DNA from: Panopea generosa
Lineage: Eukaryota > Mollusca > Bivalvia > Adapedonta > Hiatellidae
Reading direction: 5' to 3'
Assembly (NCBI GenBank): GCA_029582155.1
Contig: CM055899.1
Span: 83,732,056 to 83,796,055, forward strand
Length of the DNA stretch: 64,000 bases
The translations under genes were made by a program, and so were the position numbers. Positions 1 to 64,000 of the stretch are shown here, piece by piece; position 1 is the stretch's first letter, and each line of letters begins with the position of its first letter. The notes under the pieces are model-generated. The model was not told the origin of the DNA. It made no database searches and was given only the letters and a program-made list of their open reading frames with translations.

Positions 1-299
1 AATTCACTAGACCCATTTGATTGGATTTTGAATAAGTGTTCTATGTTTCAACAGAGATTGTCGTCAATAGTTATTATACACTTTTTACCTCCATATCTCC
101 TGCCTTTAATCATTAACCCCGTGCTGTCTGGGTTTGCCAGTCGTCTGGTACATCTGCATATAACATCACTTGTTATTCATATAGTGACGTCATAGTGAGC
201 ACGTGCTTGCTGTCGTATATGTACGAGAAAGTTGTGATAGACAAGATGAGGTATCATTATAATTTAAATTTAAACTTTCTTAAATCAGGGAGGGAGGGT

Positions 300-470
300 G
301 AATTGCATGTTAGAACGTTATCGCTGAGGTCGTAGGTTCGAGTCCCGCTCGCTCCAAAATCATTATGTGAGAAGTTTACAGTTACTTGCGGAAGGACGAT
401 GGTTCTACTCATTGTGACTCAGTCTGAGGTCTTCCTTCATCAGTTAAACTGGATATGCCAAATATATAAC
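300..470 (+). mobile_element. SINE family D, 5'-damaged copy
   Basis: B box GTAGGTTCGAGTCCCGCTCG, then CTCCAAAATCATTATGTGAG and a body ending TGAGGTCTTCCTTCATCAGT. The complement of 19064-19250 carries the same blocks with a better preserved head. Confidence 0.7.
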
Positions 471-2995
471 CTAAATTGTGTTGAAAATTGCCCATTAAAA
501 AAAATAAATGTGTGTGGAGCTACATGTAGTAATACATATATGTTCAAGTTGTTTGTGAGCTAACGATCAGGTTATGAATAAAAATAAATTCCAATTAAAA
601 TCTTATTTCCCCTGAAAATGAATAAATTGTACCCTGGTATGATTAGTATGTAATTGTTCTACGTCTCTATCAGACAGTGTTTACGACACGTCTCCAGTTC
701 TCAGTGACCTCTTGTCAGGATTATATTTCTGTTAAATGAAAACCGATATTGATTTCACTTTGTTATAGCAGTTTTAAGACGATAACATAATGAACCAAAG
801 TAGGTTATTTGTAGATAAACTGTGCTATATCACATGTATAATACAGAACAGAGATTTATTTTGAGGGTTCCTGCAATTTACTTGATTATTTATCAAGAAT
901 TCCATTAAAAGCATACGATACTGTCCTTGCTCGGCAAGGCTTCAAAATGCTTATACCGTTTCATAAACTCAACTAAGGCATTTACTTTTGTTACTGCAAT
1001 ATTGATACTCCAATTTAATGTAATATTGTGTAAATCGTCGTTATCAAAAAAAAAATTGTAGTTTTCCTTAGCCGCAATTAATTTCAAAAGAATTGGTTGA
1101 TTTTCATATTTGAGTGGTACCGTGCATTCATCTATCAATTTGATTGCATCTCCCGTACCGTATTAAATTTTAATCGTAGCGTTGTGTCTGTAAATAAAAA
1201 GTTTCTTATCAAAGTCCGGATCTGCTGGAGGTAACATATGCTTCTATATTTTCTCAGATTTTAACCCGCACACTTATCTGTACCTGGGAGCTCCCTACGG
1301 AAACTACCCGAATTCACAGTTGTTGACATTCTTCTTAACCCCACCATTATTGATTTATACTTCTCTTACCCCATTGTTCCATATTTCAAAATTTAAAGTT
1401 TTCTGGAAAAAAACAATGATTGACTGATTACGGTTAACAACGAGATATATGCAGTCCTACTTACCAATGATTTATAGTCTCCGACATAACGCATTGTGTA
1501 TCCCTAAATGCCGATTTTGTCGGCTGTGAGCTCTTAGAAAATTAATTTGAGTAAGTTGAATAGTTTACAGACTTAAACGTTAAGAACATGCTTCCCTGAC
1601 AAGTATGTGCTTATTATAGAATAGCGTGGTGATGTAGGGAACGTTGTATTAAATATTTAGATGGTCCTGACACTATCAGCGGTACTTTCCTGTAAATCAA
1701 AGTATAACCTTTACAACTGTACACAGACAGAATTAACCTCACTAAAATTATTGGTCCTTTGTTAGATAAGTCTGTAAATAACATCGTTCGGTAAATAGAG
1801 AGTATACTTCATAAAGACGAACTGCATTTGTTTGTATAGAAATATTCTATTTATACATTAAAGGAACAAATAGTAATTACAACAAATTGCACTGAACTCT
1901 ATTTCTAAAAATAGGTTACCTGTGAGTTACTGCGTTTATGAATGTTGACATTTAATTGTGTTTCTGCATAAGAAAGGAATACTTGTAACGTTGCTGATTG
2001 GTTGAACGAATTTTTGGACACCCAAGATAAAATGTGTAAGATAAATATGTAATATGTTGCTTTATCTTTTTTTAGAATTATGATAGAAATATTGATGAGA
2101 AAATTTATTGTTATTTGAATATGACTTTGCAGGTATTTGATACTTGTTATCGTATGTACAAAATGTATGTAAGGAAAACAACATTTTTTAAACTTTCACT
2201 TCGCAATATCTGATTAATGGGAACACAACATATAATGGAGTCTAATAAATGGAATTAAACTATAACCTAAGGACTACTAAAGCAATACTAGATTAGTAAC
2301 CAGACATCTTCTTCACACATTAATTAGATAGTAACTTAAGAAAATACAATTAAAAGCCTCCGCAAAAATGAACCACTCTCTATCTCTCTATCTCTCTCTT
2401 TCTCCCTCCCTCTCTCTTTAGTATCTTTAAAGGAAATATTAGCAGTTTAGAAAGTTAGCCAGAACAATCCATAATGAAAGGTGATTTATTTCCGCCAACA
2501 GCTCATATGTTATAAATGTTGTGGTGAAAAAACGGCAAAACTACTGCTTACATAGAAAACACGTATCTGTCCTTGTTTATCTAGAACTTGCTAGCTACTC
2601 ACTTGAAGACAAACTAGTCTTATCACATGGGTTAGCGTACTGTGTCAAGTTGTACTGTGTTGTGAAAAAAACACCTGCCCAATGTCACCGGGACGCAGTT
2701 TTATGTGATTAAAACGGGAAGCTGTGTATTACAGCATCTGATTAACGTAGTACAGAATATTTACGTGTCTTATTCCGTGCTAAATTTGTATAGTGTATTC
2801 GACAGGAAATGAAAAACTATCCAAATATATAGGCTATGCTTCATGGGGATCATCGATACAAAGACAAATGGTAGGCAGATGTATATTTGTATTGTTGGAA
2901 TGAGGTGTGTATTTTTTTTTCTTATTTGTCGCAATTTTTTCGAAAATGTGTTTAACATATTTTCTGTTCAGTTAATTTTAGACCGCCATATCTAG
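471..2995. other. AT-rich sequence without a recognised feature
   Basis: Short open frames at 905-1138 (-) and 2521-2712 (+) have no motif or splice context. A CT-rich run lies at 2380-2418. Confidence 0.6.
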
Positions 2996-3145
2996 CATTT
3001 TTACCATGGTGGCCACTTTTTTATAATGGCAACCCCTATTTTACCTTGGTGACCAATATTTTACCATGGTGGCCCATATTTTACCATGGTGTTCCATATT
3101 TTAACATTGTGGCCCATATTTTACCATGAAATTCCATATTTTAAG
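2996..3145 (+). repeat. 20-bp minisatellite, about 7 units
   Basis: The unit TTTTACCATGGTGGCCCATA and close variants recur head to tail; the palindrome CCATGG is in most units. Confidence 0.85.
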
Positions 3146-5142
3146 TTAGTTCACCACTTACAAGTACCTTGGCATTTCATTGGATGAGCGCTATCACGTG
3201 TTGACTTGCTAATTTATATTTAGGTCAATTGATATTCATGGTAGGGATGCAAACCAAACTGCCGATTAGCAGTATTTCTCTCATTATAATAATCATAAAA
3301 TATGCTGAAAATGGAAACCTACATTTTTACATCGTTTACCGCCGTTTCCACTGTCGTTGTTTTCATTGAAATTGTACATGTACCATTTTGAATGAGAATG
3401 TGATACTTTAGCAGATTTCTTCGTTGTGTTATTTAAACATTCATGTTTCAACTTTTGATATTTAACATGAAACTAACCCCAATACAAAACCTGTTCATCC
3501 TCCAATATTAAGCTACGTGCTTAAATATCAAAATACCGGAACTGAATATCTTATGTGAAAAGGCGCATTTAAGCACATAAACACATCAATGAATGCGACC
3601 TTAAACCTCAAGCTTTTGATTAAAAGTCAATATTCATAAAAATAGGATTGGAAATGACTTATAGGAATTTTAATTATCACTATATTCCTTTCCACCATCA
3701 CCTAGGAAACACAACCTGTATTCCAAACTGACGAGTCTATTTCAGATTTGGTTGCCAAGAAATATTGATTATTGTTTAAGATTGACAGTGTGTGCTTCTC
3801 AATGTGTGTTTAAAGAACTATTTAGGACCACAAAGGAATTTATTGGAAAATATGGAGTTAATGACAGATTTAAAGTAAGTATAGTTTATTCGTGCACAAA
3901 CAAAATCCTTCTGAACGACAGCATGTCATTTTATATGCCCCAACAAGAAACAAGACTTGGTACTAGAGATATCCTGTATATTTGCATCAGCATACCAAGA
4001 CTTGGTACTAGAAATATCCTGTATCTTTGCATCAACATACTAAGACTTGGTACTAAATATGTCCTGTATCATGATATCAACATACAAAGACTTGGTACTA
4101 GGAAGATTCTGTGTCTTGGCATCAACATGGCCCATGTGTGGATATTGGTGATAAACATACTTGTTATATCATAATAAATAAAATTACAATCGTTTATATT
4201 GGAATTTGTTTCATAGTGTTTTGGTTTTGCTTACATTGTTGTTTTCTACAGTTCCCGTGCATTTTGTTGAAATGTTTAATACACCAAAATCCGTATGCAT
4301 ATGATATTGATTTGTTCGCTCGATTACATTACTTGATAAAGCCTGAGTCATGCGAGATGATATTTCGCCAATCCATATTTCCATGCGACCTGTCCGGTGG
4401 TCCAGTAATAAAACTGAACATGACTTTCACGACAACATTCTGTGTTTCCATTCTGTCTGACAGTTTTGTTGAAACTAGTTTATAGTATGTATATATAGTA
4501 AAACATCGTTTGCTCGAACACGGATGGCTGGAACACCACATACAGCCAGAACCATTTATCTGGTCCCCGCCGAATTCCTATTTAGATTAATATACATGTA
4601 CATTTTTGGTATGATGTTAAAAAATATTAGTCTCGAACAACACTTTACTCTAACCAACTATTTTGTTCAATCCCGTCGGGTTCGAGTCAACGAAGTCACA
4701 CTGTACAGACAATGTATATGACACGTTTCAAGATTAACATAACTCCTATTTCTGCTCATAGAAGATAGGGGTTTTCACAATGGAGAAAAGCGCAATATTT
4801 CATGTCGCCACGTGACATCTTTCTCTAAATCTATTTTTGTCATCTCGTTCCGTATCCACAACGCATTCATATCAATTTTCAGTTTTCACTTTACGACTTG
4901 ATTTCGTTGCAGGAAACCTTCAACTAGATATATAAACGTTGCGTCCGAATATAACGTCAGTGTATATTTTATGACATATTGATTACCTGTGAGAACAGGT
5001 CCAGGGTAAAATTATATTTGAAGTGTTTCATTTGAATAAACAATGCGTGGGAAGATTAGTGGATGTAACTTCTTGTAGTTCATATGCTTTCAGTATGTAA
5101 AATATGGTTAATTCATATGTCTTTTTCATATGAATTTCGGCA
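3146..5142. other. Non-coding sequence apart from the 45-bp repeat
   Basis: Open frames around 4111-4721 overlap on both strands and show no family motif or plausible intron boundaries. Confidence 0.55.
3951..4130 (+). repeat. 45-bp repeat, 4 units, frame-preserving
   Basis: Units open with AGACTTGGTACTAGA and continue to CATCAACATA. The 45-base period keeps one frame open (RLGTRDILYICISIP-type units). No other evidence of coding. Confidence 0.8.
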
Positions 5143-5440
5143 TACCGCATCGGTTGTCTAGGGGTAGATCATTCGCCTCCTTTGCGGAAGGTCATGGGTT
5201 CGATCCCCGATTGTATCATACGTTATTCTTGAAAACTTGTACTTAAAGATTTCTCGCTTGGTGCTCAGTACTTTGTAGATAATTTTATGTCTGGTCGATC
5301 CGGTGTCAGTTTAATGTGTCTGGGTGGCGTATCATACCATATGTAAACAGCATAATACTCCAGTGTGGCAACGGTCAGAATACTGTATCAAATAGACACC
5401 GTCACTATATAACTGAAACAAAAACAACATCAGTTTTGCG
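5143..5440 (+). mobile_element. tRNA-derived SINE, family A, copy 1
   Basis: The head resembles a tRNA with pol III boxes (GGTTGTCTAGGGGTAGATC and GGGTTCGATCCCC). The body ends in a shared block CATGATACTCCAGTGTG-like (here CATAATACTCCAGTGTGG) and AGACACCGTCAC, then an A/C-rich tail (AACAAAAACAACATC). It shares this layout with copies at 55080 and 58128/59217. Confidence 0.82.
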
Positions 5441-5899
5441 TGATAAACACGCATTTAAAACGTATATAGTTTTGTGATAACAGCCATTATCGAGGATCTA
5501 TCATTTGTTTAAGTAAATCGGAAAATGAAAAACATCATCAGTTTATTCATGTGCTAAAGAAAAATATCATTATATCGGTCAAATTTGCATGAAATTTTGA
5601 CCAATAGCGTGATCCTATCTGCTGGATTCTTATAATCGCATGATCGATATCATTTGTCGATCAACACCATTAATTACATATGCAATAAAAATTGATATGT
5701 TCCAAAAGAAGGTTGTGACATTCATCTCAGTCACCACAACAACATTAACACAATCAACACATTAAAATAAACAGGCATAATCATCATATTATGAATTGAA
5801 ATCAAGTAAAATGCAAACATACTGAAGATGAGACAACAGCGGTCATTGTCTCAGGAAGTTCAGTAGATCTACTAAAAAATAATAAAATCGCTGCCTTTA

Positions 5900-7262
<1,363 letters not shown>

Positions 7263-7470
7263 ACCTCAATTATCACCTCAAATGAAATTTGCCATGAAAT
7301 GATAAGCACTAGTTTTTTCAGTGAAGAAATAAAATTAATAACTTTAAATAGTCAATTAAAACAGCATATCAGTATATAAAATAAGCAAAATGTGGGTAAA
7401 TAGTCGTTATGACAAGCACAGTAAGACATATTCTAAGCACATAAAGTCATATATTATATGACTGGTACAT

Positions 7471-7472
7471 TA

Positions 7473-7514
<42 letters not shown>

Positions 7515-7530
7515 GACTGGTACATATATA

Positions 7531-7590
<60 letters not shown>
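7471..7590. repeat. (TA)n microsatellite with a short GT segment
   Basis: Two (TA)n runs separated by TATGACTGGTACAT and GTGTGTG; the segment before the first run is repeated between the runs. Confidence 0.93.
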
Positions 7591-7593
<3 letters not shown>

Positions 7594-7889
7594 CCACGAT
7601 ATGTGAGGAAAACTACCATTCCTGACCTTCATCCATTCTTTAAATACATATTTGTTTTTTGTGGCCAGCACTTATAACACTTAAATTAAATAAAGCATAT
7701 TTAGAACTAAAGCATATCACTGTGATACGTGTAATCCAGGGCATAAGAGAAAGTTACTAAAGCAAATTGAAAACCACCTCAAATGTATATAGAGTATTAA
7801 CAACTACTGCAGACAAAGCTTATAATAAACAACAAGACAAAACAATGATGTCAGGTATATCGCCACAGTCATGAAATACAGAATGGATA

Positions 7890-8765
7890 TTTATGTGGTA
7901 TTACAGGCTATACATTTGCGATTCGTAAATTTCTAACAGGATATCATGTTTCTAAACTGGTCAAAGTATGGAGTTGTTGTAAATTCTTCTGGCAGCGAAA
8001 TCTCTAGTACTGGGTCAGAATACCTGAACTTACCGAACTAAGTAGTATCTAAAATCATATGAATGTTCACTTTAAGCTATTTTGTTATATAAAATTGGAG
8101 GAGCAATGCCATATAAAATTTTAAATGTTTCTGTTGCTATTATTCTTATTCCCATTATATGTAAAGATGGTAACGTATCCTTATATAGATCATCATAAAT
8201 AAACCTATAGGTCTTTATTGCATTTTACCTATTTTGTCCGTATTATCTTCGGTACAAAAATGCCGCCAAGAGAAAGGACAAAAATTAAAGTTTGACCATA
8301 AAAGCAGAGAAAATAGTTAATCCATTTGAAAACATTTATCTGTTTGCATGTTTTTTACACATTTATTGAAGTGTTGAAATATAAACTAAATTCAATAACA
8401 ACCCCTAGTACTTTTACAGTATCCGCACATAATATGATACTATAATTGACATGTTTTCGCTGGTGTTTTTTGTTTTTGCCTACGGTATTTAATCGGGATT
8501 TCCTTCATGCAATTCAAGAAATAACTAGTCAAATTAACTTTTACTATCGTGTTGTAAAACTTTAACCAATAAATCAAAATCCGGGTTATGGACGTGCAAG
8601 GTGTATTACTCTGCATAGTTACACAATATACCTTTTCCAACAAAATAGTAGAAGTCATCGACATAAATGGTCCGAGAATGAAGCCTTGAGGGACAACCTT
8701 TCTTGAATCTGCCCAGTTATCTACCTAGTTAGCCACCGAATTACTGACAACATTGCTGATTTTGA
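7890..8765 (-). pseudogene. CR1/jockey-like LINE relic, 3' part of reverse transcriptase
   Basis: Read on the minus strand, VVPQGFILGP (about 8660-8690) matches the RT motif Gly-Val-Pro-Gln-Gly-Ser-x-Leu-Gly-Pro. After a frame change come YVDDFYYFVGKGILCNYAE, where a Tyr-Ala-Asp-Asp core has decayed to Tyr-Ala-Glu and a stop, and TLHVHNP. Further on (about 7940-8020) is SLPEEFTTTPYFDQF, the Trp-x-Ser-Leu-Pro...Phe-x-x-Phe C-terminal signature, with its Trp lost. Stops and shifts throughout show an old dead copy. Confidence 0.75.
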
Positions 8766-9778
8766 TTTGTTGCTCTCAGTGTGATACATAAGATGACATG
8801 AGATTGTGCGGAAATACAATAGATTACCAGTTTATTGCATAAAAAGATCATGGTGGGATCATAATCCCTTGAAGTCCATAATCAAGACCATAAGGAAAGC
8901 AGCCGCATGACAGAAGCTACGAGCATACTGGTCATTTTTAAAAAGGTTTGCAGTTGCCCGAGCTTCATTCAGTTTATCTGGAAATTACCTGTAGGAATTG
9001 TGGAGTTATATCAGGTAAGAAGGGAGCAAGTGAATGTTTTCAAAGCTTCAGCAGTTTGACTGATATTATGTACATGCCAGTGTATTTTTTACGTTATATG
9101 TATCTATATGATTTTAGTCACTATCTTGTGATCTATGGGTTGAAAATAAAAATAAATTCTGTTGACGTTTTTTTCCTAAAAGCTTGGTGATGCTAGGATG
9201 GTCCTTTTTATCAAATACGAAACATTTGCTTATGCCACTTGCAACATTAATAAAAAAATCATTTAACATTCTTAAACATATTAACTTCATGAAATAATTG
9301 GTTTTTTATATCTAGTGATTATTTTATTTAATCCACAAGTGCGTTGTACAGCAACCTTAAGTGTATTTTCATCCTAATATATTTGATTTTCAGGCGTAGA
9401 TATTTTTCTTTATGTGTATAGACGGGACTTCCCCGACATACATGCAAGCTATTCATCCTTATTCAACTTCATACTAACACTAAACTAAATAACCACAATA
9501 ATTATTTCTAAAAATGGCGATTAAAATGAGCTAATGTCTATCTGCTTAACCCAATAAAAATATAACAAACACACTTTCAAACTCTCTAATGGCACATTTG
9601 TCACTTATCATTCAAAACGGTAACCTCAAGTTTCTCCTTTTTGTTGATGCAATTATTCAATTTGCATGTTTGACAAGCTATGGCCATGACTTTCATACTG
9701 CGCATCCAGTTGATTTGTATAATCGTTACCACCTGAAATGTAACCAAATATGTAACTGTCACGATATTATATTTATAG
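8766..9778. other. No supported gene; one strong isolated donor-like site
   Basis: TATCAGGTAAGA at 9009-9020 looks like a good splice donor after a 60-base open stretch, but there is no partner or motif. The rest is AT-rich. Confidence 0.5.
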
Positions 9779-9870
9779 GGTTGAGAATCTGCAGAAAGGA
9801 GCGGAACCAGTCAACAACGCTGATATAATTGGTATGATACAGACCAGCATCTTCGATGACATTGGATGTG
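9779..9870 (+). CDS. Candidate upstream coding exon (low confidence)
   Basis: An open segment between TTTATAG and GTAATG encodes VENLQKGAEPVNNADIIGM and IQTSIFDDIGC. It has a balanced amino-acid composition unlike the surrounding AT-rich sequence. It ends with a single G, which with the GT that starts the exon at 20426 would make a Gly codon, so the two are phase-compatible. It could be the N-terminal cytoplasmic exon of the NIT cyclase, across a 10.5-kb intron. The acceptor is weak and I know no family motif in it, so it could also be chance or part of another gene. Confidence 0.3.
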
Positions 9871-10429
9871 GTAATGTTTACATTAAATCTTGTGACAGTA
9901 TAAAAATGCACATACAGGTCCTTTCTTTATGAATATAAGTCAAACGTATCTCAAGCAGCCAGTCAAGGGAAGGAGCGAACGTGGCCTTTAAACACAGGTT
10001 GTTGTTTAATGTTTGCTCTGAAAGTATATAGATGGAAAATAACAAATATGACTGCTCAAGACAAGTGGCTGCTTAATAGAGGTGGTCGCTTATATAGGAT
10101 TGACTGTACTTTCTAAAACTACAAAGAACCTCTCATGACTATATGTAAGAGAGGGAATCCCGGGATTTACCATAGTACACATTAATACTGGAATAGTCAA
10201 ACGAGGGACAATCGGCCATTTTAAAACTATACCTGCAAATTCGTAGATAACGTGTTATTCAATAGCTACACACTACACGAATCATGTGAGATATAGTATA
10301 AAAACTAAACTTACATCTATTTGAAATAAGGTCAGTCATATACACTGGTTGTTTAGTGTTATCATTATGATGGAAACGTTGCCGTACTTAGAGGTTATAT
10401 TAAGACGCGTGGTGTTACTAGACTCTATT
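9871..10429. other. Nothing recognised
   Basis: Unique AT-rich sequence between the candidate exon and the repeat cluster; I see no motif or repeat. Confidence 0.5.
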
Positions 10430-10560
10430 ATTTTCTAATTCGCTTTGCTCAAACGAAAACAAATCATTTATGTTCTTTTTAAATCAATCTGTGGGAACTA
10501 AAGAGAACAAGACATTGTATAGGAATTGTCACTTGCATTGCCGTTATAACATATTTTTAC
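10430..10560 (+). repeat. Segment sharing two blocks with 11028-11060 and 11818-11875
   Basis: TTCTAATTCGCTTTGCTCAA here recurs at 11028, directly after element P copy 1. The stretch ending TATAGGAATTGTCACTTGCA recurs at 11818-11875 with very few changes. This looks like local duplication around the same mobile elements. Confidence 0.65.
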
Positions 10561-10838
10561 AGTAAAGATGCACAAAACGATCTGTCAAACATCCTGTCAT
10601 TATAGGAGGATATGCAACAGCTGATACCATGGACGTTTTATTCGCATGAAGCACCATTGTCTTGCAATGGCTATCTGTCAATATACAAACTCAAATAAAG
10701 TATACCAACTTTCAAAAATAGTTACTTCACAACACAATATCGACCTCATTAAGTTTTGTATACAGTTTTAAAAACGAAAACAACACCATGTTTTCTTTTT
10801 TATACTTTACTTTAACCTCTTTTGAGTGGGGTTGGGGG

Positions 10839-11024
10839 ATCTTATGAAAATATGTGTAAACAACGTAACTATTCGGCAAACGCAATGACCTCGAATAGAG
10901 TGGGCCTAGACTTGTATTACTTATACATCGACTGTATCGCACGAGTTGGCTCGTGCTCTATACCAATGACTGAACATTACCCGTATATGTATTCATTTGC
11001 TTTGAACCCATAATAAATACATTT
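10839..11024 (+). repeat. Duplicated element P, copy 1, with hairpin
   Basis: About 185 bases nearly identical to 16779-16951, including ACTATTCGGCAAACGCAATG. It contains the perfect hairpin GCACGAGTTGGCTCGTGC (10939-10956; 7-bp stem, 4-base loop). Confidence 0.8.
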
Positions 11025-11067
11025 ATTTTCTAATTCGCTTTGCTCAAACGAAAGCAAACTACAGTGA

Positions 11068-11545
11068 AAGGAATGAATGAATGAATGAATGAATGAATGA
11101 ATGAATGAATGAATGAATGAATGAATGAATGAATAGGGTTTTACGGCGTACCAACACATTATAGGTTATTCGACGCCAACAGGAAGAAAGATTCCAGGTT
11201 CACTCTACATGTACAAAAACAACAAATTACATATATTTTAAAAAAAAATCACCAACAAATGAATATGCAGAATGAACCTAGAACCTTGATACCTGCAGAA
11301 CTGCAGAGTTTAAGCAAATTCTATCGCATTACTCAAATTGTCGCTTCTTACAACATGCACGAGCCACAGTGGTCCTATTCTTGCCATCACTCATATGGCT
11401 TCCTGAAACCACACGGGGGTTGATAATTTAACCACAATAGTGAAAAAAATATGATAAATGAACATGACACCCATTCGGAGGATTCTTACCCCTCTGCAGA
11501 GATCGGCAGTGATTCCATTCTTAGCCGGACAACGCGGGCTTACAG
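11068..11545 (-). mobile_element. Dispersed repeat, family C, copy 1, with (GAAT)n end
   Basis: A (GAAT)n tract (11071-11134) abuts a body of about 400 bases. Blocks TTACGGCGTACCAACACAT, TTCGACGCCAACAGGAAG, GCAGAACTGCAGAG and GCCATCACTCATATGG recur in inverted order at 29757-30220. Strand is arbitrary, chosen opposite to copy 2. No coding motif or clear tRNA head is seen. Confidence 0.72.
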
Positions 11546-11790
11546 TGAAAGAAAAAAGAAAGTATACATACCTATAAACGTCGACAGGTCAAGTACAATA
11601 AATGTATTGCATATTAATTTTGTATATTTATATTTCATCATATTATTGAATAAAACAAACATAAAAATAATTCATTTCAAAGCAAAACAATAAGAAAAAA
11701 TCAGTTCATTTTCCATCACATGAATAAACTTAGCCAATAATGAAATGATTTTAAAAACCAATATGTATACTTTCTTTTTCCTTTCCGTGT
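11541..11790. repeat. Inverted repeat pair of about 28 bp
   Basis: 11541-11570 (ending AAAGAAAGTATACATA) and the complement of 11761-11790 match except for two or three bases, enclosing about 190 AT-rich bases. It could be a small transposon or the junction of two inverted repeats. Confidence 0.5.
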
Positions 11791-12254
11791 ATTCATGTTC
11801 TTTCCAAAGCAATATGTTGGCACTAAAGAGAACAATACATTGTATAGGAATTGTCACTTGCATTGCCGTTATTAAATCGAACAAAAACAAAGAACGGGCA
11901 ACTAATGTCAGTCTATTACTATTATTTAAATAATTTATCTAAACTTCTCATTAATTTAACCACATGAACAGCGTTCAAGTCTGATCCAAGCAAATTTATA
12001 ATATTGTTTCACAATATCAAAACGACATATATCTTTAACAATCATGCAACATTCTGCACGTATATAAGCCTGTTTCATAATGTAAGAATATTAGTACGGT
12101 ACAATCGGTACCAAAACGTTCTCAGACGCCAGTCTGCGCCGAAATGACTGTATACTATTTGATATACGATAGCAAATGACATAGATTTCAGTCAAACAGG
12201 TAACATTTCTCTCATTTACTAGAAATGTATAATATATTATTAGTTTTATAATAC

Positions 12255-14860
12255 TTTGTCAAATACATAGTCCTTACCAAGTGATTTTGAACTCCAGTCT
12301 GTACCAAGTGGTTTTGGACTGCCCAATATTGTCAGATACATAGTCCGTACCAAGTAGCTTTGGATTCTACAGTCTGTACCAAGCGGTTATGGACTGCCCA
12401 ACATACAATATCAAACATTTTACATTCCCTATTAATACTGCATCATTTCTATTAAAATACATAGTCCGTACCAAATGGTATGTTTCAAGCGGTTTTGGAC
12501 AGCCCAATATACAAAATTGTCTAATACATAGTCTGTACCAAGTGACTTTTGACTCCAGTCTATACCAAGCGGTTTGATACTGTCCAATGTGTCTTGGACA
12601 TAGTCCATACGTAGCGGCTTTGAACCCAAGGCTGTACCAAATGGTTTTGGACGGCCCAATATACGATATCAAACAATTTGCATTCCCAATTAATACTGTC
12701 AATTACTATTAAAATACACTGACAAATACACAGTCGTCACAAAGTGGCCTAAAGACTCTATACCAATAATCTTTAAACTGCTCAATGCACGATAGCTAGT
12801 GCATTCCTTACATTTATTAGATTAAATTATATTATATGTTATACCGTCCGTGTACCAATATACGGTCCAAAATACACGACATATACAATATCAAACGACG
12901 TATAATCCTGACAGTTATAATGTTTACTTACATATCATAATGTACAACTTGTAGTACAATGCTTAGACACATGCATGGCTCATGCCAAGCGGCCTGTCTA
13001 TACCGAGCAACTTAAGGCTGATAAAAACACATTATCCAAACGACATATATCTCTTACAAGCAGTAAACACTTGCACATACTTACTTATTTACAGTTAATA
13101 CACAAATATACTTTATCAAACTGGCATGGAATCCAATTTGTAGCAAGCAATTTTAGACTGATCAATATATATATATTTCGGACAAAATGATTCAACATTT
13201 GCATTAAAACAATTACAGTTAGTTTTACAAAAGTATGCATAATATCATACACTGTCTGTACCAAAACGATATGCATTCCCAGTAAAAATAGACATATGCA
13301 CTTACGACATACATAATTATTAGCAGGACTAAGGTAAAATTCAGTTTGTAACCAGACATATGGCTCAAATCTGTAACAAGTGGGTTTTTACTATAAAATA
13401 TGAAACAAATACCGACAAACCGACAAATTGACATATATTATACCGTATTATTATTATCTTAAATATTCAATGAAATAACACAGTTTGTACCAAACGACCT
13501 TCAAATTCAAGTCTGTACCAAGAAACTTTAAACTGCTCAAGGCACAATATTTAATGCAGGTATCACTAAGCTAATTGAAACTGTATTACTCACACAAACA
13601 CACAGTTCATAACAAACGACATCCATTCCTGACAAAAGTAAAAATTTGCACTTACATAAGACAATATACAGGTATTGTTATGCTTGTAGTAATTTGATAA
13701 ATACACAGTCCACACCAATCGGCTTTTGAATCCAGTCTGTGTCAGCGATATATAACTTACAGTATACAACATCAAACCACATAACGACACAAGTCGACAA
13801 ACCCAGATGGATTACATGTAGTAGTATTACATTACAACTAAATACATAATCTGTACCAAGGGGTATTGAATTCTGGTATATACCGAGCAACTTTCACTGT
13901 CCATTATACAATATCCAAAAAAACATATATTCCCAACTAACAGTAAACCTTTGCACTTAATTACAACGTAATATATTATTATTATCATTAGCATTATTAT
14001 TATACACAGATACAAAGTATCTACCAAGCTACCCTAGTCTACGGTCTGTACCTAGCGGCATATAGGAGTAAACCTAACAAACAGAAAAACAGTTGCCTTT
14101 AATAATCACATAATGTATACCAACTAATAAAAGTTCAGTACATAGACAATATACTTAATATGTATCAAGCTACACGTAATCCAGACTGAATCGAGAGGCA
14201 TTAGGTCGTTCTCTCTATATATTTCCGACAAAACATCACAACATTTGCACTAGAATAATTACTGTATCATAAGTATTCCAGTATTGACGCATGTGTACTT
14301 TCCCTACCGAAATATTCACAAAAGCAAAAACAATATTTGCGCTAATATAATACATACTTATTTTTTGTATTACGTTCATTATTTGCACAAATACCCATCC
14401 GTACCCAGCAGCATTGAAATCAAATCTGCGCCAAGCGGCTTTAGAATGTATAATATAAAATAGCAAACGCTATACATTTTCTGTTACAAGCCAATATTTA
14501 CACTTACATACCTCATATAATGTCCTATTATTATAACATTACGCAAATTACTTAGGGCAAATACACGGTCTACAGTCGACTACAGTCTGATGTTTGCGAA
14601 TAATATTCCATAATATACTATCAGCATAATAGATTTCAATTCAATTCAATAGTTTATTTCGGCATATGAACATACATGTTCGTCGCCTTGACATATGTAT
14701 AGGCGGCAAGTTACAACAAATGTGAGAAGAGCATGATATAATCAAGTATTGTACAATATAAACCTAACATCTTATATAATTGATTCATCAAACAGAGCTT
14801 AGATAATTACAAAGTCCGTATCAAGTGATCTTTGGACACCGTCTAAACCACGTGGTTTAA
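12255..14860 (+). repeat. Degenerate long-period repeat field
   Basis: Blocks such as GTCTGTACCAAGCGGTTTTG, GGACTGCCCAATATAC, TACATAGTCCGTACC and ATTAATACTG recur in loosely ordered sets with spacings from about 35 to several hundred bases. Best preserved at 12280-12720, it fades towards 14860. Apparent open frames here follow the repeat and carry no protein signature. Confidence 0.75.
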
Positions 14861-16428
14861 GACTGTTCGAGTAACATACATCTCCTATTCCCATGAACAA
14901 AGCAAAATTAGTACAAACATCATACATAATTTGTAAACGTAAAAAAGAAGCATGTAAATAAAGCATTTTTATTTTATACAAAAATTCGACATGCACAATG
15001 TACGTTTCCGCCAATCAAGTTTGTATTTTGTAATATAGAATTACAAATCTCTAAAATAAGTAACATTATTATAAGTATAAATAATAACATAGTAATTTAA
15101 AGACAATTACATGAGCCATACTCCAAGGGCCCTTATCCCATGTCTTTGATGAATTCAACGCACATACTAATAATTGACATGCATTTCTGCCATATAACAG
15201 GAAGCGTATCCATTACAATACATAACTGAGCATCTACAATTCATTCTTCAATTTCTAAATAAACTTTACCTACATACCATGTGCATCTTAATACACTTTT
15301 AGAATTACTTATATAAAGTCCTGTAAATATTGCACTGTGTGCATAATGCATAAATCACCATGCTAAACCGGTTTGGTTAATAAGAGTGGGTGTGTCCACG
15401 TGGTGAATATTCGGACAATACACCTTGGTAAGCGCGCGTTCCAATCAAACCTTGATAACACATAGCTTGCTATTAACTAAATTGGTGTGTATAGATGTAA
15501 AGTACAATAAACGATAAATTCGCTTTCCACAACATCCGCGAACTACATGTATAAGTTTAATGTATCACAATGCATGGGAAGATCCGTATACTTTTGTTAA
15601 TGGGTGAGCCCTCTTTGAAATTGCCCTTACAATATACAACTTACATCTAATACAATCATCTCATGTATGTTTTATCCAATTATAAAATATTCTGTGTAGT
15701 GTGTTTCCCCCTTGGTCCCAGAAAAGTTACAAACGTTTTACCTGCCCTTTTAAACTACACTGTATCAAATTAACATACGCACATATTATTGTCTCATTCC
15801 TTATTATTTTAGAATTTTTTAATAAATCTACTATTCATTCTATTTAATATGAAAGACAAGCACTCTATAATGCAAAAGTAAACTTTTGTAATAATGTTAT
15901 GTTACCCATATTTCCCGCCGGCGTAGTTACAAGTAGGCCCAGGCCTGCATTTTTTCCCAAGAAAAATAAAAACAATCTGAATTAATAAAAATTGCAAACA
16001 ATCTCAAGTAACTGGTATGTTTTACATAATTATATAAATTACACAAACAATTCCTGATAATGTGCCAATGGTAATTTACATATATATAGACCTGCACTTT
16101 TAAATTTATTTGGTAACGCCGCTTTGTCCTACTGCTTGTACTAATCAAACTAATAAAAAGATCCAAAACAAGTTTTACACTGTTACATGCAATAGATATG
16201 GAAAAAAAAAAACTACTTCGTATCTTTATCTCTTACATCTTATATTAAGTCTTAGACTCTGTATATTTGCATCATAACTATGGCATTCCATGTTTCTATA
16301 ATTCTACACTGGCCTTACTTACTTATATTTTATGTAACTTAAGCCATATGATAATAAAATAGTATACTTATCTTAGAAAGTATCTGACTGTATCAGTTGT
16401 CTCAAACTTAACCTTAGAGCTGGTGCTC
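14861..16428. other. AT-rich sequence, nothing recognised
   Basis: No coding signature is seen on either strand; occasional short repeats of the preceding field may persist at its start. Confidence 0.5.
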
Positions 16429-16527
16429 TCATCGTAACATATCACCGCTCGTCCAAACAATGGGGCTTATGTGCGGCTCCAGACAGTCGGCTGATGCTTC
16501 TCTCCGTCCAGCATTAGTGTCCAGCTC
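16429..16527 (-). CDS. Candidate terminal coding exon on the minus strand (low confidence)
   Basis: On the minus strand an acceptor CATTTCAG at 16528-16535 precedes 32 sense codons and a TGA: ELDTNAGRREASADCLE, then PHISPIVWTSGDMLR. The block is clearly more GC-rich than its flanks, and an AATAAA-type signal (complement at about 16352-16358) follows downstream. I recognise no domain and found no partner exon, so this may be a last exon of an unseen gene or chance. Confidence 0.18.
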   Translation of the reverse strand, partial: ELDTNAGRREASADCLEPHISPIVWTSGDMLR

Positions 16528-16778
16528 CTGAAATGGTGTTTGTAACGCTGTCCTATCTATTAATCCAGGCGATGAACTTGTGGCAGTTTAGGTTATAACT
16601 TAATAAGTCTCTTTTCTAATAACATGAATAAATTACAACAGTTCTGTTTTCTCCGCAGCTAAACATAAGCTCCATCTTAAATCATTATGATTTATCTATC
16701 TAATACATTTTAAAAGTTTCAATCATAGTTCCGACGTATAACAAAATGTCGCGGTCGTCGATACAGTTCTCATAGCCA

Positions 16779-16951
16779 ATCTTATGAAAATATGTGTAAG
16801 CAACGTAACTATTCGGCAAACGCAATGACCTCGAATGGAGTGGGCCTACATATACTCACTGTATCGCACGAGTTGGCTCGTGCTCTATACCCTTGACTGA
16901 ACATTACACGTATATGTATTAATTTGCTTTAAACCCATAACAAATACATTT
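16779..16951 (+). repeat. Duplicated element P, copy 2, with hairpin
   Basis: Matches 10839-11024 apart from about a 12-base deletion and a few substitutions; the hairpin at 16866-16883 is unchanged. Confidence 0.8.
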
Positions 16952-19063
16952 CTGAACTGTGATGTATATACATGGGTCGTCTAATGTGTTTAACGTTACG
17001 GCGAGCAATTGAAAATTTGACACTTAATATGGTCTTCACACGGATCAGTCGTGTATAAAAAGTATACAAGCAACTGGTTTTTCAGGCATAAGCCTTCTGT
17101 GTGAAAAAACAGCTACCAATAAAGGCAACAATGTCCAGCAATTTCTGGAACAAGATAATGGTGTGCAACTAACACACCCACAATACTCTCCAGTTATGGG
17201 CCTTTGAGATTTCTTCCTATTTCAACGTTGTTTGGTCGACGTTATACCACAAAAGAACTCTTTTGCTCACTATATTTAAGTGTCTGCAATGTACCCCAAT
17301 CATAAACCATGACACGGCTTTCCGTTTATGTATTTCTCGTTTAAAAACGTGCATTTTGTGCAACCGAGAGTTCTTGGTAGGGTTGCACTTATCAAAAATA
17401 GGCTAAAATAATATATATCAAAAATATCATGGGCTATGTCTCAAAAATGTCAGATTGCCCCCTCGTACAGATGCTCTATTCAGAAGTGTTGCATTGATAA
17501 AACAAATATTCAATATAACAGGTTTGTAACAATTAGCTTAATCATTTTCCATTTAACAAATACATCATAAACTCCAGTTGAAACAGACCCATTATATTAT
17601 ATAATGTCCATTGGATCTTTTTTAAAAATTCTAACAGGAAAAAAAAACAGAATTTTATTATTAAAGTAAAACATGTATATACAAACTCACATTCTACCTA
17701 GCACGTGCATTTACATTACAGCATTGATACACAGCTAGAAACCATACATTCAATGTTACATATAGGAATATGTATATCCATTCTAAAAACAAACAAACAA
17801 ACACACGCACACACATACTAACACCACCCCCCTCCCCCCACACACACATGCTGGTCGCCAATTGATCACGGAACGGGATGCTTCAATGTCCCCATGGAAA
17901 AAAATGAGTATCTGCCTCTAAATTTGCCTTTAGTAGCTACCTTTCTGTGCCATCTGTTAAGGACGATTTCTATAGTTTGTCTCACTTTTGTCTTATTGAT
18001 AGGATTTTATGAAACCTGCCAGTATTTAAATTAAATGTATGTTCATGCAATATCAGAAATAAAACACACATGTAACCGTACATATGTTTTGGTATTACCT
18101 CCTTATAAACATAGCCGTCCTTAAAAGTTGGCGAAATAATGTCGATTTAACAGGCAATGGAAAAGAATAATTGTTTACATCTAGTATTTAATTAAAACTA
18201 TTTCATATATGTATGAATATAATATTAATTTAATTAAATCAATCATTTCGATAGAGTGTCAATTGTTTTCAATTTTGTAGTGTAGGATAATTTTTTTAAA
18301 TTTTAAAAGTCATACACACAGATCTGTACATATGTATACCATATGAATTTGATGTGTATTTGAGAAAAATTTCCAGCCAACTACTGCCCAGCTTCTATAA
18401 AGACAAGGCATCGTGCATTCCATTATTTTGACGTATAGGGGGTTAAAATCTGTAAATGCTATATAGTGTTGGATGTTTAATTTACAGTTATCTCAGGAGA
18501 TTGTCAAACGCAGCATGCTTTGTATCAAATATAAATTAAAAGTCATGTTTATTTTCATTACTCAATATGGAAACAGTTTTGTAACCATTTCTAAAACAAA
18601 CTTTCCGATGTCCTTTCTGTAACATAACAATGCATAACATTGTCATAAATAAGCTATAAATACCAGTTATGCAAGTTTATATTTGTTGTAAAGAAAGAAA
18701 CAAAGAAGAAGAAAATAAAGAAAGAAAGGTAAAGAATGAATATAGGAAAGACAGAAACAAGTAAATAATGATGGAACGATAGAAAATAGCATTTCTCACC
18801 TATCCATACCCAGCATATTGTTTCGCTAACCCTCTAATTTACCATAACAAACACACCTTGGCGATATCATCATTCTTGCCATACGCGTACCACTTCTTAT
18901 AAACAGTGTGCAATTGTATATATAGAAATGTGCTCACATTCCTAAGACACTCTTTAAAAATGCAAAGAAAGTAAATGAAAGTAGCAAACTGACACTAGCA
19001 TTTATAAAAAAAATAACAGCAATGAAAATAACAAACATCTACAACACATTTCAGGTTATATAT
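16952..19063. other. AT-rich sequence, nothing recognised apart from the C/A tract
   Basis: An A/G-rich stretch at 18690-18790 (GAAA, AAGA units) is the only other compositional feature. Confidence 0.5.
17785..17852 (+). repeat. C/A-rich low-complexity tract
   Basis: AACAAACA units pass into ACACACAC and a C-run before CACACACATGC. Confidence 0.85.
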
Positions 19064-19250
19064 TGCATATCCAGTTTTACTGGTGGAGGAAGACCTCAAA
19101 CTGAATAGAACCAACGTCTGTCCACAAGTAACTTGAGACTTTCTCACATAAAGATTTTGGAGCAAGCGGGACTCGAACCTACGACTTAAGAGGTGAGAAG
19201 TAAGTGATCTTGAGATGGCACCTTAGACCACTCGGCCACGGAGGACTCGA
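19064..19250 (-). mobile_element. SINE family D, copy with a long-variable-arm tRNA head
   Basis: On the minus strand the head reads CCGTGGCCGAGTGGTCTAAG, a Leu-type anticodon region (CTCAAGA), an extended variable arm, and GTAGGTTCGAGTCCCGC. The body then has AGTTACTTGTGGACAGACG and TTTGAGGTCTTCCTCCACC. Stem ends do not pair well, so this is a tRNA(Leu)-derived SINE rather than a working tRNA. Confidence 0.75.
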
Positions 19251-20425
19251 ATCAACTTTTAAATCGAGTATAGAAAATAAACCTATTAGTGCTATTTTGG
19301 GCAGCACGTGTAACTCCTACCTGAGACATTTGATTTCTTGTGCTCCATAGTCCTTTCAATTTAAATGCCCATAATACGAGCCTCTATATATAATTACAAT
19401 AAATGTAGTGATGCTTCTTTCTTCGGATCATGATGGTTTTAGTTCCATCAACGAAAATATTGTCTTTGTAATATGTTGTTCACTGTTTTCATCAGCAATC
19501 CTATAAATCTTAATTATCGAAGTCTTGTTTTATGTTGTAGCCACAGGCTCTAAAGGTAGGACACTTCAAAATGACCATATCTGGTTTGAATAATATATAA
19601 GTGTGAAGCGAGAAAACTTAAATTAAATCCGTGGACAAAATCATAATAAACCTACTGACTAATGTTGATCTCTTTGAAACAGTAATTAGCAAGAAATATG
19701 CATTTTCCCGCAAAATCCAAGTTTCTATATTTACGAAGGCTGTACACATACGACACTGACACGGACTGACTATGTCGTCATTGTATGATAAACTAAATAT
19801 TAAATTTTGAAGGTTTGAAATTTGGTAAGAATACATAAAAAATATTATATAATAAACACGAAAACATGTCAAACGATATACCCTTGATGATTTCAATTAA
19901 ATAGTTATTGTTTATAATGTTCAACTATAATTTAACGTTATCTTGTGTGTACAGAAAGACCAAAAACGTATTTCCCATCTGTCAAACGGCACCTGATAAC
20001 CAATCAAAATCATACAAGACATTCGCACCGTGCAACCGGAAGAAACTAGGCAAGGCAACTGTTAGACTCGTTTAAGAACGTAAAATATTAATTTTATAAG
20101 CAAAACACGACCTATTTGTTGTTATTGCATGATGTAAATATTTAGAATATTTTTTTCTACGTACGCTATAACTTATTTCATTGGGTATTTTTGAAGTGTC
20201 CTACCTTTCCATTATTTACTATATATAGCTATCCAAGAGCTATAGAAAGAAAGGGACAGTGCATTTACATCAGTAAAGATAAAGCCAACTAAAGATGTCA
20301 TGATAAAAAGTGTATTGAAATTGGAAATAATTTTTTTCTATAATCATAAATGTTACATGTTCTAATTTTCAAAAACATTACACTTATGATTTGCGCTTTG
20401 ACTAGTTTCCCTTTTTTGACATCAG
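19251..20425. other. No supported gene; immediate upstream region of the first known exon
   Basis: The minus-strand open frame at 19618-19896 has no recognised motif. Promoter elements cannot be assigned because the first exon of the gene is not fixed. Confidence 0.5.
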
Positions 20426-20580
20426 GTCCACTCTGTAAGGTGAATCCAATTACAGACAGGGGTAAGCGGTTTCAGCTGATCAAGATATTGTGTTTGACGG
20501 TCATACCCATCTTAGGCGTTTGGGGATTTACTATGTACTCCCTCTCGGACAGCGTCACGAGTAAAACAGACATAGAATTG
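20426..20580 (+). CDS. Exon: N-terminal segment and first membrane helix of the NIT guanylate cyclase
   Basis: The exon starts after an ATCAG acceptor and ends before GTACGT. Its first two bases (GT) complete a codon begun in an upstream exon, and it ends in phase 0. It encodes 51 full residues: a basic cytoplasmic stretch (RGKRFQLIK) followed by a hydrophobic helix ([15 protein letters not shown]) and a polar SDSVTSKTD segment leading into the NIT domain. The basic flank before the helix fits an N-in, C-out topology. An in-frame Met lies upstream at 20350, but the intervening sequence looks intronic. Placement in the gene rests on the phase match with the next exon and on the two-helix layout known for NIT receptors. 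Confidence 0.72.
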
Positions 20581-23500
20581 GTACGTAGTATGTCTGTTCT
20601 TATGTGTCATGCCAATGTAGTATACATGTACGTAATAGTGTGGTGTGTGTTACCTGTTGGAAGAGCGTTAGATCCAAGTTCAGTAGGTCGTGGTTCCAAT
20701 TCAATGTTCTTAATCAATACCCTTTATCCGAATATGTTTAGTACTGGGTCTGCCCGAGAAGGCTTCGTGCGTGATTTGTCCAAGTTGTAAGAACTTGTTT
20801 CACAATCGATGTAAAATAAATATGTTTGAAACAGTAGGATTCCAATTCTTTACTGTCAACGTATTTTGCAATAAAAAGAAATGACAGTGCAGTCATACAT
20901 ATGATAATTGTGCCACCAATATTGTAAACATAAGTATAAGAAATATATATATATAATAATATATATAAGTACAATAACTAACAAAAAATGGTTTGATATA
21001 CATTGTCACGACCTGTACAGATAACATAATGAAATTGCTTGCAATACAAATCGATAGTTCAAAACTATTATAAGTTTACATCGATTGTGAAATAAAATAC
21101 TCCTAATTCCAAGATAATTTTCGAGTGTCCAAGGACACCAAACAGGGACGTGGCGGGAGATCAAACCCACAACCCATGATATGCCACCAAACTTGTAAAT
21201 ATTCCCATTACTTACATTATCAAATGGTACCACAACACTGCGATACGTAACAGTGCTGACACTTTGAAACATCTTTAAGCTGAAATTGTGAAATATCCCC
21301 ATAATTTGCTTGAAATAGTGCAAGTGTTGACGATGACAGTGTTGACGATGCCAGTGTTGACAATGGGCAATGGCTTAATTGCAGCCGACCCAGATTAGCT
21401 CAGTTGAAAATGCGTCTGACTATCATTTCAGGGGTCGCGAGTTCGATTCCCCACCAGGCAACAGTCTCCGTGATGATTGATATACGATATTGTGTCTCAT
21501 TATCATTTGTCTCTCACCGCCGATTCAAGTGGGAAAATTATCAGTTACCTGCGAAGATGGGTTGTGTTCGAGTATTGATTAACCATTTAGGATCCTATGA
21601 AATGTTGGTTAGGTTAATTGGTCGTCTGTTTGCGTTCGATGCCATAAAATGACACTAGATATTCATTCAGTCAATCAGTTTGATTGCAGAGATTGTATAA
21701 TGAATTATGTTACTGATTTCATGACTGTCATTTTACTGAACGCAATGTGTTTTGTTTTTTTTGGTTTTATTCATTTAAATATATTTTATTCAGTCAAATA
21801 TTACATAGTCTAAGAGCAAATAATGTAACGATTTACACATAGGATCATTAACATAACATAACACAACATAACACAATATACATAGTTTAACTTCTATAGA
21901 CATCTCTTTTTCTTCTATAAGGATAAAGAGAAGAGAAAATAGTAATGTTTCAATCAAAACAACACATGTTTTCTTGCCCATATGAAGTGTAAGATGCAAA
22001 TGTACTTAAGGCCACGTTGTTTTTTTTACTTTTGATGACAGTTTCAAAAACGGGTTATATTTTGCTTTCAACGTCGTAATAGCGTGTGCTCAGATTAGAT
22101 TTGAAGGCAAGTGTCACTGTTTTGGTTGCCTAACCATGGTGATCACGCACATCCGGTGTGCAACTTGTTGCGTGTATTAGCACGGTATAATTCAATTTTG
22201 TTCTGTACATGATAATTATAAAAAGGTAGTCTTTTGCTAGACCACCGGTGTTTGTTTTGATATTCTATAAACGTCAGTATGAGGAGCGCTCGCGCGCAGT
22301 CAGGCAGCTACAGGCTTGAATCAACGCGGCGCCAGTTGCCAGGAACGTTGGTGTCTAAGAAAAAGGTACGGTGTAACCGGATCAGTTCGCGACCGTCCAC
22401 TGACAGCACGCCTGCGTGAAACCACACGTCAAAAGGACAGACAAATCGTTCTGTATCATTGACGTGGGTGTTTTATTGTTCCAGTGGTGACTGCCAAGAA
22501 CACCAATGGCCAAACTCATCATAGTGTAAGCGCCTACAAATCGACGTCGGCTACGTGAAGTTGAAGTACGTCAAAGACGTCCATATTGTGGTGCACGTTT
22601 CACTCCCGTTTACCACCGCAATCGTAGACAATGGGCTAGACAACATCAAAGATTGCCATTGCGTTGTTCGTTGGCAACAAGTTACCTTTACCGACGAGTG
22701 CAAATTTCAATTGATTACAATGATTGACGTCAATACTTGTACCGACGTCGTAATGAAGGAATTGCTCATGCCTGTGTGAAGGAGCACGATCGTGTTGGTG
22801 ATTAAAGAACCGTTGTATCTGCTGGATTTACCTATCATGGGAAAGCACGTTTTGGTTTTCTTAAAAAAACGTTAACGTTACGTTGATGGAGTTTTGCGTA
22901 CTGTGGTTATCGCTTTCATGCAACAGAACCCTGGACTTGTACTGCAGCAAGATAACGAACGGCCTCATAAGGCAAGGCTGAAAAACGTTGACAGTCTTCC
23001 ATGGCCCTCAATGAGCCCAGATATGAACCAAATCGAGTATATCTGGGCGTACCTGAAGCAGAAACTGCATGACAACAGTCTTCACAATAAAGTGGAATTA
23101 AGGAACATTATCATTCGCGAATGGGCTGATTTGGTTCATGCATAAACTATTGTCTTGAGATGGAGATATCTAGCTCTTATAAATGTAAACGGCGAACACC
23201 AACGGTATCAACTGCAAATGTTCAAATGCACTGTCGATTAGCGTGTTACAAAGTTACACAATTTTGTAAAAATCTTTATTTATTTTCAATTTAGTCAGTA
23301 ACCGAGTGGTTACCTTAAATTAATAAATGCTTCAATTTACAACACCTCTCATTTTCTTCTTCTTCTTCTTCTTCTTCTTTTTCTTCTTCTTCTTCTTCTT
23401 CTTCTATTTCTTCTCTGTTATGCGTTATATGTGCGAAACAATGTTCAAACCATTCAATTTCATTGCTTACGAAAATATCTCCCCTTTTTATAGATGAGTG

Positions 23501-26500
23501 TTAAGATATGTACTTTTAATGTAAAGGGTCTTGATGATTATAAAAAAAGAATACAGCTGTACGAATATCTAAAGTCAAACAAATATGCAATTTGCTTTTT
23601 ACAAGAACTCCACTGTGAAAGTACAACAAATGATATATGGGAAAAACAATGGGGCAACAAAGCGTTCTTCTCCGGTAATAGTAAAAACAGTGTCGGTGTG
23701 GGAATTCTATTAAATTCAAATTTTTCATAAAAGGTTGTAGAATACAAAAATATAGTTGAAGGTAGACTACAGTCATTAAAACTTGTAATAAATGAAAATG
23801 AATACCACTTTTTAAACGTTTATGGACCAAACAATGACAGTGTTGATTTTTTAAATACATTAGAAAAATATATAATAGATAACGACAGTGACACATTTGT
23901 CATAGGTGGTGACTGCAACACAATTATAGACGCTAAAAAAGACAAAAAGAACGGAAATGTCAACAATAGCAAAAATAAAAGAGAAAAAATTAACTCAGTT
24001 ATTGAAAATAACGATATTTATGATATATGGAGAATTTTAAACCCTGATTCGTGACATTATACATGGCATTCTAATCATAAACCTCCTATTTATAGCAGAC
24101 TTGACTACTTCCTAGTTTCATCAAATATCTTAAATTCAATAACTAAATGTAAGATTTCTGTTGGCATTAGGTCAGATCACTCTATTGTCTATTTTAATAT
24201 CAATACAGATCATGAAGCACGAGGTCCGGGATATTTTAAAATTAATAACAGTGTTATTTTAGAAAATGATTATCAAGAAATAATAAGAAAATCTATTAAG
24301 GATATAACAGAAATAAATATAAATTCAAATCCAAATACCATCTGGGAATTAATAACAGGTACAGTACGAAACGAAACTATTAAATATACTTCAAAGAAAA
24401 CAAAAAATAATAAAAATTTAGAAAATAGTCTTAAAGAAAAAATAGATAAATAAGATGAAGAATTGTCAAATGATCCAAATAACCAAAATATTTTAGATGT
24501 ATTAAATAATAAAAAAAATGAATTAGCAAATATAATAGATATAAAAACAAACGGTATTATCTTACGAGCTAAAGCTGAATGGATTGAAGGTGCGGAAAAA
24601 AACACTACATATTTTTCAAATTTAGAAAAAAAGAGAGCAGAATCAAAAAAAATAAATAGACTTATACGATACAATCGTGAGATAACAAATTCAAAAGATA
24701 TATTACAAGAAACTAAAAGGTTTTATAAAGAGCTATATAGCAAAGTTCAAACGAATGACGAAAATTTTGATTTTTTCAATAATCATAATATTAATGAATT
24801 AAATGATAATCAACAAGAATTATGTAATGGTATCTTAACTGAAAGTGAATGTAAACTAGCTTTAAAGGATATGAAAAACAATAAAAGTCCTGGGTCCGAT
24901 GGGTTATCAACAGAATTTTATAAAATATTTTGGAATGACATAAAACAGTTTTACATTGAATCTATAAATTACTCATACATGCGGGGCACTTTAACACCAC
25001 TGCAGAAGCAAGGAATTATAACACTTCTACCAAAAAAAGACAAAGACCTTTCACTATTGACAAACTGGAGACCAATAAGCCTATTAAATGTCGACTATAA
25101 AATTGCAACAAAAGCCATAGCCAACAGAATGAAAACTGTATTACCAGACATTATCAATGACAGTCAGACAGGATTCTTAAAAGGACGTTACATTGGCGAA
25201 AACATAAGGACAATTTTTGAATGCATTGACGATTTGAATAACGACAATAGACCGAGACTGATATTCTTTGCTGATTTTGAAAAAGCGTTCGACAATGTTG
25301 ACCATAATTTTATTTTCAAACGATTACAATATTTTAAGTTTGGTAACGAATTTATTGACTGGATAAAATTATTTTATAATGACGCACAAAGTTGTGTGTC
25401 AAATAATGGTTATGCCTCATAGTGTTTTAATATAAAAAGAGGAGTTAGGCAAGGATGCCCATTGTCTCCATATTTGTTTTTATTAGCTATTGAAATCTTA
25501 TATAAATCTGTAAATATTACTAATACTATTGAAGGTACGCAACAACATTATAAAATACACTGCTTTTGCAGATGATGCCACTTTTCTGCTAAATGGAAAT
25601 CAGTCTTCATTTGAATCTTTAATATTATTAATTGACAGGTTTAACTCCATTTCATGTTTAAAGTTAAATTCAAAGAAATCGATTATTCTTCGTGTAGGCT
25701 CTTATAAGAATTCTATTGAAATATTTTGTAAAAATAAGAAATTTGTTTGGACTAATGAAAAAGCAACAACACTGGGAATTGTTTTCACAAACGACAGAAA
25801 TAAAAATAAAGATTTTAAGTACAGTTTAAAAATAGAACAATTTCAAAACTGCCTTAATAACTTGAAAAAACATAAATTATCGATTTTAGGTAAAATCACA
25901 GTAATAAAAACATTTGCACTACCCAAACTTATTTTTCCACTAACAGTGCTTGAATCACCTACCATGAACACTACAAACCTAATAAAAAATAAAATGTTCG
26001 AATTTCTTTGGGAGGGAAAACCAGACAAAATTAAGCGAAAAACAATTATTCAAAATATTGAAAACGGTGGTATGAAGATGATAGATATATAGCTTTTTAT
26101 ACATTCAATTAAGGCGAGTTGGGTTAAACGATTAACAGATGTAAACAATAATGGCGAATGGAAGTATATATACATGTCTTCATTGGAAAAATATGGCGGA
26201 AACTTCATCTTTGAGAGTAATTTTAATTTTAACGACAGTTGTTCTATGTTCAACGAAACGCCGTTTTTATGTAACATTATTGAATCATGGTCAAAAATAA
26301 ATTTTAACTGTAATATTGAAGATGTTAATCTACTAAAACAGTACATTTGGAATAATTCTTTTATAAAACATAATGGCAATTTATTATTTTACAAAGCATG
26401 GCTACAGCTAGGAATTAAAACAATAAATGATATATATGATTGTAGACACAAGACATTTTATAATTTTGAAAGATTAAAACAATTGTACAATATAAGTAAT

Positions 26501-29419
26501 GCAGACTTTCTAAACTATTTCACTATTATCCGAAGCATACCAAAAAAATGGAAACAGATTATTAAAACAGAGAATATACCAGAAATTGAAAAAACACCTT
26601 TATTACATCAAGTGAGAAAATGCAACTCTCCAACTAAAATGTTATATAACATGCAAATTAAATTAATTAATATTGATAATGAAATAAAACCTCATCTTCA
26701 ATGGGAAGAAATATTCAACAACCTCAACTGGAAAACTATTCATTGTTTACCTTTCAAAATTACAATAGACACAAAACTAAGATCATTTCAATACAAATAC
26801 ATTATGAGAATTTTACCTACTAACCAGTTTTTATCTAAATGTAAATTAGTTAATTCAAGTCTATGTGATTTTTGTGATAGACATCCTGAAACTATGAAAC
26901 ATTTGTTTTGGGAGTGTCATTTTGTAAGAATTTTTTGGACAGAAGTCCATAATTTTTGTATTGCAAACAATCAATCTTTTAACATCTGTTATCAAAACAT
27001 ATCGTTTGGGTTATATAACTCATCAAAACTTAACTTACTAAACTGTATAATTTTACTTGCTAAATATTTTATTTTTAAAAATAAATACACGAAAACAATT
27101 CCCAGTATTGCAGCATTCAAACATTACTTACAAAAAACAAAGCAAATAGAAAGACTTATTGCAATAAACAAAAACAAACTCGGGTCACATGAAATTAAAT
27201 GGGGAAATATGTAAGTGAAAATACGAAAAATATAATGCATACAGTTTCTCATAAATTCTATTTCTTATCTTTTTCTCCACTCTTGATACTTTTTCTAAAC
27301 CTTCTTTGCCGCTATAACTCTTTACACTTATACATAAAAATGTTACTTGTAAGACATTGTATTAATGTTCTCTTATATACAATGACCATGTAATATGTTA
27401 GTTTCAAAATTATAGTGTTTGTATTGATACCTGAATATTTTTGTATAACATTGTATTATGTCTTACATGGAATAAAATATATTTATCACAAAAAAAAAAA
27501 AATCTTTATTTATAGATAAAATTCGTTAAAATGTGGGTTATTGTGTGTCAATGAATTGTTTTTTTATTTTTTTATTTCACAACAGGCAATATATTTTCTT
27601 TTCTCTTGTCGCTTTCATTTTTGTATACCGTGCACTACTTTTGGCCTTAAGTACATTTTTATTCTATCTTAATATATGAAAGTTTTGAGGTAAAATAAAA
27701 CTATAGAAGAGGAATAAACACAGACATGATAAGTGTTAACAGACATATGTTTATACTTGAATGTTTAAGTTATTTTTGAGTCAGTTACCAAGGATGAAAA
27801 GTCTTCATTTTTTTTGTAAAATAATCAAATTGATAGTTTTTCAAAGCTATTACTTTTTCAATTCCAATTTGATATTTAACGTAGACTTGAAAATTGCCAA
27901 TTACAATGTTAAATATTTCAAATATCGTTTGAATAGATACACATGGCACATTAAAAATCATTTAGGTTAGGTATCAAGTGATGTATTTTAAAATCACCGG
28001 AAATTACGAAAAATAAAACTGTTAGTTAATTTATTCATTTTCAGGCGAAGAAGTCGATGACGATAGTAGTAATGTTGGGAAGACTGATACACCGGCTTCA
28101 ACGAGAACGTGACATGAGCGTTTTGTACCTCAGTGACCTCGGGCCAGGTACCAAGACGTTCTTACTGGCCGAATATACTGCCACCGATGATGCCCTGCAG
28201 AGATTGTCAGTGTGGCCGGGTATGTAAAATAACATCTTGTTTTGTAATATACAACGTAAAGGGAGATAACTGTTACGTTTATTATGTTTCACGTCTTCCA
28301 GAATAGTGTGTCACGTTACTGTATGTTATACGAATTTGTAGATACGTGGTTTGAAGGCCGTTTGTTAAACATAGCAGTTGAATCAGTGCTATGTCCTTCT
28401 ATGACAATTATATTAAGTTCAAACTACTCAGCCAACGGATATTAATAATAAATTGATTTAACTGGTTTGTTTCAATAATTAATTCTAGCGTAAAGTAAAA
28501 GAGAAATGATTGTTAGTCTCTATTTTTTTGATGATTTATAGGGATATCTCAGTGAAATAAAAAAGATATTTGTGTATATAAACATGCACAGAACACAATC
28601 ATATAACGCAGTTAAAATGTGTTAACAATTTTAATTGTGTATCAAACAGACTTCGAAAGGCCTTGTAGAAATGTTTTGTCTGAAATATTTTTTCTTATAA
28701 AATTAAAAGATTCACTAAACATTAGAAAGATAAATGCTTTATTAAATGATGAAATAAGACTTAGTGTAAGAAAAAAAATATGCCTATAATAACATATACT
28801 AAATAAATCATTTAAGTTTTTAAACTTATTTACAATGGAGTCGTTACTAATGTATATGCATGCTGCGATGTACCAAGACAATAAAAACAAAACAAAATAC
28901 AAAGTATCTTATCACAACTGAAGTCATAACAATTATTCACATCATCAAGCTATCACACTATATATTCTCCCAAACGTGACTGAGCTCAATTGTGCTCCAC
29001 CATAATAGGATCAGCTTCACAAACACAACACTATACGGTGTTTATACTTGTAAGCATATCAACAACTGAAGGTATTCAAGTCAGTAATACCAATATAGTA
29101 AAACACAACACTATACGGTGTTTATAGTTGTTAGCATATCTACAGTTGAAGGTATTCAAGTCAGTAATATCAATATAGTAAAACACAACACTATACGGTG
29201 TTTATACTTGTAAGCATATCGACAGTTGAAGTTCTTCAAGTTATCTTACCGTTCAAAACTATTGATAAAGTTTAATGTTTTGAATACGAAAATTGTATTT
29301 AAGTTTAGTAAAATATATCAATATCTATATTAAATTCTTTTTCTAACTTTTGGCTGATGCTTTTATCAAGAAAAAAGCAACAATTATTTAAATCAATTTT
29401 GTAAAGTCCTTACAAAATT

Positions 29420-29466
<47 letters not shown>

Positions 29467-32400
29467 TTTTATGAATAAAAGGACTTTCCAAAATGGATGT
29501 GATTTAGTTTAAATAATTGTTGCGGTTTCGTGATAAGCCAAAATACATATATAATATATAGTTTTAGTATTGTACTATTGCGTGTTATATTGAAATATAC
29601 ACTTATACATTGAGCTTCATATTTGGTAAATAAAATTTCTTAATAACATAATAGATAAAGCCTTAAACTAGTGGATCAAATTGTTAAGTTTATGCTTTCC
29701 CACTCACTTGCTACAAACATAAATACTTACACTTTGCTTAATGGCCACCATCACCAATTAACCCGTGTGCTTCCGGCTAAGAATAGAATCACTGTCAATC
29801 TCTGCAGAGCGGTAGGAATCCTCTAAATATGTGTCATGTGAATTTTATCATATTGTGTCATGTTCAATTTTGTGCTTAAATTATCAACCCCTGTGTGGTT
29901 CCAGGGAGCCATATGAGTGATGGCAAGAATAGGATCACTGTGACTCATGCATGCCGTAGGAAGCGACAATTTAAGTAATACAATAGAATACGCTGAAACT
30001 CTACAGTTCTGCAGATACAAAGGTTTTAGGTTTATTCTGATTATTCATTTGTTGATTTAACTTTAATCTGTATGTTAATTTGTTGTTTTTGTACATGTAG
30101 GGTAAACCTTGAATCTTCCTTCCTGTTGGCGTCGAATAATCTATAATGTGATGGTACGCTGTAAAACCCCATTCATTTATGCCTATCATCATTATTATTA
30201 CATGGCATGATAAAGGGGAGGTCGAATGAATATAAGTTTATTTGTAAGATAGCAAATTTGAAACTTTGAAACCTATAAAATATTAATTTTGGTTAAATAA
30301 AATCTTAGTGGCTTTCCTTAGATAGGCACGAAGACGCAAGGCGCAAGGTAGAACCTCTCTTTATTACGTTTACAAGTTGAAATATGATGTATTGCTTCTT
30401 TTTTACATGGAACAGTAAAAATATTGAGACACAAGTTATGACCCTGTCTAACAAAATTAAAATTACATATTATTCATCTGTCTTCCTAATTTAGAATTCC
30501 TGTTATACTAAGTGTGTATTTATGTTAACTGCTTGACTTGATTTCATTGAATGCTATATAGGTGAGCTGACAAACAACCCGCGGGAAGAATTCCGCAGTA
30601 AGGCAAATCTAATGACATATATTTCACAGCATCGAAATTCGCTCAATCCAGCAACGGTAGATTTGTACGTGGAAATCAACTTTTACAGCTCGATCACAAG
30701 GTATGATTTTATACCTACTTTGGAAATATTAAAATTTCAATGTATCTGTAATTATAGAATATGAATAAAATGGAAAAACACAAGTTTATTTTGAAAAGTT
30801 TATTGCGACGCGTTTATTATTTCCAGAAAGTCTGAAGCACAAGAGTGATAATCACATGTATATAACTACAAATACGGCGCCACATTTGTAGCTAACTTCA
30901 TAATATAAAATTATATACGATATCATCAATCACTTATTTTTTTTGATATTATGAGCAAATGTGCAGATTGCATTTTCAGGTTTTGTTTGACTATAGATAT
31001 CTATTTATTTATAAACATAATAAAACTATCGCCATATTCATATTACAGGAGGTGCAATGTAAATTTGTTAATAAACATTACATCGATTTGATATTGTCTG
31101 ATATCGAAGCGTTTAAAATGAAATAAAAAATCCATTAGAAATTTTGTTAATATAATGTGTTACGCATGTTTTAATCTTTTTAAATAATACTTGCTGGGAA
31201 AGAGTATACCATGCACTGAGTATTAGCCGTAACAAGATACAAATGAATATTTTAGCGAGTTTTTGGAATGGTTGGTAGAGAGCATTAAAGGGTCAGGTTT
31301 CGGCTCCACATGGAAGATCTTAGTCTCGTACCAGAAGATCACACGATGTAAAGAGGACATTGGGGTAGAGCGAGCTTACGGCGCTATGTTTTACGCATAC
31401 GGAGGTATATTAACATTGCTTATTATTTTATTTTTGTAATTACCATTGTTCTTAAATAGCTTTAATTCACTATGAGTTTTCACTATATTTTCTAATTTCA
31501 AACATTAATAAAATCAAATTTCGAACATTGATGAGTAGAGATCATTTTTTTTCCATCAAGATCACAGTTTAATTAAGCTTTCATTTCCTTCAAATTAATT
31601 TACAAGTATATTTAATGGTTAGGAAATGGATTTCAAGGACCAAATTTCCAACGGACAATTTAGCACTGTTAAACTATCTGGAGTTGATATACTAGTAATA
31701 CAACTGGGTTCCATGGAAAATGTCACAAACTTTGGGGCAACAGATGGAAAATTTTAAGAACGTGCGGGCGCATACCAGGTCTCTCGGTACACAGGGGGTG
31801 GTTTATTTCGCAGGGTCCCTCGAAATACAGGGGACGAGTTATTTGGCAGGTTCCTTTAGGAAAAAGGGGGTAGTTTATTTGACAGGGTATCTCAGAACAC
31901 GTGGGATGGTTTATATGACAGGCTCTTATGACATTGACACAAGGGATGGTGTATTTAGTTAAATATCACAGGACGCATTGGGTGTGTTATTTTACAGAAA
32001 CGCTCAGATCACAGGGGATAGTGTATCTGGTTAAACTGTTTGACAATACACCCATTAGTGAGTTCAAATACTTTATTAAGTCTGCATATAAGTACTCGTT
32101 CTATCATGATAATAATGATGTGAGAATCCGAGAGTATCAGAAAAGTAAGAAATATTGGGTGACGATGTAAACATAATGTTAGATGGTACAAAAATTGACT
32201 GGGGACCAATAAAGCGGAGAAATCAAATACCTAGAATGTTAAAAATGGAAAAAACTAGCAACCTCGAGTCATTCAGAGGCCCGATGGCTGTAGAAGGAGA
32301 GATAATGATGAATTGATAACTAAAATGTATTTGGCGAAGAAATCAGGTTCGCGTATAATTAATGTAGTGATAATCAATTGTAAGACTAATTAATTCAGGG

Positions 32401-35400
32401 ATAATTAACTAGGGATAATTAATTTAAGGAAACTAGAATAAAGGTGCCTCTTATATTTCGGATCCATTCATTGTTCACTGCATAATATTATTCACAAAAT
32501 AAGCAAGTTTATTACGTTGACAGTATAAAAATGGGAATTTATTTAATATTTTGGGAGAATCAACATAAAAACGGTGCATATATTGCTGATAAGTATTGAC
32601 AATAAGTATTTTAATTAAGATAAGAAAAGAAATTAATAAAATAATTGATTTAAAGCAAGAGGCGTGGTGTTAGAAAATATTTGATAAAAGTAAGGCATGC
32701 GGTGTACAAAATATTTGATTTAAAGTAAGACGTGCGGTGTAAGAAAGTATTTGATTTAAAGTAAGACGCGCGGTGTAAGAAAATATTTTATTTAAATTAG
32801 AAACGCGGTGTATGAAAATATTTGATTTTAAGTAAGAGACGCGGTGTATAAAAATATTTGGTTTAAAAAAAGAGAGATGATGTTATAAATATATTTGTTT
32901 TAAAGTAACAGAAATGATAAAAACTTTTGGTTACTGTAGAAGACGCGGTGTAAAAAACAAAATAAAATATGTAACAAGAAACAAGTTATTTTTACATTGG
33001 TTATCTTTTTGCGAGTAACGAAAAATAGATTGTCATTGACATGTGTCATAAAGGGTCAGCTGGAAAGTTAGACTAGGTCATTGCGCCAAATGGAATTACC
33101 GTGGTGCATATACATCAGTGAGGAGATGTGTACATTTGATAAAGCATTGTGTACAGCTTATATGAATGTAGTGACACGAACGGAATTTTTTAAGATATTT
33201 CGAGGTTTATGAAAGGAAAAAAAAAGAAATAAAAACAGAACTGGGCACTTACACGCAGTCAGTTAGATTAGGTCACAGATACTGGGTGTATCAGGCGGTG
33301 TATGTCAATTATGTAATAATAATAGCGGTACCGCAGGTGACGTTGGAACAATGGTGGGAAATAGAAAAAAACAATAGTACCACTGTGCCACTCCATTGTC
33401 AAATACCTGCTGGTGGCTATTAAAGCCGTGACACTAGGAGTAATAAATTTACCATATGTATTTAGTGTCGTGTGAGCACAGGGACGAACACATACTCATG
33501 TAGTAAATGTGTCAGGTTTTGTAACTAAGCGTATAGGACAGACAATTAGCAAGGTCATTCAATAATTGTCTATAGAGAGGTAATGTTTAGGTTGACGGGG
33601 TTATAAAATAATTCATTATGGAGAGGTACTGTTTATAGTGTGATTATATGGAAAACTTGTTTAGGAAATAAATGGGGTTGACTGGATAATGACTAGAATA
33701 GGTCGAGCTAAGTAATTTATAGAAAATTGTGTTTAAGTTATCGAATGAGATATTAGAATTGTGGGGAAACCAAAGATGCAAATGTAACTTTTTATTATCA
33801 TATACTTTTTTGTTATATGACTCTTTACTTGGGGATTGACAAGAAATCATTGTAATCCAAAGGTGTGGTTGCCAGATGATAGTAAATTTTTAAATCGGGG
33901 TATTGTTTTGATAATATTGGCTTTAAATTGTAATTTTGATAAAGTATTGTTCAGTAAAACCTCTTTAAGTATTCTAAGTAAGCATTGCCATATGAATTTG
34001 AATACGAGTGGGCATGTGGCTATTACACCGAAGGCAAACACAACTCGACTATTGGAGCAAGGAGCGCGCCAGTTAGAAGGCAAGGATCATGTTGGATCTA
34101 CAGGCATCGAGAAGATGTTGACTCTCCAGATGAAACCGACGCGATTAATGGACCGACGTATCGACGCGATGAATGGATTGACGTATCTACGCTCGGGGTT
34201 GGAAATTATGCTTATGAAGTGAGCATATAAGTATGTACTGTACTAGTGTAAATAGAAGTTGCGAGAAACAGCGAGTACAGAACTGCGCATGATTAAATTG
34301 TCAGTAAAAGGCAATATGCAAACTGTAAATATATCTACAATGTACAAAATGGAGGTTATATTATTATATACTGTAAATATGGTTGTAAACACAGAAATGT
34401 GTTTAAACAGAGTGTCACAGGTGTGACATGTGCGAACTGTAAAATATGATATAATGTATCATGGTGATTGGAATGAATACTACCATGAACTGGTTAATTA
34501 AAAAGTTGACAGACGGGATAATTTTACACACCAACTTACCTGACGTGTGTAATAAATTCGTAGAGACGGTGCGCATACGAAGATATACATGTGACACATA
34601 ACGATAACATGTGTCACACGATCATAACGAGGTGAAATGGCAGCTTGACAATAGAAGGCGATTCAATACAAAGTTTACCTAGAAACGGCGGGAAATACCA
34701 GACGTACATACCAGAGAAGGCATTCAATAGATCGTAACCAACGGTGGATAAACACTTAACCAGAGACACTTATTTTGAAACATTGTGTGAATACTGATCA
34801 TGTGTGGACTTATATTACTTCAACAAAACCGAACTTATAATAAATACTTATAGTGAAATATATATTATAACTTATATTGTTTCAACAAAATTGAAATATA
34901 ATGTTTCAGTAATTTGAATTTATAGCTTCTAGGTAAATTGAATTTATTATGCTTTAACAATTTAAATTTGTGATGTTTCAATAATTCTGATTTAGTGATT
35001 CAAGAACTTAAACTGAAGGTGACTTGGTAACTTGGACATAAAGTGTTTTAAAGACTTTATATGAACTTGCCACAACAAGAACATTACTCCATAGCTGATT
35101 ATACTGATTGACTTTAACTTAAATAATTATGATTCTAACTTAACCAATCATAAATTCAACTTAGCCAATTACGAATTTAACTTGATCATTTATGATTCTT
35201 AGCCAATTATTACATGAATCGAAATGCTTTGTTAGACAAAAAAAATGTAATGGTACACTTTTTGTCTTCTGCTGAGGAGGTATGTGATAATATCGGTCAT
35301 CATGTTACTAATGTATTGACTTTGGTCCATGTCAAACTGTTCCATGTGGGTCAGGCTGCACTTCATCACTTTAGCCATGACCCCAATCTGAAAGCTTGGT

Positions 35401-38400
35401 TGATTTGTTTACAAGTTAGCAGCTCCATTAAAGTCACGATGATATGATTGTTCATTATTGTTCCTGATGTGGGTACTTCATAAACTATGCACTTTAGCCA
35501 GACTGGGCAGATTCGGACAGAGACTCGGAGTTGGAGTCTCTTACGGAGTGGGCACTCTGGTCTGTCGCTTGGCACCTTGATATTTGTTGCTAAGACTTAA
35601 AAGTTCTAAAACGACGTGCTTGTTCTAAGTATTGCCATAGTAGTACATTAACTTTGTGATTCTATTAACACCTACATTTAAGTATGTAGACGTATGTCAC
35701 AAATTCAAGCTTAGCTAGGTAAACCTGCGTTAAAGTATGTTGACGTATGTTGCCGAAACAAGCTTAGTTAGGAAAACCAAACCTTCGTTGTAGTATGAAG
35801 ACGAATGTCGCCAGTTCAAATTTAGCTAGGTTAACATACGTTTAAGTATGTATACGTACGTCACCAGTTTAAGTTTAGCTAAGTAAACCTACTTTTTAGT
35901 ATGTAGACGTACGTCGCCAGCTCAATTTTAGCTAGGTTAACCTACGTTTGAGTGCGTAGACGTACGACGCCAGTTCAAACTTAGTTATGTTAACCTACGT
36001 TTAAATATGTAGAAGTATGTCGCCGAAACAAGCTTAGCTAGGTAAACCTACGTCGAAGTATGTATATGTATGTCGCCAGTTCAAGTTTAGTTAGGTTAAA
36101 CCTACATTAAAGTATGTAGACATACGTCACCAGTTCAAGTTTAGCTATGTTAACCTACGTTTAAGTATGTAGACGTATATCGGCATTTCAAGATTAGCTA
36201 GACAAACCTAACTTTATAAGTATGTAGACGTACGTCGCCAGTTTTAGCTTAGCTAGGCAAACCTACGTTTAAAGATGCAGACGTACCTCGCCAGTTCATG
36301 ATTAGCTAGGCAAAAATTCGTTTAAGTATGTAATCGTACGTCGCCAGTTCATTGTTAGCTAGACAAACCTACGTTCAAAGTCTATAGACGTATGTCGCAA
36401 GTTCAAGCTTAGCTATGTAAACCTACGCTTCAGTATGTAGACGTACGTCGCCGAAACAAGCTACGATAGGTAAACCTACGTTTAAGTATATAGATGAACG
36501 TCGCCAGTTCAAGCTAAGCTAGGTAAACCTACGTTTAAGTATGTAGACGTACGTAACCAATTAATGGTTAGCTAGATAAACCTACGTTTAAGTATGTAGA
36601 CGTATGTCACCAGCTCAAATTTAGTTAGGTAAACCTACGTTTAAGTATGTAGACGTACGTATACGACAACAGCACAAGTCTAACTATTCGGAGGCATTTC
36701 ACCATTCGTCAATTACCTATGAGTGTCACCTTCTCATAATTAAATAGGCAAAATGGCATAAACTTAATTTTATATAATATCACAATTAACTATGTAGAAC
36801 TATGTCGACATCTCACGTTTAATTATGTGGAAATATATCAACATATCATGTTTGACTATGCAGAAATATGTCAACATCTCATGTTTGACTATGCTGAAAT
36901 ATGTCAACATCTCATGTTTAATTCTGTAGATATATGTCAACATCCAACGTTTGACTATGTCGAAATATGTAAATATATCACGTTTAATATGTGTTTAATT
37001 GAAACTCTTTGCTAGGCTTCCCAACGTGGAGTGATTTCGAGTTTTACAATGAAAAGATACAGGACTTCAGATATAACTATAAAACTGCCGTGTTCTATAC
37101 TGATATCGTGGTTCCGCTGCATGAGGAAGAAGTCAAAGAAATCAAATCATCTGGGTTAAATATCACAGCAATCATCAATACATACAGGTAACTGATAGCA
37201 TATCGTTTGTGTTGTATATCACAGCAATCATCAATACATACAGGTAACTGATAGCATATCGTCTGTGTTGTATATCACAGCAATCATCAATACATACAGT
37301 TAACTGATAGCATATCGTCTGTGTTGTATATCACAGCAATAATCAATACATACAGGTAATTGATAGCATATCGTCTGTGTTGTATATCACAGCTATCATC
37401 AACACATATAGGTAATTGATAGCATATCGTCTGTGTTGTATATTACAGCTATCAGCAATACATACAGGTAATTGATAGCATATCGTCTGTGTTGTATATC
37501 ACAGCTATCATCAATACATACAGGTCATTGATAGCATCTCGTCTGTGTTGTATATTACATCTATCATCAATACATACAGGTCATTGATAGCATATCGTCT
37601 GTGTTGTATATTACAGCTATCATCAATACATACAGGTCATTGATAGCATATCGTCTGTGTTGTATATCACAACTATCATCAATACATACAGGTAACTGAT
37701 AGCATCTCGTCTGTGTTGTATATCACAGCAATCATCAATACATACAGGTCATTGATAGCATATCGTCTGTGTTGTATATCACAGCAATCATCAATACATA
37801 CAGGTAACTGATAGCATATCGTCTGTGTTGTATATCACAGCAATCATCAATACATACAGGTAATTGATAGCATATCGTCTGTGTTGTATATCACAGCAAT
37901 CATCAATACATACAGGTAACTGATAGCATATATTCTGTGTTGTATTTCACAGCAATCATCAATACATACAGGTAACTGATAGCATATCGTCTGTGTTGTA
38001 TATCACAGCTATCATCAAAACATACAGGTAATTGATAGCATATCGTCTGTGTTGTATATTACAGCTATCATCAATACATACAGGTAATTGATAGCATATC
38101 GTCTGTGTTGTATATTACAGCTATCATCAATACATACAGGTCATTGATAGCATATCGTCTGTGTTGTATATTACAGCTATCATCAATACATACAGGTCAT
38201 TGATAGCATATCGTCTGTGTTGTATATCACAGCTATCATCAATACATACAGGTAATTGATAGCATATCGTCTATGTTGTATATCACAGCTATCATCAATA
38301 CATACAGGTAATTGATAGTATATCGTCTGTGTTGTATATCACAACTATCATCAATACATACAGGTAATTGAAAGCATATCGTCTGTGTTGTATATCACAA

Positions 38401-41400
38401 CTATCATCAATACATACAGGTAATTGATAGAATATCGTATGTGTTGTATATCACAACTATCATCAATACATACAGGTAATTGATAGCATATCATCTGTGT
38501 TGTATATCACAGCAATCATCAATACATACAGGTAATTGATAGCATATCGTCTGTGTTGTATATCACAACTATCATCAATACATACAGGTAGCTGATAGTA
38601 ATCGTCTGTGTTGTATATTACAGCTATCATCAATACATACAGGTAATTGATAGTAATCGTTTGTGTTGTATATTACAGCTATCATCAATACATACAGGTA
38701 ATTGATAGCATATCGTCTTTGTTGTATATCACAGCTATCATCAATATATACAGGTCATTGATAGCACATCGTCTGTGTTGTATATTACAGCTATCATCAA
38801 TACATACAGGTCATTGATAGCATATCGTCTGTGTTGTATATTACATCTATCATCAATACATACAGGTAATTGATAGCATATCGTCTGTGTTTATATCACA
38901 GCTATCATCAATACATACAGGTCATTAATACAATATCGTCTGTGTTGTATATCACAGCTATCATCAATACATACAGGTCATTGATACCATATCGTCTGTG
39001 TTGTATATCACAGCTATCATCAATACATACAGGTCATTGATAGCATATCGTCTGTGTTGTATATTACAGTTATCATCAATACATTCAGGTCATTGATAGC
39101 ATATCGTCTGTGTTGTATATTACAACTATCATCAATACATACAGGTCATTAATAGCCTATCGTCTGTGTTGTATATCACAGTTATCATCAATACATACAG
39201 GTCATTGATAGCATATCGTCTGTGTTGTATATTACAGCTATCATCAATACATACAGGTCATTGATACCATATCGTCTGTGTTGTATATCACAACTATCAT
39301 CAATACATACAGGTAATTGATAGCCTATCGTCTGTGTTGTATATCACAGTTATCATCAATACATACAGGTCGTTGATAGCCTATCGTCTGTGTTGTATAT
39401 CACAGCTATCATCAATACATACAGGTCATTGATAGCATATCGTCCGTGTTGTATATTACAGCTATCATCAATACATACAGTCATTGATAGAATATCGTCT
39501 GTGTTGTATATTACATCTAGCATCAATACATACAGGTCATTGATAGCATATCGTCTATGTTGTATATCACAACTACCATCAATACATACAGGTCATTGAT
39601 AGCATATCGTCTGTGTTGTATATCGCAGCTATCATGATACATACAGGTCATTGATAGCATATCGTCTGTGTTGTTTATCGCAGCTATCATCAATACATAC
39701 AGGTCATTGATAGCATATCGTCTGTGTTGTATATTACAGTTATCATCAATACATACAGGTCATTGATAGCATATCGTCTGTGTTGTATAACACAACTATC
39801 ATCAATACATATAGGTTATTGATAGCCTATCGTCTGTGTTGTATATCACAGCTATCATCAATACATACAGGTCATTGAGAGCATCTCGTCTGTGTTGTAT
39901 ATTACATCTATCATCAATATATACAGGTCATTGATAGCATATCGTATATGTTGTATATTACAGCTATCATCAATACATACAGGTCATTGATAGCATATCG
40001 TCTGTGTTGTATATTACATCTATCATGATACATACAGGTAATTGATAGCATATCGTCTGTGTTGTATATCACAGCTGTCATCAATATATACAGGTCATTC
40101 GTAGCCTTTCGTCTGTGTTGTATATTACAGTTATCATCAATACATACAGGTCATTGATAGCCTATAGTCTGTGTTCTATATCACAGCTATCATCAATACA
40201 TACAGGTCATTGATAGCATATCGTCCGTGTTGTATATTACAGCTATCATCAATACATACAGGTCATTGATAGCATATCGTCTGTGTTGTATATCAAAGCT
40301 ATCATGATACATACAGGTCATTGATAGCATATCGTCTGTGTTGTATATTACAGCTATCATGATACATACAGGTCATTGATAGCATCTCGTCTGCGTTGTA
40401 TATCAAAGCTATCATCAATATATACAGGTCATTGGTAGCCTATCGTCTGTGTTGTATATTACAGGTATCATCAATACATATAGGTCATTGGTAGCCTATC
40501 GTCTGTGTTGTATATTACAGTTATCATCAATACATACAGGTCATTGATAGCATATCGTCTGTGCTGTATATTACAGCTATCATCAATACATACAGGTCAT
40601 TGATAGCATATCGTCTGTGTTGTATATTACAGCTATCATCAATACATACAGGTAATTGATAGCATATCGTCTGTGTTGTATATCACAGTTATCATCAATA
40701 CATACAGGTCATTGATAGCATATCGTCTGTGTTGTATATTACAGCTATCATCAATACATACAGGTCATTGATAGCATCTCGTCTGTGTTGTATATCACAA
40801 CTACCATCAATACATACAGGTCATTGATAGCATATCATCTGTGTTATATATTACAGCTATCATCAATACATACAGGTCATTGATAGCATATTGTCTGTGT
40901 TGTATATTACAGCTATCATGATACATACAGGTCATTGATAGCATATTGTTTGTGTTGTATATTACAGCTATCATCAATACATACAGGTCATTGACAGCAT
41001 ATCGTCTGTGTTGTATATCACAGCTATCATCAATACATACAGGTCATAGATAACATATCGTCTGTGTTGTATATTACAGCTATCATCAATACATACACGT
41101 CATTGACAGCATATCGTGTGTGTTGTATATTACAGCTATCATCGATACATACAGGTCATAGATAGCATATCGTCTGTGTTGTATATTACAGCTATCATCA
41201 ATATATACAGGTCATTGGTAGCCTTGCGTCTGTGTTGTATATTACAGCTATCATCAATACATAGAGATCATTGATAGCATATCGTCTGTGTTGTATATTA
41301 CAGCTATCATGATACATACAAGTCATTGATAGCATATTGTTTGTGTTGTATATTACAGCTATCACTAAAACATACAGGTAACTGATAGCATATCGTCCGT

Positions 41401-44400
41401 ATTAAAGCTATCATCAATACATACACGTCATTGATAGCATATCGTCTGTGTTGTATATTACAACTATCATCAATACATACAGGTCATTGATAGCATATCG
41501 TCTGTGTTGTTTATCGCAGCTATCATCAATACATACAGGTCTTTGATAGCATATCGTCTGTGTTGTATATTACAGCTATCATCAATACATAAAGGTCATT
41601 GATAGCATCTCGTCTGTGTTGTATATCACAACTACCATCAATACATACAGGTCATTGATAGCATATCATCTGTGTTTTATATTACAGCTATCATCAATAC
41701 ATACAGGTCATTGATATCATATTGTCTGTGTTGTATATTACAGCTATCATGATACATACAGGTCATCGATAGCATATTGTTTGTGTTGTATATTACAGCT
41801 ATCATCAATACATACAGGTCATTGACAGCATATCGTCTGTGTTGTATATCACAGTTATCATCAATACATACAGGTCATAGATAGCATATCGTCTGTGTTG
41901 TATATTACAGCTATCATCAATACATACAGGTCATTGACAGCATATCGTGTGTGTTGTATATTACAGCTATCATCGATACATACAGGTCATAGATAGCATA
42001 TCGTCTGTGTTGTATATTACAGCTATCATCAATATATACAGGTCATTGGTAGCCTAGCGTCTGTGTTGTATATTACAGCTATCATCAATACATAGAGATC
42101 ATTGATAGCATATCGTCTGTGTTGTATATTACAGCTATCATGATACATACAAGTCATTGATAGCATATTGTTTGTGTTGAATATTACAGCTATCACTAAA
42201 ACATACAGGTAACTGATAGCATATCGTCCGTATTAAAGCTATCATCAATACATACAGGTCATTGATAGCATATCGTCTGTGTTGTATATTACAACTATCA
42301 TCAATACATACAGGTCATTGATAGCATATCGTCTGTGTTGTATATTACATCTATCATCAATACATACAGGTCATTGATAACATATCGTCTGTGTTGTATA
42401 TTACAGCTATCATCAATATATACAGGTCATTGATAGCATATCGTCTGTGTTGTATAATACATCTATCATCAATACATACAGGTCATTGATAGCATATCGT
42501 CTGTGTTGTATATCACAACTATCATCAATACATACAGGTCATTGATAGCCTATCGTCTGTGTTGTATATTACAGTTATAATCAATACATACAGGTCGTTG
42601 ATAGCCTATCGTCTGTGTTGTATATCACAGCTATCATCAATACATACAGTCATTGAGAGAATATCGTCTGTGTTGTATATTACATCTATCATCAATACAT
42701 ACAGGTCATTGATAGCATATCGTCTGTGTTGTATATCACAGCTATCATCAGTACATACAGGTCATTGATAGCATATCGTCTGTGTTGTATATCACAACTA
42801 TCATCAATACATACAGGTCATTGATAGCCTATCGTCTGTGTTGTATATTACAGTTATCATCAATACATACAGGTCATTGATAGCATATCGTCTGTGTTGT
42901 ATATCACAGCTATCATCAATACAAACAGGTCATTGATAGCATATCGTCCGTGTTGTATATTACAGCTATCATCAATATATACAGGTCATTGATAACATCT
43001 CGTCTGTGTTGTATATTACATCTATCATCAATATATACAGGACATTGATAGCATATCGTCTGTGTTGTATATTACAGCTATCATCAATACATACAGGTCA
43101 TTGATAGCATATCGTCTGTGTTGTATATTACAGCTATCATGATACATACAGGTCATTGATAGCATATCGTCTGTGTTGTATATCACAGCTATCATCAATA
43201 TATACAGGTCTTTGGTAGCCTTTCGTCTGTGTTGTATATTACAGTTATCATCAATACATACAGGTCATTGATAGCCTATCGTCTGTGTTGTATATCACAG
43301 CTATCATCAATACATACAGGTCATTGATAGCATATCGTCCGTGTTGTATATTACAGCTTTCATCAATACATACAGGTCATTGATAGCATATCGTCTGTGA
43401 TGTATATCACAGCTATCATGATACATACAGGTCATTGATACATTGATAGCAGATCATCTGTGTTATATATTACAGCTATCATCAATACATACAGGTCATT
43501 GATAGCATATCATCTGTGTTGTATATTACAGCTATCATGATACATACAGGTCATTGATAGCATATCGTATGTGTTGTATATCAAAGCTATCATCAATATA
43601 TACAGGTCATTGGTAGCCTATCGTCTGTGTTGTATATTACAGCTATCATCAATACATATAGGTCATTGGTAGCCTATCGTCTGTGTTGTATATTACAGTT
43701 ATCATCAATACATACAGGTCATTGATAGCATTTCGTCCGTGTTGTATATTACAGCTGTCATCAATACATACAGGGCATTGATAGCATATCGTCTGTGTTG
43801 TATATCACAACTATCGTCAATACATACAGGTAATTGACAGCATATCGTCTGTGTTGTATATCACAGCTATCATCAATACATACAGGTCATTGATAGCATA
43901 TCGTCTGTGTTGTATATCACAGCTATTATCAATACATACAGGTCATTGATAGCATATAGTCTGTGTTGTATATCACAGCTATCATCAATACATACAGGTC
44001 ATTGACAGCATATCGTCTGTGTTGTATATTACAGCTATCATCAATACATACAGGTCATAGATAGCATATCGTCTGTGTTGTATATTACAGCTATCATCAT
44101 TATATACAGGTCATTGATAGCGTATAGACTGTGTTGTATATTACAGATATCATCAATACATAGAGGTCATTGATAGCATATCGTCTGTGTTGTATATTAC
44201 AGCTATCATGATACATACAGGTCATTGATAGCATATTGTTTGTGTTGTATATTACAGCTATCACTAAAACATACAGGTAACTTATAGCATATCGTCCGTA
44301 TTACAGCTATCATCAATACATACATGTCATTGATAGCATATCGTCTGTGTTGTATATTACAGCTATCATGATACATACAAGTCATTGATAGCGTATCGTC

Positions 44401-47400
44401 TGTGTTGTATATCACAGCTATCACCAATATATACTGGTCATTGGTAGCCTATCGTCTGTGTTGTATATTACAGTTAACATCAATACATACAGGTCATTGA
44501 TAGCATATCGTCTGTGTTGTATATCACAGCTATTATCAATACATACAGGTCATTGATAGCATATAGTCTGTGTTGTATATCACAGCTATCATCAATACAT
44601 ACAGGTCATTGACAGCATATCGTCTGTGTTGTATATTACAGCTATCATCAATACATACAGGTCATAGATAGCATATCGTCTGTGTTGTATATTACAGCTA
44701 TCATCATTATATACAGGTCATTGATAGCGTATAGACTGTGTTGTATATTACAGATATCATCAATACATAGAGGTCATTGATAGCATATCGTCTGTGTTGT
44801 ATATTACAGCTATCATGATACATACAGGTCATTGATAGCATATTGTTTGTGTTGTATATTACAGCTATCACTAAAACATACAGGTAACTTATAGCATATC
44901 GTCCGTATTACAGCTATCATCAATACATACATGTCATTGATAGCATATCGTCTGTGTTGTATATTACAGCTATCATGATACATACAAGTCATTGATAGCG
45001 TATCGTCTGTGTTGTATATCACAGCTATCACCAATATATACTGGTCATTGGTAGCCTATCGTCTGTGTTGTATATTACAGTTAACATCAATACATACAGG
45101 TCATTGATAGCCTACCGTCTGTGTTGTATATCACAGCTATCATCAATACATACAGGTCATTGATAGCATATCGTCTGTGTTGTATATTAAAGCTATCAGT
45201 AAAACATACATGTAACTGATAGCATATCGTCTGTGTTGTATATCACAGCTATCATCAATACATACACATAATTGATAGCATATCGTCTGTGTTGTAAATT
45301 ACAGCTATCATCAATACATACACGTCATTGATAGTAATCGTCTTTGTTGTATATCATAACTATCATCAGTACATACAGGTCATTGATAGCATCTCGTCTG
45401 TGTTGTATATTACAGCTAACATCAATACATACAGGTAATTGATAGCATATCGCCTGTGTTGTATATCACAGCTATCATCAATACATACAGGTCATTGATA
45501 GCATCTCGTCTGTTTTGTATATTACAGCTATCATCAATACATACAGGTCATTGATAGCATCTCGTCAGTGTTGTATATTAAAGCTATCATCAATACATAC
45601 AGGTCATTGATAGCATCTCATCTGTGTTGTATATTAATGCTATCATGATACATACAGGTCATTGATTGCATATCGTCTGTGTTGTATATTACAACTATCA
45701 TCAATACATACAGGTCATTGATAGTATATCGTCTGTGTTGTATATCACAGCTATCATGATACATACAGGTAATTGATAGCATATCGTCTGTGTTGTATAT
45801 CACAGCTATCATCAATACATACAGGTCATTGATAGCATATCGTATGTGTTGTATATTACAGCTATCATCAATACATACAGGTCATTGATAGCAAATCGTC
45901 TGTGTTGTATATCACAGCTATCATGATACATACAGGTCATTGATAGCATCTCGTCTGTGTTGTATATTACATCTATCATCAATACTTAGAGATAATTGAT
46001 AGCATATCGTCTGTGTTGTATATCACAGCTATCATCAATACATACAGGTCATTGATAGCATCTCGTCTGTGTTGTATATTACAACTATCATCAATACATA
46101 CAGGTCATTGATAGCATATCGTCTGTGTTGTTTATTACAGCTATCATCAATACAAACAGGTCATTGATAGCATCTCGTCTGTGCTGTATATTACAGCTAT
46201 CATGATACATACAGGTCATTGATAGCATATCGTCTGTGTTGTATATCACAACTATCATCAATACAAACAGGTCATTGATAGCATATCGTCTGTGTTGTAT
46301 ATCACAGCTATCATCAATACATACAGGTCATTGATAGCATATCGTCTGTGTTTTATATTACAACTATCATCAATACATACAGGTCATTGATAGCATATCG
46401 TCTGTGTTGTATATCACAGCTATCATCGATACATACAGGTCATTGATAGCATATCGTATGTGTTGTATATTACAGCTATCATCAATACATACAGGTCATT
46501 GATAGCATCTCGTCTGTGTTGTATATTACAGCTATCATCCATACATACAGGTCATTGATAGCATATCGTCTGTGTTGTATATCACAGCTATCATGATACA
46601 TACAGGTCATTGATAGCATATCGTCTGTGTTGTATATCACAGCTATCATCAATACATACAGGTAATTGATAGCATATCGTCTGTTTTGTATATCACAGCT
46701 ATCATCAATACATACAGGTCATTGATAGCATATCATCTGTGTTGTATATTACAACTATCATCAATACATACAGGTAATTGATAGCATATCGTCTGTGTTG
46801 TATATCACAGCTATCATCAATACATACAGGTCATTGATAGCATATCGTCTGTGTTGTATATTACAGCTATCATCAATACATACAGGTCATTGATAGCATA
46901 TCGTCTGTGTTGTATATTACAGCTATCATGATACATACAGGTCATTGATAGCATATCGTCTATGTTGTATATCACAGCTATCATCAATACATACAGGTCA
47001 TTGATAGCATCTCGTCTGTGTTGTATAATACATCTATCATCAATACATACAGGTCATTGATAGCATATCGTCTGTGTTGTATATTACAACTATCATCAAT
47101 ACATACAGGTTATTGATAGCATATCGTCTGTGTTGTATCATACATCTATCATCAATACATACAGATCAATGATAGCATATCGTCTGTGTTGTATATTACA
47201 GCTATCATGATACATACAGGTCATTGATAGCATATCGTCTGTGTTGTATAATACATCTATCATCAATACATACAGGTCATTGATAGCATATCTTCTGTGT
47301 TGTATATCACATCTATCATGATACATACAGGTAATTGATAGCATATCATCTGTGTTGTATATTACAGCTATCATCAATACATACATGTCATTGATAGCAT

Positions 47401-50400
47401 ATCGTCTGTGTTGTATATCACAGCTATCATGATACATACAGGTAATTGATAGCATATCGTCTGTGTTGTATATCACAGCTATCATGATATATACAGGTAA
47501 TTGATAGCATATCGTCTGTGTTGTATATCACAGCTATCATGATACATACAGGTCATTGATAGCATATCGTCTGTGTTGTATAATACATCTATCATCAATA
47601 CATACAGGTCATTGATAGCATATCGTCTGTGTTGTATAACACATCTATCATCAATACATACAGGTCATTGATAGCATATCGTCTGTGTTGTATATTACAG
47701 CTATCATGATACATACAGGTCATTGATAGCATCTCGTCTGTGTTGTATAATACAGCTATCATCAATATATACAGATCATTGATAGCATATCGTCTGTGTT
47801 GTATATTACAGCTATCATGATACATACAGGTCATTGATAGCATATCGTCTGTGTTGTATATCACAACTATCATCAAAACATACAGGTCATTGATAGCATC
47901 TCGTCTGTGTTGTATAATACATCTATCATCAATACATACAGGTCATTGATAGCATATCGTCTGTGTTGTATAATACATCTATCATCAATACATACAGGTC
48001 ATTGATAGCATATCGTCTGTGTTGTATAATACAGCTATCATCATACATACAGGTCATTGATAGCATATTGTCTGTGTTGTATATTACAGCTATCAGGATA
48101 CATACAGGTCATTGATAGCATATCGTCTGTGTTGTATAATACATCTATCATCAATACATACAGGTCATTGATAGCATATCGTCTGTGTTGTATATCACAG
48201 CTATCATGATACATACAGGTCATTGATAGCATCTCGTCCGTGTTGTATATTACAGCTATCATGATACATACAAGTCATTGATAGCATATCGTCTGTGTTG
48301 TATAATACATCTATCATGATACATACAGGTAATTGATAGCATATCGTCTGTGTTGTATATCACAGCTATCATGATACATACAGGTAATTGATAGCATATC
48401 ATCTGTGTTGTATATTACAGCTATCATCAATACATACATGTCATTGATAGCATATCGTCTGTGTTGTATATCACAGCTATCATGATACATACAAGTAATT
48501 GATAGCATATCGTCTGTGTTGTATGTCACAGCTATCATGATACATACAGGTAATTGATAGAATATCGTCTGTGTTGTATATCACAGCTATCATGATACAT
48601 ACAGGTCATTGATAGCATATCGTCTGTGTTGTATAATACATCTATCATCAATACATACAGGTCATTGATAGCATATCGTCTGTGTTGTATAATACATCTA
48701 TCATCAATACATAAAGGTCATTGATAGCATATCGTCTGTGTTGTATATTACAGCTATCATGATACATACAGGTCATTGATAGCATCTCGTCTGTGTTGTA
48801 TAATACAGCTATCATCAATATATACAGATCATTGATAGCATATCGTCTGTGTTGTATATTACAGCTATCATGATACATACAGGTCATTGATAGCATATCG
48901 TCTATGTTGTATATCACAGCTATCATCAATACATACAGGTCATTGATAGCATCTCGTCTGTGTTGTATAATACATCTATCATCAATACATACAGGTCATT
49001 GATAGCATATCGTCTGTGTTGTATAATACATCTATCATCAATACATACAGGTCATTGATAGCATATCGTCTGTGTTGTATAATACAGCTATCATAATACA
49101 TACAGGTCATTGATAGCATATCGTCCGTGTTGTATATTACAGCGATCATGATACATACAGGTCATTGATAGCATATCGTCTGTGTTGTATAATACATCTA
49201 TCATCAATACATACAAGTCATTGATAGCATATCGTCTGTGTTGTATATCACAGCTATCATGATACATACAGGTCATTGATAGCATCTCGTCCGTGTTGTA
49301 TATTACAGCTATCATGATACATACAAGTCATTGATAGCATATCGTCTTTGTTGTATAATACAGCTATCATGATACATACAGGTAATTGATAGCATATCGT
49401 CTGTGTTGTGTATTACAGCTATCATGATACATACAGGTCATTGATAGCATATCGTCTGTGTTGTATATTACAGCTATCATCAATACATACAGGTCATTGA
49501 TAGCATATCGTCTGTGTTGTATATTACAGCTATCATCAACACATACAGGTCATTGATAGCATATCGTCTGTGTTGTATATTAAAGCTATCATCAATACAT
49601 ACAGGTCATTGATAGCATATCGTCTGTGTTGTATATTAAAGCTATCATCAATACATACAGGTCATTGATAGCATATTGTCTGTGTTGTATATTACAACTA
49701 TCATCAATACATACAGGTCATTGATAGCATATCGTCTGTGGTGTATATTACATCTATCATCAATACATACAGGTCATTGATAGCATATCGTCTGTGTTGT
49801 ATATTACAGCTATCATCAATACATACAGGTAATTGTTAGCATATCGTCTGTGTTGTATATCACAACTATCATCAATACATACAGGTCATTGATAGCATAT
49901 CGTCTTTGTTGTATATAACAGCTATCATGATACATACAGGTCATTGATAGCATATCGTCTGTGTTGTATATCACAGCTATCATCAATGCATACAGGTCAT
50001 TGATAGCATATCGTCTGTGTTGTATATTACAGCTATCATCAATATATCCAGGTCATTGATAGCATATCGTATGTGTTGTATATCACAGCTATCATGATAC
50101 ATACAGGTAATTGATAGCATATCGTCTGTGTTGTATATCACAGTTATCATCAATACATACAGGTAATTGACAGCATATCGTCTGTGTTGTATATTACAGC
50201 TATCATCAATACATACAGATTATTGATAGCATATCGTCTGTGTTGTATATCGCAGCTATCATCAAAACATACAGGTAATTGATAGCATATCGTCTGTGTT
50301 GTATATTACAGCTATTATCAATACATACAGATTATTGATAGCATATCGTCTGTGTTGTATATCACAGCTATCATCAATACATACAGGTCATTGATAGCAT

Positions 50401-53400
50401 ATCGTCTGTGTTGTATATTACAGCTATCATCAATATATACAGGTCATTGATAGTAATCGTCTGTGTTGTATATCACAACTGTCATCAGTATATACAGTTC
50501 ATTGATAGCATATCGTCTGTGTTGTATATCACAGCTATCATGATACATACAGGTCATTGATAGTAATCGTCTGTGTTGTATGTCACAACTGTCATCAATA
50601 CATACAGGTCATTGATAGCATATCGTCTGTGTTGTATATTACAACTATCATCAATACATACAGGTAATTGATAGCATATCGTCCGTGTTGTATATCACAG
50701 CTATCATCAATACATATAGGTCATTGATCGCAAATCGTCTGTGTTGTATGTCACAACTATCATCAATACATACAAGTCATTAATAGCATATCGTCTGTGT
50801 TATATATTACAGCTATCATCAATACAAACAGGTCATTGATAGCATATCGTCTGTGTTGCTTATCACAACTATCATCAATACATACAGATCATTGATAGCA
50901 TCTCGTCTGTGTTGTATATCACATCTATCATCAATACATATAGGTCATTGATAGCATCTCGTCTGTGTTGTATATTACAGCTATCATCAATACATACAGG
51001 TCATTGATAGCATATCATCTGTGTTGTATATCACAACTATCATCAATACATACAGGTCATTGATAGCATATCGTCTGTGTTGTATATCACAGCTATCATC
51101 AATGCATACTGGTCATTGATAGCATATCGTCTGTGTTGTATATCACAGCTATCATCAATACATACAGGTCATTGATAGCATCTCGTCTGTGTTGTATATT
51201 ACAGCTATCATCAATACATACAGGTCATTGATAGCATCTCGTCTGTGTTGTATATTACAGCTATCATCAATACATACAGGTCATTGATAGCATCTCGTCT
51301 GTGTTGTATATTACATCTATCATCAATACATACAGGTCATTGATAGCATATCGTCTGTGTTGTATATTACAGCTATCATCAATGCATACAGGTCATTGAT
51401 AGCATATCGTCTGTGTTGTATATCACAACTATCATCAATACATACAGGTCATTGATAGCATCTCGTCTGTGTTGTATATTACAGCTATCATCAATACAAA
51501 CAGGTCATTGATAGCATCTCGTCTGTGTTGTATATTACATCTATCATCAATACATACAGGTCATTGATAGCATATCGTCTGTGTTGTATATTACAGCTAT
51601 CATCAATACATACAGGTAATTGATAGCATATCGTCTGTGTTGTATATTACATCTATCATCAATACATACAGGTCATTGATAGCCTATCGTCTGCGTTGTA
51701 TATTACAGTTATCATCAATACATACAGGTCATTGATAGCATCTCGTCTGTGTTGTATATCACAGCTATCATCAATACATACAGGTCATTGATAGCATATC
51801 GTCTGTGTTATATATCACAGCTAGCATCATTATATACAAGTCATTGATAGCATATCGTCTGTGTTGTATATTACAGCTATCATCAATACATACAGGTCAT
51901 TGATAGCATATCGTATGTGTTGTATATCACAGCTATCATCAATTTATACAGGTCATTGATAGCATATCGTCTGTGTTGTATATCACAGCTATCATCAATA
52001 TATACAGGTCATTGATAGCATATCGTCTGTGTTGTATATCGCAGCTATCATCAATACATACAGATTATTGATAGCATATCATCTGTTTTGTATATCGCAG
52101 CTATCATCAATACATACAGGTCATTGGTAGCCTATCGTATATGTTGTATATTGTAACTATCATCAATACATACAGGTCATTGATAGCATATCGTATGTGT
52201 TGTATATTGCAATTATCATCAATGCATACAGGTAATTGATAGCATATCGTCTGTGTTGTATAGTACAGCTATCATGATACATACGGTTAAACTTGCTAGC
52301 ATATCGTCTGTGTTATATATCACAGCTATTAAAAAATCATACATGCCAACATTATCGCCGCTATCACGAATACATACAGGTAAAAATGATAACATATCGT
52401 CTATATTGGATATCATAGCTGTAACGAATACATACAGGTAAAATGTTAACATATCGTCTCTATTGGATATCACAGCTATCACGAATACATACAAGTGAAA
52501 TAATAACATATCGTCTATGTTGGATATCACATTTATCATAAATACATACAGATAAAAATGATAGCATATCGTCTTTGTTGGATATCCAGCTATTACAAAT
52601 ATATAATATATGTGTTCAAACACGAACGTTGAGGTATGAAATCATATTTTATGTGCAAAGTCAATACAACCGGTCCTCTTCTGGTTTGTTATATTCGACT
52701 ATGTTCTGCGCTTCCAAAGGGAACTTTTATCAGATACTATTGTAAAAAATATGTTCCTTTTTATGTTCGTGGAACATTAAATTCCACTAGATTGCACAAA
52801 ATGTAAAACAGTTTCCATAATCATTATATCTGATAACGAATAATGCAATATGTTGGTTTCTTTACAAACTGTTGTAAAACTGTTTTTGAAGAATGTTCCT
52901 CTAAAAACATGCTGTTAATAGTGTTCATTACTCGGCCGTCTTGTCTGCATTAATATACCGTATTAATTTGCTCAATTGTGTACGTTTTATATATATATCA
53001 GGCAAGAAATTCAATACCACGACCCATTGATGAACTACACATCAAATGAGAAAGCAAAGTGGTTCTTTGACAACATGACAGAGTACCTTGATTCCCTGTT
53101 AGGTATACAGGAAAAGGTGGCACATAAGATAATAGAGGACGTAGATGCCGTTTTATCATCTGTTGTTTTCAAGGTAATAGATAACAATATACATTAAAAC
53201 TGGACTTGTATTGACACATACCTTATATTTATCTATAATTAAATTTGAATCTAAAGGCATAATACACATGTTAAAATGAACCTGAACAGAAGTTTAAGAC
53301 GGTGTATTACATAACGACATTCTGGTGTCCTTCTCATTGTCATCGAGTAAGACCGATATGTTTGTTTATCTAGAGACCAGGTATTTTGTAAGCAGTGTGA

Positions 53401-55387
53401 TGTGAATATTGTTGAAGATGAAATACATTTCGTATTTTGTGGAGCTACATTTGCCAATTTCAATGAAAATTTAGAAGCAAAAACGAATTAAGTGATACAA
53501 ATCAATGGTATGTAAGTAAAATTACTAAATTATTTCAAAATAATTGTGAACTATTATCTTTCAGAAAGTTAATAGAACGTGCTTTAAAACAAAGCAAATT
53601 TAAACAATCACACACTTTGTTTTTGATGTTAAGTTATGTCATGTAATTTTATTTATGCATTTATGCGTTGAAGTAATTGCAATTTGATTAGAAATTGTAT
53701 AACTGAGTATTTCTTAACATTAATTAAAGCTTTAGTTAATGTTGACAATTAAACATGCACTATACCTATCACTCTAACAAATATATATATATATATATAT
53801 ATACATACGAGTATATATATATCTAGAATATATTTTTTGACACCAATACGAAATAGGAAAAAAGAAATTGAAGGAGGTACATATTGTCCAACTAAAATGT
53901 ATTTGATGGACATACTTACATTAAATCAATATCTAACTCTAGGTTGAATTCCTTTTAATATTCTCCCTATATATATAAATAATATCCATCTATTACAGGT
54001 GGTCGTATATGCTGTGTTGGTGGTTGTAGTTATAGGCATGTGTCCTATAATCATGTTTTCATCTGAAGCACTTGCAAGTGATACGCAGCGATACACACAA
54101 ACGCTCGTGCAAAGAACGACGGAGTTAAACTTAGAAAAACATAAGGCTGATACTCTTTTATTCCAGGTATGGTTATTGTTTAGTTTAACCTTCAACCTAT
54201 GGCGTCATAGTTACGTCATTTTCTAGGGCAAATAACCACGTGGAGCATGACCTGTTGGTAGAGCATCAGATCCAAAATCGGAGATGGGGCAGTCTTAATC
54301 GCCACCGAAAGGATCATAAGCGACAGTGACTACATTTTATTCCTCAAAATTCACAGTTTTTTTATATATATTTTAAGTATGCAACTAATCAAACAATGAA
54401 CTACATTTATATTTAAGACACTGTTTAATACCATTTTCAAAAATATTGCATAATTTATATGAAACGTCACAATACCATGGATCAAATAAGAGAGTCGTAA
54501 GGATATATATCATAGCGCGGGGGTCAGTGCTCAAGGTTATTTGAAAACACATGGTATTATCATAGTTAAGTAAAAAACGATGAATGCATTAAATTAATTT
54601 TGTCTTTTCTCACAAATTCTCACATTTGTTCTACAGATGGTACCAAAATCGATAGCCAAGAAGATGAAGGATCGGAACTCCTATTCTGAATCAGATTACT
54701 TTAAAAGTGTAACAGTTATGTTTGCGGATATTTTCGGATTTCAACAACTTTTGACGGAGTTGACGCCAACAGAATTAGTAGCGTTTCTAAATAGTTTACA
54801 CAGCGCTGTGGATGAACGCATAGAGAGCTATGAAGTTTACAAAGTTGAAACTATAAATGACTGCTACATGGTTGCGTCTGGTGAGTTATTAGAGTTAAAA
54901 AGAATAAAAATATTGTCCCAAAAAATGTTTATAAACTTGATGCGTCTCCATTACTATACCATCAACTTTTACATCTTCTCTTTCTTTTTTTCTCTACCTT
55001 ATTATTTCTTTCTTCTTATTATTATTATAAGTAACATTATTATTTTTTTCTTTCATTATTATTATTAATATTATTCAGACCGCGGCGTGGTCTAGTGGTA
55101 GATCGTCCGCCTCGCATGCGGAAGGTCGTGGGTTCAATCCCCGGCCGGGTCATACCAAAGCCTTTAAAAATGGTACTAAAAGCTTCCTTGAGTTCTAGGT
55201 CTGGTCGACCCGATGTCAGTATAATGTGACTGGGTGGGGTATCATACCATGTGTCTGCGGCATGATACTCCAGTGTGACAGCGCTTAGAATAATGTCTCA
55301 AGTAGACACCGTCACGATATGAATGAAAAATTGAAAGCGATGCTTAACACCATACAACAACAACAACATTATTATTATTATCATTAA

Positions 55388-55463
<76 letters not shown>

Positions 55464-57256
55464 ATCATTTTAATGTTAGTACTTATATTAGCATAATCAT
55501 TTATATTGGTATTTGTTATTATTATTATTATTATCATCATTATCATTATAATTAAACTTTATTATTATAATTATTATAATCATTATTTTTATATTCATTA
55601 TTTTTATAATCATTTTTATTTGTTATTATCATTATCATTACTATTATTGTGATTATAATTAGCATTATATATATCATATATATAAATATCTGTAAAGTAC
55701 AGTTATTAGAGCAATTGCGATTTTACAGTATCTAAATTCATAATGACTGAAGTGGAAAATATCTCTGAATGTAAAACCGTCTGTATTCATTGCACTTTAA
55801 ACTTTTTTCCACTGCAACATGCGTTTATATATTCAAAAAAAAAATATATATATATATATATGGAGATAATAATTTGTGAATAACCAAGACATAAATGTAC
55901 AGACCAGACTACGGTGAGTGCACCTAGCTACAATGCAAACCATAGATACAATATCAAGGACTCTGCCAAACCAATAAATTTGGTGTCGACCATGACTTAT
56001 ATACTATGGAATTACATGCAACACATCTGGACAGGGTGGACAAATTTACATACATGAAGTGATAGCTTTTTATGAGTAGGATCCAGTTAAGGTTCATTAC
56101 TACTCACATGCTATATAAAGGACAGATTTATAAACCCGTTGGATCATATAGATACAGTGAATTCATATATATTTAATTTCATAAAGGGAGATAATTAAAT
56201 TCACAACAACGGAATATATATATGTTAACATACCAAACTAATATATTGATTAAGACTTCCCTAGCTTGGACTACGCTTTTAGAGTAGGCTAAAATAGGTT
56301 TCCCGCTTAAAATGGCAACATATTTATGATGTATTAAATGAACAGAATTGCACGTAGTACAAATTTTTCATGTTAGAAAGAGCCGGAATAACGATGCGAA
56401 GGTCGTCAAACAGTATTTAAGTGCTGTCTATTTTTAAAATGAGCATTTCGTTTCAAGTTTTCCACTCAAATTTCGTCACGTTTCAGGTGTTCCGAATAGG
56501 AACGGTTTAATGCACGTGGCCGAGATAGCCACACTGTCCTTGGACCTGCTACACGTAATAAACAGCACGCAGTTTCCCATAAACCCGTCACGACATGTTA
56601 ACATCAGAATAGGCATCCACACAGGTAAGCACCAGTTTGTCGTTTGAAGGATCGACGTATTCAAACCTCCAATCTGTACCCATTCATGTATAGTTAGTTT
56701 TAAATGAAGAACACATGCAGATAGTTTTAAATACTTTTAATAATAGTCTTATGTCTTGTAAAACCTTATTAAAATGTATGTAGTTGGTACGACAATAACA
56801 ATAAAAGTATACGGTATATGTAATTCTGATATTACTCGGAAGTTACATCAAAATATCTTCGTAACAATGTATAGCAATCATTTATAAAGAATACGAAGGA
56901 ACTTTAGGGTATGTAGGGTGTTTTTGATGATATACTTTTTATATGCCAATATTGATATTTAGCGAACCTTTCCATACAAGAAATTCAATCAAATTCAATA
57001 AGAAGTTCCATTTTGTTTAAATTTTAACCGATTGCCCATGATAAATCATCTGTAGATTACTATGAATTAACGACCATTTATTGAAACATTATCTGTAGTA
57101 TGTAGAACACGAAGTAGCATTATCAAATGTATCTTTATATCATCATGTTCAGGACCTTGCATGACGGGAATAGTTGGAAAGGTCATGTTGAAATATTGTC
57201 TTTTTGGCGACACGGTGTACGTTGCCAGACGAATGAAGTTATCGGGCTTACGTAAG

Positions 57257-57325
<69 letters not shown>

Positions 57326-60300
57326 TTAAGCGGCGTTTTCATGCCATCTTCGGCTAACAGACGATCATTTAACCTAAATATTGTTTCCCGGGATCCCAAA
57401 ATGTTAACCAGTACTCAAGCACACCTCATCTCTGCAAGTACCTGATAACTTTCTCATTTGAATCGGAGATGAGAGACGAATGATAATGAGACACAATGCC
57501 GTATATCGTTCATCACGGAGACTGTAGTCGAGCTGGAATTCGAACACACGAGCCCTTGATTGATAATCAGACGCTCTACCGACTGAGCTAATTGGCCTGA
57601 CAGTTTAGGAACAGTACAAAAACAATGATCCTCTTAAATGGGAATTATGAGGTCATTGTTTTATAAGTTGTAGACAAAATCTACTAAATCGCACGTGGTT
57701 GACGTAGATGGTCTACACTCAAGATCACACAGTCAACATAAAAGGACTCGAACTGAAAATTCGCCACATTTTTATCAACAGTTACGTTGCTTCCAACATC
57801 CAGGGCTCACTGTGGACTATTTCAAAAGCCGTTTTTCTTTGGTAAAATATTACGTAATGTATAAATGTGCGCTCTTGATATTTTGGGCATTTTCGTGATA
57901 ATTAATACTATAGAACACACTAAACTAATTAAACATTAGTTTAATTATAATGTTTACTGTCACAATCACATTCTCCTTGGTTCATTTCCTACTATTTAAA
58001 TGAACACTTAGAGTCACTGCCAACTATATTATCGAAGGTCACAGTTTTTTTTGTTGAATTTATTTTTACCTTCGTTAAGTTTTATTACTCCGTTTAAAAA
58101 TATAAAGTGTTCTGGATGAGATTTAAGACCGCGGCGGTGGTCTATAGAGCGTCCGCCACGCATGCGTTAGGTCGAGGGTTCAATCTCCAGTCGGGTCATG
58201 TCAAACACTTGAAAAATGGTTGTTAGTTTAAAAAATATTTTATTCACAAAAGTACATATATTTAGCATTCATTTAACAATAAAGTCAAACGTTTAACGAA
58301 TTATGTGGAAAGGATACAGAAAAAAACTTTAGAAGCTTGTGTTAATCTGCTTCCATAACAGTTATTATACATTTCTTATAAACTTTATCATATTGTTCCG
58401 AAATAATATCAATTTGGCCAAATGTGCAAAAATTTATTAAAGAAATAATGGTTTATTCAGAGTATTTCAAAAAATAAAAAAGAGAGTATTAGTTAAAGAG
58501 AAGGAAAGAAAGAAAGAAAGAGACTCCACTGATTTTCTTTTCTTTATCGGTTAATTCCGATATAGGGGATAAATATTTTGCAAGTATGTTTATCAATCAA
58601 ATCCATTTATAAACAATTGTTTCTTACTATCCAAGATCAAATAGAGGCGTGTTGTTATAATTAAGTAAGTAAAAAACATGACAAATCATTATCTATTTAA
58701 CTGTGTGTGATACTCAAAACGTTTGGTCTTTATAATATAATTTTGAACTGTCATGAAAATCGAGTTGTTGTTAGTTAGTGTAAGATTTTCATTACCATAC
58801 AGAATATCATTCAAGGAAGGATCATGTGGATAAGCTAATTTTATTTCAGGCATCATTCTTTGTCTATATTGGTAAAATAGTCTGCACCTGAATAAATAAT
58901 GATATGTGTCCCCAATTTCACCACAAAGACAATTTGGACTTGCAACTATGTTTTTATTGAATAAATGTTGATTTAAGTTACTGCAATTTGTTCGAAGTCG
59001 TGTATGATATAATTGGACAATTCGGTTTCCTGTATAATAGTGATTTGGAACCTTTTGTTTATTTGCGTTTATATTTGATTTGAATATATTAAGGGAAGGC
59101 GACTCTCTTATGAGGTGAGGAAGATTATTCCATTCACGCACAGAAGAAGGTATGAATGAATTAAAATATAATTGAGTATTACATGAAAATGTTTCTTCAC
59201 TTGGCGATCAGCATTTAGAGGGTAGTTCTAGATCTGTCGGCCCAGTTCTGGGTTGGGTATCATACTATGTGTCTACGACATGATAATCCCGTGTGGCAGC
59301 GCTCATTATAACCGACACCGACACCGTCGCAATATTACAGAAAAATTGAAATCGACGCTAAAGCCCATACAACTACAACCGGATCAAAATTATAAAATAT
59401 TATATACAAGTTTTATCTCGATCGGTCCAGGCATTTTCGAGAAAATATAAATGAGGTAAATGCATATATTTGCCAACAGACATATTTTTACATTTAGGTT
59501 TGTTTTCAGTTTGTTATTCATTCATATTCACTTAAATATACGTCTATGGAGATTCATTGATTGACCTGAGACACAGACAAAGCATATTTCCACTTCTTTT
59601 CTTACCTATAATCATTTTTGTATTTTATCTAAAATTATCTTAGTTTAGCATGCCGTTCTTTGCAATATATATTGCAGGGCTAAAATGTAGGACCCCAAAT
59701 ATGAAAGTGGTCACACATGTTAAATGATTTCAGCACATATGTTAAAACGTTCCGCATATGTGACACTTACTTTTTGTAAAAAAATAACGATAGTCATACA
59801 TGTATTTGTCATAAAAAGATATCACCGATTTTTCATTCTAGATATATGAAACCGAATATTGGTTGAAGGTGGTTGTTGTACATTAAGTATGTTAAAATGC
59901 CTAATCAACTAGAACATAAGCAGAAGTGTTTCGTTTTTATTTTCTTTCTCACTTTTCTCAAAAGAAAGTATAGTCTAGTTTATTATATTGAACTATTTTT
60001 GACACCATGTAGTAGTTCGTGGTTAGCAAACGGTGACATATGTATATTAATCTATGAGATTCAGTGTTTAGGTTTGTATGTAAACACATTCCTACAAGGT
60101 TGTCAGTTCTGGTTGTTTATAAATATGGTTTGCTGATACAAAAATGAATTTTATTAATTTCAGCAAACAAAATCCATGTTAGTGACAAGATGGTTACTCT
60201 TCTGAAGAAGTGTGGAAAGTTTAAGATGAAGTGCAGAGGTACTGTTGACATTAAGGTAACACATAAACATACCAACACAAGAAAAATTATTTGTTCACAA

Positions 60301-63300
60301 TAATTGTTTAATGAGAGATTTCATGAGATATGAGCCAATTAAGAACAATAAAAGACACCTGTGAATATAAACATATATAGAGGATCTTACGTGAGTGCTT
60401 ATTTATTATTTAATTGATTAAACAAGTTTGATAATATATATTATGTGAGGCTCTGCCTAGCATTATATCATTTTTATCAAAGAGTTGAATGAATTTAATG
60501 ATAAAGCAACACTTATGTAAGATTCGTTTTATCACATAACTTAGGAAATGTTTACATAAACCATTTATTTAACAAATCAACTCTCTGCGGAACGAGAATA
60601 AATCTGACATTTTGGTTTCCGTGAGTCATCATATGGCGTAACGTCTTAAAATAATTTATTTTATTTAATTTTATTTCATTAATAACTTAATGACAAATCG
60701 ACGTCATTATATATTTGGCCAAGTCGGAAAGTTCTTTGGCAATTTACGTACGAGAACCGATTTATACGGAAAACACCGAGCTATGAATCGGAAGTGATAC
60801 TAGGTTAATATAAAAAATATGTCATGGTGTTGTTACATTCTTACACCGTTATGTGATAAATAATATATCTGTATGCGTGAACATTTGCAAATATGACAAA
60901 ATCAAAATAAAGCACCCTTCCATATGATTTAATACCCTGTAACTGAATATTTAGCCAAATTTCGTATTTGAACTGCATGCATTGATCTGATGGATAAAAT
61001 AATTAAAAACATAATTATATTCATTAATGAAAAGTCTGTTTCATTCCGTTAACAGTGTCTTCATGAACACATATTCAGTATTCAACTTCTGCACTTGTTG
61101 TTTTTTGTTCAGATTAAAAACACGAACATTTATACAACTGGCATATTCAAAACTTATTTAACCTACACTACTGTATAATGCACTGAACACTTAGAATACT
61201 AAAGTTCTTCTACACAGGTACAAAGAAATGTCAAATTTTACTTGCTTGTCTTTGTACAAACTGTAGCTTACTAAAGCAACATCTGTTTTTAAAAAAAATA
61301 TTGAAAATTCTCCTCTGTGTATATGCGGTGAAATAGAAAGCACAGCTCATTACTTCCTCAAGTGTCAACTCTATCAAAGGCAACGCGTAACACTGCTGAC
61401 ACTTGTCAGTCAGTTATGTACATCCTCTGTAAAGATACTTCTTTTCGGTGAACCACTTCTGCTTACGACAATAATGTTACACTTTTTGATGCAGTTCACA
61501 AATACATTATATCTACAAAACGATTCCCTTGATAAAACGTACGATTGAATAACTAATGAAACAGCTGAAATAACATCCAAATTTGTGCTCTCTGTCCACC
61601 GCTCTTGTTTGTACATGCCGTCCTCAAACGTCCTTTCTCTTCCCCAGCTTGTATTTATTATACATACTTGTATTAATATTATGAAAGTATATAATTAATC
61701 TTTGTTCATTCATTATTTTATTTTTCTTTGTTTCTAAAACATATTATATCTAATAGATTTAATTAAAAAAGAGTATATTTATCCAGCCATGAGTTTTTAA
61801 GATAAAGTTGATACCTATTTTAGCGCAGTTAAAATAACAATGAAAATTCCATTATTGTCAATAATCAGCCAAATTTTGTACACATATTACACATTTCATG
61901 GAGAAGAACTGTATAAGATTATATATTCCATTCTAATCCATATTTGTATTGATGTTGATTTCTATGTATGTATAACTGAATTGAATAAATATGTTAAAAC
62001 CAAGCACTGAACATATTTTCTGTAGAAACGGTTTTATCTCCTTAATAGGGACCGTTATATAGCAGTGGCATACGAGCTCGCTGATTGGATAGTTGCTTCA
62101 GTGGAAGTTAAAATACGTCACCATTTGGTAATTGCATAAATTGCTATGAATTGTTGGACAGACAGAGAAGATAGGCTTATTATTAGGGTAATAGACTTGA
62201 ATCGAAATATGTCAGGTACTGAAATAGACTACTGATCACCCGATGCTTGAAATACTAATGGCTAGAATCGCGACAAAACTGGTGACATAAAGTATGACTA
62301 CTACTAATGGACATTCGTATACTAAGACGTCTAATAAAGTCGAAAGTCAGTCTAATGTAAAACAATATTTTTTCTTGCTCCTGGAGTGGTACTTTAAGCA
62401 ACTGTAACAGTACATACACAGTTGGAACTTTGACATGCCACTCAATTTGCTATCGTGTATTTTTTTTAAGCCACTAAGTTATTGGTTTATTGTTGTAAAA
62501 ACGCTCGGATCGCCATTGTGAAAATATACTTTTTGCTTGAAATAAAATTTAGCTTGAAGCGCACGAATCATACGAAATCATGATCTTATATTTCACCAAG
62601 CTCTCAAGAGTTGTCAAACCTGAATGACCGCGTGGCTGCAGCAGTACCGTTAAGGAGACGATCAGACAATGTCTGAAAGACCTCGTCTTACAAAATTCTT
62701 ACTGAATTATTAATCAGACAGGTGATGATAGAAAATATGATAGAATTACAAAAGCGTCGAATCTGGAGGTAAAGTCAGTGTAGTATATGAGCACCTAAAA
62801 ACGTCCGTCGTTTTTCGCATATACCTATAATGTATGGTTTAGATATGTGTTAGTTTATATCTATCCCTGACCTCTTCATTATACCTCAATGAAAAAACTG
62901 TTCCACATTCAAGGCACATCAGAGCGTTTTGATTAATAACAATAACGGTCGTTTTATTTTTCATTTACAACTTATTTTCAATTAAAAAATTATGTTTCTT
63001 TGACTGACTAAATTGATTCAATTGAGAAACTGTATTAAAAGTAAAATTGATTACATACTAGTATTATAGTAACATGGAAATATGCTACCAAATGATTCAA
63101 ATAGTTGTGAGTCAGATGAAGTTTTAATCGCTTAATTCTTTTTTGTACAGGGAAAAGGTAAAATGGTCACCTACTGGCTTTTGGATAAGAATGAATTTGA
63201 CAGTGGAAACAACGATCCTCACGAATGGCCGAACTCGTATAACTACAACGTGCATGACCGCATGGGCAGTCAGAGTCGATGTAAAATCTTAAATAGTAAA

Positions 63301-63328
63301 CGAGGATCCATCCGGAGCGAATTATCAG
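20426..63328 (+). CDS. NIT-domain receptor-type guanylate cyclase, spliced gene, 12 exons seen (partial)
   Basis: Twelve exons with AG acceptors and GT donors join without phase conflict: 20426-20580, 28045-28219, 30562-30700, 31256-31404, 37016-37187, 53002-53173, 53999-54166, 54637-54880, 56487-56624, 57153-57251, 60164-60255, 63151-63328. They give about 626 residues. Numbering from the first full codon: membrane helix near 18-37, extracellular NIT domain about 60-300, second helix 321-340, coiled coil 341-375, class III cyclase domain about 395-580, short tail. From family knowledge, NIT domains sense nitrate or nitrite in bacterial receptors, and the cyclase domain makes cGMP from GTP as a dimer. 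Ligand and activity here are inferred. Metal Asp 407 and 451, and guanine-selecting Glu 447 and Cys 519, are present; the catalytic Asn position is Tyr 526. The first coding exon is not certain and the last may be missing. Exon structure was read by eye, so single boundaries may be a few bases off. Confidence 0.9.
20640..20815 (+). mobile_element. SINE-like element, family E, copy 1
   Basis: A weak tRNA-like head (CTGTTGGAAGAGCGTTAGA, then GTCGTGGTTCCAATTC) leads to a body ending in TTTCACAATCGATGTAAA (20798-20815). The same 18 bases end an inverted copy at 21075. It starts 60 bases after the exon end at 20580. Confidence 0.5.
21075..21250 (-). mobile_element. SINE-like element, family E, inverted copy 2
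   Basis: The minus strand has a B-box-like TTGTGGGTTTGATCTCCCGC, then GTGTCCTTGGACACTCG and ends in TTTCACAATCGATGTAAA (21092-21075), identical to the end of copy 1. Its 5' limit is uncertain. Confidence 0.5.
21384..21690 (+). mobile_element. tRNA-derived SINE, family B, copy 1
   Basis: The head has TTAGCTCAGTTG and GAGTTCGATTCCC boxes; the body has ACAGTCTCCGTGATGA, TTGTGTCTCATTATCATT and CGTCTGTTTGCG, with an ATTC/CAAT-rich end. The inverted copy at 57259-57602 matches along the whole length. Confidence 0.82.
22290..23145 (+). pseudogene. Tc1-like transposase relic
   Basis: The 3' part is open at 22894-23145 and has [15 protein letters not shown], then [20 protein letters not shown]: the Asp of QQDN and the Glu of NQIE are the second and third acidic residues of the Tc1 catalytic triad. 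Upstream, [10 protein letters not shown] at about 22678 carries the first Asp. Before that, in shifting frames, are a segment resembling a Tc1 helix-turn-helix region and a VSAYK/R-type linker. Several frame changes separate the parts, so no intact transposase remains. Confidence 0.85.
23351..23412 (+). repeat. (TTC)n tract in the LINE leader
   Basis: About twenty CTT/TTC units with two interruptions, about 80 bases before the endonuclease start. Confidence 0.9.
23494..27214 (+). pseudogene. LINE ORF2: AP endonuclease, reverse transcriptase, zinc knuckle, with stops and a frameshift
   Basis: The endonuclease starts [10 protein letters not shown] and has [15 protein letters not shown] and a GIRSDHS motif near the expected catalytic Asp-His. 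The reverse transcriptase has [58 protein letters not shown] and the catalytic [11 protein letters not shown]. The C-terminus has [18 protein letters not shown], a CCHC-type knuckle common to this group. In-frame stops occur near 23728, 24051, 24451, 25420 and 26090, and a frame change lies near 25530, so it cannot make a full protein. Few lesions imply a fairly young loss. Confidence 0.92.
27659..28044. other. Intron sequence before the first NIT exon
   Basis: AT-rich, no repeat seen; it ends in the pyrimidine-rich TTTATTCATTTTCAG acceptor. Confidence 0.6.
28045..28219 (+). CDS. Exon: start of the extracellular NIT sensor domain
   Basis: This exon follows TTTTCAG and is followed by GTATGT; it begins in phase 0 and ends with one base of a Gly codon. 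It encodes [16 protein letters not shown], then the NIT hallmark [14 protein letters not shown], matching the family pattern in which a Leu-Gln-x-Glu-Arg-Gly-x-Ser motif opens the first long helix. [12 protein letters not shown] and a segment ending RLSVWP follow. The usual Gly after Glu-Arg is Asp here. In bacterial NIT proteins this helix forms part of the ligand-binding four-helix bundle. The exon lies 389 bases downstream of the right end of the nested Tc1/LINE insertion. Confidence 0.9.
28220..29021. other. Intron sequence, nothing recognised
   Basis: AT-rich with no repeat or coding motif visible. Confidence 0.55.
29022..29240 (+). repeat. 70-80 bp tandem repeat, about 2.6 units
   Basis: AACACAACACTATACGGTG starts near 29031, 29102 and 29182, each followed by TTTATA, AAGCATATC and TTGAAG blocks. 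Confidence 0.85.
29347..29545. mobile_element. Foldback element around a (TTTA)n core
   Basis: Two imperfect inverted arms of roughly 60 bases (29347-29411 and 29479-29543) share GCAACAATTATTTAAA, AAAGTCCTT and TTTTGGCT blocks and flank a (TTTA)n tract at 29419-29470. This is the shape of a foldback or MITE-like element; no transposase is present. Confidence 0.6.
29757..30220 (+). mobile_element. Dispersed repeat, family C, copy 2
   Basis: Inverted relative to the copy at 11068. It contains CTTCCTGTTGGCGTCGAATA, GATGGTACGCTGTAAAACCC, CATATGAGTGATGGCAAGAA and a CATTCATTTATG remnant where the other copy has its tetranucleotide tail. Confidence 0.72.
30562..30700 (+). CDS. Exon: NIT domain, second segment
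   Basis: The acceptor ATATAG precedes GTGAGC and the donor GTATGA follows. The exon starts with two bases that finish a Gly codon and ends with AG of a Ser codon completed in the next exon. It reads [20 protein letters not shown], then a segment ending in [14 protein letters not shown]. The pattern of a charged helix followed by an aromatic Tyr-Thr/Asn-Phe-Tyr segment is typical of the middle of NIT domains. Three hundred and forty-two bases of intron separate it from the repeat element at 29757-30220. Confidence 0.88.
31256..31404 (+). CDS. Exon: NIT domain, third segment with the [11 protein letters not shown] motif
   Basis: Acceptor ATTTTAG, donor GTATAT. One base completes Ser and the exon ends with one base of a Gly codon. 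It encodes [10 protein letters not shown], a GSGFGSTW loop, [20 protein letters not shown] and YGAMFYAY. The Lys-Glu-x-x-Gly-x-Glu-Arg-Ala-x-Gly motif is the second strong NIT signature and pairs with the Gln-x-Glu-Arg motif of the first NIT exon. No stop or frameshift is seen. Confidence 0.9.
31775..32035 (+). repeat. About 45-bp minisatellite, 6 units
   Basis: Units contain ACAGGGGGTGGTTTATTT and GCAGGGTCCCTC, with drift in later units. The early units stay open in one frame because the period is a multiple of three. Confidence 0.8.
32655..32960 (+). repeat. About 36-45 bp minisatellite, 7-8 units
   Basis: Units contain GTAAGACGCGCGGTGTAAG and AAAATATTTGATTTAAA. GACGCGGTGTA cores stand out as CpG-containing in an AT-rich context. 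Confidence 0.82.
32961..35659. other. Intron sequence with a less AT-rich island of unknown nature
   Basis: Around 33985-34230 two overlapping plus-strand frames are open, one reading [20 protein letters not shown], the other ending [11 protein letters not shown]. The DNA is more GC-rich than its flanks. At 33240-33420 another stretch reads [18 protein letters not shown] do not recognise either; they might be relics of a retroelement. 34800-35210 is rich in diverged short TTATA/AATTTGAA repeats. Confidence 0.35.
35660..36665 (+). repeat. 53-bp minisatellite, about 19 units
   Basis: Each unit has AAGTATGTAGACGTACGTCG, CCAGTTCAAGCTTAGCTAGG and TAAACCTACGTTT. It ends about 350 bases before the exon at 37016. 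Confidence 0.92.
36785..36995 (+). repeat. 33-bp minisatellite, about 6 units
   Basis: Units read GAAATATGTCAACATCTCAT, then GTTTGACTATG. The period keeps a frame open ([11 protein letters not shown] units), but no start or splice context supports coding. It abuts the acceptor region of the exon at 37016. Confidence 0.85.
37016..37187 (+). CDS. Exon: NIT domain, fourth segment; its 3' end resembles the adjoining satellite unit
   Basis: Acceptor TTGCTAG, donor GTAACT. It completes a Gly codon and ends with AG of an Arg codon. It encodes [17 protein letters not shown], then [18 protein letters not shown] and a final [15 protein letters not shown]. The closing 27 bases (ITAIINTYR) and the donor recur in the tandem array that fills the next intron, starting with the very next 56 bases. 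If the real donor is skipped, the frame meets TAA at once (TAC AGG TAA), so retention would truncate the protein after INTYR inside the extracellular domain. Confidence 0.88.
37188..52600 (+). repeat. 15.4-kb satellite array of 55-56 bp units derived from or homologous to an exon/intron junction
   Basis: The array begins at the donor of the exon 37016-37187 and fills nearly the whole intron to about 52600, giving roughly 270 units. Each unit holds an intron-like part (GTAACTGATAGCATATCG), a TCTGTGTTGTATAT part, and ATCATCAATACATACAG, which matches the end of the exon. The first unit carries the same 27 bases as the exon end. Common variants are CAGCTATC for CAGCAATC, GTCATTG or GTAATTG for GTAACTG, and a one-base-shorter form CATGATAC for CATCAATAC. 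The last few units (from about 52280) are diverged and some spacings differ. The many open frames here are by-products of periodicity. Confidence 0.97.
52601..53001. other. Unique intron sequence after the satellite
   Basis: No satellite unit remains after about 52600; the region ends in a TATATATATCAG acceptor. Confidence 0.6.
53002..53173 (+). CDS. Exon: end of NIT domain, juxtamembrane helix
   Basis: Acceptor ATATCAG, donor GTAATA; it starts by completing the Arg codon from the exon at 37016 and ends in phase 0. It encodes [20 protein letters not shown], then [20 protein letters not shown] and a helix [17 protein letters not shown] that runs straight into the second membrane helix in the next exon. 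In the NIT family this last part links the sensor bundle to the membrane. It is the first unique sequence found after the 15-kb satellite array. Confidence 0.9.
53250..53650 (+). pseudogene. LINE C-terminal fragment (zinc knuckle)
   Basis: The plus strand encodes LIVIE[14 protein letters not shown], then [19 protein letters not shown], matching the Ile-Glu-x-Gly-Arg-Tyr...Arg-x-Cys-x-x-Cys...Glu-Asp-Glu-x-His-Phe...Cys pattern at the end of many LINE polymerases. In-frame stops follow and precede it. It lies in the intron just after the exon ending at 53173. Confidence 0.68.
53780..53835. repeat. (TA)n microsatellite
   Basis: Two TA runs around CATACGAG, in the intron before the exon at 53999. 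Confidence 0.88.
53999..54166 (+). CDS. Exon: second membrane helix and signalling coiled coil
   Basis: Acceptor TATTACAG, donor GTATGG, phase 0 at both ends, 56 codons. It opens with a strongly hydrophobic helix ([20 protein letters not shown]), followed by a charged segment [19 protein letters not shown] and HKADTLLFQ. The Arg-Thr-x-Glu-Leu...Lys-Ala-Asp-x-Leu-Leu pattern is the dimerisation coiled coil (HNOBA-like region) found just before the catalytic domain in receptor and soluble guanylate cyclases, where it passes the sensor signal to the cyclase dimer. Confidence 0.92.
54167..54636. other. Intron sequence with a possible tRNA-like SINE head
   Basis: GACCTGTTGGTAGAGCATCA at 54247 resembles the head of the family E element at 20640; nothing else is recognised. 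Confidence 0.4.
54637..54880 (+). CDS. Exon: cyclase catalytic domain, first half (metal site, guanine-selecting Glu)
   Basis: Acceptor TTCTACAG, donor GTGAGT. It starts with [11 protein letters not shown], the Leu/Val-Pro-Lys-Ser motif that closes the coiled coil, then [11 protein letters not shown], in which the Asp (about residue 407) is the first metal ligand of class III cyclases. [20 protein letters not shown] follows, then [15 protein letters not shown]: the Glu of VET is the residue that selects guanine, and the Asp of IND is the second metal ligand. The usual Gly before that Asp is Asn. The match to guanylate rather than adenylate cyclase is clear. Confidence 0.95.
55080..55370 (+). 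mobile_element. tRNA-derived SINE, family A, copy 2, with TTA-repeat tail
   Basis: A clean copy: A box TGGTCTAGTGGTAG, B box GGGTTCAATCCCC, middle block CTGGTCGACCCGATGTCAG, then CATGATACTCCAGTGTGAC and AGACACCGTCAC. It ends in (CAA)n that passes into a long (TTA)n array. It lies in the intron after the exon ending 54880. Confidence 0.87.
55365..55680. repeat. (TTA)n microsatellite and degenerate TTA/TCA-rich flank
   Basis: A long uninterrupted (TTA)n block to about 55460, then a decayed ATTATTATC-type region. It grows from the tail of the family A SINE. Confidence 0.92.
55681..56486. other. Intron sequence, nothing recognised
   Basis: AT-rich with short TA runs (about 55848-55860); ends in a pyrimidine-poor CACGTTTCAG acceptor. 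Confidence 0.5.
56487..56624 (+). CDS. Exon: cyclase catalytic domain, middle
   Basis: Acceptor GTTTCAG, donor GTAAGC; it starts by completing the conserved Gly of the VASG motif and ends with one base of the Gly in IHTG. It encodes [29 protein letters not shown] and [10 protein letters not shown]. The order Gly-x-Pro, His-x-x-Glu-Ile-Ala, Leu-Asp-Leu-Leu and Ile-Arg-Ile-Gly-Ile-His-Thr-Gly is the standard order of the guanylate cyclase fold. No damaged codon is visible. Confidence 0.94.
56625..57152. other. Intron sequence, nothing recognised
   Basis: AT-rich, no repeats seen. Confidence 0.5.
57153..57251 (+). CDS. Exon: cyclase catalytic domain, substrate site with Asn-to-Tyr change
   Basis: Acceptor GTTCAG, donor GTAAGT. 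It encodes [23 protein letters not shown] and ARRMKLSGL. The Cys of KYC is the second guanine-contact residue of guanylate cyclases. In the usual Asp-Thr-Val-Asn-x-Ala-x-Arg-Met motif the Asn and the Arg four places later stabilise the transition state. Here the codon is TAC (Tyr, about residue 526) and the Arg (about 530) is kept. The donor GTAAGT is followed after one base by the GATT-repeat tail of an inserted SINE. Confidence 0.93.
57259..57602 (-). mobile_element. tRNA-derived SINE, family B, copy 2, with (TCAA)n tail
   Basis: The minus strand starts with a tRNA-like head (AATTAGCTCAGTCGGTAGAG, then TGTTCGAATTCC) and continues through the same body blocks as the copy at 21384, ending in about 16 TCAA units (57259-57324). 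The tail begins about seven bases after the exon end at 57251. Confidence 0.84.
58128..58229 (+). mobile_element. SINE family A, copy 3, 5' half
   Basis: The tRNA-like head (GACCGCGGCGGTGGTCTAT, B box GGGTTCAATCTCC) and the first body bases through TTGAAAAATGG match copy 2, then stop where the LINE fragment begins. Confidence 0.75.
58230..59216 (-). mobile_element. LINE 3' fragment inserted into a SINE
   Basis: The minus-strand open frame 59141-58689 (150 codons) starts [20 protein letters not shown] and contains [17 protein letters not shown] and [16 protein letters not shown], a LINE C-terminal zinc knuckle. It is an intact tail of ORF2, with about 450 bases of 3' UTR after it. The insertion separates the two halves of a family A SINE (58128-58229 and 59217-59390). 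A second copy of the same LINE tail lies at 61230-61560. Confidence 0.78.
59217..59390 (+). mobile_element. SINE family A, copy 3, 3' half
   Basis: It resumes the family A body at GTTCTAGATCTGTCGGCCC and continues through CATGATAATCCCGTGTGGC and GACACCGTCGC to a tail CATACAACTACAAC. With 58128-58229 it makes one SINE interrupted by about 990 bases. Confidence 0.75.
59391..60163. other. Intron sequence, nothing recognised
   Basis: The open frame at 59873-60136 has no motif and runs close to the next acceptor without joining it. Confidence 0.5.
60164..60255 (+). CDS. Exon: cyclase catalytic domain, C-terminal part
   Basis: Acceptor ATTTCAG, donor GTAACA. Two bases complete Pro of the GLPNKIHVS motif; the exon ends in phase 0 after RGTVDIK. 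It encodes [19 protein letters not shown] and [11 protein letters not shown], equivalent to the family segment Ile-His-Val-Ser...Arg-Gly-x-Val-x-x-Lys that precedes the GKG loop in the next exon. Confidence 0.92.
60256..61229. other. Intron sequence, nothing recognised
   Basis: AT-rich; no repeat or coding motif seen before the LINE fragment. Confidence 0.5.
61230..61560 (+). pseudogene. Second copy of the LINE C-terminal fragment
   Basis: The plus strand reads [38 protein letters not shown] and [10 protein letters not shown]. These align with [31 protein letters not shown] and [11 protein letters not shown] of the copy at 58230-59216, so both belong to one family. The reading frame is broken after the knuckle. 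It lies in the last known intron of the cyclase gene. Confidence 0.7.
61561..63150. other. Intron sequence, nothing firmly recognised
   Basis: A weak tRNA-like stretch (GACCGCGTGGCTGCAGCAG) near 62625 may be a decayed SINE head. The region ends in the TTCTTTTTTGTACAG acceptor. Confidence 0.45.
63151..63328 (+). CDS. Exon: end of cyclase domain and C-terminal tail (3' limit uncertain)
   Basis: Acceptor TTTGTACAG, phase 0. It encodes [16 protein letters not shown], the canonical end of the class III cyclase domain (Gly-Lys-Gly-x-Met-x-Thr-Tyr-Trp-Leu), then a hydrophilic tail with [17 protein letters not shown] and [12 protein letters not shown] end the exon at a CAG/GTGATT donor at 63328. If that donor is not used, the frame continues to a stop at about 63397, ending in MKQVFNT. 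Tails after the catalytic domain vary, so I cannot say whether another exon lies outside the window. Confidence 0.85.
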
Positions 63329-63694
63329 GTGATTGTCTTAGTAATGATTTTTTTTTATATGGGGATGTTTACTTTATGAAACAGGTGTTCAATACATGAT
63401 GTCTCTCGGCCAGAATTAAAGAATAAACGATTTTCGTTAAGCCAAGCTTAGTAAATAGCTAAAGAGATATCCCTAACGAATGTATTTAATTTAATCAAAA
63501 ACTATAGGAAAGTTAGTGTAGAGAGATGCTGGTGTATTTTATTCAAATAATAAGACTTAATTAATTCTGGATAAGAACAGTAATGATTGATTGCGTGATT
63601 ATTTTGTTTTAAGTGGGAATCAGTCCCGAGAGTCACTCTCTATATCTTGGTTATTACATATGTTCCGCTGTTTTTTACCCATTTTGTATTGGAC

Positions 63695-64000
63695 AAGTGA
63701 TGTAGAGGTTTGGTCCCTATTTCTTTTGCATAATGAGATGTAGAGCTTTGACCCTTTTTCTGGATACATGATGTAAAAGATTGATCCCTCGTTAAATCCT
63801 AAATAAAATATTGAAAGTATAGTTTAGTAAAAAAATATATTTTGTTCACAAGACACATGTATGTTATACTTAATGGAATCCAAGAGCAGATGCCATTGCT
63901 TAGACAAAGTGTTATTAAGTTTTAAATGTAGAGTATTAACCCCTATATACTTTATTTGAATGTAGAGTTTTGGCCCCTATAATTGGGTTGAATGTAAAGT
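63695..64000 (+). repeat. Degenerate 35-37 bp repeat running off the window end
   Basis: GATGTAGAGGTTTGGTCCCT-like units recur near 63701, 63740, 63769, 63927, 63960 and 63991, with about 130 bases of other sequence in the middle. Confidence 0.65.

Follow-up and report, generated by a model that had tools for sequence, protein, structure and literature searches.

A giant minisatellite, probably of the mirage type, at a 5' splice site of a clam receptor guanylyl cyclase gene

A long intron in a guanylyl cyclase gene of the clam Panopea generosa is almost filled by tandem copies of a 56-bp unit, the first of which consists of the end of the preceding exon and its splice donor. We analysed a window of 64,000 nucleotides (contig CM055899.1), and all coordinates refer to its + strand. 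The satellite occupies 37160..52605 in 277 segments, 276 of them near-complete, and the junction AG|GT is intact in 235 of the 277. Taken as a whole, the evidence is best explained, with fairly good probability, by a giant minisatellite of the 'mirage' type seated at a 5' splice site. In its founding event, the final 56 coding bases of exon 4 would have been duplicated in tandem at the exon/intron boundary, after which unequal exchange and block duplication may have raised the copy number to about 277.

The host gene encodes a bivalve NIT-domain receptor guanylyl cyclase whose nearest protein is from Ruditapes (87%). Exon 4 (37016..37187), delimited from the sequence and from protein alignments (one with 22 of the 77 homologs, another with all 77), ends in ...NITAIINTY plus positions 1 and 2 of an Arg codon. 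The true 5' splice site, ACATACAG|GTAACT with its GT at 37188..37189, is placed by the sequence and by homologous proteins that continue without a break across the junction. Exon 5 (53002..53173) is likewise supported by sequence and protein alignment. The intervening intron spans 37188-53001 (15,814 bp), with its acceptor ending at 53001.

An earlier note had described a 56-bp head-to-tail array of about 270 copies running through nearly the whole intron, and this description is confirmed. Tandem Repeats Finder reports 37146-52329 with period 56, 272.5 copies and 91% matches. A wraparound alignment spans 37132 to 52605, with consecutive segments from 37160 on, and the part within the intron (37188-52605) makes up 97.5% of its 15.8 kb. 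Segment 1 is the exon 4 end with its donor. The exon part of the unit had been given as the last 27 bases; the exact match is in fact 28 bases (37160-37187, identical 28/28 to the corresponding half of unit 2). Among the near-complete segments, 208/276 are exactly 56 bp and 57/276 are 55 bp long, and segment 273 (52317-52352) is too gapped for any junction. Identity to the array consensus is 0.931-0.962 in the 13 bins covering units 1-260 and 0.847 in the last bin (261-278), which includes the heavily gapped segments 273 and 278. Diverged relic units of 57-58 bp (GTAAAAATGATAAC and similar, the last one partial) occupy the distal end at 52353..52605. The near end is set apart by exon alleles, found in units 1-25 only, and not by lower consensus identity.

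The earlier note knew of no described family of this type, a view that cannot be kept: the array belongs, as a very large example, to an uncommon kind of repeat already described in the mirages of amphioxus, with a related human example. According to the available text of the papers concerned, amphioxus mirages are found in Adh3, the globins BflGb6 and BflGb9, and TnC, with PGBD5 likened to them; their units are 10-72 bp long in Adh3 and 150-160 bp in the globins, AG/GT is present in many units though not in all, the cluster ends lie outside homogenisation, and regular splicing is said to be undisturbed (PMC3087553, PMC3902484). The clam array resembles them in that its tandem unit includes the exon/intron boundary of the host gene, with 276 further segments after unit 1, in that the AG/GT signal is kept by many and not all units, and in that a homogenised centre leaves the cluster ends out. 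It differs in scale, with some 277 units over 15.4 kb, compared with 6 and 3 units in two BflGb6 haplotypes in the text available, and in host, a mollusc as against cephalochordates. Its unit is also distinct, apparently wholly exonic and of GT...AG form, and exon alleles are polarised towards its near end. What is new here is therefore size, phylum, an intron-shaped unit and polarity. As far as the cited text goes, the case extends mirage minisatellites from amphioxus to a mollusc and to the 15 kb scale (PMC3087553, PMC3902484). Among the matches listed in a limited literature search, themselves seen in part, there was no molluscan mirage minisatellite, and no such case of an exon-derived satellite or of a bivalve satellite with splice sites was described.

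The minisatellite of human IFI6 (6-16, G1P3) is a 12-mer in about 26 copies. It gives multiple splice donors, as stated in the text available (PMC4526556, PMC2572611), and resembles the clam array in placing donor-bearing repeats at an exon/intron junction. In IFI6, two downstream repeat units are described as serving as mRNA donors, whereas the downstream donors of the clam array are candidates. Polyubiquitin UBC, with tandem dual-specific splice sites, offers a looser parallel: in the portion of the source available, AGGT is tandemly repeated and each copy is a potential donor or acceptor, but the repeats are coding ubiquitin monomers and the introns are multiples of the unit (PMC10809524). 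The 56-bp length of the clam unit cannot be divided by 3. The acceptor on the exon 5 side lies outside the array, so that the intron ends in non-array sequence and does not have one repeated site at each of its two borders.

The origins of satellites are often hard to trace, and here a source can be named in the conserved end of a coding exon. The end of exon 4 is the source of the array, as the earlier note proposed, because it is protein sequence conserved in relatives; the Arg whose codon is split by the junction (Arg 209) is present in 76 of 77 homolog matches, the remaining one being gapped there. Elsewhere in the window no copy turned up: a profile of unit pairs, run on both strands of 1-37100 and 52561-64000, recovered only the distal end of the array itself (E 1.6e-5), with the next best match at E 0.48. 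The reverse order, in which the exon later grew into an existing satellite, is extremely improbable, even though the identity of the last 28 exon bases with those of units 2 and 3 might suggest it; we rejected this reading on the conservation of the exon end in the proteins of relatives. Other exons of the gene were also considered as sources of other repeats. When eight exons were compared with the window by short words (E up to 1), 37132-52605 being masked, matches of 12-18 bases were all that appeared besides the exons themselves. No plasmid sequence matched the exon and the first units in a further search, which is what one would expect of animal DNA.

The other half of the unit, now in the intron, had been taken for original intron bases adjoining the exon end. 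Probably it is not: it matches the preceding 28 exon bases at 19/28 in register, which makes it most likely that the whole unit is exonic, a copy of the last 56 bases of exon 4 (37132..37187). This stretch starts with GT (in the Val codon GTC) and ends with AG. The figure of 19/28 holds for the consensus intron half against 37132-37159 (17/28 for that of unit 1), in a fixed register that was chosen after the aligner had extended there and over 28 bases only. At that setting, 19 matches were reached by none of 96,850 other 28-mers in the window on both strands (best 18, once), by none of 1126 from the gene's other exon stretches (best 15) and by none of 20,000 dinucleotide shuffles made either way; the remaining 55 registers gave at most 12. 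When exon 4 is compared without gaps to the unit in every register, the best match lies precisely at 37132-37157, continuing the register, and the translations of unit and exon, set side by side over 18 residues each, were also counted for an exonic origin.

Several observations count the other way. The intron half of unit 1 has only 17/28, and against the consensus this level is reached by 12 of the 96,850 window positions. With a +1/-1 score in any register the likeness is modest, 10/1000 dinucleotide shuffles and 5/331 real windows being as good. In the distal relic units +3 is A where the exon has C, and either base may be the ancestral one. The two halves have also diverged unequally from the exon (exon half 26/28, intron half 19/28), so an exonic origin has to assume in addition that unit 1 re-seeded the array. 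Counter to a wholly exonic source, and as the earlier note put it, the duplication may have spanned the boundary, taking 28 exon and 28 original intron bases, with the likeness of the intron half to the upstream exon due to chance; units 1 and 2 agree at 55/56 bases across both halves, and a strict local score (+2/-3, gaps) of the upstream exon stretch against the unit is not significant (149/1000 mononucleotide shuffles). We consider this unlikely, though it holds a share of the probability worth keeping in mind, since the 19/28 likeness lies in the only register that the period predicts, no window position or shuffle equals it, and the best match in any register sits exactly in the predicted place.

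Within the exon half, exon and consensus differ at two codons (ATC/ATT and GCA/GCT), both synonymous, and other unit variants are non-synonymous. A column table of codon-position bias among array variants yields only these two synonymous cases, which prove nothing.

The junctions themselves are widely preserved. GT is kept in 259 and AG in 250 of the 277 segments, 236 of 276 form GT...AG modules, and there are 199 exact instances of ACATACAGGT within the array, against a single one (at 9910) in the rest of the window's + strand. The earlier statement that each unit presents an exon-like junction before GT holds for about 85% of units (those with intact AG|GT) and fails for the rest. Donor positions +3 to +6 read CATT in 201/277 segments and the AACT of the true donor in just 12/277. 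Reading through past the end of exon 4, TAA follows directly after Arg, from which a truncated receptor can only be predicted. A selected function can be imagined for such an array, which might sequester U1, time the rate of splicing or supply truncated receptor under control. In favour are the many intact sites, the immediate TAA and a true donor that pairs only moderately with U1 (-8.0 versus -14.0 for a perfect match). Conservation of the AGGT columns averages 0.961, below the column median of 0.964 (mean 0.943), and 24 of the 56 four-column stretches, AGGT counted, are conserved as well or better. We therefore rejected the notion that selection keeps the junctions, and their ordinary conservation argues against a splice-factor sink. 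In U1 pairing only 48/277 donors, a figure that includes the true donor, do as well as it does, and 229/277 are weaker. The sink or rate control suggested in the earlier note thus finds no backing, a selected function of any of these kinds is very unlikely, and the array probably lacks a dedicated role. With 235 intact AG|GT sites behind one exon, the locus offers a natural test of how the spliceosome chooses the first donor among near-identical ones, and of whether it is their removal by splicing that makes GT...AG-shaped duplications tolerable.

How the gene might live with the array can be proposed from the form of the unit. With GT at the start of the 56-base stretch and AG at its close, every copy after the exon would be an intron-shaped module that restores the exon end and offers a new GT, and extra copies could stay inside the intron at little cost. 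Judging by the sequence, splicing of the gene probably still joins the first donor to the acceptor at 53001; that donor would remain in use because it adjoins the signals of the exon itself and carries A at +3, which is missing from most decoys. Were a decoy donor used, the kept block, itself GT...AG, could be removed in a second step, and failing this, translation would stop directly after Arg. Decoy or stepwise use of the units is conjectural, and a stronger version, a self-healing ladder in which many dual-specific AG|GT sites allow the long intron to be taken out step by step and the block left by a wrong donor can still be spliced, is doubtful. If it were true, an exon could feed unlimited satellite into its own intron harmlessly, and exon/intron boundaries would be birthplaces of satellites. 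Most units are GT...AG modules with a branch-like yTnAy motif. Recursive-splicing ratchet points, as outlined in the partial sources available, likewise juxtapose AG|GT within a long intron, and by sequence the intact junctions here are candidate sites of this form.

Beyond the array, the remainder of the intron (52606..53001), with ATATATATCAG| as the true 3' splice site, does not resemble the unit more than shuffled sequence does, 165/1000 shuffles being as unit-like in one test and 215/300 in a second. This bears on the possibility that the intron itself was born here, by duplication of the coding GT...AG 56-mer in a continuous exon, splicing at the duplicated GT and AG, and later growth of the array. 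The form of the unit would suit such an event, and the text available documents introns gained when coding sequence was duplicated in tandem, where the duplicated exonic stretch supplies a GT donor, as in the clam (PMC4974935, PMC2891723). The clam intron differs in having no unit-derived acceptor: its last 56 bases match the unit at 18/56, and a later change of acceptor would be needed. Birth of the intron with both splice sites from the unit is thus unsupported on the acceptor side, and we regard intron birth as improbable.

Returning to growth from the exon end, the alleles of the array record its direction. The exon-proximal units 1-25 (37160..38559) are the sole carriers of the exon's GCA allele (10 units) and of the exact exon 28-mer (8 units). 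With cuts that were set after the lists were seen, GCA is confined to units 1-4, 11-15 and 25 (clustering P about 6e-11), and donors with +3 A make up 21/28 of the first units versus 32/249 of the rest (P about 9e-12). The pattern looks like repeated re-seeding of the near end of the array from the exon end. As unit 1, the exon end would itself take part in exchange and seed exon-like copies there, while selection on the protein would hold the exon unchanged. The single founding event of the earlier note thus survives as regards its place at the exon end and is not the whole story, in view of the exon-identical copies at the near end and of later large block duplications. An exact 634-bp match at offset 607 (43871..45111) marks either a recent block duplication within the array or a duplication in the assembly. 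This match, seen in one haplotype only, is compatible with haplotype length variation.

The intron between exon 4 (37016-37187, + strand) and exon 5 (53002-53173, + strand) of a NIT-domain receptor guanylyl cyclase gene is filled by a genuine satellite that follows directly on the exon 4 splice site, as the earlier note had described. Tandem Repeats Finder (TRF) gives period 56, 272.5 copies and 91% matches over 37146-52329, and a wraparound alignment spanning 37132-52605 resolves 277 segments over 37160-52581, then a partial one to 52605. Lengths are 56 bp in 208 and 55 bp in 57 of the 276 near-complete segments, a count that omits 37132-37159, 52317-52352 (number 273) and the final partial segment. 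The proposal that every unit presents a donor junction holds for the 235 of 277 segments with intact AG/GT and fails for the rest; GT is intact in 259 and AG in 250. The sequence ACATACAGGT occurs 199 times within the array and once more elsewhere on the + strand of the window.

The proposed origin of the array in the exon end is strengthened by protein comparison. The end of exon 4 is conserved among relatives found by protein search with residues 1-330 (E up to 0.001, n=77); the protein alignment gives GLNITSIMNTYR/YEIQYHD as the Ruditapes counterpart, and the Arg of the junction-split codon is present in 76 of the 77, with a gap in the other one. Because of this conservation, the exon is evidently older than the satellite, which is derived from it. 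A profile search of the units found no further copies in the rest of the window.

Each unit consists of two 28-base halves, one matching the exon end and one beginning with the donor GT. In a fixed-register test, chosen after the aligner had already extended into that register, the consensus intron half is identical without gaps at 19 of 28 positions to the exon one period upstream (37132-37159); unit 1's own intron half matches at 17 of 28. The 96,850 other 28-mers on both strands of the window include none with 19 matches, one with 18 and 12 with at least 17. No dinucleotide shuffle of either sequence (n=20,000) reaches 19/28, and the remaining 55 registers give 12 matches at most. When exon 4 (37016-37159) was compared with the unit in any register, ungapped at +1/-1, the best match was 37132-37157, continuing the register, with a score that, taken alone, 10 shuffles in 1000 and 5 real windows in 331 also attain. 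Strict gapped scoring of the upstream exon against the unit was not significant (149/1000). An 18-residue in-frame reading of the unit was set against the corresponding exon reading. Taken as a whole, these comparisons make it quite probable that the unit's source was the entire 56-mer 37132-37187, with GT at its start and AG at its end.

The claim that no such family had been described must be reduced, as tandem repeats of exon/intron boundaries are already known as mirages from the Adh3 and globin genes of amphioxus (PMC3087553). There, Adh3 has units of 10-72 bp and the globins have units of 150-160 bp; AG/GT is present in many of them, cluster length varies, the ends escape homogenisation and regular splicing continues (PMC3087553). 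By those features open to testing here, the clam array belongs to this kind. It is far larger (277 segments, compared with 3 and 6 units in an amphioxus globin mirage) and, unlike mirages as there described, its unit appears wholly exonic. Elsewhere, TnC was added to mirages and PGBD5 likened to them (PMC3902484), two downstream repeat units serve as donors in IFI6 (PMC4526556), UBC has dual-specific splice sites in a tandem array (PMC10809524), and human exon-intron boundary repeats may give rise to novel introns (PMC2812944).

Variation along the array is polarized. Exon-identical 28-mers are confined to units 1, 2, 3, 11, 12, 13, 14 and 25. With cuts set after the lists were seen, the GCA allele is confined to ten units, none past number 25 (P about 6e-11), and A at +3 of the donor occurs in 21 of the first 28 units versus 32 of the 249 others (P about 9e-12). 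Identity between the exon half and the exon is 0.952 in units 2-25, drops to 0.89-0.90 in units 26-270 and is 0.791 in the last seven, one heavily gapped. There are 11 pairs of exact repeats of at least 120 bp, among them one of 634 bp with an offset of 607 and five that share an offset of 1053. Judged by allele clustering, identity gradient and exact repeats, the exon appears to refresh the near end, the centre grows by duplication of blocks, and the far end seems old.

Against the U1 end sequence, a duplex program gives the true donor -8.0 kcal/mol, the 277 donors a mean of -5.3, and the common decoy, CAGGTCATTGA (156 segments), -5.6 kcal/mol; 48 of 277 donors, the true one counted, pair as well as the true donor. 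The AGGT columns are not specially kept, because 24 of 56 four-column stretches (AGGT counted) are conserved as well or better; AGGT averages 0.961, and all columns have mean 0.943 and median 0.964. The suggestions of a splice-factor sink, a rate control or a source of truncated receptor thus lack support. A GT...AG module arises between adjacent units in 236 of 276 cases, so the block left by choice of a decoy would mostly itself be GT...AG and could be removed by splicing; 248 of 277 segments have a yTnAy motif at +5 to +9. Were a decoy used and the block retained, translation would read R, then TAA.

Exon pieces of one protein were recovered as open frames on the + strand at 28-57 kb, and a 450-residue joined piece matches the Pfam domains NIT (E 7.5e-18), HNOBA (1.1e-5) and Guanylate_cyc (7.2e-28). 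The relatives with organism shown are all molluscs bar one hemichordate (P0076, Glandiceps). The closest is Ruditapes philippinarum P0001 (87% over the searched residues 1-330); Mya follows with 78%, another Ruditapes protein with 76% and Mactra with 74%, so the window comes from a clam-like bivalve. The catalytic Asn of the DTVN motif is absent from the cyclase domain (57153-57251) of this gene and its two closest relatives (P0001, P0002), the position reading GPTVYIASRM in Ruditapes and GEAVFVASRM in Mya; other relatives, such as P0003 and P0004, retain DTVNIASRM. Its absence suggests that the window gene encodes a pseudo-cyclase.

A second repeat lies tight against a 5' splice site in this gene: a 16-copy ATTG microsatellite (57258-57322) begins no more than a few bases from the probable exon 9 donor (TTAC/GTAAGTATTGATTG..., region 57252-57322). 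The intron before exon 4 holds minisatellites of 53 bp (35670-36660) and 33 bp (36789-36992), which by eye have a common TATGTAGA..TAYGTC core and seem mutually related; a short-word search with eight exons of this gene gave no match to them. Within the gene span, a tRNA-Ala (CGC) call (55080-55151) lies near sequence that by eye resembles a tRNA-derived SINE. The window also contains a LINE-like element (23494-27214), split over several open frames and carrying reverse transcriptase (PF00078) and zf-RVT (PF13966) domains, and a transposase remnant (22876-23145) with a weak DDE_3 match (26.3 bits versus a curated cut-off of 28.6). Far from the gene, at 6195-7266, a CTGT microsatellite (27.5 copies) adjoins a 34-bp minisatellite (28 copies).
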